Shown: piece by piece, positions 1 through 64,000 of the stretch
How positions within the stretch are numbered: the stretch's first letter is position 1
Layout of the letters: every line of letters begins with the position of its first letter
From: an uncultured Proteiniphilum sp.
Lineage (GTDB): Bacteria > Bacteroidota > Bacteroidia > Bacteroidales > Dysgonomonadaceae
Assembly: GCA_927407015.1 (NCBI GenBank)
Contig: CAKMJT010000009.1
Coordinates: 1 to 64,000 of the forward strand
Direction of reading: 5' to 3'
DNA: 64,000 nt
The notes under the pieces: generated by a model
The model's database searches: none
What the model was told of the DNA's origin: nothing
Seen by the model: only the letters and a program-made list of their open reading frames with translations
Program-made: the position numbers and the translations under genes

Positions 1-256
1 CATGTCCCAGAAGCTGGGGTGGGCCATCGGTGCCGCTCTGAGCGGCTGGATGCTGGCTTACTTCAAGTATGTGCCCGATGCTGTGCAACAGAGCGCCGAA
101 ACCATTTGGGGAGAGCAGTTTATGATCTCCCTGCTACCGGCGATCTGCTGTCTGCTGGCATTCATCGGGATGTACTTCTACCCGCTTTCAGACGAGAAGG
201 TGAAGGAGAACTACGAGCTGCTTGAAGTGAAAAGAGCGCAGGCACAATTAAAATAA
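1..256 (+). CDS. C-terminal end of a GPH-type (MFS) sugar permease, partial
   Basis: This is the last 84 or so residues of a membrane transporter that begins before the window; the in-frame Met at position 2 is internal, not a start. Two hydrophobic segments are visible (around GWAIGAALSGWMLAYF and ISLLPAICCLLAFIGMYFY), followed by a short charged cytoplasmic tail. The motif SQKLGWAIG and the tail YPLSDEKVKENYELL are typical of the glycoside-pentoside-hexuronide cation symporters. It is followed on the same strand by an AGE-type epimerase and a GH5 glycanase, an arrangement known from Bacteroidetes beta-mannan use, where this kind of permease imports mannobiose. The substrate is inferred from context only. 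Confidence 0.75.
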   Translation, partial: MSQKLGWAIGAALSGWMLAYFKYVPDAVQQSAETIWGEQFMISLLPAICCLLAFIGMYFYPLSDEKVKENYELLEVKRAQAQLK

Positions 257-359
257 TCGATTTATGGCAGTTAACGATATGAACGCCATAGTATTGTTTG
301 TGTACAACCGGCAGGGATTTTATCGGAAGTGGAAATGATCATCAGCAATTCATTGAAAT

Positions 360-1547
360 ATGGATGTTACATTATTGAAGAATGAGGTTTTCGACGAGCT
401 GACCTGCAACATCCTTCCTTTTTGGACGACGAAAATGAAAGACAGGAAGCGGGGTGGGTACTTCGGGCGGATGACCGGGAAGAACGAGCTGATTGTCGGG
501 GCACCAAAAGGAGGTATTCTGCATGCCCGCATTCTGTGGACTTTCTCATCGGCAGCGTTGCGGTTGAAATCGGATGAGTATCTGGCCGAAGCCCGATGGG
601 CCAAAGAGTATCTGTGCGCTCACTTTTTTGATGATGAATCGGGTGGAACCTACTGGATGCTGCATGCCGACGGAACACCGGCCGACACGAAGAAGCAGAT
701 TTACAGCCAGGCATTTTTCATCTACGCACTGACGGAGTATTACCGGGCGAATGGCGACGAGGAGGCACTCGACAGGGCCAAAGAGCTGTTCTGGCTGATC
801 GAGCAGCATAGCTTCGACAGCGTGAAGAATGGTTACATGGAGGCCTACAGCCGCGACTGGGTACTGCTGGAGGACCTGCGGCTGAGCGAGAAGGATGCCA
901 ACGAGAAAAAGACCATGAATACCCATCTGCATCTGCTGGAAGCCTATACAAATCTCTTCCGGGTATGGAAGGAGGAGCAGCTGGCCCGTCAGCTGAGAAA
1001 CCTGATTGACCTCTTCCTGAAAAAAATCATCGACCCGGTGAGCGGTCACCTTAACCTCTTCTTCGACGAGGAGTGGCGCTGCAAATCGACCCTCCACTCT
1101 TTCGGACACGATATCGAGACCTCCTGGATGCTGGAGGAGGCAGCCCTGGTACTGGGTGACGAGGCTACGCTGCGGAAGTTACAGGCTGTCACGCTCAGGA
1201 TTGCCGATGCGGCAACGGAAGGATTGAACGACCGGGGTGCGCTGATCAACGAGAGGGATTGGTCCGGGGGCCATCAGGACGAATGGTGCGACTGGTGGCC
1301 ACAGGCGGAGGCGGTGGTGGGTTTCTACAATGCGTGGCAGCTCACCGGAAAGGAAGATTGGCTCAACAAAGCCCGCAACAGCTGGCAATTCATCAAGAAA
1401 TATTTAATTGATGAAGAAGAAGGTGAGTGGTTCTGGTCGGTCTCGCCCGACGGGAAGAAAGACCGGGTAAATGATAAGGCAGGCTTCTGGAAGTGCCCCT
1501 ACCACAACGGCCGGATGTGCCTGGAGCTGATCGAACGGATCAAATAG
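360..1547 (+). CDS. AGE-family epimerase, probable cellobiose/mannobiose 2-epimerase
   Basis: A 395-residue cytoplasmic protein without a signal peptide, full length for the N-acylglucosamine/cellobiose 2-epimerase family, an (alpha/alpha)6 barrel that inverts C2 of the reducing-end sugar. Visible family features are the N-terminal block ILPFWTTKM...GGYFGRM, the FGHDIE motif (His250) and the C-terminal YHNGR motif (His382), which match the histidines used for proton transfer in this family. It lies 103 bp after the permease and 25 bp before a secreted GH5 enzyme, so it probably converts an imported beta-1,4 disaccharide such as mannobiose to its 2-epimer. Whether the natural substrate is cellobiose or mannobiose cannot be decided from sequence. 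Confidence 0.85.
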   Translation: MDVTLLKNEVFDELTCNILPFWTTKMKDRKRGGYFGRMTGKNELIVGAPKGGILHARILWTFSSAALRLKSDEYLAEARWAKEYLCAHFFDDESGGTYWMLHADGTPADTKKQIYSQAFFIYALTEYYRANGDEEALDRAKELFWLIEQHSFDSVKNGYMEAYSRDWVLLEDLRLSEKDANEKKTMNTHLHLLEAYTNLFRVWKEEQLARQLRNLIDLFLKKIIDPVSGHLNLFFDEEWRCKSTLHSFGHDIETSWMLEEAALVLGDEATLRKLQAVTLRIADAATEGLNDRGALINERDWSGGHQDEWCDWWPQAEAVVGFYNAWQLTGKEDWLNKARNSWQFIKKYLIDEEEGEWFWSVSPDGKKDRVNDKAGFWKCPYHNGRMCLELIERIK

Positions 1548-1572
1548 GATTTATGATTTAACATTCAGAGAT

Positions 1573-2568
1573 ATGAAGGGAAACAATAGGATAGTTACTA
1601 TGCTGCTGTTGCTGTCAACAGTGATTTCCTGCGGCAGCGTTCAGCAGGGAAACAAAAATGATGTGGCGGCCGGCAGCACGGTCGTGGCGCAGCACGGACA
1701 GCTGCAGGTGATCGGCACACAGCTCAGCAACGAAAAGGGCGATCCAGTTGTGTTGCGGGGTGCCAGCCTGGGGTGGCATAACCTGTGGCCCCGCTTTTAC
1801 AACAGGGAGGCGGTGAAGTGGCTGGCCGGGGATTGGAAATGTACGGTGGTGAGAGCGGCGATGGGGCTGGAGATCGATGACAACTACAGGGATAATTCCG
1901 AATTTGCCTTACAGTGCATCACACCCGTCATTGAAGCCGCGATTGATAACGGTATTTATGTCATCATCGATTTTCATGCCCATAACAAATATACCGAAGA
2001 GGCCAAAGGCTTCTTTACTGAGATGGCGACGAGGTACGGGGATTACCCGAACGTGATCTACGAGATATGGAACGAGCCCGATTACTTTGAGTGGGACGAG
2101 GTGAAAGCCTATTCCGAAGAGGTGATCGGAGTGATCCGGTCGATCGACCCCGACAACATTATCTTGGTGGGCAGCCCCCACTGGGACCAGGACTTGCACC
2201 TGGTGGCGGAAGATCCCATTCAGGACGTAACCAATATTATGTACACCATGCACTTCTATGCAGCGACCCACGAGGCCTGGCTGCGCGAACGCACCGATGA
2301 TGCCATCACCAGTGGGATCCCCGTCTTCGTATCGGAGTGTGGCGGCTCGGAAGCCAACGGCGACGGACGCCTCGGCACGGAGGAGTGGAAAACCTATGTG
2401 GAGTGGATGGAGAGCCGCAAGATCAGCTGGGTCGCCTGGTCGGTCTCCGACAAGAATGAAACCTGCTCCATGCTGCTGCCCCGCGCTTCTTCTGAAGGCA
2501 ACTGGAGCGAAGAGTTGCTTAAGCCTTGGGGTAAGCTGGCACGCAACTCAATTAGAAGAGGCAATTAA
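1573..2568 (+). CDS. GH5 endo-glycanase lipoprotein (cellulase/mannanase type)
   Basis: 331 residues with an N-terminal lipoprotein signal (hydrophobic stretch ending VISC), so probably anchored at the cell surface or in the periplasm. The catalytic domain starts around residue 40 (LQVIGTQLSNEKGDPVVLRG). The acid/base Glu168 lies in IWNEPDY and the predicted nucleophile Glu255 in VSECGGSE, so both GH5 catalytic residues are present. Overall the sequence resembles GH5 subfamily 2 endo-beta-1,4-glucanases. It sits in an apparent operon with a sugar permease and a 2-epimerase; that context would fit either mannan or cello-oligosaccharide use. The enzyme is a single-domain form without a carbohydrate-binding module. 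Confidence 0.85.
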   Translation: MKGNNRIVTMLLLLSTVISCGSVQQGNKNDVAAGSTVVAQHGQLQVIGTQLSNEKGDPVVLRGASLGWHNLWPRFYNREAVKWLAGDWKCTVVRAAMGLEIDDNYRDNSEFALQCITPVIEAAIDNGIYVIIDFHAHNKYTEEAKGFFTEMATRYGDYPNVIYEIWNEPDYFEWDEVKAYSEEVIGVIRSIDPDNIILVGSPHWDQDLHLVAEDPIQDVTNIMYTMHFYAATHEAWLRERTDDAITSGIPVFVSECGGSEANGDGRLGTEEWKTYVEWMESRKISWVAWSVSDKNETCSMLLPRASSEGNWSEELLKPWGKLARNSIRRGN

Positions 2569-2676
2569 TATTTATAGTATTTTCTTTTATTTCTCCGGTT
2601 TTCAGTCATGCCTTCCCTTTCTGACGGAGATAGATATAAACATAGTACAAAAAAAGACAGACTCTAATTGCATATG

Positions 2677-2704
2677 TTTTACAGCATGTTAACATGCTGT
2701 AAAA
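2677..2704. terminator. Perfect 28-bp palindrome between convergent genes, possible bidirectional terminator
   Basis: The two 14-base halves (TTTTACAGCATGTT and its exact complement) meet at the centre with no spacer. It lies 108 bp after the GH5 stop and 52 bp after the hicB stop, between convergent transcription units, which fits a shared terminator. It lacks a long T tract beyond the stem on either strand, so it could instead be a binding site for a dimeric protein. Confidence 0.45.
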
Positions 2705-2756
2705 AAACCGCCGCATAAATCGGGAGCGGCTGCCGGTGAATTCATTCGTGTATTAA

Positions 2757-3170
2757 TCAAACGAAATTCACTTGACTTAATTCACTTGCAAATCGATGGA
2801 TACCTGTTTCAATTTTCTGTATTGTTTCCTGGCGGGGTTTCTTTACCCCGTTCAAATAATGACTTAACTGACGTTGATTGATACCGGTAATTTTTTCCAA
2901 TCCAGAGAGTGAAAGCATATCCGAATAATGTGCTAAAAATGATGCAATATCATATTTAAATGAAAACTCCAGATCATCCGGAAACTCCTTTCCATTTTTC
3001 ACGTAATACTCTTTCATCTCAGACACTGATTCATGAAAATCATCTATGCACTCCTGTACAGAGTGACCCTCACCAAATAATCCGAACGACAATCCATATT
3101 CTTTATCCGGATCAATTACAGCTTCAAAGCGCTTATCGAATCCTGTTTCAATAATTACATCTATTTTCAT
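2757..3170 (-). CDS. hicB: HicB-like antitoxin with C-terminal XRE helix-turn-helix
   Basis: 137 residues. The N-terminal 60 or so form a HicB-type partial RNase-H-like fold (MKIDVIIETGFDKRFEAVI, then YGLSFGLFGEGHSVQECIDDFHE), and residues 85-125 carry an XRE-type helix-turn-helix (LSLSGLEKITGINQRQLSHYLNG). HicB proteins bind and neutralise the HicA RNA-cleaving toxin and usually repress their own operon. It lies 28 bp downstream of hicA on the same strand. Base composition is clearly more AT-rich than the neighbouring sugar genes, as is common for mobile toxin-antitoxin modules. Confidence 0.8.
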   Translation of the reverse strand: MKIDVIIETGFDKRFEAVIDPDKEYGLSFGLFGEGHSVQECIDDFHESVSEMKEYYVKNGKEFPDDLEFSFKYDIASFLAHYSDMLSLSGLEKITGINQRQLSHYLNGVKKPRQETIQKIETGIHRFASELSQVNFV

Positions 3171-3198
3171 AATTTTTCCTCCTATTGTTTTTCAGAGA

Positions 3199-3387
3199 TT
3201 AAAGTTTAATCCCTGAGTCTTTAGTAATTGATTTCATTGTTCCAAATTTAGCTTCCTCAGCTTTGTGATAGCTGAGCGGAAACTCTTTCCCTGTAATAGG
3301 GCTGTGCCATATAGGGTGCTTTTTCCCATCAGATACCCAGTAACAGCCGGCTTTCTTTAGTTTTCTTTCAATCTCTGAATACTTCAC
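3199..3387 (-). CDS. hicA: HicA-family mRNA interferase toxin
   Basis: A small basic protein with the HicA double-stranded RNA-binding-like fold: VKYSEIERKLKKAGCYW, then a histidine motif (KKHPIWHSPITG) and FPLSYHKAEE. The reading frame is open from an ATG at 3435, but the family begins at the equivalent of MKYSE, so I place the start at the GTG at 3387 (62 residues). The upstream ATG would also overlap one copy of a repeated AATACT element that looks like the operon's operator. HicA toxins cleave mRNA; the active-site His here is in KKHPIW, where many relatives have GSH. It is co-transcribed with hicB. Confidence 0.75.
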   Translation of the reverse strand: MKYSEIERKLKKAGCYWVSDGKKHPIWHSPITGKEFPLSYHKAEEAKFGTMKSITKDSGIKL

Positions 3388-3433
3388 TCTGCCAATGTCT
3401 GTTTGATTAATACCCGGCAAAGGTAGTGAATCC

Positions 3434-3482
3434 AATACTAATTACAAATTAAAAATGCGTTAAAAGTATTGTATTTAATACT
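3434..3482 (-). promoter_or_regulatory. Candidate hicAB operator with inverted repeat
   Basis: Upstream of hicA there is an inverted repeat AGTATT-n6-AATACT at 3465-3482 and a further AATACT copy at 3434-3439. Position and symmetry suit autoregulation by the XRE domain of HicB. No experimental basis; read by eye only. Confidence 0.35.
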
Positions 3483-3608
3483 GTTTAACATGAAACGGCC
3501 GATTATACTGCCGTTCGTTTCACTTGATTAATCATCTGTGTTTTTATCGTATAAAACTGAACAATCAGTTTGTTGTAATTTGTGCAAATGAACAATCGGA
3601 CAGTGCAT

Positions 3609-3646
3609 CCAAAAAAAGGATCAACAAATCGTCGATCCTTTTTTGG
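3609..3646 (-). terminator. Intrinsic terminator of the kdu-exuT operon
   Basis: Read on the minus strand, an A-rich arm with GGATC is followed by an 11-base loop and the complementary GATCC running into a tract of seven T. It starts about 18 bp after the exuT stop codon. Stem, loop and U tract all match a classical rho-independent terminator. Confidence 0.8.
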
Positions 3647-3663
3647 AGGTAAGAATATAAATA

Positions 3664-5121
3664 TTACATATCTGTGATCAGCTGATACTTCGGCACCAGT
3701 GTCTTCATGATGATCCATCCCAGCAGGTACGCGGTGGCACAGAAGATGAAGATGATGAAATATCCGGAGTCGATCCCCTGAAAGCCTAAAAACTTCATGT
3801 TGCTGTTCGCGGTAAAATCAAACAGTAAACCGGAGCCCTGGTTGATGAAATAACCACCTAGACCTCCTGCCATGCCGCCAATACCGGTGATGGTTCCCAC
3901 CGCATGTTTCGGGAACATGTCACTCACGGTGGTGAAGATGTTGGCAGACCAGGACTGGTGGGCAGCGGCGGCGAGGCCGATGATGATGATCGGCAGCCAT
4001 ACGGAAATAGTTCCCAGTGGCTGTGCCAGCAGTACCAACAGGGGAACGAAGGCAAAGAGCAGCATCGCCCGCATCCTACCCTCGTAGGGGTTTAACTTTT
4101 TCTTTGTCATGAACCAGGCAGGGAAGAAACCGGCCGTGAATACTGAGATCATCGAGATGGCATACACCAGGAAGACATGGGGCGCACTCTGGGTAGAGTC
4201 GAGCCCGTAAACCGATTTCAGGTAGGCCGGTACCCAAAAGAGGAGGAACCACCATACCCCGTCGGTCATGAACTTGCCTACCGCGAATGACCAGGTCTGT
4301 TTGTATTTGAAAGCTTTCTTGAATGAAACCTTTTTCCCGGCATTTTCGTCGGCCTTCATTCTCCCTTCTGCGGCGTCGGTGGCATCATCCTGGTTGATAT
4401 AAGCCAGTTCAAGTGCATTCACTCTCTTGTTCTTTTCCGGCTTATGGTAGATAAACACCCAGAAGCCCATCCAGATGAATCCGAGGGCACCGATCACGAT
4501 GAAAGCCATCTCCCAGCCCCAGGCCTTAGCGATGAAAGGGATGGTGAGGGGTGCCAGCAAAGCGCCGATCTGAGCTCCTGAGTTGAAGATGCTGGTGGCA
4601 TAGGCCCTGTCTTTCTTGGGGAAATATTCGGCTGTGGCCTTGATGGCGGCGGGGAAGTTGCCTGACTCGCCAATGGCCAGCACCAATCGCGCAAACACGA
4701 AAAGGGTGACACTCACGGTGACTACCATCGACACGTCCCCCACTGTTGAGATCGCTTCACGAGCCCCACGGAAGCTCATGGTCCATTCACCTGCAGTGAT
4801 GCCGGCAGTTAAAATGCCACAAAAGGCGTGGATGATTGCACCGAATGACCAGACGCCGATTGCCCAAAGGAATCCTTTTTTGGTGTCAAGCCAGTCGACG
4901 AATTTGCCGGCAAAGAGCATGGATACGGCATAGAACAGGGAGAACAGTCCGGTGATGGTACCGTAGTCGCTGTTGGTCCAGTGAAACTCAGGTGCGATAA
5001 AGTCGGCCCATGTAAGTGACAGCACCTGCCGGTCGAGGTAGTTTATGGTGGTAGCCATAAACAGCATCACCACAATGGTCCACCGGTAGTTAGTCATCTT
5101 TTCTTTTTGTAGATTACTCAT
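3664..5121 (-). CDS. exuT: MFS hexuronate transporter (ExuT type)
   Basis: 485 residues, a 12-helix major facilitator protein of the anion:cation symporter group. The N-terminal block NYRWTIVVMLFMATTINYLDRQVLS is characteristic of hexuronate transporters, and the first cytoplasmic loop carries the MFS signature around GKFVDWLDTKKG. It is the last gene of the six-gene operon for unsaturated and saturated uronate use, 106 bp after eda, and is followed by a strong terminator. The likely substrates are galacturonate, glucuronate or ketodeoxyuronates; which is not decided by sequence. A non-conserved loop of about 40 residues (NKRVNALELAYINQDDATDAAEGRM) lies between the two halves, longer than in E. 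coli ExuT. Confidence 0.88.
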   Translation of the reverse strand: MSNLQKEKMTNYRWTIVVMLFMATTINYLDRQVLSLTWADFIAPEFHWTNSDYGTITGLFSLFYAVSMLFAGKFVDWLDTKKGFLWAIGVWSFGAIIHAFCGILTAGITAGEWTMSFRGAREAISTVGDVSMVVTVSVTLFVFARLVLAIGESGNFPAAIKATAEYFPKKDRAYATSIFNSGAQIGALLAPLTIPFIAKAWGWEMAFIVIGALGFIWMGFWVFIYHKPEKNKRVNALELAYINQDDATDAAEGRMKADENAGKKVSFKKAFKYKQTWSFAVGKFMTDGVWWFLLFWVPAYLKSVYGLDSTQSAPHVFLVYAISMISVFTAGFFPAWFMTKKKLNPYEGRMRAMLLFAFVPLLVLLAQPLGTISVWLPIIIIGLAAAAHQSWSANIFTTVSDMFPKHAVGTITGIGGMAGGLGGYFINQGSGLLFDFTANSNMKFLGFQGIDSGYFIIFIFCATAYLLGWIIMKTLVPKYQLITDM

Positions 5122-5227
5122 GATTTTTTTCTGATATTAAGTTAGTTTTAGTCGTGTCTTCGTTTAATTTATGAAGAGGGTCTGGTCGTGTCATCGTGTC
5201 ATCTTCCGCGTGCTTTTTCGTGTCACA

Positions 5228-5896
5228 TCAGCGGTATTTACGGATGATGGCAAGGCTCTGCTGGCATAGTTCCGTTATTTTCTTCCACTCCCCGTTTTTC
5301 AATACCTCTTTGGGGAACAGATTCGATCCCATGCCCACGGCCGTGACCCCCGCCTTGAACCAGGCCGAGAGGTTCTCTTCTGTAGGTTCCACGCCGCCGG
5401 TAACCATGATCTTCGACCAGGGCATGGGTCCCTTGATATTTTTTACAAACGAAGGACCACCCACGTTGCCGCCCGGGAACACCTTCACGATCTCGGCTCC
5501 CAGCTCCTGTGCCAACCCTATTTCTGAGGTGGTGGCGCAACCGGGAGAGTAGGCGAGCTGCCTGCGATTGCAAACCTTGAAGATATCGGGATTTAACAAC
5601 GGCCCTACCACGAAATTGGTTCCCAATTGGATGTAGAGCGCCGCTGTGGGAGCATCCACGATGGAGCCGATACCCAGTATCATCTCGGGACACGCTGCGT
5701 CGGCCCACTTCACCAGCCCGGCGAACACCTCCTGGGCGAAGTCGCCCCGGTTGGTGAACTCGAAGGCGCGGATGCCTCCTTCGTAACAAGCCTTCACTAC
5801 TTTTTTTGCCACTTCCGCATCGGCATGGTAAAAGACCGGGACGATACCGGTCTCCTCTATTGTCTGGTAAACTTTGAGTCTTGAAAATTTTGCCAT
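5228..5896 (-). CDS. eda: KDPG/KHG aldolase
   Basis: 222 residues, the full length of the class I bifunctional 2-dehydro-3-deoxy-phosphogluconate / 4-hydroxy-2-oxoglutarate aldolase, a TIM barrel. The Schiff-base Lys sits in [12 protein letters not shown], and the phosphate-binding MVTGGVEPT block follows. It splits KDPG to pyruvate and glyceraldehyde-3-phosphate, the final step after the KDG kinase encoded upstream. The gene is separated from kdgK by 155 bp that carry an imperfect simple repeat, and from exuT by 106 bp, but direction and function argue for one operon. Confidence 0.92.
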
Positions 5897-5908
5897 GTTT
5901 TTTTTAGC

Positions 5909-5992
5909 TATCAGCAGTCAGCAGTCAGCTTTTTGAGCAATCAGCGATCAGCTCTCAGCGATCAGCTTTTTGTTTTTCAGCAGTCAGCTTTT
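5909..5992. repeat. Imperfect short repeats of the AGCTGA(C/T)NGCTGA type
   Basis: In the eda-kdgK gap the sequence is built from repeated CAGCAGTCAGC and TCAGCGATCAGCT units separated by T-rich spacers; on the minus strand this reads as chains of GCTGATCGCTGA and GCTGACTGCTGA. A related shorter stretch occurs at 47728-47750. No open reading frame spans it. Function unknown. Confidence 0.6.
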
Positions 5993-6051
5993 AATTTATT
6001 ATTTCTTTAATTTCGAACCCCGAACTTTATGCGAATCCTCGAATCACCGAT

Positions 6052-7089
6052 TCATCTGACGACACGGCCGGAACCGTCACCCTTCATCAGTGTTTCCACT
6101 TCTGCCGCGGTGACCAGGTTGAAGTCGCCGTAAATGGTGTGTTTGAGGCAGGATGCCGCCACAGCGAAATCGAGTGCTTTCTGGTCATCACCTGTATAGG
6201 TAAGCAATCCGTAGATCAACCCTCCCATGAATGAGTCGCCGCCACCTACGCGGTCCACGATATGGGTGATATCGTAACGGCGCGATTGGTAGAGCTTGTC
6301 GGACCAGAGGCAGCCACCCCAGGTGTTGTGGTTGGCATTGATGGATCCGCGCAGGGTGATGATCACCTTCTTTGCCCGGGGGAACCGTTGCATCAGCTGT
6401 TTGCAGACCGACTCGAACACGGTGGCATCCACCTCACCACCGGTATGTTCCACGCTGAATCCTTCCGGTTTGATACCGAACACTTTTTCGGCATCCTCTT
6501 CATTGCCGAGTATCACGTCACACCCTTCCACCAGTGCAGGCATGATCTCCGATGGTTTTTTGCCGTATTTCCAGAGATTCTTCCGGTAGTTGAGGTCGCA
6601 CGATACGGTCACCCCCATCTTATTGGCCGTTTGAATGGCTTCGAGACAGGCATCGGCTGCTCCCTGGGAGAGAGCGGGTGTGATGCCGGTCCAGTGAAAC
6701 CAGGTGGCATCTTTCAGGATCTCCCGCCAGTTGAACATTCCTTTTTCCACTTCGGCAATGGAGGAGTGTGCCCTGTCGTACACCACTTTGGAGGGACGGG
6801 CCACTGCGCCGGTTTCGAGAAAATAGATCCCCACGCGTTCCCCGCCACGGAGAATCCGGGCTGTTCCCACATTATATTTCCGGAGATCGGAGATACACCA
6901 TTCGGCGATATCATTATTGGGAAGCCTTGTCACAAAATCCACGGGGATGCCGTAGTTTGCCAGTGAAACGGCTACATTTGCCTCTCCCCCCCCGAAGGTA
7001 GCGGTAAGATTGTCGGACTGAATGAATCTTTGATAGCCCGGTGTGGCCAGACGCAGCATGATCTCACCAAAAGTAACAACTTTCTGCAT
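6052..7089 (-). CDS. kdgK: PfkB-family 2-keto-3-deoxygluconate kinase
   Basis: 345 residues from the ATG at 7089 (MQKVVTFGEIMLRL), the usual start of this family; a longer frame to 7122 overlaps the preceding gene and is rejected. PfkB features are the GGGEANVAVSLANYG substrate loop, the ATP-binding LGNEEDAEKVFG region and the anion-hole/catalytic motif DRVGGGDSFMGGL. It phosphorylates KDG from the KduI/KduD route, giving KDPG for Eda. It starts 1 bp after the stop codon of the DUF4861 gene, suggesting translational coupling. Confidence 0.9.
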   Translation of the reverse strand: MQKVVTFGEIMLRLATPGYQRFIQSDNLTATFGGGEANVAVSLANYGIPVDFVTRLPNNDIAEWCISDLRKYNVGTARILRGGERVGIYFLETGAVARPSKVVYDRAHSSIAEVEKGMFNWREILKDATWFHWTGITPALSQGAADACLEAIQTANKMGVTVSCDLNYRKNLWKYGKKPSEIMPALVEGCDVILGNEEDAEKVFGIKPEGFSVEHTGGEVDATVFESVCKQLMQRFPRAKKVIITLRGSINANHNTWGGCLWSDKLYQSRRYDITHIVDRVGGGDSFMGGLIYGLLTYTGDDQKALDFAVAASCLKHTIYGDFNLVTAAEVETLMKGDGSGRVVR

Positions 7090-7090
7090 G

Positions 7091-8254
7091 TTAGTTGATT
7101 GTGATAATGAAAGGTTGATCAATTTTTTCTTTTTCTGATTTTACAAATTGGATCCAGTCTTCAAAGCTGTTGAATCCGGCTTTGCTCCATCCGCCACCCA
7201 CATAGGTGAGGTAGGGTTCACCTGACGCTATACTGTTCAGTCCGGCAAAGTGCCCTTCCAGTACCTGTGTAGATTCAAATCCGCCGGGATGGATGGCCGC
7301 AGTATATGGGGTGCCATTCACTTCATCGGTAGGATTCTTATAGGCAATGATGCCCGTGTTATCGCCAAAAGTAGTGTTTGCGGCATTTATTTCCGGATTT
7401 TCCTCAGGCATCACAATTCCTGTTGCAACCGTCAGCCCGGTGGTGTCTGTCTCGAAGATATGGGTCACCTTGTTAAAGAGACGATAGGCATCGAGGGAGA
7501 TGATCCGTGTTTCTATGATCTCATGCCAGCCTGCCGGATAAGGATCGTACGTGAGTTTGAAAGTGAATCGGAGCGGGCCGTTATCCAGGATCTCGGCGGT
7601 GACAAAGTTATGGCCCAGACAGAGGGTGTCATTGTTGACAGGCGCAGTCATACCCAAACCCAGCGTTCTTCCTACCTTGTAAAAATCAAGCCCTTCGCCA
7701 TGATCTTCGTGGTAGGAGGCCACACCGGACAAATCGTTCTGATACCATTTGTCGATGATCAGCGAGTCGGTCCTTTTCGCCCAGAAGTCCATGCCGTTGC
7801 TGATCTCTCCGGTCGCTTTCAACGCAGGACCGTATACCCTGAAGGCAGTACGGTTGTTCTCCCAGGTGAAATCATCTTTCCGCTCAGGTACCAGCCTGCC
7901 ATATACCATCGGCTGAACCGGTTCCGGCACTCCTGCGGATACCTGGAATGAAGCAGTCTGACCGGCAGCCAGTGTAACCGGGAACAACAATGCTTCGACG
8001 CTATCTGAACCGTTTGTGATCAACTGGTAAGAGATCTGCTCTCCCAGGCTATCGGTGACGATGATGGTCTGATTTTCCGGGAGAGACAGATGCTGACGGA
8101 TATCTTTCCATGCCACTTCCACCATCTCGTTTTCCCGGTCAATAGAAGTCGGGTTCTGTACATGCAGCGTTAGTTGATTTTGTGATGTGCTACAACCGGA
8201 AAATAAGGTGATCAGAAAGATCAATGAGGTGATTAACAGACTTTTTGCTTGCAT
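7091..8254 (-). CDS. DUF4861 family lipoprotein, uronate operon
   Basis: 387 residues with a lipoprotein signal (SLIFLITLFSGC). The body matches the DUF4861 family: an N-terminal beta-rich part (LTLHVQNPTSIDRENEMVEV, residues 30-120), then NNRTAFRVYGPAL, GMDFWAKRTDSLIIDKWY and YHEDHGEGLDFYKVGRTLG, all well-conserved blocks. The biochemical activity is not known to me. It lies between kduD and kdgK in a tight operon, which places it in unsaturated-uronate metabolism, and its export signal says it acts outside the cytoplasm, unlike its neighbours. A role in processing the unsaturated uronide before import is possible but unproven. Confidence 0.8.
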   Translation of the reverse strand: MQAKSLLITSLIFLITLFSGCSTSQNQLTLHVQNPTSIDRENEMVEVAWKDIRQHLSLPENQTIIVTDSLGEQISYQLITNGSDSVEALLFPVTLAAGQTASFQVSAGVPEPVQPMVYGRLVPERKDDFTWENNRTAFRVYGPALKATGEISNGMDFWAKRTDSLIIDKWYQNDLSGVASYHEDHGEGLDFYKVGRTLGLGMTAPVNNDTLCLGHNFVTAEILDNGPLRFTFKLTYDPYPAGWHEIIETRIISLDAYRLFNKVTHIFETDTTGLTVATGIVMPEENPEINAANTTFGDNTGIIAYKNPTDEVNGTPYTAAIHPGGFESTQVLEGHFAGLNSIASGEPYLTYVGGGWSKAGFNSFEDWIQFVKSEKEKIDQPFIITIN

Positions 8255-8334
8255 ATAATCTGATTTTTATGGATTGATTCATTTGTTGATGTGATGATTG
8301 ATTCCTCTGCAAATCTTTACATCATCAAATCAGG

Positions 8335-9126
8335 TCACGGTTGTTTACCGAGGTAAGCCAATATGCCACCATCCACATACAGGATGTGTCCATTGACAAA
8401 GTTGGAGGCTTCCGAAGCAAGGAACACTGCCGGTCCCATCAGGTCCTCGGTCGTTCCCCAACGGGCTGCCGGTGTTTTGGCAATGATAAACGAGTCGAAA
8501 GGATGGGGAGTGCCATCAGCCTGCTTCTCCCGGAGAGGGGCTGTTTGCGGGGTGGCAATATATCCCGGCCCGATGCCATTGCACTGGATGTTGTATTCCC
8601 CATATTCGGAGCAGATATTCTTGGTGAGCATCTTCAATCCTCCCTTTGCTGCAGCATAGGCCGATACGGTCTCGCGACCCAGTTCGCTCATCATGGAACA
8701 GACATTGATGATTTTGCCGTGTCCTTTTTTGATCATGTGCGGGATAACCGCTTTTGAGACGATAAACGGCCCGTTCAGGTCGATATCGATCACCTGACGG
8801 AACTCTGCAGCCGACATCTCGTGCATCGGAATACGCTTGATAATACCGGCATTATTTACCAGAATATCGATGACCCCTACCTCCTCGGTTACCTGCGCAA
8901 TAAACTTGTTTACCGCATCTTCATCGGTCACATCGCATACGTAACCATGGGCTTCAATGCCCTTTTCCTTGTAGGATGCAAGTCCTTTATCCACCAACGC
9001 CTGGTTGATGTCATTAAACACGATGGTGGCTCCTGCCTCTGCATAAGCCGTTGCTATGGCAAACCCGATGCCATAGGAAGCTCCTGTGACGAGCGCTATT
9101 TTTCCTTCTAACGAGAAATTAACCAT
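8335..9126 (-). CDS. kduD: 2-dehydro-3-deoxy-D-gluconate 5-dehydrogenase (KduD), SDR family
   Basis: 263 residues, classical short-chain dehydrogenase. The NAD(P)-binding motif TGASYGIG is at residues 14-21, NNAG near 90, and the catalytic Tyr/Lys in SAYAAAKGG. It reduces 2,5-diketo-3-deoxygluconate (DKII) to KDG. It is 10 bp after kduI and 80 bp before the DUF4861 gene. It could be called gluconate 5-dehydrogenase from sequence alone, since the two are close; the kduI neighbour decides for KduD. Confidence 0.9.
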   Translation of the reverse strand: MVNFSLEGKIALVTGASYGIGFAIATAYAEAGATIVFNDINQALVDKGLASYKEKGIEAHGYVCDVTDEDAVNKFIAQVTEEVGVIDILVNNAGIIKRIPMHEMSAAEFRQVIDIDLNGPFIVSKAVIPHMIKKGHGKIINVCSMMSELGRETVSAYAAAKGGLKMLTKNICSEYGEYNIQCNGIGPGYIATPQTAPLREKQADGTPHPFDSFIIAKTPAARWGTTEDLMGPAVFLASEASNFVNGHILYVDGGILAYLGKQP

Positions 9127-9136
9127 TTTGTTTTTT

Positions 9137-9979
9137 TTATTTTAGTTCCACAATTTTTGAAAAGTCCTGATCGCCATAGTCGAGGTTCTCACCGGCCATA
9201 CCCCAGATAAAGGTGTAGTTGCTGGTAGCGGCAGCGGAGTGGATGGACCATTCCGGAGAGAGTACGGCCTGATCGCCCTTCATCCAGATGTGACGGGTTT
9301 CATCCACCTCTCCCATGAAGTGGCAGACCGCCTGATCTTCGGGGACCTCGAAGTAGAAATATGCTTCCATCCTGCGGGAATGTACATGTGCCGGCATGGT
9401 ATTCCAAACACTGCCCGGTGCCAGCTCGGTCATGCCCATCTGCAACTGACAGGTAGGCAGTACTTGATTCACGATCATTTTGTTGATATTCCGGTGGTTG
9501 GAAGTCTCCAGTGAGCCCATCTCTGCCACAACAGCATCGGTTTTGGTCACTTTTTTATCGGGATAATTGCGATGAGCCGTGGCTGAGTTGAAATAAAATT
9601 TCGCGGGTTGTGCGGCGTCATCACTTTCAAAGTAGACCTCCCTGTCTCCTGAACCCAGGTACAATGCCTCTTTGTAATCGAGTGCAAAGACAGCATCCCT
9701 CACTTTTACTTTTCCTTTGCCGCCTACATTGTAAATCCCGATCTCCCGGCTGTGCAGGAAAACAGGTTGCTTCAAAGGATCAATTGCTTCCAGGTGCAAC
9801 GACTCATTTACCGGCATCGCTCCGCCCACAACCATACGGTCGTACATGGAGTAGACCATGTTCACTTCATCACCACTGAATACTTTTTCCATTAAAAAAT
9901 CCCTGCGCAAACGCTGTGAATCGTAAGATCTGGCATCTTCCGGATGGGCAGCATAGCGTAGTTCATAATTTGTTTTCAT
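9137..9979 (-). CDS. kduI: 5-keto-4-deoxyuronate isomerase (KduI)
   Basis: 280 residues, matching the usual length of KduI, a cupin-fold zinc isomerase that turns 4-deoxy-L-threo-5-hexosulose uronate (DKI) into DKII. Recognisable blocks are NYELRYAAHPEDARSYD at the N terminus, the metal-binding region around HVHSRRMEAYFYFEVPE and SPEWSIHSAAATSNYTFIWGM near the C terminus. It is the first gene of the minus-strand operon and has a leader of about 155 nt with a hairpin and a palindrome. The enzyme takes the spontaneous product of unsaturated galacturonate freed by PL1 and GH105 enzymes encoded elsewhere in the window. Confidence 0.93.
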   Translation of the reverse strand: MKTNYELRYAAHPEDARSYDSQRLRRDFLMEKVFSGDEVNMVYSMYDRMVVGGAMPVNESLHLEAIDPLKQPVFLHSREIGIYNVGGKGKVKVRDAVFALDYKEALYLGSGDREVYFESDDAAQPAKFYFNSATAHRNYPDKKVTKTDAVVAEMGSLETSNHRNINKMIVNQVLPTCQLQMGMTELAPGSVWNTMPAHVHSRRMEAYFYFEVPEDQAVCHFMGEVDETRHIWMKGDQAVLSPEWSIHSAAATSNYTFIWGMAGENLDYGDQDFSKIVELK

Positions 9980-10031
9980 ATTATATTTTTTTGATATTTT
10001 GTATCATATGGCTCTTTGATTTGAGAAACGT

Positions 10032-10063
10032 CATAATCCTGCCTAAAGAGCAGACAGATTATG
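10032..10063 (-). promoter_or_regulatory. Stable hairpin in the kduI leader
   Basis: On the minus strand, CATAATC-TGT-CTGC, a 7-base loop, then GCAG-GATTATG form an 11-bp stem with a 3-base bulge, ending about 53 nt before the kduI start. A perfect 10-bp palindrome TACCCGGGTA lies at 10088-10097 in the same leader. Either could control kduI expression; the hairpin has no U tract so it is not an obvious terminator. Confidence 0.4.
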
Positions 10064-10140
10064 TTACTTCTTGTACTCATTTGCATGTACCCGGGTATAA
10101 CCGAACTCTCACATCGGATGAGTTACCCAATCGCTGCTTG

Positions 10141-10171
10141 CAAAGATAGCACTTATTTTTATGTTGTGAAC
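10141..10171 (-). promoter_or_regulatory. Predicted promoter of the kduI operon
   Basis: The minus strand carries TATCTTTG at 10148-10141, a perfect Bacteroides -7 box (TAnnTTTG). The expected -33 element 19 bp upstream is weak (GTTC). The whole gap 9980-10312 (333 bp) holds this promoter and the leader structures, and no gene that I can support. Confidence 0.5.
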
Positions 10172-10312
10172 GAGCACAATCTGTTTTGTGCAGGCAATTT
10201 GTTAAAATAACATTATTTTTTTGTAAGAAATAGACTAAACAGATATAATCCGTTTCATTCTCTTCAAAAAGGCTTTTTCCTTCCACAACGATATTGATGT
10301 AAATGGCACAGA

Positions 10313-11383
10313 TTAATACATGATATTGTTGAAGCTTTTATAAAAATCTATGTTCTCCCTTGTTAAAATATCTAGTTGAACATAGTTTTGCCTTTCCACC
10401 GGCTTTTTGAAAATCAGATATTCAAGCATCGTCTTCATGGCATAAAATCCCTGATATTCAGGTTCCTGCCCAATTAGATACTCGATCTGACCTTTTTTGA
10501 GTGCTTCAATATTTGCCGTTGTCAGGTCCATGCAAATCATTTTCACTCCTTCGATGTGATTGTTTGCAAGGTAATTTGCGATATAATTACCCCGGGAATT
10601 TAGTACCACGATGGCCGGAATATCCTTTTGACTGTGGAACAAGTGGGACAGATACATCTCGTTGTCTTCTGGCTCTGTCACGGAAAAAGGGATGCTCAGG
10701 ATCAGGTTGGAGCATCTGTTTTTTTCAAGATAGTCGGTAAACCCTTTTTTCCTGAGAATAGTTGTGTTGGCACTTCTGTCACCGGTTCTCACAGCCTGAA
10801 AGATGGCGATATTGGTATGTGCGGGAATGAGAGATGTGATCAGTTTGGCGATCATAAATCCGCAGACATAGTGATCAGCGGAGAAGAACGCCAGGGGAGA
10901 AGTATCCTCAATGGTTGAATCCACGAAGATGTAGGGAATATCCCGGTCATCCAATTTTTTGCACAGATTGACTGTCTCCTCATTGAAGGTAGGCCCAATA
11001 ATCAGTGCATCCATTTCGATACCGGCAATTTTTTCAAAGGTTTCCCGGCACGAGTAGACATCGTATTGGTTATAGGTAAAAACCTGATAATCTACCTTGA
11101 CATTCTCGTACTCCTCCAGCGCATGCCGGATACCGTTGTGAATACTTTCCCAGTATGCCCCCGGTGAGAACTCAGGCGTTGTGACAATAATCTTATATCT
11201 TCTTTTCAGAGAGATAGCCGATACATGAATATTGGGTTTGTAATTCACCTGTTCCAGCACCTTTTCAATGGCTATGCGAGCTGCATCCGAGACGCTTCCG
11301 CGGTTATGCAGAACCCTGTCTACCGTTCCCTTTGAAACGCCGGCCATCTTTGCGATATCGACTATACGAATTTTCCTGTGCAT
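10313..11383 (-). CDS. LacI-family transcriptional regulator
   Basis: 356 residues. Residues 5-50 are the LacI helix-turn-helix and hinge (IRIVDIAKMAGVSKGTVDRVLHNRGSVSD), and the rest is a periplasmic-binding-protein-like sugar sensor domain (from about 60 on: RYKIIVTTPEFSPGAYWESIHNGI; later DIPYIFVDSTIED, a substrate-binding block). It lies upstream of the kdu operon on the same strand, with its own predicted promoter and a symmetric site overlapping that promoter, and faces away from the glycosidase operon starting at 11785. It probably controls one or both neighbouring units in response to a uronate intermediate. The effector is not known. Confidence 0.88.
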   Translation of the reverse strand: MHRKIRIVDIAKMAGVSKGTVDRVLHNRGSVSDAARIAIEKVLEQVNYKPNIHVSAISLKRRYKIIVTTPEFSPGAYWESIHNGIRHALEEYENVKVDYQVFTYNQYDVYSCRETFEKIAGIEMDALIIGPTFNEETVNLCKKLDDRDIPYIFVDSTIEDTSPLAFFSADHYVCGFMIAKLITSLIPAHTNIAIFQAVRTGDRSANTTILRKKGFTDYLEKNRCSNLILSIPFSVTEPEDNEMYLSHLFHSQKDIPAIVVLNSRGNYIANYLANNHIEGVKMICMDLTTANIEALKKGQIEYLIGQEPEYQGFYAMKTMLEYLIFKKPVERQNYVQLDILTRENIDFYKSFNNIMY

Positions 11384-11470
11384 ATAGAATCAGTTATAAG
11401 TTCGTCGTTACTTTTTATAATCTCCGGTACTTTAGGCGAATACTTTATTTTCTCAGTCAGAGACATTTAT

Positions 11471-11489
11471 GTGCACGTGCACGAAGATA
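11471..11489 (-). promoter_or_regulatory. LacI-type operator GTGCACGTGCAC overlapping the lacI -7 box
   Basis: A perfect 12-bp palindrome with central CG (11471-11482), as in LacI/PurR-type operators, directly abuts and overlaps by one base a minus-strand TATCTTCG (11489-11482), one mismatch from the -7 consensus. This is the expected place for autorepression of the downstream regulator gene, whose start is 88 bp away. Confidence 0.5.
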
Positions 11490-11674
11490 CAACATATTTT
11501 TTATTCAGAAAAAAAATCAGACATGAATTCAATAATTTTGATAAATCGTGAATTCTATACTCTTTTTGTTTTTTAGTCATTATTTTTATACAATTTATGT
11601 TTCCTGATGCGAATGCGGACGTGTAATCATACTGTTCTGTTGTCTTTTGTGACTTAAAGTTGGCGTGATTTAAT

Positions 11675-11682
11675 TACTTTTG
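11675..11682 (+). promoter_or_regulatory. Candidate -7 box for the 11785-20892 operon
   Basis: TACTTTTG fits TAnnTTTG and lies 103 bp before the first start codon of the operon. I see no well-spaced -33 element. The 401-bp gap 11384-11784 contains this box, the lacI operator and promoter, and AT-rich sequence without a gene. Confidence 0.35.
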
Positions 11683-11784
11683 TAAAGTCAAAATGTAAAA
11701 TTTCCAGTAAAAGATTGATTTTCTGCAGGCTTTTGAAGATCAGCACTTATTTACAAATAAATAAAATGCCCAATCAAAATCGTA

Positions 11785-13944
11785 ATGAAATATACAATGA
11801 AAAATAATGTGTTTAGTTTCAAAAGAGTTATACTATTGTTGTTTACCGGAATGCTTATCTCCTGCGGAAACAATCAACCCGCCAGAATTGACCGGCTGGC
11901 GCTGGTAAAGCGTAACAACCCCAAGATTACCGAATTTGAGGCGTTGTCGTCACTCTCTGCCGGTAATGGTAATTTCGCCGTGACAGTAGATGCCACGGGG
12001 TTGCAGACCTTCCCTGAGATCTACGCCGAAGGGGTACCCCTCGGTACGCAGTCGCAATGGGGATGGCACAGTTTTCCCAATGTTGAGGGCTTCACCACAG
12101 AAGAGACTCTGAAGGATTACAATTTCAGGGGTTGGGATGAACTCTATGCGGTACAGTTCAATGAGCCGGGCAGAAGCCGGGATGCCGCTGACTATTTCAG
12201 GATTAACCCACACCGCCTGCATCTTGGTTACATCGGACTGGAGCTGACCGACACGGAGGGTAACAAGTTGCTGCCAGAACAGATCACCAACCTAAACCAG
12301 GAGCTGGATCTCTGGGAGGGGATCATTCAAAGTCGTTTCATGATCGGCTCTGATTCCGCCGTTGTGAAAACGGCCGTACATCCCGACAAGGATCGGTTGG
12401 CTGTTTCGCTTCAGTCACCCCTTATTGGCAAGGGAATGATGCAGGTGAACCTACGCTTTCCCTATCCCACAGGAGGACATGCCGACGACGCCACCGACTG
12501 GAACTTGCCGGAGAAACATCGAACCGAAATAGTTGCACAGGATGAGCATTCCTACCTGCTGAAAAGAACACTCGATTCCACCGTCTATTATGTCGCTCTC
12601 CAATTTGAGGGTGAAGCAATCCTTACCGAGAAAGGAGCACATTACTTTGTGCTCACACCAGGCAGCGACTCGTTTGCATTTACCTGTACCTTTACGGAGG
12701 AGATGCCGGAGACAGATGCTGCACCCGTGCAGGAGTCGTTTGACGCTTCGTCGGGCTACTGGACTGCTTTCTGGCAAAATGGTGGTGCGGTCGATTTCTC
12801 GAAAAGCACCGACGAGCGTGCAGCAGAGCTGGAACGGCGCGTCGTGCTCTCGCAATACCTGATGGCCATCCAGTCGGCAGGCATCTATCCCCCGCAGGAG
12901 ACAGGGCTGACCTACAACAGCTGGTACGGCAAGTTCCATCTCGAGATGCACTGGTGGCATGCCGTTCATTTTGCCTTGTGGAACAGGACGGAGCTGCTGG
13001 AAAGAAGCATGGACTGGTATGCGACTGCCTACCCCAAGGCTAAGGAGATCGCAGAACGTCAGCAGTTTGAGGGCGCACGCTGGATGAAGATGACCGATCC
13101 CTCGGCAATGGAAGCTCCTTCGAAAGTGGGTTCGTTCCTGATCTGGCAGCAACCCCATTTCATCTATATGGCGGAGCTGATCTATCGCAACAAGCCCACG
13201 CAGGAGGTGCTGGATAAGTATGGCTTCCTGGTGGAGGAGACCGCCCGCTTTATGGCGTCGTTTGCCACCTACGATGAGATGGAGGGGCGTTATCTGCTCA
13301 AAGGTATTATCCCCGCTCAGGAGACACTACGCGCTTCTGAGACCATCAACCCACCCTTTGAACTCGCTTACTGGCACTATGCCATGTCGGTTGCCCAGCA
13401 GTGGAGAGAGCGACTGGGCCAAAAGCGCGACATGCACTGGGACGAGCTGATCGACAAGCTTTCGCCGCTGGCATACCAGGATGGCCTCTACCTGGCATCG
13501 GAGGATGCAACCGACACTTACAAGGATATCCGCTTCACCTCCGATCATCCGGCGGTGCTGGGCGCTTTGGGAATGATGCCCGAATCGAAGCTGGTACGCC
13601 GCGAAACCATGCAGAATACGCTGAATTGGATCTGGGACAACTGGAACTGGGGCAAAACATGGGGATGGGATTACCCGATGACCGCCATGAGTGCTGCCCG
13701 TCTCGGTGATACGGAGAAAGCGGTGGGTGCCTTGCTGATGGAAAAACGGACCAACACCTACCTGGTGAACGGTCACAACTACCAGGATGCGCGTTTACGT
13801 GTCTATCTGCCTGGTAATGGGGGGCTGCTCACTGCCGTGGCCATGATGTGCGCCGGCTGGGACGGTAATGAAAAAAATACCCCCGGTTTCCCGAAAGATG
13901 GAAAGTGGAATGTACAGTGGGAAGGTCTGGCCGCCATGCCCTGA
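11785..13944 (+). CDS. Six-hairpin glycosidase-like lipoprotein (GH65/GH95-like clan)
   Basis: 719 residues; lipoprotein signal ending GMLISCGN (a second possible start, Met5 at 11797, gives the same signal). Residues 40-330 are a beta-sandwich domain; residues 340-690 look like an (alpha/alpha)6 barrel. The block TYNSWYGKFHLEMHWWHAVHFALWNR corresponds to the region that in GH65-type enzymes carries the conserved Trp-Asp/Glu pair, so Glu in FHLEMHWW is my candidate catalytic acid. Other conserved blocks are FTSDHPAVLGALGMMP and WGKTWGWDYPMTAM. I do not know its substrate. It heads an operon of pectin-type enzymes, so a rhamnogalacturonan side-chain activity is plausible. Confidence 0.65.
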   Translation: MKYTMKNNVFSFKRVILLLFTGMLISCGNNQPARIDRLALVKRNNPKITEFEALSSLSAGNGNFAVTVDATGLQTFPEIYAEGVPLGTQSQWGWHSFPNVEGFTTEETLKDYNFRGWDELYAVQFNEPGRSRDAADYFRINPHRLHLGYIGLELTDTEGNKLLPEQITNLNQELDLWEGIIQSRFMIGSDSAVVKTAVHPDKDRLAVSLQSPLIGKGMMQVNLRFPYPTGGHADDATDWNLPEKHRTEIVAQDEHSYLLKRTLDSTVYYVALQFEGEAILTEKGAHYFVLTPGSDSFAFTCTFTEEMPETDAAPVQESFDASSGYWTAFWQNGGAVDFSKSTDERAAELERRVVLSQYLMAIQSAGIYPPQETGLTYNSWYGKFHLEMHWWHAVHFALWNRTELLERSMDWYATAYPKAKEIAERQQFEGARWMKMTDPSAMEAPSKVGSFLIWQQPHFIYMAELIYRNKPTQEVLDKYGFLVEETARFMASFATYDEMEGRYLLKGIIPAQETLRASETINPPFELAYWHYAMSVAQQWRERLGQKRDMHWDELIDKLSPLAYQDGLYLASEDATDTYKDIRFTSDHPAVLGALGMMPESKLVRRETMQNTLNWIWDNWNWGKTWGWDYPMTAMSAARLGDTEKAVGALLMEKRTNTYLVNGHNYQDARLRVYLPGNGGLLTAVAMMCAGWDGNEKNTPGFPKDGKWNVQWEGLAAMP

Positions 13945-14007
13945 TTATTCATTGAGCCGGGGTGAGAGAATCTGGTCGTCGTGCCGGAACTGCCCATTAC
14001 AATATTG

Positions 14008-17000
14008 ATGTCTATGAGAACGCTTATTTCGTTGTTGCTGTTGTTTATCGTTGCCATTTCTATGGAGGCTCAGCCGATGGGCTCCTGGCATGACAAGGAA
14101 CGGCAATTGAGATATACTCCCGAAGGAGAGGATTTCGTGATCGTGAACGGCGACCGGAAGTTTAACCGGGCACTCTACGGAACCAACACGGCATTCAGGA
14201 TCGAAACCGGTGACCTGCCTGAATTTGGACTCTTTATGCCGCACATGGGTGGTAACATCCAGCTGGGAATCCTTTCCGGAGGGAAGAGCCTCTGGCTGAA
14301 CGATGCAGAATATGTGAAGTCGATCTACAGAGCCGGGAGCCGTATTTATGAGATCAAAGATCCGCTCCTGGATTCCGGTAAGCTGACGATCACCGCACTG
14401 GCACTGGCAGATGCGGAGGGGATTATCCTGCGGGTAGAGGCGAACGATCTCCCTGAAAATGCCACGCTCGTCACCCTCTATGGAGGAGCCAGTAACCGTC
14501 GTTTCTCCCGGAACGGCGACCTGGGGGTGGATGATCCCGATGCGTTCGCACTCAAGGCGGAGGGCTGTGAGGGCAATCGGTTCGTGATCCGTAACGAATC
14601 GTTTTGGCTGACCTATGGTGAGGGTACCCGGGGTGGTCCCCTCCATAATTGCGGTCTCTTCTCCAAAGGATCCACCCTGAAGTTGGGCTCACCCTACAGC
14701 CTCAACACTGTTTCCGCCCTCACCCGTTCCAGCGCGACCGACAACAGACCCCTCCTCGTTGCACAATCACTTCTCGCAGGTGATGAGGTCTATATCGTTA
14801 TAAAGGATGACGACGGTAAGGTGCTGACACCAGAGATGTTGCCATCTCTCTTTGAAGAGGCCGAACAGAAACGGCGTCTTATTGCAGGCACCGTAAGAAT
14901 CAATACACCCGATCCTTATTTCAACACCCTGGGAGGAACACTCAGCATCGCTGCCGATGGTATCTGGGATGAGGAGACAGCAGTATGGCAGCACGGTGCT
15001 GTGGGTTGGCGCATGCCGCTGAACGGCTGGCGATCCGCCTATACCGGTGATGCCATCGGGTGGCACGATCGAGCCAGAAGGCACTTTAACGGTTACGCCG
15101 CCTCGCAGGTGACCGGTGTGAAGCCGGTGATAACGCACCCGGCGCAGGATACAGTGTTGAACCTGACCAGGGCAGAGAAAAGGTGGGGTACTCAGATGTA
15201 CAGTGACGGCTACATCAGCCGTAACCCCCGCAACAACAGTCAGATGCACCACTACGACATGAACCTGGTCTATATTGATGAACTGTTGTGGCACTTCAAC
15301 TGGACGGGAGACATGGCGTATGTGAAGGAGATGTGGCCGGTGCTGAAGCGTCACCTGGCATGGGAGAAGCGCAACTATGATCCCAACGATGACGGACTCT
15401 ACGATGCCTATGCTTGTATCTGGGCCAGCGACGCATTGCAGTACAACAGCGGCTCGGTCACCTACTCCTCTGCCTACAACTACCGGGCCAACAGGATGGT
15501 GGCAATGATTGCCGAAAAAATTGGTGCGGATCCGAAACCTTACAGAGATGAGGCGGAGAAGATACTGAAGGCGATCAACTCCACGCTCTGGCTCCCTCAT
15601 AAAGGGTGGTGGGCCGAGTTCAAGGATCTGATGGGAGCACAGATGATCCACCCCTTGGCTGGGATCTGGACCGTGTATCATGCCATTGATTCCGGAATAT
15701 ATACACCCTTTCAGGCCTATCAGGCTACCCGTTATGTCGACACCTCGATTCCACGCATACCTGTCAGGGCCAGCGGACTGAAGGATGAGGGATATTTTAC
15801 CCTCTCCACCACCAACTGGTTCCCTTACTCCTGGTCGGTGAACAATGTGGCTTTTGCCGAAGTGGGGCATACCAGCCTGGCCTACTGGCAGGCAGGCAGG
15901 AACGAAGAGGCATTCCGACTCTTCAAAAGTAACATACTGGATGGCATGTACCTGGGATCCAGCCCCGGCAACATCGGACAGGTCAGCTTCTATGATGCCG
16001 CCAGGGGAGAGTGCTATCGTGACTTCGGTGATCCCGTGGGTGTCTATTCGCGCGCACTGATTCAAGGGTTGTTCGGTATTCTCCCCGATGCGATGAATGA
16101 GCGGTTGTTGATCCGTCCCGGCTTTCCGGCTGCGTGGGACTATGCATCCATTGATACTCCCGACATCGCGTTTAACTTCACGAGAGTGGGACAAACCGAC
16201 CGATATACCATCAAACCCTCATTCCCTCGAGAGCTGGCATTAACAATGCAGCTGCAGGCCCCTTATGACCGGATAGGATCGATCAACGTCAATGGGCGAA
16301 AGGTGCGCTGGAAAAGGGTGGAGTCGGTAGACGCACCGGTTATTGCCATTGGCTGTGGCACCGAAGCTGAATATCTGGTTGAGATTGTCTGGGAAGGAGC
16401 AAAAACAGCCACCACTGCGATCGAGACATCAACAGCGCAAAACAGTCCGGTTGAGATCACCATGGAGTACAACATTCGAGAGCTGTATGATCCTCAGGAG
16501 GTTCTAGGGTCGGCAACGATCCGCGACAACACTATCAGGGGCACCGTAAAGGGTGAACCGGGTCACCGCACACTCTTTGCCCGGGTGAAAGAGGGTGAGA
16601 TGGAGTGGTGGAGAGCAGTCGACATTGAGGTGATAGATCCTTTTGAGCTGACTTATGACCCCGAGGATTCACTGCTTAGCTTTCGGATACGTAACCAGCT
16701 TCACAGGGAGGCTAGCCTGAAAATAAGGGTGAATGGTGAGTTGCTGGAAAGTGAATATGTGCTTTCTGCAGGAGCTCTTTCTCAGCGGTTCGATGTGTCT
16801 GCAGGTATAGCCCGCTTCGGCACCAACAGAGTGGAGCTGATACAGAACAACGAGATCCTCCTTACCACATCGATCGTCAACTGGAACCTGAAGAATAAAA
16901 AGCAGGTATATGAAACCATTCCGATGGATAGCTATATGAATGCGTCGGTAGATCAGATCTTTACCAACGAATACCTCTCTCCCAGGTCACCCTTCACCAC

Positions 17001-17622
17001 CCTTCAGATACCCAAGCAGGGAATTGGTGAATGGTGCCACCCAAGCCTCACCGCTGCAATCGATGACAGCGGCCTGAGAAATGCCAGTCGTGGAGGAATC
17101 TTTGAAACTCCATTCGGAATACCATTCCGGACACCGTCCGATGATGTGGCGAACATTGCTTTCACATCGCTATGGGACAACTACCCCTCGGCGATCACCA
17201 TCCCCCTGGCGGGAAAAGCATCCCATGTCTACCTGCTGATGGCCGGCTCCACAAATCATATGCAGGTGCATGTGCCCAACAGGGAGGTAATGGTCACCTA
17301 TCGTGATGGCTCTGTGTCACGACTGGAGCTCCGCAATCCGGAGACATGGATCCCCATTGAACAGGATCTCTTTGTAGATGACCATGCCTTCAGACTATCA
17401 CAACCACGTCCCTACAGGGTAGCCCTCAAAACCGGTAAAGTAAGCCGCAACTTCGACAATGAGGTACCCGTGAAGGAGGTCTACGGTCGATCCATCGATG
17501 GGGGTGCCGGCATCATACTGGATCTGCCGCTGGATAAAAATAGGGAGCTGGAGGACATTACCTTAAGAACCATTACCAACGAGGTGGTTATCGGACTGAT
17601 GTCGGTCACGCTCGTAAGATAA
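14008..17622 (+). CDS. DUF4450 large multidomain protein, predicted glycosidase
   Basis: About 1204 residues from the ATG at 14008; the longer frame starts with a GTG at 13981 and would spoil the signal peptide (MRTLISLLLLFIVAISMEAQ, signal peptidase I type). The N-terminal 350 residues are beta-rich (RQLRYTPEGEDFVIVNGDRKFNRALYG at the start, a DUF4450 hallmark). The middle (about 350-750) has six-hairpin glycosidase features: HHYDMNLVYIDELLWHFNWTGD, NYDPNDDGLYDAY, SSAYNYRANRMVAMIAEKIG. The rest is beta-sandwich. No enzymatic activity of DUF4450 is known to me. It is 63 bp after the preceding glycosidase gene and 18 bp before a GH105 pseudogene. Confidence 0.75.
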   Translation: MSMRTLISLLLLFIVAISMEAQPMGSWHDKERQLRYTPEGEDFVIVNGDRKFNRALYGTNTAFRIETGDLPEFGLFMPHMGGNIQLGILSGGKSLWLNDAEYVKSIYRAGSRIYEIKDPLLDSGKLTITALALADAEGIILRVEANDLPENATLVTLYGGASNRRFSRNGDLGVDDPDAFALKAEGCEGNRFVIRNESFWLTYGEGTRGGPLHNCGLFSKGSTLKLGSPYSLNTVSALTRSSATDNRPLLVAQSLLAGDEVYIVIKDDDGKVLTPEMLPSLFEEAEQKRRLIAGTVRINTPDPYFNTLGGTLSIAADGIWDEETAVWQHGAVGWRMPLNGWRSAYTGDAIGWHDRARRHFNGYAASQVTGVKPVITHPAQDTVLNLTRAEKRWGTQMYSDGYISRNPRNNSQMHHYDMNLVYIDELLWHFNWTGDMAYVKEMWPVLKRHLAWEKRNYDPNDDGLYDAYACIWASDALQYNSGSVTYSSAYNYRANRMVAMIAEKIGADPKPYRDEAEKILKAINSTLWLPHKGWWAEFKDLMGAQMIHPLAGIWTVYHAIDSGIYTPFQAYQATRYVDTSIPRIPVRASGLKDEGYFTLSTTNWFPYSWSVNNVAFAEVGHTSLAYWQAGRNEEAFRLFKSNILDGMYLGSSPGNIGQVSFYDAARGECYRDFGDPVGVYSRALIQGLFGILPDAMNERLLIRPGFPAAWDYASIDTPDIAFNFTRVGQTDRYTIKPSFPRELALTMQLQAPYDRIGSINVNGRKVRWKRVESVDAPVIAIGCGTEAEYLVEIVWEGAKTATTAIETSTAQNSPVEITMEYNIRELYDPQEVLGSATIRDNTIRGTVKGEPGHRTLFARVKEGEMEWWRAVDIEVIDPFELTYDPEDSLLSFRIRNQLHREASLKIRVNGELLESEYVLSAGALSQRFDVSAGIARFGTNRVELIQNNEILLTTSIVNWNLKNKKQVYETIPMDSYMNASVDQIFTNEYLSPRSPFTTLQIPKQGIGEWCHPSLTAAIDDSGLRNASRGGIFETPFGIPFRTPSDDVANIAFTSLWDNYPSAITIPLAGKASHVYLLMAGSTNHMQVHVPNREVMVTYRDGSVSRLELRNPETWIPIEQDLFVDDHAFRLSQPRPYRVALKTGKVSRNFDNEVPVKEVYGRSIDGGAGIILDLPLDKNRELEDITLRTITNEVVIGLMSVTLVR

Positions 17623-17640
17623 ATCTTTCGCCATTGTATT

Positions 17641-18797
17641 ATGTATACAATAACATCATTCTGTTTAACGGCCCTGCTGATGGTGCAGGGCACAATAGCC
17701 CAGTCGACGGCTGTCCGATTTGCCGATTCGGAGATGAAACGTGCTCCGCAGGCCTGGCAGCTGGATCATGGTAAACGGCTCTATTTCGGTTACGCACAAG
17801 GGGTGGGTACGATGGCGATGCTGAAAGTATGGAGAGAGACCGGCGACCGCAAGTATCTCGATTATGTGATTGAGTGGGCCGATACCCTGATCAATGATCG
17901 GGGCGAGATTCATCTCTACAAGGTGGAGACCTACAATATCGACTACATAAACTCAGGGAAAGTGCTCTTCGAGGTATACCGACAGACGGGCAATGAGAAG
18001 TACAGGCTGGCCATGGACCGACTGGTGGATCAGATGAAAGTACATCCCCGCACACACGAAGGGGCTTTCTGGCATAAGCTGATTTATCCCCATCAGATCT
18101 GGCTCGACGGACTCTACATGGGGGCACCTTTCCTGGCAGAATATGCCGTTACCTTCGACCGGCCGGAACTCATCGATGATGTGATGACTCAGTTCCTGGT
18201 CTGCGCCAGGCACACCTACAATGAGGCTACCGGACTCTATTATCATGCCTGGGACGAAAGCAAGAGGCAGCAATGGGCCAACAAGGAGACCGGACAGTCG
18301 CCCAACTTCTGGGGGCGCAGCATTGGCTGGTGGTTCATGGCACTGGTGGATGTGCTGGACTATATACCGGCAGAACACCCCCAACGTTCCGAACTGATCC
18401 GCATGATCGGGGGCTGGCCGAAACATTGCCACGCTACCAGGATGCTTCGGGCCTCTGGTACCAGGTGCTAGACCAGGGGGACAGGGCGGGAAACTATCTG
18501 GAGGCATCGGTCTCGTCCATGTTTATGTATTCGCTTGCAAAAGCAACGAACAAAGGATACATTCATAAAAAATTCCGCGCAGTGGCAGAGAAAGCCTACG
18601 AGGGATTGATGAACAGGCTCATCACCGAACATGAAGACAGTACGTTATCTCTCACCCAGTGTTGTTCTGTGGGTGGGCTGGGAGGGAATCCCTATCGCGA
18701 CGGCAGCTTTGAATATTATATCAGTGAGAAGATCAGAGACAACGAAGCCAAGGCTACCGGGCCCTTTATCATGGGATGTCTCGAGTTGAATAAATAA
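17641..18797 (+). pseudogene. GH105 unsaturated rhamnogalacturonyl hydrolase, broken by a one-base deletion
   Basis: Two frames together give one full GH105 protein with a secretion signal (ends GTIAQ). The first frame runs to 18471 and matches the family up to the sequence ELIRMIGG; the family then continues in the next frame (LAETLPRYQDASGLWYQV...) to 18797. The shift falls in the run of five G at 18409-18413; a sixth G would restore one 386-residue protein. The catalytic region WLDGLYMG and the C-terminal CSVGGLGGNPYRDGSFEYY are both well conserved, so the break is recent, a programmed slip, or a sequencing error. The intact relative at 28763-29944 shares the overall sequence. GH105 removes unsaturated galacturonate from the non-reducing end. 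Confidence 0.8.
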
Positions 18798-18808
18798 CGA
18801 TTGATATA

Positions 18809-19576
18809 ATGCATACATTTTCAAGATTCACCCTTTTTCTGTTTTCTTCCTGCAATGATAGCACCGGGAAGGACTCACCCTATAGTTATCTGTATGAGAA
18901 CCTCCCATTTGAGATGCCGTTGCTCTCACCTCCCATATTCCCCGACTATAGTGTCTGCGTGACCGAGTTCGGTGGCAGAGGTGATGGTACATCTCTGAAC
19001 ACCGGTGCCTTTGCCAAGGCAATGGACCATCTCTCCTCCCGGGGGGGAGGGAGGCTGGTAGTATCCGCAGGCGTCTGGTTCACAGGACCCATTGTGTTGC
19101 AGAGCAACATCAACCTGCACCTGGAGGATCGAGCAATCATACTGTTTTCTCCCGACAAGGATCTTTATCCGCTGGTAGAAACATCGTTCGAAGGGTTGGA
19201 CACCCGTCGCTGTCAGTCTCCCATCTGGGGTAAAGATCTGCAGAACATTGCCATCACTGGCAGTGGGGCCATCGATGGCAATGGCCATCACTGGCGTCCG
19301 TTGAAGAGAGATAAGGTGACTGAGAAAGAATGGAATCAGGCAACCTCGCAGGGTGGAGTCTTTAAACGAGACGACTACTGGATGCCCTCTGTCGCCTATC
19401 TGCATGGTGATTCTACCAGCGAGATGAATGTACCCCGTAACCTGCAATCGGAAGAGGAATGGTTTGCCTTAAGGGATTTCCTGCGTCCCGTAATGATAAG
19501 CTTTCAGAACTGCAGGAATGTGTTTCTGCAGGGTGGTATCATTCAAAATTTTTTACAACCAAAGATACAAATATGA
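18809..19576 (+). pseudogene. Truncated GH28 polygalacturonase (N-terminal 240 residues only)
   Basis: The frame encodes the N-terminal part of a GH28 enzyme closely related to the intact 558-residue one at 30765-32441; shared blocks include DLPFEMP/NLPFEMP, LILFSPDKELYPLVET, FEGLDTRRCQSPI and EEEW..(I/L)(K/R)DFLRPVM. The similarity stops at about 19540 (LQGGIIQN, against LHGVLFENSPAWN) and the frame ends 36 bp later. All catalytic Asp motifs of the parallel beta-helix are therefore missing. The tail reads into the leader of the next GH28 gene, overlapping it by 4 bp (ATGA). The signal peptide is also short (about 13 residues before Cys). Best explained by a deletion joining two neighbouring genes. 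Confidence 0.8.
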
Positions 19577-20892
19577 AGTTCAAAAAAACAATTCTGATTT
19601 TGATTTGCACTTTGACGAGTGTTCCTTTTTTCGCGAACGATCGGTTTCCCGACGGAACAGTGATCCCTGACTGGTTCACAAACTTCGAAAAGGTAAAGAT
19701 TGAGAAGCTGGGGAAGATTTATCGGATCACCGATCATGGCGTGGTGAATGACAGTATCCTTCTACAGACTGAGCAGATCCAGTCTGTCATTGACAAGGCG
19801 TATGCAAACGGAGGGGGAGTGGTATACATCCCAAAAGGGGTCTATCTGAGCGGGGCTCTTTTTTTCAAACAAAACACCCATCTCTTCCTGGAGAAAGATG
19901 CGGTACTAAAAGGGAGTGACGATATCAGCCATTTTCCTATTCTCCCAACCCGGATTGAGGGGCAAAGTATCGACTATTTTGCCGCTCTGATTAATGCCGA
20001 CGGTCTCGACGGGTTCACCATCTCCGGCAAGGGAACCATTGACGGCAACGGCCTGCGTTACTGGAAATCATTCTGGCTGCGCAGGAAGTTTAATTCCCAA
20101 TGTACCAACCTGGATGAGATGCGGCCGCGACTGGTTTTTATTTCGAACAGTAAGAATGTACATCTCACCGGTGTGCGACTGATCAATTCTCCTTTCTGGA
20201 CCACACATCTCTACAAGAGTGAGAATGTAAGACTTTCAGATCTAACTATTTTCGCTCCCCGGGAGCCGGTGAAAGCGCCCAGCTCTGACGCGGTGGACAT
20301 TGATGTCTGTACCAATGTACATATCACCCAGTGCAATATCTCGGTCAACGATGATGCCATCGCACTCAAGGGAGGCAAGGGCCCCCATGCCGACAAGGAT
20401 GCAAATAACGGGGCCAACCGCAACGTGATCATTGAGGATTGTACCTTCGGTTTCTGTCACGGCGTACTCACCTGTGGCAGCGAATCGATACACAACAGGA
20501 ATATAATTGTCCGCCGCCTCCAGGTGGATCAGGCGGTAAGGCTCCTCTGGCTGAAGATGCGGCCCGATACACCGCAAAATTACGAATATATTCTTGTGGA
20601 GGATATCACCGGGAATGCCAGCAGTTTTCTCTACATCAAACCCTGGACACAGTTTTTTGATTTGAAGGGACAAAAAGAGATGCCGCTTTCCTATTCCAGC
20701 CATGTGACCATGCGTAACATTTCCCTTGAATGCAACGTGTTTTTTGATGTCATCGAATCCGATCAGTACCTTTTATCCGATTTCACCCTTGAGAACCTGC
20801 ATATCAAAGCAAAAAAAGAGGATATCCCCCGGGGGTTCATCAGGAACCTAAGTTTGAAAAATATAACGGTAAACGGTCAGAGACGTTTCTGA
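19573..20892 (+). CDS. GH28 family pectinase (polygalacturonase or related)
   Basis: 439 residues from the ATG at 19573, with a signal peptide (ILILICTLTSVPFFA). It is a right-handed beta-helix protein with the GH28 motifs in order: SSDAVDIDVC (first Asp), SVNDDAIALKGG (the two catalytic Asp), CHGVLTCGSE (His) and RLLWLKM in place of the usual RIK. The DYFAALINADGLDGFTISGKGTIDGNG region is also typical. A frame extension to 19459 belongs to the neighbouring truncated gene. The altered RIK region and long DUF-like N terminus leave open activity on rhamnogalacturonan or xylogalacturonan rather than plain polygalacturonate. It is the last gene of the plus-strand operon. Confidence 0.85.
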   Translation: MKFKKTILILICTLTSVPFFANDRFPDGTVIPDWFTNFEKVKIEKLGKIYRITDHGVVNDSILLQTEQIQSVIDKAYANGGGVVYIPKGVYLSGALFFKQNTHLFLEKDAVLKGSDDISHFPILPTRIEGQSIDYFAALINADGLDGFTISGKGTIDGNGLRYWKSFWLRRKFNSQCTNLDEMRPRLVFISNSKNVHLTGVRLINSPFWTTHLYKSENVRLSDLTIFAPREPVKAPSSDAVDIDVCTNVHITQCNISVNDDAIALKGGKGPHADKDANNGANRNVIIEDCTFGFCHGVLTCGSESIHNRNIIVRRLQVDQAVRLLWLKMRPDTPQNYEYILVEDITGNASSFLYIKPWTQFFDLKGQKEMPLSYSSHVTMRNISLECNVFFDVIESDQYLLSDFTLENLHIKAKKEDIPRGFIRNLSLKNITVNGQRRF

Positions 20893-20920
20893 ATTGATGG
20901 CAAGATAAACCCGAAAGGGA

Positions 20921-21730
20921 TTACTTATAGGCAGGGCTAACCCATGCTTCAGATCCCTTTTCCTTACTCTCCGCGGCCCAGCGGATCCCTCTCTTCATCA
21001 TTTCCAGGGCTTCGGGCACCTCGAAATCTTTCGCCACGTGTCCCAGCGAGGAGTAGAAGACACGCCCCTTACCGAACGATTTTTTCCAGACGACCGGTAT
21101 CACGGCACCGTCGATCCAGTCGTTGTGCTCACCCGTGAAGGTGGTGGTCGCCAGCACCTTCACATTCGGGTCTATATGCATGAAGTACTGCTCAGACTGC
21201 ATGGAAAAATCGTTCAGACCGGCCGTCACCGGATCATTCTGATCCATGATATGTACATCATAAGCAATGATATTGCCCGGATGGGCTACCCACTGTCCCC
21301 CTACCATGTACTGGAATTCCACGTTGCTGCGAAATGAATCGCCTGTACCGCCGTGCCATCCGGCAAGGCCGGTGCCGCTCTTCACCGCATTCAGCAGTGC
21401 TCTTTCCTGCTGCGGGGTGATCTCTCCCTGGGTGACATGCTGGATAATCAGATCTACTTCAGCCATCATGGCCGAGTCGGTATAACAGGAGAGATTGTCG
21501 AAAACGAACACTTCCGCACCCTCTGATTCCAGCCAGGGTACAAATAGATCGCGGCACTGTTCCGGTTCGTGTCCTTTCCAACCTCCATACACATAGAGGA
21601 CCTTTTTGCCACGGAGTGCCTCCTGGTTTGTCCCGCCGGTGACTGCCGGCTTGCTCGTGTTGCTGTAACTCATCGTCATGGTCGTTAATCCAAAAAAAAG
21701 TGATAATAAAAATGAGTGAATAGGTTTCAT
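20921..21730 (-). CDS. ThuA-domain secreted protein
   Basis: 269 residues with a signal peptide and the ThuA glutamine-amidotransferase-like fold: KKVLYVYGGWKGHEPEQC (strand 1), DLIIQHVTQGEITPQQERALLNAV, GLAGWHGGTGDSFR, GGQWVAHPGN and GRVFYSSLGHVAKDF are all typical. ThuA proteins are linked to disaccharide or 3-keto-sugar metabolism in other bacteria, usually with a Gfo/Idh oxidoreductase; one such gene lies 3 kb away at 24954-26339. The exact reaction is not established. It is convergent with the GH28 gene at 19573-20892 and has its own well-formed promoter. Confidence 0.85.
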   Translation of the reverse strand: MKPIHSFLLSLFFGLTTMTMSYSNTSKPAVTGGTNQEALRGKKVLYVYGGWKGHEPEQCRDLFVPWLESEGAEVFVFDNLSCYTDSAMMAEVDLIIQHVTQGEITPQQERALLNAVKSGTGLAGWHGGTGDSFRSNVEFQYMVGGQWVAHPGNIIAYDVHIMDQNDPVTAGLNDFSMQSEQYFMHIDPNVKVLATTTFTGEHNDWIDGAVIPVVWKKSFGKGRVFYSSLGHVAKDFEVPEALEMMKRGIRWAAESKEKGSEAWVSPAYK

Positions 21731-21775
21731 CGGATTGCATTTAATTGAAGAGTAGGTCTATGTTTTTTATTCGCA

Positions 21776-21806
21776 CAAAGATAAAAATTTTTCAGACAGA
21801 GTCAAA
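21776..21806 (-). promoter_or_regulatory. Consensus Bacteroides promoter for the thuA-like gene
   Basis: On the minus strand TTTG (21806-21803), a 19-bp spacer and TATCTTTG (21783-21776) match the Bacteroides sigma-factor consensus exactly. It sits 46 bp upstream of the start codon at 21730 and is the best promoter match in the window. Confidence 0.75.
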
Positions 21807-21995
21807 TAATGTTGTACCTATTTGAATAAGCCTGGTAAATTCCTGTTTTTCACAGGCTAAATGCAAATCAGAATCATTCTTTCTTTTATATGTACTTTTT
21901 TCAGTATAATTTTATGTGATTTTTCGAAACACTCCGGTAACATACATCGGCTATCGTTTTTGAAGATAAGAACAAACATATAAAAGATAACAACC

Positions 21996-24599
21996 ATGAT
22001 TGCAAAACAACGCTTTTTCCTACTCCCGCTCATCCTGCTGGTATTGGCCGGCTGCAATACCTCTTACACAAACAGTGCCCTGTCTTCCGAAAAGCGTGCG
22101 GAAGACCTGGTGAAAAGACTCACCCTCGAGGAGAAGGTACAGCTGATGATGGATGCCTCCGCACCGGTGGAGCGACTGGGTATCAAAGAGTACAACTGGT
22201 GGAATGAGGCACTGCATGGAGTAGGCCGCTCGGGACTGGCTACTGTCTATCCGCAGCCTATCGGTATGGCAGCTTCTTTCGACAGGGAAGCGCTCTTCCA
22301 TGTTTTCGAGTCTGTCTCCGATGAGGCCCGTGCCAAGAATACCCTTTATTCCGCTCAGGGGAGTTACGAACGGTACCAGGGACTCACCATGTGGACGCCC
22401 ACGGTCAACCTGTTGCGTGATCCCCGCTGGGGCAGGGGGATAGAGACCTATGGTGAAGACCCTTACCTTGCCGCCCGCATGGGCGTGATGGTGGTGAAGG
22501 GGCTACAGGGTCCCGATGACCAGCCATATGACAAGCTGCATGCCTGTGCGAAGCATTTCGCCGTTCACTCTGGACCCGAATGGAACCGTCACTCCTTCAA
22601 CGCGGAGCATATTGACCCGCGTGATCTGTATGAGACCTATCTTCCTGCTTTTAAAGCACTGGTCACGGAGGCGAACGTACAACAGGTGATGTGTGCCTAT
22701 AACCGTTTTGAGGGCGATCCCTGCTGTGGTAGCAATCGACTGCTGATGCAGATATTGCGGGGTGAGTGGGGCTACGAAGGAGTCGTCGTGGCCGACTGTG
22801 GTGCTGTAGCCGACTTCTACAAGGACTACGGGCACCGCACCCATGGCAGTGCCGCGGAGGCCTCAGCGGCTGCAGTGCAGAGCGGCACCGACCTGGACTG
22901 CGGCACCAGCTACAAGGCGTTGCTGGAGGGTGTGGAGAAAGGGCTGATAGCCGAGTCTGATATCGATGTCTCTGTCCGGCGGCTGATGAAGGCCCGTTTT
23001 GCACTGGGTGAGATGGATGATCCAGGGAAGGTCTCCTGGACACAGATCCCCTACTCGGTGGTAGCGTCGGTAAGACATGACTCGCTCGCCCTCGATATGG
23101 CCCGCCGGTCGATGACGTTGCTGACGAACAGGAACAGTTTCCTGCCACTGAAACGTGGCGGACAGACGATAGCCGTGATGGGGCCCAATGCCAATGACTC
23201 GGTGATGCAGTGGGGCAACTACAACGGCACACCCCGCCGGACAGTGACCATCCTGCAGGGAATAGAGGCTGCCATGGGTCCTGATGACCGGCTGATCTAC
23301 GAGCAGGGATCATCATGGGTAGAGCGTACCGTGATCCGGAGTGTGTTCAACCAGTGTCAGTCAACCGATGGACCCGGCTTCAGCGGCCGTTACTGGAACA
23401 ATACCCGGCAGGAAGGCGCTCCTGCAGCAGCAGTACAGATAAGCACCCCCTTTCATTTTTCAGCGGGCGGTGCTACTGTTTTCGCCCCCGGCGTGAACCT
23501 GACTGATTTCTCCGCTGCCTATACCAGTGTATTAACCCCTGAGAAAACGGGAGAGGTTGTATTCGATTTCAACGCTACCGGCATCGTCAAGCTGAAGGTG
23601 GATGGGAAAGAGGTGGCTTCTTTCACCAACCGTCACGGCACCCGCAAGGTGTCCCACACGATGGTTGTGGAGGCCGGGAAAAGGTATCAGCTGGAGATAA
23701 GCTATGAACCACTCAGGAACGAGGCACAGCTTCATTTCGACCTGGGTTTCAAGGATGATGTGGATATCCGTCAATCGGTGGAAAAGGTAAAGGATGCCGA
23801 TGTCGTGATCTTCGTGGGTGGCATCTCACCCTCACTGGAAGGGGAAGAGATGGGCCTGGAACTACCCGGTTTCAGAGGCGGTGACCGCACCGATATTGAG
23901 CTACCTGCCGTACAAAGGGAGCTGATCACAGCCATCCATCGTGCAGGGAAAAAGATAGTGATGGTGAACTGTTCCGGTTCACCGGTGGCGCTGGTGCCGG
24001 AGGCAGAGAGGTGCGAGGCGATCCTGCAGGCATGGTATCCGGGTCAGGAAGGAGGCACTGCCGTGGCAGAAGTTCTTTTTGGTGATTATAATCCTGCCGG
24101 ACGTTTACCGGTCACCTTCTACCGTGATCTCTCTCAGTTACCCGATTTTGAGGATTACAGCATGCAGGGGCGTACTTATCGCTATATGCGGCAGGAGCCG
24201 CTGTTTCCATTCGGCTATGGACTCAGCTATACCACATTCCAGTATGGTAAACCAATGCTGGATAAAGAGCATGTGACTGCCGGACAAATTGTGAAGCTGA
24301 CTGTTCCGGTGACCAATAGCGGTAAAAGGGGAGGTGACGAAGTGGTACAGCTCTACCTGAGAAAGGTGGGTGATGCTGCCGGCCCCCTTAAGACACTGCG
24401 TTCCTTCCGGCGGCTTTTCATCCCCGCCGGAGAGACGGCAGAGGTCACCTTTGAGCTGGGAGAGAAAGAACTGGAGTGGTGGGACGAATCCATTCAGTCT
24501 GTAGGCAGCTGCCCCGGCGAGTACGAGATCATGGTAGGCGGCAGCTCCAAGGATAAGGATTTACAGGTTTCCCGTATTTATGTTATGGCTCCACGGTGA
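21996..24599 (+). CDS. GH3 beta-glycosidase with PA14 insert, beta-xylosidase/glucosidase type
   Basis: 867 residues, lipoprotein signal (LILLVLAGC). Domain order: GH3 N-terminal barrel (about 35-340) with NWWNEALHGVGR, KHFAVHSGPE and the nucleophile Asp267 in VVADCGAV; GH3 C-terminal alpha/beta domain split by a PA14-type beta-barrel (about 450-590, GFSGRYWNN...FDFNATGIVKLKVDGKE); the second half contains GEEMGLELPGFRGGDRTDIELP; then a fibronectin-like end domain (EVVQLYLRKV). VADCGA rather than VSDWGA points to the xylosidase-like branch. It shares 3' bases with the GH43 remnant on the other strand. Confidence 0.88.
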   Translation: MIAKQRFFLLPLILLVLAGCNTSYTNSALSSEKRAEDLVKRLTLEEKVQLMMDASAPVERLGIKEYNWWNEALHGVGRSGLATVYPQPIGMAASFDREALFHVFESVSDEARAKNTLYSAQGSYERYQGLTMWTPTVNLLRDPRWGRGIETYGEDPYLAARMGVMVVKGLQGPDDQPYDKLHACAKHFAVHSGPEWNRHSFNAEHIDPRDLYETYLPAFKALVTEANVQQVMCAYNRFEGDPCCGSNRLLMQILRGEWGYEGVVVADCGAVADFYKDYGHRTHGSAAEASAAAVQSGTDLDCGTSYKALLEGVEKGLIAESDIDVSVRRLMKARFALGEMDDPGKVSWTQIPYSVVASVRHDSLALDMARRSMTLLTNRNSFLPLKRGGQTIAVMGPNANDSVMQWGNYNGTPRRTVTILQGIEAAMGPDDRLIYEQGSSWVERTVIRSVFNQCQSTDGPGFSGRYWNNTRQEGAPAAAVQISTPFHFSAGGATVFAPGVNLTDFSAAYTSVLTPEKTGEVVFDFNATGIVKLKVDGKEVASFTNRHGTRKVSHTMVVEAGKRYQLEISYEPLRNEAQLHFDLGFKDDVDIRQSVEKVKDADVVIFVGGISPSLEGEEMGLELPGFRGGDRTDIELPAVQRELITAIHRAGKKIVMVNCSGSPVALVPEAERCEAILQAWYPGQEGGTAVAEVLFGDYNPAGRLPVTFYRDLSQLPDFEDYSMQGRTYRYMRQEPLFPFGYGLSYTTFQYGKPMLDKEHVTAGQIVKLTVPVTNSGKRGGDEVVQLYLRKVGDAAGPLKTLRSFRRLFIPAGETAEVTFELGEKELEWWDESIQSVGSCPGEYEIMVGGSSKDKDLQVSRIYVMAPR

Positions 24600-24944
24600 A
24601 CCAGTCGATGATTGCCCGTCCCCCGTCATTGTTACCCGTAATCCATACCCATGATTACCAGTCCCGTTCGTTCACCCTGAATAGCTTGTGAGGGGCTGAA
24701 CGTAAGCATCACGGTAGCAGTGAAGCTGCTCGAGGGAAATTTCTGCAGCAGCAGGCTGGACAGATCCCACAGGTTGGTGTACTGCGCAGGTACCGGCACG
24801 GAATAGAGATGCAGTTTCCCCGTCTCCGGTATCAGCCACCCATATTTTTGAACCCTCCCTCTGCGCAAAGATGCGGGACGCGACGAGGAGAAGAATGAGA
24901 ATTAACCCTGTCTGATGAACTGTGCTGTATCTGATAAACGACAT
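24583..24944 (-). pseudogene. Remnant of a secreted GH43 glycosidase
   Basis: A good signal peptide (LILILLLVASRIFAQ) starts at 24944 but is followed after a few residues by C-terminal sequence only. A second frame (24868-24632) holds KLHLYSVPVPAQYTNLWDL, LLLQKFPSSSFTATVML and GERTGLVIMGMDYG, matching the C-terminal beta-sandwich of large GH43 enzymes. A third frame ends GRAIIDWFTVEP at 24583. So the catalytic five-bladed propeller is gone and two further frameshifts exist. The stop overlaps the 3' end of the GH3 gene by 17 bp. It lies 9 bp after the Gfo/Idh gene, at the end of the pectin operon. Family assignment rests on the C-terminal part alone. Confidence 0.6.
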
Positions 24945-24953
24945 CGTGCTGTG

Positions 24954-26339
24954 CTATTTGATTCTTTTGTACTCCTTTTTCTCCTGTGGCTGAATGGTGG
25001 TCAGATCCTTGATCATCACCGGCTCTTTCGAGGCGATGCTCTTCCTGGCAGCGATACCCACGAGGCAGGCCAGGGCGCCGTCTCTCACTCCGGCAGACTG
25101 TTTCAGCGGATCGGGCGTGTTGGGAACAAAGACCTGATCTTTCAGAAGCTTGTCTCCGCCTCCATGGCCGTCACCCTGAGGCACCTGAATATACTCTCTT
25201 TTCCCGAAATTTCTGGCAACAATGATCTCATCGTAATTTACGTCAGACGTGGGATTCGATTCCTGAATCCAGGCATCCATTCTGCCTTTGGTACCATTAA
25301 ATGCAATTCTGTATCCTTCATAGGGCGAATAGGTTGTTAATGAGTATGATACCTGAACCCCATTCATATACTTGATGGTTGCAGCCATTTTGTCGTAGAT
25401 GTTCACATCATTTCTGAATACGCACCCATCGCGATGATAGCCGTCATACTTTTCATTATCTACATACAACCTTTTGAGCCTTTGATCTTTCGTGATGTCC
25501 CAGTAGAAATTACACGCTTTTGAATGAGGGCAATTTCTGCAGTTGTCTGCTCTGAATGGACCGTTTTTTCCGTAAAACTGCAAATCACCCAATGCATATA
25601 CACTTTCAGGATCGCTTTGAATCCACCAGTTCAGCAGGTCGAAATGATGACTGGCTTTGTGTACCCAAAGTGAACCTCCTTTTTCCACGAGCCTGTGCCA
25701 TCTTCTGAAATAGTCTGCTCCGTGGGAGGTGTCGAGGTACCAGTGGAAATCGACAGATGTCAGATCGCCAATCTCGCCGGAACGCAGTATCTCCCACATT
25801 TTCGCGCGGTGTGGTGAGTAACGGTAGTTAAAGGTGACACGGCACTTTTTACCTGTTCTCTTCTCGGCATCAATGATCGTCTGAATTTTTTTCTCATCTA
25901 TCGCCATCGGTTTTTCACAGATGATGTCTGCACCCATCTCCATTCCTTTCTCCACAAAATAATCGTGCGTGTTATCATCAGTGGTTATGATAAGTGCCTC
26001 GGGTTCGGTCTCACGCATCATTTGTTCAAAATCGGTGTACGTGGGACAATTCGCCCCAATCATTTGACTGCCTACCTCCAGCCTTCCCGGATTTTTATCA
26101 CAGAGTCCCACGAACTCCACGTAGTTGGAATAATCTCTGACGATACTGTCTCCCCACATACCTGTACCTCTGTTCCCAAGACCTACTACCGCTATTTTTG
26201 TTTTACCGGTAGATTGATTCAGGTCAGCAACGTTGCCGCCAAAAATCTGTGATTTGGGGTCAACAAGGGTTGTTCCGGCGATAGCTCCGGAGACAGCCAA
26301 AAATTTTCTTCGAGACATTGAATTGACTTTGTTGTTCAT
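24954..26339 (-). CDS. Gfo/Idh/MocA-family oxidoreductase with Tat signal
   Basis: 461 residues. A twin-arginine signal (SRRKFLAVSG, residues 9-18) indicates folded export with its NAD(P) cofactor. The Rossmann fingerprint is VVGLGNRGTG (about 50-59), with the typical CEKPMAID (catalytic Lys) and GGSLWVHKASHHFDLLNWW (active-site His region). A cysteine cluster (NCRNCPHSKAC) could bind a metal. Enzymes of this family oxidise or isomerise sugars; the substrate here is not known. It is the eighth gene from SusC in the pectin operon, 66 bp downstream of PL1-CE8. Confidence 0.85.
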   Translation of the reverse strand: MNNKVNSMSRRKFLAVSGAIAGTTLVDPKSQIFGGNVADLNQSTGKTKIAVVGLGNRGTGMWGDSIVRDYSNYVEFVGLCDKNPGRLEVGSQMIGANCPTYTDFEQMMRETEPEALIITTDDNTHDYFVEKGMEMGADIICEKPMAIDEKKIQTIIDAEKRTGKKCRVTFNYRYSPHRAKMWEILRSGEIGDLTSVDFHWYLDTSHGADYFRRWHRLVEKGGSLWVHKASHHFDLLNWWIQSDPESVYALGDLQFYGKNGPFRADNCRNCPHSKACNFYWDITKDQRLKRLYVDNEKYDGYHRDGCVFRNDVNIYDKMAATIKYMNGVQVSYSLTTYSPYEGYRIAFNGTKGRMDAWIQESNPTSDVNYDEIIVARNFGKREYIQVPQGDGHGGGDKLLKDQVFVPNTPDPLKQSAGVRDGALACLVGIAARKSIASKEPVMIKDLTTIQPQEKKEYKRIK

Positions 26340-26405
26340 TTTTATTTCAATATTAAGGGTGAATATTCAGGTCATTTTTGGCAGATTGTTCATCGAAAAT
26401 GTTTG

Positions 26406-28739
26406 CTATAATTCAGCATTTATCTTTTCAAAAAAACCGCCCATCACATTTTCCAGTGTCACATTTTGTGCTTCTGAGGGTGATAATGATTTCATCCAAT
26501 CCACCCGTTTTGTGGTATTACTACCTCTCCCGGTGTTATTATATTCAGCGTACCGGGCTGTCTTTTCATTATCCGGTTTGCCCCAATTGTGCCAGCCCGA
26601 CGGATTGATTGCAGCAGGTAGTTCACAGTGCATAAACAATGTCATAGCATAAGGTCGCCAGGGACGTCCCAGATATACAGAAGTGACATCGTCTGCCACC
26701 GTTATTTTGCAGTGATTAAATATATAGCCGAATTCCACATCTTCCGGGGTGCTGGCTGCAGTGATGTAGGAGTTTTTCTTGCATAGGATCCGGCAGTTTT
26801 CAAACCAGGCGGTGGAGGGCCCGAAGATGAAGTCGGTGGTGCCCTCAATATGACAGTCGTGAAAATAGAGCCGCGCATTTTCTCCTCCGGTATAAAGGGT
26901 ATCCTGATTCCCCAGCAACCTGCAGTTTTTCAGGATAATCCGGTCGCCTTCGGTATGCAAAGCCACTGCCTGGGCTACCGTGGGGGCATTGTTTTCAATG
27001 GTGATATTTTCCAGGGTGATATCATCACCTCTGATCTGCATCGTGTATGTCCTGAAAGTACCCATATTGTTGATCAGGGCGTGGTCGTTGTTTGAGATAA
27101 TTGTTCTCTCCCTGTTCTCTCCCATAATTTTGAGGTCGCGGACATAGTCGGGAATGACGATTTTCTCATAATAAATACCTTCCCTGACAAAGATAATGGT
27201 TGAATAGTCGGGATCGAAGGCCCTGACCGCATCAATTGCCGCTTGTACAGTTGTAAAATCACCTTTTCCTCTTTTATCTACGAAGAATTGCTTCAGCTGT
27301 TTTGCTTTGGAAACTACATTCTTTCCGTCCGAAACAGCCTTGCTGTTGTCCGTTATCAGATGCTCCACAAGTGTGTTGAGATACACTTCAAGGTATGTAT
27401 ATCCTTCGCTGTTCAGATCATTTGCTTTTTTCCCGGGGTAGTTTTTCCCGAGCCATCCATCGGGAATTCCGTCTGTATCGGCATCGATGTACTCATTGTA
27501 CATTGTATATTCAGGCCAGCCGCCTACATCATTCTGACTGTCGATCAGCCCCCCGGAGCTGCCAGCTGAGCCTTCAAAGGTATATGATCCGCCCCGCACA
27601 TCTGCTACATAACGCGCATCATGCATATCCCTTACTAAGGAACACCCGCCATTGGCAAGTACTTTTTCATAAGAGAGACTTGCCGGCTCGGTCGTAACGG
27701 GGAGAAAAGTAAATTCTTCCTTGGTAAGAATATCTTTTAAAGCAGCCCCCGGTGCAAATTTTGCGAATGTGCTACCCATCTCAACTCCCAGGCTGTTCTC
27801 CTTCGTTACTTCAGGATTTCCCTCCAGGATGTTGCCGGTGACAAAAAATTGTCCATAGGTACCGGCAGTTTGATTATTTTCTCCGTTATCTGCATCGGGA
27901 TTTAAAAAGCGCTTCTTTGAGCTGCTACCTGAGGCCGGACCCGGTTTGAAATAATTGTTGACGATGTTATAACTTCCGCCCTCAGCAGCATAGATGTTAT
28001 TTGACCCCCAGTTATAGATTACGTTGTTTCTGAAATCCACTCTTTCCAGATCCGGCCTGTTGGAATAACGGCTTCCACAGAATCGCGGGTTTCGGCTGTC
28101 GTTGTGGGCAATCAGGTTGTGATGGAATGAAGCGTTCTGCCCACCCCATATGCCACCGTAACCATGTTTCCCCTTGGCGTGCACCGAATTGCGCAGGCTC
28201 TCCGTGATGAAACACCACTGCATGGTAAAGTTTTTGTTGTCGTAAAATGAGGAGAGTTCATCCACCCCCCAGCTCATGCTGCAATGGTCGATAATAATAT
28301 TTTCATGTCCGATGCCTGAAAGAGCGTCTACAGCTCGTCCCGCTTTGTCGCCAAGGCGGAAGCGGAGAAAGCGGAGGATTACATTGTCGGCACTGATCAC
28401 TGTTTCGTAATCACTGATGCAGATACCGTCACCGGGTGCCGATTGTCCGGCAATCGTCAGATCTCCGTTGTTGATTTTCAATGGACTGTTCAGGCGAATC
28501 AATCCCGATACTTTAAACAGGATGGTGCGGGGTTCTTTTTGTTTTATCGCCCAACGTAATGTACCAGGTTGTTCTGAATCTTCTAATGATGTGACATAGA
28601 AAATTTTGCCGCTTCTTCCGCCGGTGGTGTATTTACCTGCGCCTTCTGCACCCGGGAAAGCGGATGTTTGCGCAGAAATGGCTGCTGTGAGTAACAGCAA
28701 CACCATGATCAGGTTAATTTTAACGGATATCAAATTCAT
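26406..28739 (-). CDS. Fused pectate lyase (PL1) and pectin methylesterase (CE8)
   Basis: 777 residues from the ATG at 28739; a longer frame begins with GTG overlapping the upstream stop and is rejected. Signal peptide MNLISVKINLIMVLLLLTAAISAQ trimmed near residue 24. Residues 30-430 form a PL1 beta-helix (AFPGAEGAGKYTTGGRSG, IIIDHCSMSWGVDE, NPRFCGSRYSNRPDLERVDFRNN). Residues 480-770 form a CE8 esterase (VDKRGKGDFTTVQAAIDAV, GNQDTLYTG, GTTDFIFGPSTAWFENC with the nucleophilic Asp, VYLGRPWRPYA). One chain can thus remove methyl esters and cleave the polygalacturonate backbone. It is co-transcribed with GH105, CE12 and GH28. Confidence 0.93.
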   Translation of the reverse strand: MNLISVKINLIMVLLLLTAAISAQTSAFPGAEGAGKYTTGGRSGKIFYVTSLEDSEQPGTLRWAIKQKEPRTILFKVSGLIRLNSPLKINNGDLTIAGQSAPGDGICISDYETVISADNVILRFLRFRLGDKAGRAVDALSGIGHENIIIDHCSMSWGVDELSSFYDNKNFTMQWCFITESLRNSVHAKGKHGYGGIWGGQNASFHHNLIAHNDSRNPRFCGSRYSNRPDLERVDFRNNVIYNWGSNNIYAAEGGSYNIVNNYFKPGPASGSSSKKRFLNPDADNGENNQTAGTYGQFFVTGNILEGNPEVTKENSLGVEMGSTFAKFAPGAALKDILTKEEFTFLPVTTEPASLSYEKVLANGGCSLVRDMHDARYVADVRGGSYTFEGSAGSSGGLIDSQNDVGGWPEYTMYNEYIDADTDGIPDGWLGKNYPGKKANDLNSEGYTYLEVYLNTLVEHLITDNSKAVSDGKNVVSKAKQLKQFFVDKRGKGDFTTVQAAIDAVRAFDPDYSTIIFVREGIYYEKIVIPDYVRDLKIMGENRERTIISNNDHALINNMGTFRTYTMQIRGDDITLENITIENNAPTVAQAVALHTEGDRIILKNCRLLGNQDTLYTGGENARLYFHDCHIEGTTDFIFGPSTAWFENCRILCKKNSYITAASTPEDVEFGYIFNHCKITVADDVTSVYLGRPWRPYAMTLFMHCELPAAINPSGWHNWGKPDNEKTARYAEYNNTGRGSNTTKRVDWMKSLSPSEAQNVTLENVMGGFFEKINAEL

Positions 28740-28762
28740 ATGGCAAAGTTTGTAATTTTTAT

Positions 28763-29944
28763 TCACTTATCCAACAGGATACTTGTCATGATAAACGGAC
28801 CCAATGCTTTCGGATCGTCATCTCTCACCGGTTCCGAGATATAGTAGTCGAAGCTGCCGTCGCGGTAATTTTTTTCTCCCCCCAGGCCGGCCACGGAACA
28901 GACATCGGTTACCGAGATGGTTCCATCGGCATTCTCTCTGATAAACCGTTTCACGAACTGATCATATGCTGTTTCCCCTTTCTCCAGAAATTCCTCCGGT
29001 AAATAACCTTTTTGTGCCCCTTTCACCCAGGCATAGATAAACATGATGGAGCCGGACGATTCCAGGTAATTACCTTCCCTGTCTGCCAGATTCGTCACCT
29101 GATACCACATTCCTGTCTCCGGATCACGATACTTCTCCACCGCTGCTGAGATCTTTTGCAGGATCGTGATCAGTTCCTCTCTCCGCGGGTGATCTGCCGG
29201 CATAAAATCGAGTACATCCACCAGGGCCATCATGTACCAGCCAATGCTTCTCGACCAGAAGTTGGGTGATTTCCCGGTTACAGGATCGGACCAGCGCTGT
29301 TCACGACTCTCGTCCCAACCGTGAAATAAGAGACCCGTTTCTTCATCGATCAGATCATGATAGGCGTTGGTAAGCTGCAATGCCACTTCATCAAAAAGTG
29401 CCGGTTCACCGAAGGTCTTTCCATATTCTGCCAGGAAGGGACAAGCCATATAGAGGCCATCGAGCCACACTTGGTATGGATAGATTTTCTTGTGCCAGAA
29501 CCCGCCGTTGGAGATACGCGGATGTGTCTCCATCTGGCTTCTGAGCAGTTGCAGCGCTTTCAGGTATTTGGGGTTCTCTGTTTTTTTGTAGATGGGGAAC
29601 AGTATTTTTCCGGGGTTGACATGATCAATGTTATACCTTTCCAGTTGATAGGTTTCAATGGTTCCATCCTCGTTGACCATTGTATCAGCATAGTTCTCGG
29701 CATAATTATAGTATTTTTCGTCGCCTGTCTTTGCTGAAACCTGCAGCATGGCCTGTAATTCCAGTCCGTGTGTGTAGTTCCACTTAATACCTTTCGAAAA
29801 ATCGACCATCCAGCTCTCGGGATTTCTTTTCATTTCTGAATCGGCCATCCTCACATAATTGGGCTCACTGTCTGATGTTGTCTTTTGTGTGCAGTTCGTG
29901 AGAACGGGTATGATTATCAATAACAGTATCAATTTTTTTTTCAT
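28763..29944 (-). CDS. GH105 unsaturated rhamnogalacturonyl/galacturonyl hydrolase, lipoprotein
   Basis: 393 residues from the ATG at 29944 (the frame extends only to a TTG at 29950). Lipoprotein signal (LIIIPVLTNC). (alpha/alpha)6 barrel typical of YteR/GH105: VRMADSEMKRNPESW, GFWHKKIYPYQVWLDGLYMACPF with the catalytic Asp, SPNFWSRSIGWYMMALVDVLDF and the C-terminal GLGGEKNYRDGSFDYYISEPV. It hydrates the double bond of unsaturated galacturonides produced by the lyase. It is the intact paralogue of the frameshifted gene at 17641-18797. Confidence 0.92.
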   Translation of the reverse strand: MKKKLILLLIIIPVLTNCTQKTTSDSEPNYVRMADSEMKRNPESWMVDFSKGIKWNYTHGLELQAMLQVSAKTGDEKYYNYAENYADTMVNEDGTIETYQLERYNIDHVNPGKILFPIYKKTENPKYLKALQLLRSQMETHPRISNGGFWHKKIYPYQVWLDGLYMACPFLAEYGKTFGEPALFDEVALQLTNAYHDLIDEETGLLFHGWDESREQRWSDPVTGKSPNFWSRSIGWYMMALVDVLDFMPADHPRREELITILQKISAAVEKYRDPETGMWYQVTNLADREGNYLESSGSIMFIYAWVKGAQKGYLPEEFLEKGETAYDQFVKRFIRENADGTISVTDVCSVAGLGGEKNYRDGSFDYYISEPVRDDDPKALGPFIMTSILLDK

Positions 29945-29953
29945 TTCCAATAA

Positions 29954-30748
29954 TTATTTCAATAAACCAGTCAATTCCTTTATCTGTTGTTTTTTGATTT
30001 CCTGCACAAAAAATGCAGCCACTGCCCTTGCACCTCTCTCGTTGAAGTGGGTGTTGTCGTCCAAACCCTGGGGATGTAATCTGCTAACACCCGGAGGCAG
30101 CTTGTGAAAAAATTTGTTTGAAACTTCCACCCCTGCATTCTGCAGCCACTCCGATGTTATCGTTTCCATATCGATCAGGGGGACGTCTTCCTGTTTAGCC
30201 ACTGAACGGATAATGTCAGGATACTCGCCATGTGTAGGTACAAGCATTCCATTTTCGTCGAATCTTCTTCTGGCGACGGGTGTACAAAGAATCGGATATG
30301 CACCTTTGGCTTTCACCTCGTTTACAAAAGCGACGAAGTTCAACCGGAATTGTACCGGGTTCGTATAGCTTTTCTTGGTGATCACGCCGTCGTTGTGACC
30401 AAATTGGATGATGACAAAATCTCCCGGAGCCGTACAGTTGATGAGTTCCGTCCACAATCCATCCTCGATGAAGGTGCGCGTACTTCGTCCGTTCCGGGCG
30501 TAGTTGACTACCTTCCCCTTTTCTGAGATCAGTTCAGGCAGCAGCTGACCCCATCCTCTCTCGCGGTTGATCTCCTCGAAAACCTCTCCCGTGAGGGTGT
30601 CACTTCCGCTTTTTGACAACGGCTTGTCGGCCATGGTGGAATCTCCTGCCATAAGGATCTTCACCGGTTCGCGTGTGGAACTTATCAAAGAAACCGACAG
30701 CATCAGTAAAACCAGCAAGCGTGATTTTGCATTCATAACATCAGTCAT
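29954..30748 (-). CDS. CE12 rhamnogalacturonan/pectin acetylesterase
   Basis: 264 residues with a signal peptide (alternative start at Met5, 30736). SGNH-hydrolase blocks in order: GDSTMAD (nucleophilic Ser), NYARNGRSTRTF (oxyanion Gly), QFGHNDG (Asn), and DNTHFNERGA with the catalytic Asp and His. This is the pattern of rhamnogalacturonan acetylesterases (CE12), which remove acetyl groups from galacturonate in pectin. Gap of 16 bp after GH28 and 9 bp before GH105. Confidence 0.9.
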   Translation of the reverse strand: MTDVMNAKSRLLVLLMLSVSLISSTREPVKILMAGDSTMADKPLSKSGSDTLTGEVFEEINRERGWGQLLPELISEKGKVVNYARNGRSTRTFIEDGLWTELINCTAPGDFVIIQFGHNDGVITKKSYTNPVQFRLNFVAFVNEVKAKGAYPILCTPVARRRFDENGMLVPTHGEYPDIIRSVAKQEDVPLIDMETITSEWLQNAGVEVSNKFFHKLPPGVSRLHPQGLDDNTHFNERGARAVAAFFVQEIKKQQIKELTGLLK

Positions 30749-30764
30749 TAATCAGTGTGTTTGT

Positions 30765-32441
30765 TTACTTGAATATTACCTGCTCCTTATTTACATTTGA
30801 AGCAATATCCGCACGTTCTTCGGGTAATCCTGAGAGATGCACCTCAACGGTGTTGTTTCCCGTTATCTGCGCTACTTTGGCCGGCTCACTTACCTCATAA
30901 GCCAGTTTTTCGGCTTTAAAGTTCTTCACATTGTTGAACAAATAGGCAGGTCCTTCTTCGGAGATAACCGTAACGTTGTTGAGGATGATATCTTTCGATT
31001 CTGAAAACTCCGCACCAAAGCGAGCGGTGATAAATGCATTTTCGAGATGGATGTTTTCGATGTTCATCTCCGGGAGTCCGTTGAAAAACATCGCCCTGCG
31101 GGCGTTTCTCGATACGAGATCCTTCACGTAGATGTTTTTAAATGCCGGCGTCTCTTCAGTTACCTCAAACAGCTGTTCCTCTGTGGGAGTCGTGTCGCCG
31201 TCGGCAAGCGCTTCCGAGGCCGACTTACCTCCGTAATAGAGATCAAACAGGAAAGAGTCGGTGGTTATATTGAACATATAAATATCGGATATATAGATGT
31301 TTTCCACTACGCCACCGCGTCCGCGATTGCTTTTGAAGCGCAAACCTACATCCGTACCAAGGAACTGGCAATTTTTCACCGAGATATTTTTTACACCTCC
31401 CGACATTTCACTGCCCACGACAAAGCCGCCATGCCCCTGAAAAACCTTGCAATTTTCCACAATCACGTTCTCAGTGGGGCGTCCGCGTAATCGTCCCTGT
31501 TCATCCTTTCCCGATTTGATGCAGATACCGTCATCGCCCACATCAAAGAGTGAGTTCACGATGATGGAGTTTTTACAAGATTCCAGGTCCAAACCGTCCC
31601 CGTTTTGTGAATATCCGGGATTGCGTGCGAAAATACCGTCGATGATCACATTCTCGCACATCAGCGGGTGAATATTCCAGGCTGGTGAGTTTTCGAACAA
31701 AACTCCGTGCAGATACACGTTTTTACATTCAATAAAGCTGACCATGACCGGTCGAAGGAAGTCTTTAATCTCCAGCCACTCTTCCTCCGTCATATTCTGA
31801 CGGGGAACATTCATATCGCTCATTTCATGTCCTTTCAATGCTCCTTCCGAAGGAAACCAGTAATCTCCGTTTCTTACTACACCACCAGACGATACTACCT
31901 GTTTCCAATGGCTTTCGGACACTTTCTCTTTCTTCAGCGGCCGCCATGCTTCCCCCGACCCATTGATGGAACCTTGTCCGGTGATGGCAATATTCTCCAG
32001 GTTACGACCGGATATGGGTGATTGACACCGACGGGTATCGAGTCCTTCAAATACAGTCTCAACAAGCGGATAGAGCTCTTTATCGGGAGAAAACAGGATC
32101 AGCGCTCCTTTTTCAAGATGCATTTCGATATTCGACGTAAAAACGATAGGTCCTGTAAACCAAATACCTTCCGGAACAATAAGTGTACCTCCCCCATTCT
32201 CGGATAAATCCTGCATCGCTTTGGCGAAAGCGTCTGTATTGAGCGTGACCCCATCGGGAATGCCCCCAAAATCCAGCAGATTTACGCTGTTGTCGAGAAA
32301 TGAGGGAACTTCAACTCTTGGCATCTCGAAGGGCAGATCGTCGTATAGGTATTCGTATTTGTAAGACAATCTATCAGTGGTGCTATTGCTGCACGACATG
32401 CTTATAAACGCGAAAAGAAGCAGGGACAAATTTTGTTTCAT
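30765..32441 (-). CDS. GH28 polygalacturonase-type lipoprotein
   Basis: 558 residues, lipoprotein signal (FAFISMSC). Parallel beta-helix with all four GH28 motifs: QNGDGLDLESC, FDVGDDGICIKSG (two catalytic Asp), FQGHGGFVVGSEMSGGV (His) and GLRFKSNRGRGG (Arg/Lys). An approximately 130-residue N-terminal part before the helix (DLPFEMPRVEVPSFLDNS onward) and the long insertion DYWFPSEGALKGHEMSDMNVP are shared with the truncated gene at 18809-19576. Likely an exo- or oligogalacturonan-acting enzyme of the Bacteroides type; the exact action pattern is inferred. Confidence 0.9.
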   Translation of the reverse strand: MKQNLSLLLFAFISMSCSNSTTDRLSYKYEYLYDDLPFEMPRVEVPSFLDNSVNLLDFGGIPDGVTLNTDAFAKAMQDLSENGGGTLIVPEGIWFTGPIVFTSNIEMHLEKGALILFSPDKELYPLVETVFEGLDTRRCQSPISGRNLENIAITGQGSINGSGEAWRPLKKEKVSESHWKQVVSSGGVVRNGDYWFPSEGALKGHEMSDMNVPRQNMTEEEWLEIKDFLRPVMVSFIECKNVYLHGVLFENSPAWNIHPLMCENVIIDGIFARNPGYSQNGDGLDLESCKNSIIVNSLFDVGDDGICIKSGKDEQGRLRGRPTENVIVENCKVFQGHGGFVVGSEMSGGVKNISVKNCQFLGTDVGLRFKSNRGRGGVVENIYISDIYMFNITTDSFLFDLYYGGKSASEALADGDTTPTEEQLFEVTEETPAFKNIYVKDLVSRNARRAMFFNGLPEMNIENIHLENAFITARFGAEFSESKDIILNNVTVISEEGPAYLFNNVKNFKAEKLAYEVSEPAKVAQITGNNTVEVHLSGLPEERADIASNVNKEQVIFK

Positions 32442-32533
32442 CAGTTCATTTTATTTCAATATTCTGTAAGACATAATCCGTTTAAATAAGTACCCACAAA
32501 GAGGACAAATTTAAACGGATTATAAGTTATGAT

Positions 32534-34090
32534 TCACTGTATCCAACGGGGATCACCTGTACCTTTGGCTTTCAACAATTCATTTGTTACCGTAAAATCG
32601 CCATTGGCAGCATTCACAAATCCCGGATTTTCGCTTGAAGCAGAATCATCAAAAATCAGTGATGACGTACTCCCGCCAGTAAACAGGCCGGGAGCATTGA
32701 AGTAGTTGTTATTTCCAAAAACAGGAATAGCTGTACTGCTCTGATTCGAGAATATTGCCGTTGTTTCTGCGACAATATTATTTGTAAAGGAAATCTCAGT
32801 TCCCTTAAACCGTACGTATAACAATCTTTTTCCACCATTGGAAACACCATACAATGTATTGTGATTCACGAATATTTTTGATGTTATCCCCGGGAATGAA
32901 GAGGACTTATCATCGTATCGTATTAAATCACGTGCCAGCACACTGTTATAGATAGTCGTATTTGAAAGCGTAATTGTCTTGATAGCTCCTGCACGGGAAT
33001 CCATAAAGTCGCCGCCCGAACATTCTATATTGTAAATCAGACAATTATTAATGGTGATCGATTCTACTACAGCAGCAACATTCAAATAATAGAGTCCCTT
33101 TACGTAGTTTCTAATCTCACATCCGTCTATCCTCAAATCTCCGTAATATACGCCTGCTGTGCTGAAAACGACGGACTGATTACCGTCGGCCAATCCTGTT
33201 CCGTCGAGCGTGATATCCTTCAGCAGTAAAGCGGCTCCGTCTTCCAGTGAGATGTACCCGTTCAGTACAGGTTTGTTATATGGATAAACTCCTTTGACTT
33301 CGATACTTTTATTTACTGAAAATTTACTTGCAGACCCGTATGTTCCCGGGAAGAGAGCGAACGCATCTCCGTCGTTGGCTGCAGCAAGCAGGGAGATAAA
33401 GTCATCCTCCGGATGTACTGGGATGGCATTGCCGATATCTACCAGAGTCATAAAATCCAGTATACCCCTTACTTTCTCACCGTTGCGCAACGTGACATAG
33501 TAGTTGGTCTCACCGGTAAGTCCTTCGATGGTGGCACTGCCAGCTGTCACCTCTGCGGCTGTCACATTGTGGGTGATGTTGCCCGGTTCAAGGGTTATCG
33601 TGGTCAGCGTTCTGCCCGGTGTCCAGCGCAGGGTCACCGCAGTAGCTTCCACATCTCCGTCCTGGAAGGGCTGAAAAATATTTTCCATACCGGTTTTAAA
33701 GGTGACGACACTCCATTTTGATTCAGTCTTTCCTGCAGCAACCGATTTTATTCTCACGGAATATTGAGTTTCACCATCCAGCTCTCTGATATAGAACGGG
33801 AGCTGGTCGCCTGTCACCCCGTCATAGGTTCTCACCGGTGTGCCGGCAAAGGTGAGGCTGTCGTCGGCAAACACTTCAAGGGAGTAAGATTCCACATCCT
33901 TGTTAATGGACCAGCTCAGCCGTGCATCGGTTCGGTTGATGACAAATGATTCGATTCTGATAGGTGAAAACAGCCTGTCGTAATCTATCGATGTCAGTTG
34001 GTCCGCTCTATCGTCTTTACAGCTGAAATTAAAAACAGCTATCGCTAAAAGAGCGTATAGAATGATATATGTTTTTCGTCTCATTTTCAT
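32534..34090 (-). CDS. Surface glycan-binding lipoprotein with fibronectin-like domains and beta-helix (DUF4957/DUF5123 type)
   Basis: 518 residues, lipoprotein signal (IAVFNFSC). Residues 40-220 form two fibronectin type III-like domains (RIESFVINRTDARLSWSINKD; TAVTLRWTPGRTLTTITLEPG). Residues 230-518 form a right-handed beta-helix (LKDITLDGTGLADGNQS, ITINNCLIYNIECSGGDF) of the DUF4957/DUF5123 kind, ending SENPGFVNAANGDFTV. In pectin loci of Bacteroidetes a protein of this kind follows SusD, at the place of SusE, and binds pectin at the cell surface. It has no catalytic motif that I can see. 4 bp after the SusD stop. Confidence 0.8.
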   Translation of the reverse strand: MKMRRKTYIILYALLAIAVFNFSCKDDRADQLTSIDYDRLFSPIRIESFVINRTDARLSWSINKDVESYSLEVFADDSLTFAGTPVRTYDGVTGDQLPFYIRELDGETQYSVRIKSVAAGKTESKWSVVTFKTGMENIFQPFQDGDVEATAVTLRWTPGRTLTTITLEPGNITHNVTAAEVTAGSATIEGLTGETNYYVTLRNGEKVRGILDFMTLVDIGNAIPVHPEDDFISLLAAANDGDAFALFPGTYGSASKFSVNKSIEVKGVYPYNKPVLNGYISLEDGAALLLKDITLDGTGLADGNQSVVFSTAGVYYGDLRIDGCEIRNYVKGLYYLNVAAVVESITINNCLIYNIECSGGDFMDSRAGAIKTITLSNTTIYNSVLARDLIRYDDKSSSFPGITSKIFVNHNTLYGVSNGGKRLLYVRFKGTEISFTNNIVAETTAIFSNQSSTAIPVFGNNNYFNAPGLFTGGSTSSLIFDDSASSENPGFVNAANGDFTVTNELLKAKGTGDPRWIQ

Positions 34091-34094
34091 TTTA

Positions 34095-35861
34095 TTAGTT
34101 TGTTAGATGTCCGTTACTGCTGTCGATGAAGGTTTGCCAGATAGGCCAGAACTGATTCTGATTGGGATCCTTCTGATAGAGTGCATTGATCAGATCAGGA
34201 GTAAGGTCATCCGGGTTGAACCAGGTGGTGCTTCCTTCGTAGTTGAGGCTTGCTCCTGTCTCATCACTGTCTCCGTGATTTAGTCCGTAGATGATCAGCG
34301 TTTCATTGTCATCTGCAATTTTGTAATATAATTTCTCCGGAAGATCGGCATAGGGTCCTTCCCGGTTGATCAGTTGCGTCATTTTCATCTTGGCTTCATC
34401 CAACTTGGTTTTCAGAAGGTTCCAGCGGATCAGGTCTGCCTTGCGGAGGCTCTCACCTGCAAACTCCAGCGCACGCTGCTCCACGATCGCGTTAAAAAAG
34501 GCATCCTTGCTGGCAGTTGCCTGTGCCATGTAGTCCGTCACCTTCTCTGCCGGCAGAGTCCTGTCAAGGATGGGCTTCAGGTAGGGTGCCGCCGCTGCGG
34601 GCCCCTCCAGCTCGTTTATAGCCTCGGAAGCCATCAGGTAGACATCGGCCAGGCGCATGTACTGCCAGTTGATGCCGTCATCGTTGGTAGAGGTCACGTA
34701 ACGGTTCATCCATTCGTAACGCAGTTTGCCGAAACACCAGTTATCGATGCTCCTGAGTTGCTGGTGACTGGGATTGGAATTAGACCACTCGTAAGGTACA
34801 CAAGTCACATCCCTGCGTAGATCTTCCACATCATAATCGTAGAAGAGGTAAGGTAAAGGGCCGTTTGTACCACCTTTGTTTTGTCCTGTATACTGGTCTA
34901 CTGCCCTATGTTGTACTCCCAATGTATAGAGCACGCGTCCACGGCCGGCAGCGAAGGGTATCTCCCAGAGTGACTCCCTGCCGGCGGTTACATCGTCCTG
35001 GCATAAGAGCCGGAAATTCTGTTCGAAAGAACCGAGTGAATTAGAACCCTGCCGTATCACCTCCAATGTCTTTTCTTTGGCCAACGCATACATCTTAATT
35101 ACACTCAGTTCCGGGTCATTGCTTCGGCGCACCCCGTCGATCCGTTGTGAATAACCTCCTGCATACAGTGCAATTCGCGCCGTCAGTCCTTTGACAAAGG
35201 CTTTATTCACTCTTTCGGTGCTGGATGTGACATTTGTTTCATTGGGCCAAGGCACCAGTTCTTCAGCCTCGTCCAGATCGGCCAGGAGCTGTTTATAGAT
35301 CATGTCGCGATCCGATCTGGGGAGATACAATGTCTCGGTAGTGATGGGTTCAAATCTTGCAGGAACATCACCCCACGCTTTCACCAGATCAAGGTAGATC
35401 ACTGCTCTCAATGTGAGCGCTTCACCCAGCAGTTGTGCCATTCCGGGGTTTACTTCCACGTTCCCGTATGCACGGAGTCCCTCAATAGCTTTGTTGGCTC
35501 TTTCGATTCCTTCATAGAATTTTGCCCATGCATTATTGTCGGTATTCATTTGCGTATTTCCAGGCGAGGCAGCATAGGTGGAGAGTTCATATTTTCCGGC
35601 ATCATTGAGCTGAGTGGGATTAATGCCGTTGAGCCACTCCACATCACTGTTGATGCCGTAGTAGGGAAGAAAACGCCCGCGGTAGGAGTTGGTCTCGCCG
35701 AACGATTGGTGGATTCCCATCACCGCACCTTCGGCCAGTGCCTCGACGGAGAAGACGACCGAGGCTTCTGCTGCCGATTTGGAAGGAGCATCCAGGTCAC
35801 ACGAAGTAATGATCACCCCGAGTGATAAAACAAACATGCATATATATGTCAATCTTTTCAT
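34095..35861 (-). CDS. SusD/RagB-family glycan-binding lipoprotein
   Basis: 588 residues with lipoprotein signal (GVIITSC). The tetratricopeptide core is recognisable: NNAWAKFYEGIERANKAIEGL, EALTLRAVIYLDLVKAWGDVPAR and the C-terminal VEQRALEFAGESLRKADLIRWNLL, which are signatures of this family. It forms the lid of the SusC transporter at the outer membrane and captures pectin oligosaccharides. The start codon lies 18 bp after the SusC stop. Confidence 0.95.
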   Translation of the reverse strand: MKRLTYICMFVLSLGVIITSCDLDAPSKSAAEASVVFSVEALAEGAVMGIHQSFGETNSYRGRFLPYYGINSDVEWLNGINPTQLNDAGKYELSTYAASPGNTQMNTDNNAWAKFYEGIERANKAIEGLRAYGNVEVNPGMAQLLGEALTLRAVIYLDLVKAWGDVPARFEPITTETLYLPRSDRDMIYKQLLADLDEAEELVPWPNETNVTSSTERVNKAFVKGLTARIALYAGGYSQRIDGVRRSNDPELSVIKMYALAKEKTLEVIRQGSNSLGSFEQNFRLLCQDDVTAGRESLWEIPFAAGRGRVLYTLGVQHRAVDQYTGQNKGGTNGPLPYLFYDYDVEDLRRDVTCVPYEWSNSNPSHQQLRSIDNWCFGKLRYEWMNRYVTSTNDDGINWQYMRLADVYLMASEAINELEGPAAAAPYLKPILDRTLPAEKVTDYMAQATASKDAFFNAIVEQRALEFAGESLRKADLIRWNLLKTKLDEAKMKMTQLINREGPYADLPEKLYYKIADDNETLIIYGLNHGDSDETGASLNYEGSTTWFNPDDLTPDLINALYQKDPNQNQFWPIWQTFIDSSNGHLTN

Positions 35862-35879
35862 TTTAGTCTCTTTTTATGA

Positions 35880-38800
35880 TTAAAAATTAAAATTTACGCC
35901 AAATAAAAGCTGGCGGCTTCTCGGATAGGCGGAATAATCGACGCCCGGTGAGAGGTTGGTCCTTCTTACTGTCGACACTTCGGGATCGTAACCGCTATAG
36001 TTGGTCCATAGTTCCACATTGTAGCCGGTGATATAGAAGCGCAGGTTTTCAATTTTCGCCTTGGCGAGCAGATGCTTCGGGAGGGTATACCCCAGCGTGA
36101 GGGTGTTAAGACGCAGGAAGCTGCCATCTTCCACGGCCCAGTCGCTGAAGATCATGCGAGAGGTGTATGGCGACCACATGGTGGTGTTGGCATTCATGGC
36201 AGCCAGTTCTGCAGGATCATTGCTGATGGTACCGTCCTCGCGCAGGTTGGTCCAACGCTTGCCGGTCTCCATGGTGGTGATCATGTTGCGATACTGGTAT
36301 TTTCCGGTGTGGGAGAACTCGATCTTGTTGGCATTATAGATGTCGTTGCCGTAACTCCAGTTGAAGGCAGCAGCGAGGTCGAATCCGTAAAAGGTGGAGT
36401 TCAGGGTAAACCCGCCGGTATGTACGGGGTTGGCATCACCGATGATTTCCCGGTCTTCCACTCCGATGATGTCGTCACCGTCAAGATCCTTCAGTTTCAT
36501 AGAGCCAGGACGGACATTTCCTACAACACCTGAGGCATCAGCAACCTCATCTTTAAGGATCCACCGGTCGGCAGACGCGTTATAGCCGGTGAAGTCAGAT
36601 ACTTCATATCTTCCGTCGGAGCGATAGCCGAACATCTGACCCACGGCACCCCCCCTGGCGATCCAGTAGTCGTATCCAATCTCGGAGGAGGCCCAGTAGG
36701 TCTCGTACCCAAAGTCGTTCATGATACCCAGGCTCTGGATGTCAGTCTTGTTGAAGCCAATGTTACCGGTGAAGCTGAGGGTGAAGTTTTTCCTGTTCAC
36801 GGCATACCAGTTGAGCGTTGCCTCTATCCCCTGGTTTTGGTTTTCACCCATGTTGCGGTATTGGGTATCATATCCTGTTCCGGCTACCGGGAACTCGATC
36901 AGCAGGTCGCTGGTGGTGTTGCGGTATGCTTCGACCGTTCCGCTCAGACGTCCTCCCAGCAGGGTGAAGTCGAGCCCGATGTTGCGGGTGATGGTGGTCT
37001 CCCATTTCAGGTCAGGGTTGGCCATCACTTTGGAAGGTGCCCAGTAGCTGGAGAAGCCGTTGATCCAGGAGGTGGCCTTCGACTCGAACATCTGCACCAG
37101 CTGACCGGAGGGGATGTTGTTGTTGCCAGCCGTACCAAAGCTGGCACGCAGCTTCAGGTCTTCCAGCCAGCCCTTGGTGCCTTCCATGAAGGGCTCGGAG
37201 GAGAGACGCCAGGCAGCGGCCGCAGAGGGGAAGAAACCCCATCGGTTCTCCTTGCTGAACTTGGAGGAGGCATCGGCACGGAAGGTGGCACTCAGCAGAT
37301 ATTTGCTCTGGTAGTCGTAGTTGAGGCGACCGAAGAAGGAAAGCAGCTTCTCATCCTCGTTGTAGTAGTTGTCGATGGTGTAGGGTACGCCCTGCGACGA
37401 GAGCCGCCAGGCATCTTCTGCTGTAAATGTGACAGGAAACCCGTGTACCTCATCCGTAAGAGTGCGTCCTTTCTGGATGATATACTCATGTCCGGCCATC
37501 AGGTTCAGGTTATGATCGTCGTTGAGGTACTTTTTGAAATCATAGTTCACCGTATTGGTATTGCGCAATATTTGCCTTTCCCTGTTTACCAGGCGGATGG
37601 CCGGTTTTCCCTGGTTGTCGACCGAGGGATAGTTTTTGATATAATAGGTGGTAAGACCCCAGTATCGCTGGTCGCCGTCGTCCTGGTGGTCCATGCCCAC
37701 TTCGGAGCGCAGCTTCAGGTTGTCGACCACCTCCCAGGTGCCACTGCCCGCCATGTTGAGTCGTTTCTGTGTCTTCTCGCGGGCGTTGTCGCTAATGGAG
37801 ATCAGCGGATTGTAAAGATTACCCAGGTCGTCGTCGGCACTGCCGGCAGATGCGTCCAGGTTCTTCAGGGGTATGGGGGTGTAGATCACCGAGTACTTGA
37901 GACGCTTGTCGGTATCGAGCGTGCTAGTAGCGTCGTTGGCACCACCGCCGTTGATCTTGGTGTCGGTGTAGCGCACCGAGAAGTCGAGTGCAATACGGTC
38001 TGAGGGCTTGTTGTTCAGCTTCAGGCTCATGCTGTTTCGCCTGTAGTCGGATTCTTCCATGATCGCCTTGTCAGAGAGATGGGAGAAGTTGAAGGCGTAG
38101 GTCATCCGGTCGCTTCCGCCGTTAAGGCTCAGGCTGTGGTTCATGGAGCTGCCGGGACGGCCGAAAGTGATATCCTGCCAGTCGTTGTAGGGTACATTGC
38201 GGTAGAGATCGATATCCTGGTAGTTGCCGAAGTAGGAGTTGTAGTTCTCTATTGCGTCGGACCCTTTGAGCGCTGCCAACTCATATTGCCAGGTTGCATA
38301 ATCGTAGGGAGAGAGTACATCCAGCGTTTTGGCAATCTTCTTAACCCCGAAATAGGCATTGTAGCTGAGCCGTAGCTTACCGGCCTGCCCCGACTTGGTG
38401 GTGACAATTACCACACCATTGGCACCACGTGATCCGTAAATAGCTGTGGAAGAAGCATCTTTCAGTACGTCAATTGATTCGATGTCTGTTGGCGGGATAT
38501 CGGAGATGGTGCTCACAGGGAAACCATCCACAATAAACAGGGGATCGTTGCTCTGCGTGATGGAACCGCCTCCGCGTACCCTGATTCGCATCTCAGCATC
38601 GGGTGAGCCTTCTGTGGTTAGTACCTGTACCCCTGCCATCTTTCCGGTGATTGCCTCAATGGCTGAGGCGACAGGAACAGCAGCAATAGTTTCCGCATTT
38701 ACCGAAGAAACCGACCCGGTGAGGTCTCTTCTGCGTTGTGTACCATAACCCACCACTACTACTTCATCCAGGCTCGATACATCTTCTTCCATGATAATAT

Positions 38801-39095
38801 TGACCACACTGCCGGTAATGCTTACCTCCGTCTCTTTCATACCGATATAAGAGATATGGAGTGTCGTTGCCGAGGCTGGTACGGAAAGGGTATAATTCCC
38901 GTCGATATCTGTGGCAGTACCGATTGTAGTACCTTTCACCATCACATTGGCACCAATAATCAGTTCCCCAAAGGTATCCCTCACTGTTCCGCTGATTGTT
39001 CTTTCCTGAGCCAATATGGACAAAGAAAAAAACAGGAAAAGCAGTAGAGCGGTGAATACTTTCTTTTTCATTTTAGATTCATTCATTTTATTCAT
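35880..39095 (-). CDS. SusC/RagA-family TonB-dependent transporter
   Basis: About 1071 residues from the ATG at 39095; a frame open to 39158 has no signal-peptide logic and I prefer Met22 of that frame (or Met30 at 39071). Signal peptide VFTALLLFLFFSLSILAQ. Then a carboxypeptidase-like beta-sandwich (ERTISGTVRDTFGELIIGANVM), the TonB box and plug (LDEVVVVGYGTQRRRDLTGSV), and a 22-stranded barrel ending LLFGVNFNF. It imports oligogalacturonides with the SusD partner. First gene of the pectin operon, divergent from the HTCS gene. The promoter is not clear: CACCTTTG at 39188-39181 (minus) is the nearest -7 match. Confidence 0.93.
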   Translation of the reverse strand: MNKMNESKMKKKVFTALLLFLFFSLSILAQERTISGTVRDTFGELIIGANVMVKGTTIGTATDIDGNYTLSVPASATTLHISYIGMKETEVSITGSVVNIIMEEDVSSLDEVVVVGYGTQRRRDLTGSVSSVNAETIAAVPVASAIEAITGKMAGVQVLTTEGSPDAEMRIRVRGGGSITQSNDPLFIVDGFPVSTISDIPPTDIESIDVLKDASSTAIYGSRGANGVVIVTTKSGQAGKLRLSYNAYFGVKKIAKTLDVLSPYDYATWQYELAALKGSDAIENYNSYFGNYQDIDLYRNVPYNDWQDITFGRPGSSMNHSLSLNGGSDRMTYAFNFSHLSDKAIMEESDYRRNSMSLKLNNKPSDRIALDFSVRYTDTKINGGGANDATSTLDTDKRLKYSVIYTPIPLKNLDASAGSADDDLGNLYNPLISISDNAREKTQKRLNMAGSGTWEVVDNLKLRSEVGMDHQDDGDQRYWGLTTYYIKNYPSVDNQGKPAIRLVNRERQILRNTNTVNYDFKKYLNDDHNLNLMAGHEYIIQKGRTLTDEVHGFPVTFTAEDAWRLSSQGVPYTIDNYYNEDEKLLSFFGRLNYDYQSKYLLSATFRADASSKFSKENRWGFFPSAAAAWRLSSEPFMEGTKGWLEDLKLRASFGTAGNNNIPSGQLVQMFESKATSWINGFSSYWAPSKVMANPDLKWETTITRNIGLDFTLLGGRLSGTVEAYRNTTSDLLIEFPVAGTGYDTQYRNMGENQNQGIEATLNWYAVNRKNFTLSFTGNIGFNKTDIQSLGIMNDFGYETYWASSEIGYDYWIARGGAVGQMFGYRSDGRYEVSDFTGYNASADRWILKDEVADASGVVGNVRPGSMKLKDLDGDDIIGVEDREIIGDANPVHTGGFTLNSTFYGFDLAAAFNWSYGNDIYNANKIEFSHTGKYQYRNMITTMETGKRWTNLREDGTISNDPAELAAMNANTTMWSPYTSRMIFSDWAVEDGSFLRLNTLTLGYTLPKHLLAKAKIENLRFYITGYNVELWTNYSGYDPEVSTVRRTNLSPGVDYSAYPRSRQLLFGVNFNF

Positions 39096-39251
39096 GTTAT
39101 TTAAGTTAAGAAATTTTGTGATGAAGATTAAACAAATACTTCGCAACCCCAATTGCAATATTAAAACATATTGCTGAGAACAAAGGTGATAAATTGGTTT
39201 TTAAGGGGTGTTATATTGTTTTATTTGAGAAATATATGTTAGAAAAAGTAA

Positions 39252-39280
39252 TTTGAAATGCATAAAAAAATGTATATTTG
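39252..39280 (+). promoter_or_regulatory. Predicted promoter of the HTCS gene
   Basis: TATATTTG at 39273-39280 matches the Bacteroides -7 box, with TTTG at 39252-39255 at the -33 place but with a 17-bp spacer, slightly short. The start codon of the sensor is about 110 bp downstream. This 295-bp gap also holds the divergent SusC leader. Confidence 0.55.
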
Positions 39281-39390
39281 CGACGAATGGATCCTTGAAG
39301 CAGAAAGCTGTTTTTAACCCATAATAACGGCTTCATGCTTATACTTGTTACGAAGAACTGTCATTATTTGTTGAAAAATCTGTTTTGTCA

Positions 39391-42300
39391 TTGAAAACAA
39401 AAATAAAAATATTGGTTCTGATTCATTTTACACTTTGCTTTAGTGTGAATTCGCTCATGTCACAACCCGAAGCTTACTTCAAGCATTATGGATTTGAGGA
39501 TGGCCTTCCGCAGCATACCATTACAGATATTCTTCAGGATGAAAAAGGTTTTATGTGGTTTAGCACGTGGGACGGATTGAGTAAATTCGACGGTTACACA
39601 TTCACGACCTATCATCTGCCATCGGGAAATATCACAGCATCAAAAAGTAGCAGAATAGATAATCTGTATGAGGACAAATATAACAATATTTGGGCTCTTT
39701 CCTACGATAATCAGGCTTTTCGATTTAATGTGGAGACAGCCTCTTTTTTAGGGACAAACGCAATAGAAGCGTGTAAAGGTAGTACATTTGCTGCCAATCA
39801 GATTGTTCCTCTGGAGAGCGGTAAGGTATGGCTTTTATCGGAGAAAGATGGATGTATCGTAATTATTGACTCTCTTTTCAACGCAGAAATATACAATACC
39901 GGAAATCAAAATTTAACGGATAATTATGTCCATGCTATTCACGAAGACAGAGAACGGAATTCCTGGATACTGACCAACCGGGGATTGACCATGGTTCCGG
40001 CAGACGGGTCCGAACCTGTTTTTTACTTTCATCCTTTATCCACGGGCAGGTTTAAAGAGAATGCTCCTTTTTTTAGTGCGATGGAGTTGGGCGATGAAGT
40101 ATGGTTCGGCTCCAACAAGGGGATTATCTGGAAGTATGATCTGAACGAGGGAGCCTTTGCGCAACTCTCCACAGGTATTACCTCGGATGTCATATCAATG
40201 CGTGAAATCTCTTCCGAAAAAATACTTATCCTTTCCAATCATGGCGGATTTGTTATTTACAATACCCACGACGGCAGGATGGAGTACTATAACAGCGCCA
40301 GTATTCCAGAAATTAAGTCGGACAGATTTATTACAAGTTACATTGACCGCTCAAAGAATATATGGCTGGAGACCGATCAACTGGGAGTGTCAAAATTTAA
40401 TCCTTATACCGGTCAATATATTCATTTTACACCCTTTATAGAAAGTACTGAGTCAAATGTTTTTCTTCCCAATTTCTTTATTTTTGAAGATAAGGAAGAT
40501 CGACTGTGGATACACCCCAGAGGTGGAGGCTTTTCCCTCTTCGATAAAACGAATAACCGGCTTATTCCCTTTTACAATGACCCTACTTCGTCCTCATGGA
40601 TGTTTTCCAACATGATGCACTCGGCCTATTCCGACAAACAGGGCAATTTATGGATGTGTACCCGATCGCACGGTTTAGAGAAGGTGATATTTTATGATAA
40701 TTCCAAGTTTATGACGATTCAACCCTCTAACGATATTCACTCGACTATTAGTAATGAGGTGCGACCTGTTTTCGAGGATTCATTCCACAATATCTGGGCA
40801 GCGACGAAAGATGGGCGAATTCGTGTATTTAACGGAGAAATGAAGGAGAGAGGTATCCTGAATAATCGCGGAGAGATAGGAAGTGGAACCCCATTGGAGG
40901 GTATCGCATACTGTATCACCGAAGACTCCGGAAAGAATATCTGGATAGGTACGAAAGGCGAAGGTGTTTATAAACTTACCAGGAGAGAGGACGGGAGCGG
41001 TTTTCATATATCCCATTATAAAAATGATCCGTACGACAAATATTCGTTAAGTGACAATAATGTATATACTATTTTCGAAGACAAAAACAAAAATATCTGG
41101 ATCGGTACGTTCGGAGGCGGATTAAATCTGATTATCCATGCAGATACAGAGGGTAAAATAGTAAACTATCTCAACGATTTGACCAGTTATCCTTTCAATC
41201 ATGCCGATAGGGTCAGGATTATTACCAGCGATAAACAGGGGCAAATCTGTGTGGGTACAACACTCGGATTTATGATGTTTGATGCTGATTTCGAATCGCC
41301 TCAGGAAATAGATTTTAAGATTTACACCCGGAATGCCGTCGATGAACATTCTATCGGAGCAAACGATATCATCGATATTTGTACCACACAATCGGGTGAA
41401 ACCTATATCGGCACATTTGGAGGAGGTATCAGTAAGATAAAGGAAACAGATCAAAGCGGTTTCCCGGTTAGATTTGAAAATTTCAACACTTCTCATGGAT
41501 TACCTTCAAACATTATACTGTCGATTCAGGAAGATGGCAAAGGAAATCTTTGGATTTCCAGTGAAGGGAGCTTAACCAAATTCAACCGGCAAGAACAAAC
41601 CTTTGAAAATTTCAGCGAAATAAAACGGCTGATGAAGCGGCATAATTTTTCCGAAAACTCGAGTTGTTGTTTGGGTGACGGAAGAATGTTGTTCGGATAT
41701 TCACACGGGATGTTTATGTTTGATCCGGAAAATGTAAAAAATAATACCTTTAATCCCTATCTTGCTCTGGTGCAGTTCCGGTTGTTCAGCCGTCCTCTCC
41801 CCATCTCCACTGAAGGTCCGTTGCATAAGAGCATTGATTTGATTGAGCGCCTGCAGCTGAAGCACAACCAGAATTTTATCAGCATTGAGTTTGCGGCTCT
41901 GGATTATACCGATCCGGAAAATATTCTGTATGCCTATAAACTGGACGGATTTGATAAGGAGTGGATCTATTCCGGTAATCAGCGCATCGCCAACTATACA
42001 AATCTATCCCCGGGGAAGTATCTTTTTCGGGTGAAATCGACCAACAGCGACGGAGTATGGGCCAACAATGAGCGGACGCTTGCCATTGAGGTGCTCCCCC
42101 CCTTCTGGGCAACTGCATGGGCATATCTTATCTACATATTGCTGACTGTGCTGGTGTTGTTTATTACATTCAGAATCCTTCACACTTTTTACAGGATGCG
42201 CAACAAAATCGTTTTGGAAAAGCAGGAATCGGAGATCAAAACCCGTTTCTTTACCAACATATCGCATGAGATTCGCACGCCGCTGACGATGATCGTCTCT

Positions 42301-43845
42301 CCGATTGAGAATCTGATACAAAGTAAATCAACTCCCGAGGCGGTGAAAAAACAGCTCTTTCTTGTTTCCAAGAATACGAAACGGCTGTTGAATATGGTGA
42401 ATCAAATCCTCGATTTTCAAAAGATGGAACAATCATCCCTAACCGTCAGTAAGATTGCCATAGGACCTTTTGTGGAAAATCTGTTTGAGATTTACGTTAA
42501 TAATGCGAAGCTTAAAAAAATAGACTATCGTTTTGAAAACAGGGTGGGTGAACAGTTGCTATGGGTAGATGCCGAAGCGGTGGAAAAAATTGTGGTAAAT
42601 CTTCTTTCCAACGCATTCAAGTATACGCCTCCCGGAAAGTCGATCCATGTATCTGTGTTCTACGATAACGGTGAGGTAGCCCTGCAGGTCAGGGATACCG
42701 GTATTGGCATCAATAAGGAAAGAATGGGCCGGCTGTTCCGACGGTTTGAGTCTTTCAATGAGGATGCAAGCAAACCGAGTACCGGCATAGGATTATCCAT
42801 CGTGAAAGAGATGGCCGACAAGCATCGGGCCAGAATAACTGTTGAAAGTGAAGAGAACAGAGGTAGTCGATTTACGGTTTTTTTCAAAAAAGGGACTTCA
42901 CACTTCGGTGCCGATGTGACCATTGATGATTCTTTCAGGCCCGTGGCCGAGAACGAACCCCAGAAAGGAATGCCGGATGAGCAACTCGCCGTCTTACCCT
43001 GTGAGCAGATCAATGATCACCCCTGTGTATTGGTGGTGGAGGATGATGACGATCTGAGACAATTTATCCGGTCGATTCTCGAAAGTGAATACGAGGTGCA
43101 TGAAGCATCGAATGGAAAAGAGGGGTTTGAAAAAGCAATGGAGCTGATTCCCGACTTCATTGTCAGTGACATCATGATGCCGGAAGTAGACGGAATAGAA
43201 TTGCTTGAAAGTGTTCGCAAAAATATCCACACAAGCCATATCCTCTTTTTACTGCTTACAGCCAAAACGACCCTCGACAGCAAGCTCGAGGGGTTTGAGC
43301 ACGGGGCTGATGAGTACATTTCCAAGCCTTTCAGCGTCTCCTTTTTCAAGGCCAGGGTGAAGAATCTGTTGCAGAGAAGGAGTGAATTGCAGCAGTATTA
43401 CAGGAACAGGAACAACACAAAGTCAAACATAGGGTCAGCAGAAAATAACGGTACACATACGCCTGTGAGCGATAAAGAGATGGAGTTCATCGGATCGGTC
43501 AATTCCTTTATTGAGCAACATCTGGGAAACAATGATTTTGTCATTGAAGATCTGGCGGTAGAGATGGGAATGAGCCGCACTGTGTTTTTTAAAAAGATGA
43601 AGGGTCTCACGGGACTTGCTCCCATTGAATATGTACGGGATATTTTGATGCAGCACGCGGCTGAACTGCTTGAAAAAAGCGATTATTCCATCAAGGAGAT
43701 CTCTTACAGGGTGGGAATGAACGATGCCAAGTATTTCGCCAAATGTTTCAAGAAGAAATTCAACATGACTCCCAGTGAATATAAAAAGTATGCGATTCAC
43801 CTTTCATCAATCACTCATGGAACAGAAATCATGGATTTGGACTAA
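39391..43845 (+). CDS. Hybrid two-component system sensor-regulator (HTCS) for the pectin locus
   Basis: About 1484 residues from a TTG at 39391 (in-frame TTG at 39385 also possible; no ATG fits). Order: signal/TM, two seven-bladed propellers of Reg_prop repeats (about 30-800, repeats such as DKQGNLWMCT, DKNKNIWIGTFGGGL), Y_Y_Y domain (about 835-900), TM helix (about 908-932), HisKA with His959 in ISHEIRTP, HATPase (NLLSNAFKYTPPG, DTGIGI, GIGLSI), receiver domain with Asp1260 in VSDIMMP, and a C-terminal AraC helix-turn-helix (about 1380-1480). This one chain senses a periplasmic oligosaccharide and activates transcription, here almost certainly of the divergent SusC operon. Confidence 0.92.
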   Translation: MKTKIKILVLIHFTLCFSVNSLMSQPEAYFKHYGFEDGLPQHTITDILQDEKGFMWFSTWDGLSKFDGYTFTTYHLPSGNITASKSSRIDNLYEDKYNNIWALSYDNQAFRFNVETASFLGTNAIEACKGSTFAANQIVPLESGKVWLLSEKDGCIVIIDSLFNAEIYNTGNQNLTDNYVHAIHEDRERNSWILTNRGLTMVPADGSEPVFYFHPLSTGRFKENAPFFSAMELGDEVWFGSNKGIIWKYDLNEGAFAQLSTGITSDVISMREISSEKILILSNHGGFVIYNTHDGRMEYYNSASIPEIKSDRFITSYIDRSKNIWLETDQLGVSKFNPYTGQYIHFTPFIESTESNVFLPNFFIFEDKEDRLWIHPRGGGFSLFDKTNNRLIPFYNDPTSSSWMFSNMMHSAYSDKQGNLWMCTRSHGLEKVIFYDNSKFMTIQPSNDIHSTISNEVRPVFEDSFHNIWAATKDGRIRVFNGEMKERGILNNRGEIGSGTPLEGIAYCITEDSGKNIWIGTKGEGVYKLTRREDGSGFHISHYKNDPYDKYSLSDNNVYTIFEDKNKNIWIGTFGGGLNLIIHADTEGKIVNYLNDLTSYPFNHADRVRIITSDKQGQICVGTTLGFMMFDADFESPQEIDFKIYTRNAVDEHSIGANDIIDICTTQSGETYIGTFGGGISKIKETDQSGFPVRFENFNTSHGLPSNIILSIQEDGKGNLWISSEGSLTKFNRQEQTFENFSEIKRLMKRHNFSENSSCCLGDGRMLFGYSHGMFMFDPENVKNNTFNPYLALVQFRLFSRPLPISTEGPLHKSIDLIERLQLKHNQNFISIEFAALDYTDPENILYAYKLDGFDKEWIYSGNQRIANYTNLSPGKYLFRVKSTNSDGVWANNERTLAIEVLPPFWATAWAYLIYILLTVLVLFITFRILHTFYRMRNKIVLEKQESEIKTRFFTNISHEIRTPLTMIVSPIENLIQSKSTPEAVKKQLFLVSKNTKRLLNMVNQILDFQKMEQSSLTVSKIAIGPFVENLFEIYVNNAKLKKIDYRFENRVGEQLLWVDAEAVEKIVVNLLSNAFKYTPPGKSIHVSVFYDNGEVALQVRDTGIGINKERMGRLFRRFESFNEDASKPSTGIGLSIVKEMADKHRARITVESEENRGSRFTVFFKKGTSHFGADVTIDDSFRPVAENEPQKGMPDEQLAVLPCEQINDHPCVLVVEDDDDLRQFIRSILESEYEVHEASNGKEGFEKAMELIPDFIVSDIMMPEVDGIELLESVRKNIHTSHILFLLLTAKTTLDSKLEGFEHGADEYISKPFSVSFFKARVKNLLQRRSELQQYYRNRNNTKSNIGSAENNGTHTPVSDKEMEFIGSVNSFIEQHLGNNDFVIEDLAVEMGMSRTVFFKKMKGLTGLAPIEYVRDILMQHAAELLEKSDYSIKEISYRVGMNDAKYFAKCFKKKFNMTPSEYKKYAIHLSSITHGTEIMDLD

Positions 43846-43871
43846 TGGGTCAAATGGGTTAAATGGGTTAA
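43845..43871 (+). repeat. Three tandem 9-bp repeats after the HTCS stop
   Basis: ATGGGTCAA, ATGGGTTAA, ATGGGTTAA in direct succession, starting with the last base of the HTCS stop codon. Two of the units contain an in-frame-like TAA. Could be slippage debris or a spaced binding element upstream of uxaC. Confidence 0.6.
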
Positions 43872-43910
43872 AATAATAATCAGCTGACGGCTCAAATCAA
43901 AATAAATTTA

Positions 43911-43918
43911 TAACTTTG
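43911..43918 (+). promoter_or_regulatory. Candidate -7 box for uxaC
   Basis: TAACTTTG fits TAnnTTTG, 89 bp before the uxaC start. No clear -33 element is seen 19 bp upstream. An imperfect palindrome CAGCTGACG lies 20 bp before. Confidence 0.45.
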
Positions 43919-44006
43919 GGGATTACAAGAATACGTCCCACAAAAGATGTGCTCGAGAACAACGAGGATAAAAAGTGATGAATATACATTATTAAAATAC
44001 GTTTCT

Positions 44007-45413
44007 ATGAAAAGTTTTATACATGAAGACTTTTTGCTACAAACCGACTCAGCGAGAGAGCTGTATCATGAGCATGCGAAAAAGCAACCTATTATCGACT
44101 ATCATTGTCATTTAAACCCTGCGGCAATTGCCGGTGATCATGTATTTGACAACCTGGGCCAGTTATGGCTCGAGGGTGATCATTACAAATGGCGTGCGAT
44201 GCGCACCAACGGGGTGGAGGAGAAATACTGTACCGGGAAGGAGACCTCAGACTGGGAGAAATTTGAGAAATGGGCGGAAACGGTTCCTTACGCCATGCGA
44301 AACCCGTTATATCACTGGACTCACCTGGAACTGAAATCTGCTTTCGGGGTGGAAAAACTGCTGAATCCTGAAACAGCGAGGGAGATTTACGACGTCTGTA
44401 CAGAGAAATTGCGCACACCCGAATACTCCGCCCGGGGACTGATGCAGCATTTTAATGTCAAGGTGGTTTGTACGACCGATGATCCGGCTGATAACCTGGA
44501 ACATCACCTCTCGTTAAAGAAGGAGGGATTCAGAATAAAAATACTCCCCACGTGGCGTCCCGATAAAGCGATGGCTGTCGAAAATCCGGCAGCGTATCGT
44601 GCTTATGTAGAAAAATTATCTGAAGTATCCGGTGTGACGATCACCAAATTCAGTGATTTGATGGAAGCACTACGCAACCGTCATGACTTTTTTGCTTCCG
44701 TTGGTTGCAGGCTCTCCGACCATGGCATAGAAGAGTTTTACGCCGAGAGATATACCTTGATTGAGATTGAACAAATATTTGAGAAGGTTTACAGTGGCAG
44801 GGAATTGACACATGAACAGGTACTGAAATTCAAGTCGGCCATGATGTACGAGGGTGCCTTGATGGATTGGGAAAAAGGGTGGACGCAGCAATTTCATTAT
44901 GGTGCCATCCGTAATAACAATACAAGATTGTTCAATCAGCTGGGTCCCGATACCGGTTTTGACTCAATAGGTGACTTCAATGTTGCAAAAGCATTGAGTC
45001 GTTTTCTCGACCAGCTGGATAAGGACAACAGACTGGCGAAAACAATTATCTACAACCTCAATCCCAGAGACAATGATATGATTGCCACCATGATCGGCAA
45101 TTTCCAGGATGGATCGGTGCCGGGAAAGATTCAGTTCGGATCCGGATGGTGGTTCCTCGACCAGAAGACAGGGATGGAAGCACAGATGAACTCACTGTCG
45201 AATCTCGGCCTGCTGAGCCGTTTCGTGGGTATGATTACCGACTCACGCAGTTTTGTTTCTTACCCAAGGCATGAGTATTTTCGCCGCATTCTGTGCAACC
45301 TCATCGGGAACGATGTGGAGAATGGACTGCTTCCTGCTTCCGAGATGACGTTTCTTGGGGAAATGGTGGAGAACATATCCTATCACAACGCAAATCAATT
45401 CTTTCAATTTTAA
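44007..45413 (+). CDS. uxaC: Uronate isomerase
   Basis: 468 residues from the ATG at 44007 (the frame extends to 43947, but the family starts MKSFIHEDFLLQT). An amidohydrolase-type barrel with the metal motif DYHCHL and the N-terminal GDHYKWRAMR block; C-terminal RFVGMITDSRSFVSYPRHEYFRR. It interconverts D-glucuronate with D-fructuronate and D-galacturonate with D-tagaturonate. First gene of the saturated uronate cluster, 86 bp before uxaE. Placed next to the pectin sensor, it takes free galacturonate from the GH28 enzymes. Confidence 0.95.
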   Translation: MKSFIHEDFLLQTDSARELYHEHAKKQPIIDYHCHLNPAAIAGDHVFDNLGQLWLEGDHYKWRAMRTNGVEEKYCTGKETSDWEKFEKWAETVPYAMRNPLYHWTHLELKSAFGVEKLLNPETAREIYDVCTEKLRTPEYSARGLMQHFNVKVVCTTDDPADNLEHHLSLKKEGFRIKILPTWRPDKAMAVENPAAYRAYVEKLSEVSGVTITKFSDLMEALRNRHDFFASVGCRLSDHGIEEFYAERYTLIEIEQIFEKVYSGRELTHEQVLKFKSAMMYEGALMDWEKGWTQQFHYGAIRNNNTRLFNQLGPDTGFDSIGDFNVAKALSRFLDQLDKDNRLAKTIIYNLNPRDNDMIATMIGNFQDGSVPGKIQFGSGWWFLDQKTGMEAQMNSLSNLGLLSRFVGMITDSRSFVSYPRHEYFRRILCNLIGNDVENGLLPASEMTFLGEMVENISYHNANQFFQF

Positions 45414-45498
45414 AACAGGTACAGGAAACGGAGTATGATGGATGGCACCGACACCGGTGGTTATCGCGTCTTCCGGGTACCAAATAAATAATCATCAA

Positions 45499-46746
45499 AT
45501 GAAACTAGGAAAATACAGTATTGGAGTGGGTGATCGTTTCACTCATCAGGGAAAAGCTCAGCTGAGAGCCATCATGAAAGCAAATGAAAAAGGATTGTAT
45601 ATCAGTCCGGTATGGAATAAATCCAACAGAGAGCATATCTATGTCGGTACAGAGCCGGCTGATACACGCAAAGAGGCGGATGAAGCCGTTCAGGCGTTGA
45701 ATTACGAAGGACCGTATTTTGTGGATGCTGACCATATCAATTTGAATACAGTTGCCAAGTATGTAGCTGTTTCAGATTTCTTTACCCTCGATGTGGCTTC
45801 ATTTATCGGCAAAGAAAGCAGTGATGAAGCGGTGGAAGCCTTTGTCGCCTCTTGCGGGAAATATCTGGGAGAATTGCAGATCCCCGGCATAGACCAGCCA
45901 CTGTATATTACCGAAGCGTTGTTGCAGGGTATTGCCGGTAAGTTTCTGGCAGCCACTCAACATGCCTCGGAGATTTATGCATACCTGAAAAAGGAAAAAG
46001 GTGAGGGTCATTTTATCACGGAGGTTTCCATGGACGAGGTGGAATCACCGCAGACACCCGTTGAGTTGCTTTTTATTCTGAAGATGCTTGCTGATAAGGC
46101 TGTTCCTGTACAGACGATCGCACCCAAGTTTACCGGTCGTTTCAATAAAGGAGTCGATTATGTAGGTGACCTAGATCAGTTCGCCAGAGAATTTGAAGAG
46201 GATGTGCTGGTGCTTGATTTTGCCGTGAAGGAATTCGGCCTGCCGGAAGAGCTGAAACTGAGCATTCACTCGGGAAGCGATAAGTTTTCCATCTATCCCC
46301 TCATGGCGGATGTGATACTGAGGTACGACAAGGGACTCCATTTGAAAACTGCCGGTACCACATGGCTGGAAGAGGTGATTGGATTGGCTGTGGCGGGTGG
46401 TGATAGCCTTGATCTGGCCAGGAAGATTTATGAGGAGTCCTATAACCGGCAGGAAGAACTCTGTGCTCCTTATGCCGATGTAATTGATATCGACGGGTCC
46501 AAACTGCCTTCCGTTGAAGAAGTGAACGGCTGGACCAGTGAAAGGTTCGCCAATACACTCCGTCATATTCCGGGGCACGCAGATTACAACTCCAATTTCC
46601 GCCAGTTGATCCATGTGGCATACAAAGTGGCTGCCGAAATGGGAAGCGAGTATACCGACCTGCTGGTGAAGTATGCCGATGTCATTGGTGCATGTGTGGA
46701 GGAGAATATTTACGAAAGACATATAAGGAGATTATTCACGATCTGA
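45499..46746 (+). CDS. uxaE: Tagaturonate 3-epimerase family protein (UxaE)
   Basis: 415 residues from the ATG at 45499 (MKLGKYSIGVGDRF). The sequence matches the UxaE family of metal-dependent epimerases that convert D-tagaturonate to D-fructuronate, thereby replacing UxaB/UxaA: visible blocks are GDRFTHQGKAQLRA, PYFVDADHINL, KFTGRFNKGVDYVGD, and SIHSGSDKFSIYP. With UxaC upstream and UxuB downstream it merges the galacturonate and glucuronate branches at fructuronate. A possible terminator overlaps its stop codon. Confidence 0.88.
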   Translation: MKLGKYSIGVGDRFTHQGKAQLRAIMKANEKGLYISPVWNKSNREHIYVGTEPADTRKEADEAVQALNYEGPYFVDADHINLNTVAKYVAVSDFFTLDVASFIGKESSDEAVEAFVASCGKYLGELQIPGIDQPLYITEALLQGIAGKFLAATQHASEIYAYLKKEKGEGHFITEVSMDEVESPQTPVELLFILKMLADKAVPVQTIAPKFTGRFNKGVDYVGDLDQFAREFEEDVLVLDFAVKEFGLPEELKLSIHSGSDKFSIYPLMADVILRYDKGLHLKTAGTTWLEEVIGLAVAGGDSLDLARKIYEESYNRQEELCAPYADVIDIDGSKLPSVEEVNGWTSERFANTLRHIPGHADYNSNFRQLIHVAYKVAAEMGSEYTDLLVKYADVIGACVEENIYERHIRRLFTI

Positions 46747-46774
46747 TGCCGGAGATCAGGCATCACTCCTTTTA
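46744..46774 (+). terminator. Short hairpin with T tract after uxaE
   Basis: A perfect 7-bp stem TGATGCC / GGCATCA with an 8-base loop begins in the uxaE stop codon and is followed by CTCCTTTT. It is a weak intrinsic terminator candidate and may separate uxaCE from the four genes after it. Confidence 0.4.
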
Positions 46775-46876
46775 TGGATGCGATGTTATCACAAAAAGCT
46801 GTTTCGACACCCGATTTTTATCGCTTTTGGAAGAGCTCTTTACGCGAAATATCCGTCGGAAGTAAAATGATCGCCC

Positions 46877-46884
46877 TATTTTTG
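46877..46884 (+). promoter_or_regulatory. Candidate -7 box for uxuB-pfkB-gnd-larA
   Basis: TATTTTTG fits TAnnTTTG and lies 28 bp before the uxuB start. No convincing -33 box. Together with the hairpin after uxaE it suggests a second transcription start inside the cluster. Confidence 0.4.
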
Positions 46885-46912
46885 TCTATTACAAACCATA
46901 AGAAATTATACT

Positions 46913-47725
46913 ATGTACGAATTATTTGATATCCAAAACAAAGTGATTGTCATTACGGGTGGTACCGGTGTCCTGGGTACATCCATGGTTGAATACCTCG
47001 CTGCTCACGGGGCAAAAGTGGCTGTTCTGGCCAGAAATGAGGAAAAGGGAAACCAGCTCACGGAGAAAGTGAAGGCCAACGGTGGAGATGCCATGTTCCT
47101 CAGGACAGATGTGTCGGACGAGGCCTTGCTGAAGCAGAATGCCCTGGATATTGTGGCAAAATACGGCCGTATTGATGTGCTGATCAATGGTGCCGGAGGG
47201 AATATGCCCGGGGCTACCATCGGGCCGGACAGCAATATCTTCGACCTGAAGATGGATGATTTCCGCAAGGTGGTCGATTTGAATCTGATGGGAACCGTGA
47301 TCCCCTCCGTGGTTTTTGCGGAGTACATGGTGAAGGAGAATAAAGGGAATATCGTGAATATCTCCTCTGCATCCGCATTGAGGCCGCTGACCCGTGTTGC
47401 GGGGTATGGTGCGGCGAAAGCAGCCGTCACCAATTTCACCAGGTACCTGGCGGGGGAGCTGGCGACCAAGTTCGGCGAGGACTTTCGTGTGAACGCCTTG
47501 TGTCCGGGCTTCTTCATCACCGAGCAAAACAGGGCACTACTCACTAATCCCGATGGTTCCTATTCCGATAGAGGACACACCATTATCGCCCATACTCCTT
47601 TCCGTCGTTTTGGTAATCCTGAAGACCTCCTGGGAACACTGCACTATCTGGTCAGCGATGCCTCCCGGTTTGTGACTGGTACGGTTGCCATAGTAGACGG
47701 CGGTTTCGATGCCTTTAGCATTTGA
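46913..47725 (+). CDS. uxuB: SDR-type D-mannonate oxidoreductase (fructuronate reductase)
   Basis: 270 residues. SDR signature TGGTGVLG (about 16-23), NGAGGNMPG, catalytic Ser in NISSAS and Tyr/Lys in YGAAKAAV. It is of the short-chain UxuB type found in Firmicutes and Bacteroidetes, reducing D-fructuronate to D-mannonate. It follows uxaC and uxaE in the expected pathway order. Confidence in the substrate rests mostly on that order. What follows is not uxuA. Confidence 0.85.
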   Translation: MYELFDIQNKVIVITGGTGVLGTSMVEYLAAHGAKVAVLARNEEKGNQLTEKVKANGGDAMFLRTDVSDEALLKQNALDIVAKYGRIDVLINGAGGNMPGATIGPDSNIFDLKMDDFRKVVDLNLMGTVIPSVVFAEYMVKENKGNIVNISSASALRPLTRVAGYGAAKAAVTNFTRYLAGELATKFGEDFRVNALCPGFFITEQNRALLTNPDGSYSDRGHTIIAHTPFRRFGNPEDLLGTLHYLVSDASRFVTGTVAIVDGGFDAFSI

Positions 47726-47727
47726 AA

Positions 47728-47750
47728 CAGCGGTCAGCTTTCAGCTCTCA
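47728..47750. repeat. Short copy of the CAGC(G/A)GTCAGC repeat
   Basis: CAGCGGTCAGCTTTCAGCTCTCAG between uxuB and pfkB resembles the longer repeat at 5909-5992 (CAGCAGTCAGC, TCAGCTCTCAGCG). Two copies in intergenic places of two uronate units; no known function. Confidence 0.45.
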
Positions 47751-47788
47751 GTAAACAACAAATACAATTCAAAAATCCTCAATTAAAC

Positions 47789-48868
47789 ATGTCTCTCGAA
47801 TTAAAACAAAATTGCAAATATGCGTTGGTTGTACCCACCAGCATGGGGGTGCGGATCACACCGGTGAATGCTCAACCCGTACAAAGCGCTAATTTATTCC
47901 AGATGCAGGCAACCAGCGCCGAAACGAATGTGGCCAGCATCTCCTCTTACCTGGGCCTTCCGGTAAAGGTGCTGACCACCTTTGTGAAGGACAGCCCGAT
48001 CGCTGCTTTCATCAAAGCCGATTTACGGGCACGGAACATGGATTATGAAGGTCCGGAAGTACCACAGGGTGACCCGTGGGGATACCGGCATCAGTTCAAT
48101 ATTGCCGACAGTGGTTACGGCCTGCGTGGCCCGCGGGTGCAGAACGACCGTGCGGGCGAGGTGGGAAGGACTCTGAATGTGAAGGATTTTGATCTGGAAC
48201 GGATCTTCGGCCAGGAAGGCGTGCAGATTGTGCATCTCTCCGGGTTGATAGCGGCACTGTCGTCCGACACCAGTTACTTCTGTCTGGAGATAGCCCGTTT
48301 TGCCAGGAAGCATGGCACCCTGATCTCTTTCGACCTGAACTACAGGGCCACTTTCTGGAAGGGCAGAGAGAAAGAACTGAGTGACGCGTTCCGGGAAATC
48401 GCTTCCCTTTCCGACATCCTTATCGGCAACGAGGAGGATTTCCAGTTGTGTCTTGGTATTGAAGGGCCCAAAGCGGGGGGTGAGAATATCGGAGATACCA
48501 TGGATGCCTTCAAGGGGATGATCCTGAACGCGAAAAAAGCATTTCCGCATGCATCCGTTTTCGCCAACACATTGCGGGAAGTGATCAGCGCCAATGAACA
48601 TCTATGGGGTGCCATTGTTTATGAAAACGGGAACTGGCATGAGGCACCCCTGCGCAGAATCAACGTGATAGACCGTATTGGCGGTGGTGACGGATTTGTA
48701 GGCGGATTGCTCTACAGTATCCTGAAGGGAATGGATCCGGTGAAATGGATTCAGTTTGCCTGGGCGAGCGGTGCTTTGGCTACCACCTTCCTTACCGACT
48801 ATGCCCAGCCTGCCGATGAAGAGGTGATCTGGAGCATCTGGAAGGGTAATGCACGCGTAAAAAGATGA
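47789..48868 (+). CDS. PfkB-family sugar or sugar-acid kinase, substrate unassigned
   Basis: 359 residues, cytoplasmic. PfkB hallmarks: QATSAETNVASISSYLG (substrate loop), SFDLNYRATFWKG, LIGNEEDFQLCLG and the catalytic NVIDRIGGGDGFVGGLLYS (Asp base). It differs clearly from the first PfkB protein (KdgK at 6052-7089) in the N-terminal part. Annotation by similarity would be KDG kinase, but the operon lacks mannonate dehydratase and contains gnd and a LarA-type gene, so D-gluconate (or D-mannonate) is a better-fitting substrate. It is 63 bp after uxuB. Which sugar acid it uses must be measured. Confidence 0.75.
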   Translation: MSLELKQNCKYALVVPTSMGVRITPVNAQPVQSANLFQMQATSAETNVASISSYLGLPVKVLTTFVKDSPIAAFIKADLRARNMDYEGPEVPQGDPWGYRHQFNIADSGYGLRGPRVQNDRAGEVGRTLNVKDFDLERIFGQEGVQIVHLSGLIAALSSDTSYFCLEIARFARKHGTLISFDLNYRATFWKGREKELSDAFREIASLSDILIGNEEDFQLCLGIEGPKAGGENIGDTMDAFKGMILNAKKAFPHASVFANTLREVISANEHLWGAIVYENGNWHEAPLRRINVIDRIGGGDGFVGGLLYSILKGMDPVKWIQFAWASGALATTFLTDYAQPADEEVIWSIWKGNARVKR

Positions 48869-48974
48869 TTGAACGATGTGATAATCTGGCGAACAGCAAA
48901 ATATCAGGGTATTGTGTTTCGTTGTGAAAGATAAAATCTTAATTCCAGGTAAAAAAAAATTGATATAAAAAAAA

Positions 48975-50429
48975 ATGAAAGAAAAAGCAGATATTGGATT
49001 GATCGGACTGGCCGTGATGGGCGAGAATCTGGTCCTGAATATGGAGAGTAATGGTTACACGGTGGCTGTATTCAACAGAACGGTTGCCAAGGTGGATCAG
49101 TTTCTGGAAGGTAGGGGAAAAGGGAAAAACTTTATTGGCGCACATTCTCTGGAAGAGTTTGTGGCCTCCATCGAACGACCGCGCAAAGTGATGATGCTGG
49201 TGAAAGCCGGTAAGCCGGTGGATGATTTTATCGAGCTGCTCCTCCCCCTGCTGGAACAGGGCGACATCATCATCGACGGCGGTAACAGCCATTTCCCCGA
49301 CAGCATCCGCAGAACAAAGTATGTGGAAAGCAAAGGATTGTTATATGTGGGTACCGGCGTCTCCGGCGGTGAAGAGGGTGCACTGAAAGGGCCATCCATG
49401 ATGCCAGGTGGTTCTCCCGCAGCATGGCCGCACGTGAAAGAGATCTTCCAGGCTGTTGCAGCCAAAGTGGATGACGGCGTTCCCTGCTGCGACTGGGTGG
49501 GTGAGAACGGTGCAGGCCACTTCGTGAAGATGGTACACAACGGTATAGAGTATGGCGACATGCAGATCATCAACGAAGCCTATCATCTGATGAAAGACGT
49601 GCTGGGCATGGATGCCTTCGACCAGCACGAGGTCTTCAAACAATGGAACAAGGGCGTGCTCGATTCCTATCTGATTGAGATCACAACCGATATCCTGGCT
49701 TATAAAGATGAAGACGGATCGCCTTTGGTAGAGAAGATACTCGATACTGCCGGCCAGAAAGGTACCGGTAAATGGACCGCCGTCACGGCTCTCGATCTGG
49801 GCATTCCGCTCACGCTGATCGGTGAATCGGTCTTTTCCCGCTGTCTCTCGGCGCAGAAGGACCTGAGGGTCAAGGCTTCCAAAGTCCTTTCCGGCAAGAA
49901 ACCGGAGTTTAGGGGTGACAAGCAGCAGTTTATCGGTGACCTGGAAAAAGCAATCTACGGTGCCAAGATCATCTCTTACGCACAGGGCTACGATCTGATG
50001 ATGGAGGCAGCCAGAGAGTATGGCTGGAATCTGAATTACGGAGGTATCGCCCTGATGTGGCGTGGTGGTTGTATTATCCGTTCCCGCTTTTTGGGTGATA
50101 TTAAGAAAGCATTCGACAACAACCCGTCACTGGAGAACCTGCTGCTTGACCCCTTCTTCAAGGAAGCCGTGCAGACGGCACAGGAGAGCTGGCGCAGGGT
50201 ATGTGCCACAGCACTGCTGAATGGTATCCCCGTCCCGGCGCTTACCTCGGCACTGAACTACTTCGACGGATTCCGCAGTGAACGTTTGCCGGCCAACCTG
50301 CTGCAGGCACAACGCGATTTTTTCGGAGCCCATCAGTATGAGCGTGTGGACAGGCCGCGGGGTGAATTCTTCCACACCAACTGGACAGGACACGGAGGGG
50401 ATACTGCCTCCACAACCTACGATGTGTAA
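48975..50429 (+). CDS. gnd: 6-phosphogluconate dehydrogenase, decarboxylating
   Basis: 484 residues, full length for the NADP-dependent enzyme. Rossmann GLAVMGENLVLNM (about 9-21), GVSGGEEGALKGPSMMPGG, GAGHFVKMVHNGIEYGDMQ with the catalytic Lys, WRGGCIIRSRFLGDI and the C-terminal FHTNWTGHGGDTAST. Converts 6-phosphogluconate to ribulose-5-phosphate and CO2. Finding gnd inside a uronate gene cluster, between a sugar kinase and a LarA-type gene, is not usual and suggests that 6-phosphogluconate is made from uronate here. Confidence 0.95.
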   Translation: MKEKADIGLIGLAVMGENLVLNMESNGYTVAVFNRTVAKVDQFLEGRGKGKNFIGAHSLEEFVASIERPRKVMMLVKAGKPVDDFIELLLPLLEQGDIIIDGGNSHFPDSIRRTKYVESKGLLYVGTGVSGGEEGALKGPSMMPGGSPAAWPHVKEIFQAVAAKVDDGVPCCDWVGENGAGHFVKMVHNGIEYGDMQIINEAYHLMKDVLGMDAFDQHEVFKQWNKGVLDSYLIEITTDILAYKDEDGSPLVEKILDTAGQKGTGKWTAVTALDLGIPLTLIGESVFSRCLSAQKDLRVKASKVLSGKKPEFRGDKQQFIGDLEKAIYGAKIISYAQGYDLMMEAAREYGWNLNYGGIALMWRGGCIIRSRFLGDIKKAFDNNPSLENLLLDPFFKEAVQTAQESWRRVCATALLNGIPVPALTSALNYFDGFRSERLPANLLQAQRDFFGAHQYERVDRPRGEFFHTNWTGHGGDTASTTYDV

Positions 50430-50494
50430 TACGGATGTGCTGATTTGTTGATTCGATCTGAAATCCCATATCAGACATCCTAAATTTCAATAGA

Positions 50495-51781
50495 ATGATA
50501 TACTACGCGAATGGCTCTTCAGATAAGAGTTTGTCAAGAGACGACCTGAAAAGAGGGCTGTATGAAGCATTCAGCAGATTGGGGGAACGGCGGAAAATTC
50601 TGGCCGTTCCACCCGATTATACCCGCTTGCCAAGTAAGGCGGGAGACCTGACAGAGCTGTCCTGGGAGTATTACGGTGATAAGCTTACCGATATCCTTCC
50701 CGCACTGGGTACACACACGCCAATGACCGAAGCACAGATCAGCCATATGTTCGGAGATACGCCGAAGAGCCTTTTCCGTGATCATGACTGGCGTAATGAT
50801 GTGATTACACTCGGAGAGGTGCCAGCAGCGTACGTGCGTGAAGTGTCGGAAGGGAAGGTCGATTTTTCCTGGCCGGTGCAGGTCAACCGATTGCTCCAGG
50901 AGGGCGGCTTTGATCTGATTCTCTCCATAGGGCAGGTGGTTCCTCACGAGGTGGTGGGCATGGCCAACTACAATAAAAATATATTCGTGGGTACTGGAGG
51001 AACTGAAGGCATCAACAAGAGCCACTACATCGGAGCCGTATATGGGATGGAACGGATGATGGGCCGGGCTGATACACCCGTTCGGCGGGTGTTCAACTAT
51101 GCCACCGATCATTTCGCACAGCACCTGCCCATCGTTTATGTACTCACGGTGGTGGGTGTGAACAAGGCGGGTGAACAGCAGACCTACGGACTGTTCGTGG
51201 GTGATGATTTCGAAGTGTTCGACCAGGCAGCCAAATTGTCGCTGGAGGTTAATTTCGTGATGGTGAAGAAACCCCTGAAGAAGGTAGTGGTATGGCTCGA
51301 CCCCACTGAATTCAAGAGTACCTGGCTGGGCAACAAGTCGATATACCGGACAAGAATGGCTATTGCCGATGAGGGGGAGCTGATTGTGCTGGCACCGGCC
51401 CTCAAGGAGTTCGGCGAAGACAAGGCAATCGATCTGCTGATCCGCAAGTATGGTTATTTCGGCACTCCTCAGACACTGAAGGCTGTATCGGAGAACGGCG
51501 ATCTCAGAGATAACCTGAGTGCTGCAGCCCACTTGATCCACGGATCATCCGAAGGCCGGTTTTCCATCACCTACTGTCCCGGAAAGAGAGAAGAAAATCT
51601 AAGCCGTGAAGAGATCGAAAGCGTCGGTTTCCAATGGGGCGATATCGATATGGCCCTGCAAAAGTACAATCCACATCAGCTGAAGGAAGGTTTCAACCTG
51701 CTTCCCGACGGGGAGGAGATTTACTACATCTCCAGTCCTGCCCTTGGACTGTGGGCTTACAGAGACCGTTTTGATCTGTGA
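50495..51781 (+). CDS. LarA-superfamily (DUF2088) hydroxyacid racemase/epimerase, candidate D-gluconate/D-mannonate 2-epimerase
   Basis: 428 residues. The residues that hold the nickel-pincer cofactor and substrate in lactate racemase have counterparts: Asp41 and Arg44 (PDYTR), His74 (GTHTPMT), His151 (VPHEVV), Lys161 (NYNKN) and His177 (KSHYIG). The His-Lys-His spacing of 10 and 16 is the same as in LarA (174, 184, 200). LarA-superfamily members include D-gluconate 2-epimerases as well as lactate and malate racemases. Lying beside gnd and after a D-mannonate-producing enzyme, the best guess is mannonate to gluconate conversion. LarB, LarC and LarE genes for the cofactor are not in the window. 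Confidence 0.7.
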   Translation: MIYYANGSSDKSLSRDDLKRGLYEAFSRLGERRKILAVPPDYTRLPSKAGDLTELSWEYYGDKLTDILPALGTHTPMTEAQISHMFGDTPKSLFRDHDWRNDVITLGEVPAAYVREVSEGKVDFSWPVQVNRLLQEGGFDLILSIGQVVPHEVVGMANYNKNIFVGTGGTEGINKSHYIGAVYGMERMMGRADTPVRRVFNYATDHFAQHLPIVYVLTVVGVNKAGEQQTYGLFVGDDFEVFDQAAKLSLEVNFVMVKKPLKKVVVWLDPTEFKSTWLGNKSIYRTRMAIADEGELIVLAPALKEFGEDKAIDLLIRKYGYFGTPQTLKAVSENGDLRDNLSAAAHLIHGSSEGRFSITYCPGKREENLSREEIESVGFQWGDIDMALQKYNPHQLKEGFNLLPDGEEIYYISSPALGLWAYRDRFDL

Positions 51782-51837
51782 CAGTGATCGGACAAAAACA
51801 ACCGTAGACAAATAAAATCCATTGCTCTGAACCTGTT

Positions 51838-52746
51838 TCAATGATAGCTTAACCTGTACAGGGGCGGTTTCTTCAACTCGTTCATATATTCCGTAGGAGA
51901 ATGTTTGATGATCTGCCTGAATTGCCTATTGAAATTGGATACATTGTTGAATCCGCTCTCATAGCAGATCTCACTAATTGAATAATTCCCTTCCTGTAAT
52001 AACTTGCAGGCATAACCGATACGCAGGTCGTTGATATACTGAACGCAGGTTTTTCCAGTCTTTTCCAGGAAGTATCGGCAGAAGGAGGTCTGGTTCATTC
52101 CGGCAACCCCTGCAATCTCCTTCAGGGTGAGTTGTCGGGTATATTCCCGTTTCAGAAACGAAAGCACCTTGATCAGACGGGTGTCCGCCTCGATGAACTC
52201 CGATTCGGTCTCTGAATCTTCGTTGTTGAGCAGCGTGTAATGCGAGGAACTGCTCATCAGCGAGAGGATCTGTATGCATTCCATCAACAGGGGCAGCCCC
52301 TTTAGACGGAGAGCCCTGGTAATCTTCTTTCGGATCCGGTGGTTGGCATTCTTGTCGAAGCAGACTCCCTGTTTTGCCTTGATCAGTAGGTTTTTGATGT
52401 TGAACAACTCGGGGTAATGGGTTATCCCATAGTGGAAGAAGTTTCTGGAGGACTGGATGGTAATGGCATGTACCCTTAAATCGGGACGGTTCTCATAGTA
52501 TTCCGGATCGCTACGGTACATGTGGGGAAGTGAGCTACCCAGCAGAACCAGGTCACCGTCGGAATAGGGCTGGATACTGTTGCCCACAAATCGCGTACCA
52601 GTGCTTTTCAGAATGTAAACAATCTCATATTCATCGTGGAAGTGCAGCGGAAACTTAAAATAGTCATAGTCGCACCATTTTATTTTCACCGGTGAACCAC
52701 TATCCAGGTTCAGATTTTCATGCATGATCCGCTTCATAATGTTCAT
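51838..52746 (-). CDS. AraC-family regulator with cupin sensor domain
   Basis: 302 residues from the ATG at 52746 (Met14 at 52737 is equally possible). A frame open to 52776 would overlap a -7 box, so it is not used. N-terminal cupin (about 25-110: HFHDEYEIVYILKSTGTRFVGN, DGDLVLLGSSLPH), C-terminal two helix-turn-helix motifs (about 205-300: LTLKEIAGVAGMNQTSFCRYF; SISEICYESGFNNVSNFNRQFR). Convergent with the LarA-type gene. It probably senses a sugar or uronate and could control the uronate cluster or the next cluster. Confidence 0.88.
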   Translation of the reverse strand: MNIMKRIMHENLNLDSGSPVKIKWCDYDYFKFPLHFHDEYEIVYILKSTGTRFVGNSIQPYSDGDLVLLGSSLPHMYRSDPEYYENRPDLRVHAITIQSSRNFFHYGITHYPELFNIKNLLIKAKQGVCFDKNANHRIRKKITRALRLKGLPLLMECIQILSLMSSSSHYTLLNNEDSETESEFIEADTRLIKVLSFLKREYTRQLTLKEIAGVAGMNQTSFCRYFLEKTGKTCVQYINDLRIGYACKLLQEGNYSISEICYESGFNNVSNFNRQFRQIIKHSPTEYMNELKKPPLYRLSYH

Positions 52747-52762
52747 CTTTTTGGTTGAGATG

Positions 52763-52791
52763 CAAATATAGTACATTTTATAGCAAATATA
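52763..52791 (-). promoter_or_regulatory. Two tandem -7 boxes before the AraC gene
   Basis: On the minus strand TATATTTG occurs at 52791-52784 and again at 52770-52763. The nearer box lies 16 bp from the ATG at 52746, so the mRNA leader is short. This placement also rules out the start at 52776. Confidence 0.5.
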
Positions 52792-52845
52792 TATGATGTT
52801 ATTAAGAAATTAATGTCGTTTATTTGCTTAGCAAAAAATTTCTGT

Positions 52846-53001
52846 ATGCTGGAAAAAACATGGAGATGGGTCGGGCCAAATGATACGGTCACGCTCCCCA
52901 ATCTAAAACAGATGGGAGTGGAGGGGGTGGTTACCTCCCTTCACCGTTTGAAGGAAGGCTCAAAGGATTGTCGGAGATCAATGGTATCCAGCATGCCCTG
53001 A
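52846..53001 (+). pseudogene. uxuA: N-terminal fragment of mannonate dehydratase
   Basis: From the ATG at 52846, about 40 residues (LEKTWRWVGPNDTVTL, then MGVEGVVTSLH) match the start of mannonate dehydratase (UxuA), which begins EKTWRWFG.xD.(I/V)(T/S)L and has GV.G(I/V)VT(A/S)LH. After SLHRLKEG the similarity ends and a stop follows at 52999. The remaining 340 or so residues, with the metal-binding active site, are absent. No other part of uxuA was found downstream. A fragment this short cannot be functional. Confidence 0.7.
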
Positions 53002-53495
53002 CTCATTGTCTCTCCTTTTCACAAAAAACGGTTTGAGTTTTTGGTTAGCCGGTGTCTCTCTTTTACAGTTTCAATTGCCGGTCTAAAACTGGAGTTTTGA
53101 GATGATTGATTGCCGGCGTAATGCTGGGTGAAGAGGAAGGTGTTAAGTCCATATGTTGCAGCATTTAATTGCCTATAATTTTTCATATGCAAAAATAGTA
53201 TCATGAATTGCAAATATATGTAACTACTTTAACAATTTAAACCACTATTTTTGTGGGTATTAATTGATTTTTGTTATGCAGGAGAGGATTTATTGTGAAA
53301 TTCTTTATTAAGCTTTTTAAAAACTTTATGAAATGTTAAATTTGTGGTGTTAAATCTTAATTTAGTATATCAGAGGGGGTATAATTGCGTTAATTTAATG
53401 TGGTTTAATTCCCCGACCCTTGGGTTGGAATAAATAATTAGTCCATTTGATACCTCGGGGCTTGCCCCGGGGTTGTTCATTAATATCAATTAAAA
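53002..53495 (+). other. AT-rich non-coding stretch before the DUF2264 gene
   Basis: No gene that I can support. It contains a candidate -7 box TATTTTTG at 53246-53253 without a clear -33, and a hairpin of 8 bp with one mismatch (CCTCGGGG, CTTG, CCCCGGGG) at 53453-53472 just before the next start codon. A minus-strand frame (53213-53019) encodes an unremarkable 64-residue peptide with no motif. Confidence 0.5.
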
Positions 53496-55550
53496 ATGAA
53501 AACGAAATTCGAAGTAACTAATCCTGATCTGAATCTAAGCCCCATGACGGGTATGACGAGAAAGCACTACATTGAATGTGCAAAATATCTACTGGAACGT
53601 GCATTTACTCATGTTAATTCCTTTGATCAACATCTGAGCTTTCCAGCGGTTCCAGGTAAAACATATCCTCAGCCCAACGCACCTGAATGGCGCTATCGTG
53701 CAGCGGATTTTGAGGCTCTGGAACGGACCTTTACGCTAGCCGGGCCACTGATTCATATTGATCCAGAGACCGCTATCAATGGGATAAATTTGAGGGATTA
53801 TTATGCTTTACACTTCTATAGGGCATTTACTCCCGGCAATCCCAATTCATTGCCACTCCCTGAGGAGTTACCTGATTCAACTTATCAATTTACCTGTGAG
53901 TTTGGTGGATTGTTTAAAACGCTGCTCCTTATGCCGGATACGATCTGGTCACAATATACAGAAGAACAGAAAAGAGAGATGGTAGTCACCATCTCCAAAT
54001 GGGCTCACCACAGAACCACTCAGAATAACTGGCGTATTTTTAATATTGTAACTCTTTCTTTTTTAAAGAAACAGGGTTACGATATTGATGATGAACTTTT
54101 AAAAAGTCATTTGCTATGGGTAGCTTCTTACCATTCCGGTAATGGATGGTATTTAGAACAAACTTATAATTATTACTCTATTAGTTTATTTATTGTTTAC
54201 ACCACCATATGGAATAGAACATTCGGAGATGTGTACTATCCTGAAATTTCCAATATAATCGAAAGATCTGCTCAGAAGCTTATGGAATCACTTCCAAGTT
54301 TTTTTGGTCGTGATGGATATATTAATATGTGGTCACGAAGCATCTGTTACAGAACCTGGGTTTCCGGTGCTTTTCCGGTAGCTTTTATGTTAAAAAATAA
54401 AAACCTGCTGGATCCGGGTTGGGCCAGGAGGCTTTGCTCTGGTTCCCTGTTACAGTTTGTAACCCGTGAAGAGTTTTATTACAATGAGATTCCAAGTCTC
54501 GGCTTTTATGGACGGAAAGAGTATATGGTGCAAAATTACAGTTGTGCCGGAAGTCCATTTTTGATGTTCCTGCCATTTATCTGTTTAGCCCTGCCTGAGG
54601 ATTCGCCGTTCTGGACTGCAAAAGAAAATGATGGCTTATGGGAATCATTGGGTGATGACTCCAAAAGGGTGATACTGGAGAATCCCGGACTGGTGCTGGT
54701 TAATCATGGTAAAAACGGTACATCTGAAATAATTCCCGGAAAAGTGTACTATGATGATCCGAACTATTCCAAGTTAACCTACAATACTCATTTCCCATGG
54801 GAAGATCATAATCCCGCCGGTGGAACTTCCATGGAATACAGTTTTCGCAGCCTTGATCCCAGAGATGTGAGAGGTGACGATGTCAATTTTTACCTTACAG
54901 GGAAAACTCTGGAAAATGACGCGTTGAAGAATCAGAAATTCACGACCTCGCAGAGCATGTTCTACAATGGGGTGATCGATGATGTACTTTATCGCCAGGC
55001 AATCATGCGCAAACCACCCAACAATGGTGTAGGGTATATTATTGATCTGGCTGAAATTACCATTCCTGGAGGAGTTATCAGAATAGATCGCACCCGTCTT
55101 GCCTTTGAGTATGAGATCACCCTGGGACATTATGGTTTGCCTCACATCGGTGGCAAGAGGGCAGTTGTTAATCAGTTTGAAGATGGACGTAGAAAGGTAA
55201 TTACAGCGACAATTCCAGGACGAAGCCTGGCTTTGATTACTTATAATGGCTGGGATCAGCTTGAAATGCTTGTCCACTCTGACAGGAATGCAGAGGCTGA
55301 TGAGAGTACTGTGATTTTTGCCCGAAAAAAACGCCTTGATAAGAATCCACCCATTGAGTTATTAATCACAGTTATGTTACACAAAATGAATGATAGTGCA
55401 TGGACTCCTGAAGAATTGGACCCAATTAAGAAAATTGATATAATGGACGTGACAACCAACTATTCAACAATGGGTGCCATCATAACCCTATCTGATAACC
55501 AGAAATATGTGATAGATTTTCAGGATATCGACGGAAGGAGAAGATGCTGA
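53496..55550 (+). CDS. DUF2264 protein, GH154-like (possible beta-glucuronidase)
   Basis: 684 residues. Matches the DUF2264 family: an N-terminal (alpha/alpha)6-type barrel (about 20-400; blocks DFEALERTFTLAGPLIHI, NNWRIFNIVTLSFLKKQGY, DGYINMWSRSICYRTWVSGAFP, YYNEIPSLGFYGRKEYMVQNYSCAGSP) followed by a beta-sandwich. As I recall, CAZy GH154 beta-glucuronidases carry this domain. No signal peptide is visible, so the enzyme looks cytoplasmic, acting on imported oligosaccharides. AT-rich compared with genes before 52700. It heads the plus-strand cluster that continues past the window. Confidence 0.75.
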   Translation: MKTKFEVTNPDLNLSPMTGMTRKHYIECAKYLLERAFTHVNSFDQHLSFPAVPGKTYPQPNAPEWRYRAADFEALERTFTLAGPLIHIDPETAINGINLRDYYALHFYRAFTPGNPNSLPLPEELPDSTYQFTCEFGGLFKTLLLMPDTIWSQYTEEQKREMVVTISKWAHHRTTQNNWRIFNIVTLSFLKKQGYDIDDELLKSHLLWVASYHSGNGWYLEQTYNYYSISLFIVYTTIWNRTFGDVYYPEISNIIERSAQKLMESLPSFFGRDGYINMWSRSICYRTWVSGAFPVAFMLKNKNLLDPGWARRLCSGSLLQFVTREEFYYNEIPSLGFYGRKEYMVQNYSCAGSPFLMFLPFICLALPEDSPFWTAKENDGLWESLGDDSKRVILENPGLVLVNHGKNGTSEIIPGKVYYDDPNYSKLTYNTHFPWEDHNPAGGTSMEYSFRSLDPRDVRGDDVNFYLTGKTLENDALKNQKFTTSQSMFYNGVIDDVLYRQAIMRKPPNNGVGYIIDLAEITIPGGVIRIDRTRLAFEYEITLGHYGLPHIGGKRAVVNQFEDGRRKVITATIPGRSLALITYNGWDQLEMLVHSDRNAEADESTVIFARKKRLDKNPPIELLITVMLHKMNDSAWTPEELDPIKKIDIMDVTTNYSTMGAIITLSDNQKYVIDFQDIDGRRRC

Positions 55551-55804
55551 ATATTGCCTGTGGAGCAAAAGCTTACAAGCCGTGTCCCAGCTTTGGGCTT
55601 TCACTTTCCTGATGCAATGGGGACAGGCAGAGATGCAGCATTGCTATTTTAGGCTGGTTCTGAATTTTTAACATGGTTTTACATACAAAAGCACAAATAT
55701 GCAAAAAAAGTATCATTGTTTGCAAAATTACAGGTGGTATTTAACTTTTAAAAAGAATATGTTTGTGTGATAATACCCATCTCGAAGTTTCAAAATTGAT
55801 AAGA

Positions 55805-57067
55805 ATGAAAAACGTACTTTGTATTTTAATATCACTGTTTTCGACTCAGCTTTTTGCCAAAGAGCTGGTCAGTTTTACGGTAAGTTTTGAAAAAGAATAT
55901 ATTGATGTCCCGATCTCATTGTCTCTTGATAATATTGACTATAAAAGAGACAGCCTTCAATTACAATTGTATGAAATCACCAGATCCGGTCAGAAGTTTA
56001 TTCCATCTCAATTAGAGAGTGGGCATTTGGCTCGTTTATGGTTCGTTTTAGAAGGTGTATCCAAAAGAAACAGTACCAGGAAGTTTGTCATCAGGTTGGG
56101 CGAGAACAAATTACCTGACCAGCCGGATCGTCTGATTTATCCGGATAAATCAGACGGGAATTTAACTTTTTATTCAGGTAAGAAACCGGTTATCAGTTAC
56201 CGTTATGAGACAATGTATCCACCGAAAGGTGTCAGCCCTCTCTTCAAGCGCTCCGGGTTTATTCATCCCCTTTGGTCACCCAAAGGTGAAGTGTTGACCC
56301 GGGTTCAGCCACCAGATCATTATCATCATTATGGTATCTGGGGACCCTGGACATTGACACACATCGGTGACAGGGAGGTCGACTTCTGGAATTTAAATAA
56401 GGGAGAAGGCACCGTAAAATTTGCCGGTTTCCTGTCCGAAACAACAGGCAGCGTCTTCTCCGGCTTCAGGGTATTACAGCAGCATATGGATTTTGGGGCC
56501 AAAGGGGAAGATCAGATTGCGATGAATGAGGTGCTGGATGTAAGGGTATGGAACAGCAGTAATGGTGTATGGATCATCGATTACACAACAGCCATCAACA
56601 CACCGTTGAAGGATGGAATCATGCTCGATGCATACAGGTATGGCGGAGGTATAGGATACAGGGCCACTGAGAAATGGACAAAAGACAACTGTACCGTATT
56701 GACATCAGAAGGAAAAACAAGAACAGATGCGGATGGAAGCACTGCACGCTGGTGTATTGTAGCGGGAGAATCGGCGGTGGATGAAGGAAGATCGGGGATA
56801 TTGTTTTTAAGTCATCCATCAAATCGTGCACATCCCGAACCCATGCGTGTATGGCCGTTAGATAGTAATGGAGGTAGAGGGGATATGTATTTTGAATTTA
56901 CACCTATTAGGCACAAATCATGGGAGTTGAAAAATGGCAACGACTATGTGCTGAAGTACAGGATGATTGTGTTTGACGGTCAGATTGACAAGGAGACTGC
57001 AGAGATGTATTGGAGAAGTTTTTCTGCTGCACCAAGTGTCGAAATTAAATTTAATAAAAATATTTGA
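55805..57067 (+). CDS. DUF6807 (PmoA-like) secreted protein, long form
   Basis: 420 residues from the ATG at 55805 with a signal peptide (NVLCILISLFSTQLFA); the longer frame to 55763 is not used. The first 130 residues are a beta-rich extra domain; the C-terminal 280 match the PmoA/DUF6807 family: RSGFIHPLWSPKGEVLTRVQPPDHYHHYGIWGPW with a His cluster that looks like a metal or active site, and ILFLSHPSNRAHPEPMRVWP. The function of this family is unproven. It is 4 bp before a second DUF6807 gene. The 254 bp before it (55551-55804) hold nothing I can name. Confidence 0.8.
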   Translation: MKNVLCILISLFSTQLFAKELVSFTVSFEKEYIDVPISLSLDNIDYKRDSLQLQLYEITRSGQKFIPSQLESGHLARLWFVLEGVSKRNSTRKFVIRLGENKLPDQPDRLIYPDKSDGNLTFYSGKKPVISYRYETMYPPKGVSPLFKRSGFIHPLWSPKGEVLTRVQPPDHYHHYGIWGPWTLTHIGDREVDFWNLNKGEGTVKFAGFLSETTGSVFSGFRVLQQHMDFGAKGEDQIAMNEVLDVRVWNSSNGVWIIDYTTAINTPLKDGIMLDAYRYGGGIGYRATEKWTKDNCTVLTSEGKTRTDADGSTARWCIVAGESAVDEGRSGILFLSHPSNRAHPEPMRVWPLDSNGGRGDMYFEFTPIRHKSWELKNGNDYVLKYRMIVFDGQIDKETAEMYWRSFSAAPSVEIKFNKNI

Positions 57068-57070
57068 ATA

Positions 57071-57970
57071 ATGAATAAAAATATTTTCCTACTTTTATTT
57101 ATATTTGCGGCTTGTTTTCACAATGCTGTTTTTTCCCAGTCCAAAGTGACAGCTGAAAAATTGGAAGATAGAATTGACATCAAAATCAATGGAAATCTTT
57201 TTACAAGTTATATTCTATCAGAATTTGAGAAATATCCCTTCTTCTATCCGGTGAATGGTCCATCGAAAGCCTCTGTTACTTCTATGCGTAATGCCAATTA
57301 CCCGCATCACAGCTCGCTCTTTTTTGGATGCGACAGAGTGAATGAAGGCAACTACTGGCAGGAAGGTCTGGAGCGGGGACAGATTATTTCCCTGAGAGCT
57401 GACATCACCGAGACCGGCGGAGAGAAAGCAGTGATCGTAAATGAGTGTATCTGGAGACGACCCGGAGCCGATGCGCCGATCAGGGACAAACGGATCATCA
57501 CAATCACTGCTCCCTCCAAGGAGAAATACGTCATTGACTTCGATGTGACAATGGAGATGCTGATGGATGTAGAGATCGGAAAAACAAACCATTCCCTCTT
57601 CAGCGCACGGGTGGATCCCGATTTGGCGGTGATTAACGGGGGGACAATGATCAATGCCGAGGGAGAGAGTGGTGAAAAGGCGACCTTCGGGAAACGATCC
57701 CCGTGGATGGACTGTCACGGTGAGAGATTAGGGAATACCGAAGGAATAGCAATCCTACAGCACCCATCCAACGAGTGGTATCCCGCCCCTTGGTTCACGC
57801 GCGATTATGGATTTTTTTCTCCTACCCCCATGAACTGGCCGGAGAATGATAAGAACATGATGTTTAAGAAGGGAGCGTTCATTCAGCTCAGATATCGGGT
57901 CGTGGTCCATACTGGCGATCATAAAGAGGCGGGCATTGCCCGGGATTTCAAAGAATATGCATCAGAATAA
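57071..57970 (+). CDS. DUF6807 (PmoA-like) secreted protein, short form
   Basis: 299 residues with a signal peptide (FLLLFIFAACFHNAVFSQ). Same family as the preceding gene but without its N-terminal extra domain; blocks: YPFFYPVNGPSKASVTSMR, NYPHHSSLFFGCDRVN with the conserved His pair, GIAILQHPSNEWYPAPWFTRDYGFFSPTP. Immediate tandem position argues for co-function, perhaps as two related enzymes or binding subunits. Activity unknown. Confidence 0.8.
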   Translation: MNKNIFLLLFIFAACFHNAVFSQSKVTAEKLEDRIDIKINGNLFTSYILSEFEKYPFFYPVNGPSKASVTSMRNANYPHHSSLFFGCDRVNEGNYWQEGLERGQIISLRADITETGGEKAVIVNECIWRRPGADAPIRDKRIITITAPSKEKYVIDFDVTMEMLMDVEIGKTNHSLFSARVDPDLAVINGGTMINAEGESGEKATFGKRSPWMDCHGERLGNTEGIAILQHPSNEWYPAPWFTRDYGFFSPTPMNWPENDKNMMFKKGAFIQLRYRVVVHTGDHKEAGIARDFKEYASE

Positions 57971-58044
57971 ACATAAATCAAAATGAAACGGGCATCTTTG
58001 TGTTTGACACTTAACATGATGATTGCATGTTTCATAGAAACTTA

Positions 58045-59445
58045 ATGAAAAGAATAAATCAATATCCTATGAAACGAAGAATGTTTTTAAAAAAGGCAAC
58101 AGCAACAGCCGTAGGAACAGTGGTTTTTCCCACCATCGTTCCCTCTTCCGTGTTTGGAAAGAATGCGCCGAGCAATAAAATTAATATCGGACAGATTGGT
58201 TGTGGCAGGATCGCCCGTGATCACGATATGGCAGAAACCATCAAGTATGATCAGGCCCGGTTTATAGCCGTCTGTGATGTAGATAAAAAGCGGCTTCTCG
58301 ACGGGAAGAAATACATAGACAGTTATTATGCGAAGAAAACGGGTAACAGTAAATATTCAAATGCCCGCATGTATGATGATTACCAGGAAATGCTGCAGAA
58401 CAAAGATATTGATGCAGTCATCATCAGTACACCCGATCACTGGCATTCAGAACCTGCTGCCAGGGCAGCATTGGCGAAGAAAGACATCTATTTGCAGAAA
58501 CCCACCTCACTCACGGTGGCAGAAGGCCGTTTCCTGAGTGACCTGGTCAGAAAACAGGGTGTGATCCTCCAGGTGGGAACACAGCAGCGCTCCTCGCCAC
58601 AGTTCAGGATCGCTGCCGAACTGGTAAGAAACGGAAGAATAGGAAAACTGCATACCGTCAAAATCGGATTACCCGGAGATCCCCCCGGCCCTGATGCCCC
58701 GGCAATGCCTGTGCCGGAGAACCTGAATTACGACAGGTGGCTCGGCTCTACGCCCGAGGTATATTATACAGAAATGAGGGTGCATCCGCAGCATAATTAC
58801 GGTCGCCCCGGCTGGCTGAGGTGTGAGCAGTTCGGAGCCGGCATGATTACCGGGTGGGGACAGCACCACTACGACTCAGCGGCATGGGGTATGAATACCG
58901 AATATACCGGTCCGGTATCCGTAGAGGCGGTGGCACAGTTTCCCAAATCGGGATTATGGGATGTACACGGTGATTTCATGGTAAAATCGGAATACGAGAA
59001 TGGTATTACCATGTACACCAGTGGAGGATATCCCAATGGGATCCGTTACGAAGGGTCGGAAGGGTGGATCTTTGTTTCCCGCGGCAACTATGTCGCTTCA
59101 ACGAGCGATCCGGTCGCACAGGCCAACAGTGCGAAAGCGCTTGATGCCAGTGATCCGAAGATTCTTTCGACGGAGATAAAGGAGAACGAGATACACCTCT
59201 ATAAGAGCGATAATCAGCACGGTAACTGGCTGGATTGCATCAAGTCGAGGAAAGAACCTATTTCCCCGGTTGAGATTGGACACCGGGCCTGTTCGATATG
59301 CCTGATCAGTCACATAGCGATGAAGGTACCCGGAAGGCTGGAATGGGATCCGGGAGCTGAGAAATTCAGAAACAGCGAACAGGCCAATTCCATGTTAAAA
59401 AGGGCACAACGGTATCCCTACGGTACAGATTATATCAAAATCTAA
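58045..59445 (+). CDS. Gfo/Idh/MocA-family oxidoreductase with Tat-type signal
   Basis: 466 residues from the ATG at 58045 (Met15 of the long frame at 58069 also possible). Tat-like leader KRRMFLKKATATAVGTVVFP. Rossmann GQIGCGRIARDHD (about 48-60), then PDHWHSEPAARAAL and YLQKPTSL where most relatives have EKP; GTQQRSSPQF and a GWGQHHYDSAAWG His block follow. Likely a periplasmic sugar oxidoreductase with its own tightly held cofactor. It is 74 bp after the second DUF6807 gene and 15 bp before another Gfo/Idh-like gene. Confidence 0.85.
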   Translation: MKRINQYPMKRRMFLKKATATAVGTVVFPTIVPSSVFGKNAPSNKINIGQIGCGRIARDHDMAETIKYDQARFIAVCDVDKKRLLDGKKYIDSYYAKKTGNSKYSNARMYDDYQEMLQNKDIDAVIISTPDHWHSEPAARAALAKKDIYLQKPTSLTVAEGRFLSDLVRKQGVILQVGTQQRSSPQFRIAAELVRNGRIGKLHTVKIGLPGDPPGPDAPAMPVPENLNYDRWLGSTPEVYYTEMRVHPQHNYGRPGWLRCEQFGAGMITGWGQHHYDSAAWGMNTEYTGPVSVEAVAQFPKSGLWDVHGDFMVKSEYENGITMYTSGGYPNGIRYEGSEGWIFVSRGNYVASTSDPVAQANSAKALDASDPKILSTEIKENEIHLYKSDNQHGNWLDCIKSRKEPISPVEIGHRACSICLISHIAMKVPGRLEWDPGAEKFRNSEQANSMLKRAQRYPYGTDYIKI

Positions 59446-59460
59446 ACAAATGAACAGCCT

Positions 59461-60870
59461 ATGAAAAATCTATTGTATACCATCATGCTGATCTCTGTCG
59501 TTCTGGTATTCCTTTCCTGCAAGAAGCAACAAGAGACGACTGACGACAACAATCAATTTTCCGGCAGAGAGGGTGAAATTGAACTGGTTGTGCTGGATCC
59601 GGGACATTTTCATGCCAGTCTGCTGCAAAAATTCCCGCAGCAACAGGTCAGTGATACTGTATTGGTTTATGCTCCTGAAGGAAATGAATTGCAGCAGTAT
59701 TTGCACAGCATTGAGGAATATAACCGGCGTTCTGAAAATCCCACCCATTGGTACGTGAAAGTCTATTCGGGCAGTGATTATCTCGAAAAAATGATCGGTG
59801 AGAAAAAAGGAAATGTCGTAGTGCTGGCGGGAAACAACAGTAAGAAAACGGAATATATTTCCAAATCCATCCTCGCCGGGTACAACGTACTGTCTGATAA
59901 ACCTATGGCGATTGACAAGGCTGGTTTCGAGCTGCTCGAAGCCACTTACGACAGTACACGTGCAAAGGATGTATTACTCTATGATGTGATGACAGAACGG
60001 TATGATATCCTCAACACGATTACCCGTGTGCTCGTGGACAGTGAGGAGCTCTTCGGGGAAGTGCAGGCCGGAACTGCGGAAGAGCCGGCCATTGTCATGC
60101 AAAGTGTGCATCACTACTTCAAGGAAGTCTCCGGCAATGTGCTTGTCCGTCCCGCCTGGTTCTATGATGTGGAGCAACAGGGGGAAGGGATAGCCGATGT
60201 GGCAACCCATCTGGTTGACCTGGTCAACTGGCAATGTTTTCCTGATGAAGTGATTGATTACCGGACAGATGTACATATTACGTCTGCCAGTCATTGGCCG
60301 ACCAAATTAACTCTGGCAGATTTTACCCGATCTACCCGGTTGGACAGTTTCCCGGAATTCTTGCAAAAATATCTCAGAAATAATATGCTGGAGGTATTTG
60401 CAAACGGAACCGTCCATTATCAGATAAAAGGGAAAAACGTGGCAGTAACCGCGCTATGGGATTATGAAGCACCCGAAGGGGGCGGTGATGCATACAGTGC
60501 ACTGATCAAAGGGACCAAAGCGACCGTAGAGATCGTACAGGATAAAGAGGAGAACTACATCAAGCAGTTGTATATCGAAAAAGGGAAAGCGACAGACGGG
60601 AAGGTATTCGAATCAGCCCTTCATAAAGTGGTCGTTGAGTTGCAGAAAACGGTGCCTTCCATCTCCTCAAAGCGTGTCGCAGAGGGACGTTATCTGATCA
60701 TTGTACCGTTAGAAGACAGAAAAGGTCATGAGGATTACTTCGGCATGGTGGCAAAGAAATATTTTGAGTTTCTGATCGCCCGGAACATGCCGGAATGGGA
60801 GATATCTAATACAATCGCCAAATATTACATCACAACGACTGCTCTGGAAATGGCGAAGAAAGACATGTAA
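59461..60870 (+). CDS. Gfo/Idh-like lipoprotein with putative oxidoreductase C-terminal domain
   Basis: 469 residues, lipoprotein signal (LISVVLVFLSC). The N-terminal half is a degenerate Rossmann-like domain (ELVVLDPGHFHASLLQKFP, NVVVLAGNNSKKTEYISKSI, NVLSDKPMAIDKAGF with the family Lys-Pro), and the C-terminal half matches the putative oxidoreductase C-terminal family (RPAWFYDVEQQGEGIADVATHLVDLVNWQ). The glycine-rich nucleotide loop is weak, so cofactor binding is doubtful. Partner to the preceding oxidoreductase by position. Confidence 0.8.
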   Translation: MKNLLYTIMLISVVLVFLSCKKQQETTDDNNQFSGREGEIELVVLDPGHFHASLLQKFPQQQVSDTVLVYAPEGNELQQYLHSIEEYNRRSENPTHWYVKVYSGSDYLEKMIGEKKGNVVVLAGNNSKKTEYISKSILAGYNVLSDKPMAIDKAGFELLEATYDSTRAKDVLLYDVMTERYDILNTITRVLVDSEELFGEVQAGTAEEPAIVMQSVHHYFKEVSGNVLVRPAWFYDVEQQGEGIADVATHLVDLVNWQCFPDEVIDYRTDVHITSASHWPTKLTLADFTRSTRLDSFPEFLQKYLRNNMLEVFANGTVHYQIKGKNVAVTALWDYEAPEGGGDAYSALIKGTKATVEIVQDKEENYIKQLYIEKGKATDGKVFESALHKVVVELQKTVPSISSKRVAEGRYLIIVPLEDRKGHEDYFGMVAKKYFEFLIARNMPEWEISNTIAKYYITTTALEMAKKDM

Positions 60871-60908
60871 CTTCAATTATTAACTAAATATTTTAAATTT
60901 ATAAGATC

Positions 60909-63900
60909 ATGAATGTGAAACAAAAGCGTTTTTCTTCACCCGGGCACAACGGCGTGAAGAACAGGATGCTGCATTTGTACGGCGTCATATTGATTCTGCT
61001 ATTCTCATTTCCACTGTTTTCTCTAGCTTCTGATAACTGGAGTGAGCGCGGTCAGGAGATTCAGCAGACAGGCAAAATAATTACCGGTCGTATCACCGAC
61101 CAGAAAGGTGAGTCCCTGATTGGGGTCAATGTGGTGGAAGCCGGCACAACCAACGGAACTGTTACTGACGTGGATGGCAATTACACGTTGAGGCTAGCTA
61201 CGACTAATCCGATACTGAATATCTCCTACATCGGATTTACCACACAGACGGTGAGCGTTGGAAGCAGGGCTGTCATCAATGTAACACTGGAAGAGGAGAC
61301 CAGCTTTCTGGATGAGGTGGTGGTTGTCGGGTATGGAACCATGAGGCAGAGAGACCTGACAGGGGCCATCTCTACCATTAAGGCGGAAGCTCTGAAAGCC
61401 GAGAGTCCCCGTTCTGTCCAGGACCTCTTGAGGGGTAACGCTGCTGGTCTGAATATTGGGTTTGCCAACTCGGCGAAGGGAAGTACAGGAATGCAAATCA
61501 GAGGGGTTAACACCCTGAAAGCCGGATCGGAACCGCTGATTGTCCTGGATGGGGTGATTTTCGAAGGGGCCTTAACAGATATCAACCCGATGGATGTCGC
61601 CTCCATTGATGTTTTAAAGGATGCCAGTTCTGCAGCTGTATACGGAGCAAAAGCTGCCAGTGGAGTAATTGTGATCCTTACACAGAAGGGCGGAAGAGGA
61701 GGTAAACCTTTGGTTTCTTTTAGTACTTCGCTGGGTGTGGTTCAGTCGGCCAATCAGCCTGAACTTCTGGATCCGGAAGGATTTATACAATACCGAAGAG
61801 CTTATGAAATCGGGAAACGCACTGATGATTATCTCCAGCAATATCCTGAGATGTTCGAGGATCCCCGTAATTTACAGAGTGCCAGTCAGCGCGACTGGTT
61901 CAATTACGACAAGAAAGACCCTATAGAGACTTTTACGGAAGAGGATTTATTGAGGACCTGGGCGGCCCGCCTGGAGTTGAAGAATCCTGAGATAGATAAC
62001 TTCATCAACAACAGGACTACGGACTGGGCTGATAAGGTGTTTCACAATGGTTTGCAACAGGATTATCAGGTAAGTATATCCAATAAAACCGATGAGGTTT
62101 CCTATTACTGGTCACTGGGATATGCCGACAGAGAAGGAATCATTGTAGGGGACCGTTTTTCCTCGTTTCGCACACGTCTGAATCTTGAGTCAAAAATCAC
62201 TCCGTTTCTCAGGATCGGATTAAATACAGGATTCGCATCCAGGAACGAGGGTTATCTGCGGGCCGACTGGGGACAAATGGTGCGCATCTCACCCTACGGT
62301 GCTGATGAGATAGGTAATGAGGAGGTGGATGAATTTCTGTGGAAGTATCCTACCTCAGATATTACTCCAGTCAACCCATTCTTCGATAATATGTACCGTG
62401 ACAGGAAGGATGTATACAGTTCGCTCAATGCTAATATGTATGCCATAGTGACCCTTCCTTTCGGCATTGAATATCAGTTTAACTACGTGCCCTATCTCGA
62501 ATGGAGGGAATATTACAATCATGATTCCTCAAAGAATTTCGATTGGGCTTCCAAAGGGGGTAGTGCTGAACGTACAACGCATAAAATTTATTCCTGGCAG
62601 GTTGATAATCTGCTGAGATGGAAAAGAAGTTTCAACGAGATACATAACATCGAAGCAACATTTCTGGTCAATGCCGAGAAAAGGCAATTCTGGTCGCAGA
62701 CGATGACTGCCACCGCCTTTTCACCGAATGATATACTGGGATATCATCGGATGCAGGCAGGGACTGTCCCGCTCAATTCAAGCAATGATACCTATCGGAC
62801 GGGCGATGCATTGATGGGCCGTTTGTTTTATTCATTAATGGACAAATACATGATCACTGCTTCCCTCAGACGCGATGGTTACTCCGCATTCGGACAGAGA
62901 AACCCGAGAGCCGTTTTCCCGGCGGTAGCACTGGGATGGACATTCACCTCCGAAAAATTCGCCGAACCGATGACCAGCTGGTTTGATTACGGGAAACTTC
63001 GCTTCTCATGGGGTGAAAACGGAAACAGGGATATCGGACAATACGAGGCTTTGTCGGATATGACATCCGGGCCACACCCCTATATCGATCAAAACGGGAA
63101 TCCGTACATCACTTCTCAGATTTATGTGAACAGGATGTCCAACGCCAACCTGAAATGGGAGCGTACCGCCTCGTTGAATGTGGGACTGGATTACTCTTTC
63201 TTCAATAACCGGATTCATGGTGCCCTGGAAGCTTACAAGGCAACCACGAACGACCTGCTCGTGGATCGTGCACTGCCTGAGATTATCGGTTACAACAGCG
63301 TTGCGGCCAACTTAGGGCAGCTGGAGAACAGAGGATTCGAGGCAACGGTCAATGCGAATATTATTTCTGGAAAGAAGTTTGCCTGGAATGCAACTGCGAA
63401 TTTCTCTCTGAACCGCAGGAAGATCGTCCACCTGTATGGCGATATGATCGATATAAAGGATGAAGAAGGGAACGTGATTGGTCAAAAGGAAGCGGATGAT
63501 ATCCAGAACCAGTGGTTCATCGGTCAGGATCCCGATCGCATCTGGAACTACGAACATGTAGGTGTATGGCAGAAAGAGGAAGCTGAAACAGCAAAAGGGT
63601 TTGGGTTACAGCCCGGTGATTTCAAGTACAAGGATCAGAATGACGACGGCGTGATGACAAACGACGATAAGATCTTCCAGGGATTCAGTACGCCCCGTTT
63701 CCGATGGACCTTACGCAATGAGTTTGTCTTCTTTCAAAATCTCTCCCTGTCGACCATGCTCTATTCCTACTGGGGACAATACGGTTCCTTCAACCGTGCG
63801 GCAAATGTATCGAACTTCCCCGACAGAACAACGGAATATGTTCAGCCCTACTGGACTGTAGAGAACAGAATCAATGATTATGCCCGGATAGGTTCCAAAA

Positions 63901-64000
63901 ATACAGGAACCATCTACAAGGAAAAATCATTCATCCGGTTCGAAAATATCACCCTATCCTATTTGGTCCCCAAAAATATGATTCAAAAGATCTATGTGCA
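60909..64000 (+). CDS. SusC/RagA-family TonB-dependent transporter, 3' end beyond the window
   Basis: Start at the ATG at 60909 (MNVKQKRFSSPGHNG); about 1030 residues lie in the window with no stop. A hydrophobic signal segment (LYGVILILLFSFPLFSLAS) is followed by the carboxypeptidase-like domain (ITGRITDQKGESLIGVNVVEAGTTNG), then LDEVVVVGYGTMRQRDLTGA (TonB box and plug), then the barrel. Together with the preceding DUF2264, DUF6807 and oxidoreductase genes it forms a second utilisation locus; a SusD gene would be expected just after 64000. It differs from the SusC at 35880-39095 outside the plug. Confidence 0.92.
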   Translation, partial: MNVKQKRFSSPGHNGVKNRMLHLYGVILILLFSFPLFSLASDNWSERGQEIQQTGKIITGRITDQKGESLIGVNVVEAGTTNGTVTDVDGNYTLRLATTNPILNISYIGFTTQTVSVGSRAVINVTLEEETSFLDEVVVVGYGTMRQRDLTGAISTIKAEALKAESPRSVQDLLRGNAAGLNIGFANSAKGSTGMQIRGVNTLKAGSEPLIVLDGVIFEGALTDINPMDVASIDVLKDASSAAVYGAKAASGVIVILTQKGGRGGKPLVSFSTSLGVVQSANQPELLDPEGFIQYRRAYEIGKRTDDYLQQYPEMFEDPRNLQSASQRDWFNYDKKDPIETFTEEDLLRTWAARLELKNPEIDNFINNRTTDWADKVFHNGLQQDYQVSISNKTDEVSYYWSLGYADREGIIVGDRFSSFRTRLNLESKITPFLRIGLNTGFASRNEGYLRADWGQMVRISPYGADEIGNEEVDEFLWKYPTSDITPVNPFFDNMYRDRKDVYSSLNANMYAIVTLPFGIEYQFNYVPYLEWREYYNHDSSKNFDWASKGGSAERTTHKIYSWQVDNLLRWKRSFNEIHNIEATFLVNAEKRQFWSQTMTATAFSPNDILGYHRMQAGTVPLNSSNDTYRTGDALMGRLFYSLMDKYMITASLRRDGYSAFGQRNPRAVFPAVALGWTFTSEKFAEPMTSWFDYGKLRFSWGENGNRDIGQYEALSDMTSGPHPYIDQNGNPYITSQIYVNRMSNANLKWERTASLNVGLDYSFFNNRIHGALEAYKATTNDLLVDRALPEIIGYNSVAANLGQLENRGFEATVNANIISGKKFAWNATANFSLNRRKIVHLYGDMIDIKDEEGNVIGQKEADDIQNQWFIGQDPDRIWNYEHVGVWQKEEAETAKGFGLQPGDFKYKDQNDDGVMTNDDKIFQGFSTPRFRWTLRNEFVFFQNLSLSTMLYSYWGQYGSFNRAANVSNFPDRTTEYVQPYWTVENRINDYARIGSKNTGTIYKEKSFIRFENITLSYLVPKNMIQKIYV

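Follow-up and report, generated by a model that had tools for sequence, protein, structure and literature searches.

A cluster of six genes in the window (the whole stretch of DNA that was analysed, 64,000 nucleotides long) is organised like an operon and probably sends saturated hexuronates through mannonate, gluconate and 6-phosphogluconate to ribulose-5-phosphate, a reading to which we give a probability of roughly 0.6. UxaC would isomerise galacturonate and glucuronate, a UxaE-type protein would convert tagaturonate to fructuronate by epimerisation, and a UxuB-type SDR would reduce fructuronate to D-mannonate. A LarA homologue of group 18 (LarA18) would invert C2 and so turn D-mannonate into D-gluconate, a PfkB-family kinase would phosphorylate gluconate to 6-phosphogluconate, and Gnd would yield ribulose-5-phosphate, CO2 and NADPH from the latter. 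Mannonate would be a branch point, with the cluster branch leading to the pentose phosphate pathway and a distant uxuA leading to the KDG branch. We infer every substrate of this route, which of epimerisation and phosphorylation comes first, and the flux.

The initial annotation had named uxaC, uxaE, uxuB, a PfkB kinase, gnd and larA in this order, and family matches bear this out for all six genes (Table 1), which lie on the plus strand with short gaps. Found together, uxaC, uxaE, uxuB, the epimerase, the kinase and gnd are the gene set of a GntE-type hexuronate-to-pentose-phosphate route. The uxaC ORF opens at 43947, while the protein covered by the family match is the one starting with the ATG at 44007. 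None of the NCBIfam models matched the UxaE-type protein. Going by its family name, Gnd is of the NADP type; zwf and pgl are located at C56, where no gnd was found beside them among the ORFs of at least 150 aa in the 9 kb read. A hybrid two-component regulator sits upstream of the uxaC cluster. From its position alone, the convergent AraC-family regulator may be tied to the cluster.

Table 1. Hexuronate genes and neighbouring regulators in the window
Feature	Position	Strand	Evidence
eda, KDPG aldolase	5228..5896	-	NF005499, 363 bits
kdgK, KDG kinase; paralogue of the kinase at 47789	6052..7122	-	NF041633, 494 bits over the kinase part
SDR, kduD in the initial annotation	8335..9126	-	NF005488 "gluconate 5-dehydrogenase", 512 bits (cut-off 369)
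kduI	9137..9979	-	NF002091, 415 bits
Hybrid two-component regulator (sensor, kinase, receiver, AraC-type output)	39385..43845	+	ORF translation, by eye
uxaC, uronate isomerase	44007..45413	+	PF02614, 676 bits; NF002794, 660 bits; full length
uxaE-type tagaturonate/fructuronate 3-epimerase	45442..46746	+	PF16257, 181 bits (cut-off 27.1)
uxuB-type SDR, fructuronate to D-mannonate reductase	46913..47725	+	NF006132 D-mannonate oxidoreductase, 368 bits (cut-off 281)
PfkB-family kinase, putative gluconate (or mannonate) 6-kinase	47789..48868	+	PF00294
gnd, decarboxylating 6-phosphogluconate dehydrogenase	48975..50429	+	TIGR00873, 753 bits; NF006765, 717 bits
LarA homologue, group 18, putative hexonate C2-epimerase	50495..51781	+	NF052594, 656 bits (cut-off 500)
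AraC-family regulator, convergent neighbour of the cluster	51838..52776	-	HTH_18, 1e-20

A separate cluster for unsaturated uronates lies at 5228-9979, where kduI, kduD, kdgK and eda had been assigned. Three of these names stand, with an SDR in the place of kduD that scored under the kduD cut-off (TIGR01832, 232 bits versus 339).

The LarA homologue is a full-length member of NF052594 (NPN_18_hexonate, "putative hexonate epimerase"; 656.5 bits, model positions 2-410 of 411), a family whose activity is hypothesised only. Its closest solved structure is 4nar, the Thermotoga gluconate 2-epimerase GntE2 (sequence match E-value 1e-33), with a Z of 37.4 and an rmsd of 2.8 over 392 aligned residues in the structure comparison; the runner-up was 9eia (Z 27.9). 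Equivalents of the nickel-pincer-binding and catalytic residues R75, K184, H200, D72, H108, H174 and K298 are all present. All 55 aligned LarA18 proteins keep these residues unchanged, together with a loop E-V and, ahead of the catalytic Lys, a W matched by a W in GntE2. We read this W as probably the one listed in PMC7583248, there in alpha-14. The alignment and tree comprise 55 proteins, to which G294 contributes two; the truncated LarA L142 is omitted and G154 is absent. By its fold, LarA18 may be classed as a putative hexonate epimerase like D-gluconate 2-epimerase (GntE). Epimerisation of D-mannonate to D-gluconate has been demonstrated for LarA-type GntE enzymes, including GntE2, which was assayed in 2020 (PMC7583248). 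The same source hypothesises a hexonate as the group 18 substrate, leaving the substrate itself open, and separates group 18 from groups 19 and 20, which were assayed; no group 18 assay is among those of its results that we considered.

The NF052594 cut-off was exceeded in 54 of 374 sampled genomes. Matches of any strength occurred in 58; without G003 and G360, whose matches reached 19 and 29 bits, 56 larA18 genomes remain. G262 and G154, with sub-cut-off LarA fragments at contig ends, were kept. Among the best 80 related loci listed, including ones cut by contig edges, larA was accompanied by gnd in 70, by the kinase in 71 and by the UxuB-type SDR in 66, counting what lay within the stretch fetched around larA. 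This linkage exceeds chance. The closest named relatives among these 80 are Bacteroidota, Proteiniphilum, and by those records the order is Bacteroidales.

An orthologue of the PfkB kinase is present in 40 of the 56 larA18 genomes and in none of 24 larA18-free genomes, which were hand-chosen rather than random (19 with uxuA and five without, one of them G003). Paralogues at 33-37% identity, found in 11 of the 80 genomes compared here, were not scored as orthologues. Such a more distant paralogue occurs in four of the 16 larA18 genomes that lack the kinase and might serve instead. In 13 of the 16 there is a PPi-type PfkA homologue, predicted to be the hexonate 6-kinase in these genomes. The PfkB kinase and the PfkA-like gene are nearly exclusive, with one shared genome (71% identity; Fisher p 3.9e-9) in a count that leaves out 58% matches in G014 and G169 and further ones at 34-39%. 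Adding the two 58% matches raises the overlap to three genomes (p 1.4e-7). Ten of the 12 loci with a PfkA-like gene have it between the SDR and larA.

UxuA, reported missing by the initial annotation, is indeed missing from the cluster, but not from the genome: an intact uxuA lies at G000:C1:20191-21339 (PF03786, 368 bits; open frame of 393 aa), in a neighbourhood that looks like one for xylose/xylan. This rules out the absence of uxuA from the whole genome. An intact uxuA elsewhere that carried all the flux had been named as evidence against the route; the gene itself exists, and its presence makes the LarA18 branch neither obligatory nor the sole mannonate exit in this genome. The suggested search of related genomes for this gene set without uxuA gave a mixed answer. 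Beside the co-occurrence of kinase and larA18, a UxuA match is absent from 35 of the 56 larA18 genomes, with weak or fragmentary matches (G007, G176 and others) scored as present, and the kinase keeps company with larA and gnd where the match is lacking, as in G058, G257 and G355. However, uxuA is commoner with larA18 (21/56) than in the remaining genomes (56/318; n = 374), so as a general rule neither takes the place of the other. In eight of the 80 related loci listed (one representative scanned), uxuA lies inside the cluster, between the SDR and the kinase. The tracking of LarA18 by the kinase, the gnd linkage, the GntE2-like structure and the 35 genomes without UxuA strengthen the proposed chemistry. 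The bypass from mannonate through gluconate, as first proposed for this cluster, is thus still the best reading, but it is not new and not the only exit.

Maturation of LarA by LarBCE, also assumed earlier, found no counterpart: none of LarB, LarC and LarE exceeded its cut-off in this assembly, which is 94.7% complete. Membership in NF052594 does not depend on these three proteins, but function may. An active LarA18 holoenzyme can therefore not be assumed, and the cofactor has to be supplied from elsewhere or by unrecognised genes. All three proteins were below cut-off in 26 of the 56 larA18 genomes and all three were present in the other 30. LarC scored lower in two of these 30, at 151 bits in G225 and, in pieces, 75 bits in G143. 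Incomplete assembly was set aside as the cause, since 18 of the 26 have a listed completeness of at least 95% and the three genes fall below cut-off jointly in every one of the 26. LarC is associated with larA18 (30/56 versus 13/318 genomes; p 5e-19, by genome with relatedness uncorrected). The cofactor is thus made more often where larA18 occurs, which makes the LarBCE-less exceptions odder. A LarC-only search covered the genomes of 47 of the best 80 related loci (contigs under 3 kb excluded, completeness not given), and cultured strains are among those of the 47 without detected LarC.

The tree, the dN/dS and the retained residues speak against the LarBCE-less LarAs being in decay or forming one aberrant clade. 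The LarA18 tree requires 10 changes of LarBCE state, at least seven of them forced by well-supported branches. The dN/dS of LarA18 is 0.035-0.061 in comparisons with three relatives whose genomes likewise yielded no LarC, which indicates strong purifying selection. Binding and catalytic residues are retained in 26 of 26 aligned LarAs from LarBCE-less genomes. A site-by-site comparison of the alignment gave no position that splits cleanly between LarBCE-plus and LarBCE-less genomes. A UxuA match is also lacking in 16 of these 26 genomes. We tentatively suggest, at a little under even odds, that LarA-type epimerases work without LarB, LarC and LarE, using a second pincer pathway, vitamin-like uptake of the cofactor or a precursor, or another cofactor in the pocket. 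Titles and abstract openings gave no pertinent paper on LarA lacking LarBCE, and the part of PMC12611868 available holds nothing on it.

The order of the last steps could be reversed, with the PfkB (or PfkA-like) protein as a mannonate 6-kinase and LarA18 as a 6-phosphomannonate 2-epimerase. The gene content suits both orders equally, and the groups that were assayed, 19 and 20, do not include group 18. Lactobacillus suebicus extracts had mannonate kinase and 6-phosphomannonate 2-epimerase activity and formed no gluconate from mannonate (PMC6978723); phosphorylation first would supply the gene type missing from that pathway. We consider this order unlikely, given that GntE2, the closest characterised relative, uses unphosphorylated D-mannonate (PMC7583248). 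It is more doubtful still that the kinase at 47789 is a second KDG kinase, that the distant uxuA makes KDG for it in the ordinary way and that gnd and larA have unrelated duties. Apart from the intact uxuA and the eight loci with uxuA before the kinase, this would fit the nearest folds, 2afb and 4gm6, both KDG kinases. The 2-dehydro-3-deoxygluconate kinase 2afb shares the fold of the kinase at 47789 (Z 39.8, rmsd 2.1, 324 residues aligned), but at 28% identity over aligned residues and with KdgK-fixed positions changed: the N-terminal GG (43-44) is SA and Y119 of the VVYDR loop is N in the kinases. We take these positions to bind KDG. Across 68 kinases and 13 linked KdgKs, the residues that each group conserves without exception differ at many positions. 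Moreover, the window already has a clear KdgK, identical to the kinase at 100 of 347 aligned residues and reaching 494 bits with NF041633, as against 170 for the kinase. With NF052444 and NF040938 (cut-offs 400) the kinase scored 31 and 52 bits and the window's KdgK was likewise below, at 48 and 99, so these two models do not tell the proteins apart. The kinase is absent from the 24 hand-chosen larA18-free genomes, though 19 carry uxuA, and genomes without a UxuA match still have it beside larA and gnd, as in the three named above. Its distribution, its fixed positions and the window's own KdgK make a second KdgK unlikely.

LarA18 might instead be no working epimerase here, with a cofactor that cannot be made, a cluster that runs through uxuA only and larA18 as a relic or with another duty. 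LarB, LarC and LarE were not found and uxuA is present, as this would predict; purifying selection, the residues kept in the LarBCE-less genomes and the 16 of these without a UxuA match make it improbable. Least credible to us is that LarA18 uses another hexonate or uronate-derived acid while the kinase and Gnd take gluconate from outside. The group 18 substrate was left open, and the authors of PMC7583248 think that group 19 may favour another sugar acid. On the other side, the cluster would make D-mannonate and has no altronate-branch gene among its six, and the SDR and gnd, at the frequencies given for the 80 loci listed, bracket exactly one C2 inversion.

If the route from mannonate through gluconate is true, a good share of Bacteroidales could channel uronates from pectin into NADPH and pentoses instead of pyruvate. 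The all-or-none absence of LarB, LarC and LarE beside an intact, selected LarA makes the origin of the nickel pincer a testable question; the name of NF052594 implies nickel dependence, and no known cofactor gene was found in this genome to match.

The route from mannonate through gluconate and 6-phosphogluconate to ribulose-5-phosphate is already known, having been proposed by Rodionova et al. 2012 according to PMC6978723 and PMC7953866. Titles and abstract openings yielded no pertinent paper on another Bacteroidota version of it or on hexonate epimerases. PMC7953866, which also covers gntE of Thermotoga, PMC4891872 and PMC12076931 mention UxaE or a tagaturonate/fructuronate epimerase, with no version like the present one in the parts available; among them, UxaE is listed alongside UxuA for Gramella (Bacteroidota). 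Lactobacillus suebicus likewise diverts mannonate to 6-phosphogluconate and ribulose-5-phosphate, bypassing UxuA, but phosphorylates mannonate before epimerising it, with the genes unidentified there (PMC6978723). The GntE route of Thermotoga maritima shares UxaC, UxaE, a fructuronate reductase, a LarA-type gluconate 2-epimerase, a gluconate kinase and phosphogluconate dehydrogenase, and likewise takes mannonate into the pentose phosphate pathway. In contrast to that route, LarB, LarC and LarE were not found here, the LarA is of group 18 rather than group 20, the kinase is PfkB-type, and the nearest named relatives among the best 80 listed are Bacteroidota.

An earlier reading placed uxaC, uxaE, uxuB, a PfkB kinase gene, gnd and a LarA gene in that order in the window, and family scans agree for each of the six genes, which are separated by gaps of 28 to 166 bases. 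The initial annotation also held that uxuA, encoding the classical mannonate dehydratase, is missing. This is correct for the cluster but not for the genome, where an intact uxuA is found at G000:C1:20191-21339 (G000 being the assembly that contains the window). Its neighbours in locus L003, judged by eye from translations, look like xylose isomerase, xylulokinase, xylanase and xylosidase genes, which suggests that this uxuA is used on glucuronoxylan. The cluster's proposed route from mannonate through gluconate and 6-phosphogluconate to ribulose-5-phosphate would be a branch that coexists with UxuA in G000.

Features of the hexuronate and unsaturated-uronate (kdu) clusters in the window
Feature	Position	Strand	Basis or remark
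uxaC	44007-45413	+	family scan
UxaE-type epimerase	45442-46746	+	family scan
UxuB-type SDR	46913-47725	+	family scan
PfkB kinase	47789-48868	+	family scan
gnd	48975-50429	+	family scan
LarA homologue	50495-51781	+	NF052594, 656 bits, cut-off 500, full-length member
KdgK, separate from the 47789 kinase	6052-7122		100/347 aligned residues identical to the 47789 kinase
BT3233-family polysaccharide utilization protein	7091-8254	-	NF058564, 354 bits; between kdgK and SDR
SDR in kdu cluster	8335-9126	-	NF005488 gluconate 5-dehydrogenase, 512 bits; under kduD cut-off

The linkage is conserved. Among the best 80 related loci, 71 contain the kinase, 70 gnd, 66 the UxuB-type SDR and eight uxuA. The corresponding numbers for 56 loci from 55 Bacteroidales genomes are 48 for the SDR, 44 for gnd, 29 for the kinase and four for uxuA, while 12 have a PfkA homologue. 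Of the 56 genomes with larA18, the LarA homologue of group 18, 35 have no UxuA match anywhere in the genome, and the other 21 do. Since matches, some of them weak or fragmentary, occur in these 21 of 56 larA18 genomes versus 56 of 318 others, the route cannot be claimed as a general replacement of UxuA. As far as tested, it would be the only visible mannonate exit in the 35, judged by UxuA alone and leaving ManD-type dehydratases aside. A PdxB-like dehydrogenase gene lies near larA and gnd in 40 of the 80 loci (L028, L054, L062, L077 and others) and a Gfo/Idh/MocA oxidoreductase gene in 39; the window cluster contains neither. Elsewhere in G000, zwf and pgl are adjacent on contig C56 (L144), and the 9 kb read there contain no gnd-like ORF. 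The cluster gnd may therefore have a second use in the ordinary oxidative pentose phosphate pathway.

The window LarA belongs to NF052594, which NCBIfam already calls 'nickel-dependent putative hexonate epimerase'. Its sole PDB sequence match at E 0.001 was 4nar (E 1e-33; profile E 5e-43), the structure of GntE2 (PMC7583248). An AlphaFold model (mean pLDDT 84) aligned with 4nar at Z 37.4 over 392 residues, and lactate and malate racemases scored lower (Z 25-28). Without exception, the 55 aligned LarA18 proteins retain the equivalents of R75, K184, H200, D72, H108, H174 and K298, the E-V loop, and a tryptophan aligning with one in GntE2; on our own reading this would be the tryptophan listed for groups 18-20. 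A LarA 77-78% identical to that of the window occurs in a record titled Chromatiales (L045), probably a misbinned Bacteroidota contig.

The nearest structures of the 47789 kinase are 2afb, a KDG kinase (Z 39.8), and 4gm6 (Z 38.4), its structural neighbours being KDG kinases and one PfkB kinase whose substrate is not stated. At many positions, the residue fixed in 68 kinases of the 47789 type is not the one fixed in 13 KdgKs; examples are the N-terminal GG, which is SA in the 47789 kinase, and the VVYDR-loop Y, where this kinase has N. Orthologues of at least 56% identity were found in 40 of 56 larA18 genomes and in none of 24 larA18-free genomes chosen by hand. A PfkA homologue (71% identity or more) was found in 14 and none, respectively, and in 10 of the 12 Bacteroidales loci with PfkA it lies between the SDR and larA, mostly with a HAD-type protein. 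No locus of the 56 has both kinases. Thirteen of the 16 larA18 genomes without the PfkB kinase have the PfkA homologue, and one genome has both (Fisher p 3.9e-9, or 1.4e-7 with two 58% matches added and three genomes shared; counts are by genome, uncorrected for relatedness). G006, G248 and G370 have neither, and the latter two, 75-76% complete, carry a paralogue of 33-34% identity.

The simplest reading of this distribution is that the two unrelated kinases would both serve the same step. The PfkA-like protein matches NF010675, diphosphate-dependent phosphofructokinase (365 bits, cut-off 273), and we take its GGND and PKTIDND motifs to be of the PPi type; alternatively, it may phosphorylate sedoheptulose-7-phosphate. 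The HAD-type protein beside PfkA has about 295 aa (between SDR and larA in L104, L125, L132, L126 and L092), and the one copy scanned had no NCBIfam match. Kinase paralogues of 33-37% identity, present in 11 of 80 genomes, may represent a further sugar-acid kinase. At G007:C27:1227-3463 a distant paralogue (35% identity) directly adjoins the orthologue, and at G096:C124:22568-23818 the kinase matched as two pieces (80% and 64% identity) inside one 439-aa frame with an odd insertion. For the SDR of the kdu cluster, the names gluconate 5-dehydrogenase and kduD compete, and either may be incorrect in this setting.

Of higher interest than the pathway is the cofactor question, which lay beyond the reach of the initial annotation and can be addressed directly with cultured strains. 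The nickel-pincer nucleotide is synthesised by LarB, LarE and LarC (PMC11770544, PMC11796402). In G000, two models detected no LarC, and neither LarE (best 33 bits) nor LarB (best 52 bits, probably PurE) exceeded its cut-off. All three exceed their cut-offs in 30 of the 56 larA18 genomes and none does in the other 26. Of these 26, 18 have a listed completeness of 95% or more, and 16 also have no UxuA match. LarBCE-plus and LarBCE-less proteins interleave in the LarA tree, with 10 state changes, at least seven of them forced by well-supported branches. A search for LarC alone did not find it in 38 of 47 genomes chosen from the best 80 related loci. These included Proteiniphilum acetatigenes DSM 18083, Seramator thermalis, Mariniphaga anaerophila, Maribellus sediminis, Tangfeifania diversioriginum and two Draconibacterium species, while Mariniphaga sediminis, Maribellus maritimus and Mangrovibacterium marinum have LarC. 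On G219:C4, G016:C402 and G420:C23, LarC is matched in two parts that overlap (about 1-240 and 236-375 in model positions), which would fit a split or frameshifted gene. Compared with LarC-less relatives, larA is under strong purifying selection (dN/dS 0.035 to 0.061 in three pairs with dS 1.4 to 2.7, synonymous sites of the remaining five pairs being saturated). The opposite situation, with LarBCE present and LarA absent, is reported for about 15% of genomes (PMC11796402); in the passages and search listings covered, LarA without LarBCE did not come up, and older papers may discuss it.

Epimerisation of mannonate to gluconate, followed by gluconokinase and 6-phosphogluconate dehydrogenase, was proposed by Rodionova et al. 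2012 on the basis of clusters found in Thermotoga and elsewhere, as reported in PMC6978723. The LarA homologues GntE1 and GntE2 convert D-mannonate to D-gluconate, and group 18 was hypothesised to act on a hexonate (PMC7583248); further gluconate epimerases are described in PMC11770544. We consider the route with gluconate as intermediate likely, at a probability of about 0.6. Lactobacillus suebicus phosphorylates mannonate first and then epimerises 6-phosphomannonate, through genes that are unidentified (PMC6978723), and we regard such a phosphorylation-first version here as unlikely. The arrangement in the window differs from the classical one in a Bacteroidota genome paper, where UxaE occurs with UxuA (PMC4891872). 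Given the 2012 proposal and the GntE activity, the route through gluconate had already been put forward and its key reaction is proven; the novelty lies in the version seen in G000.
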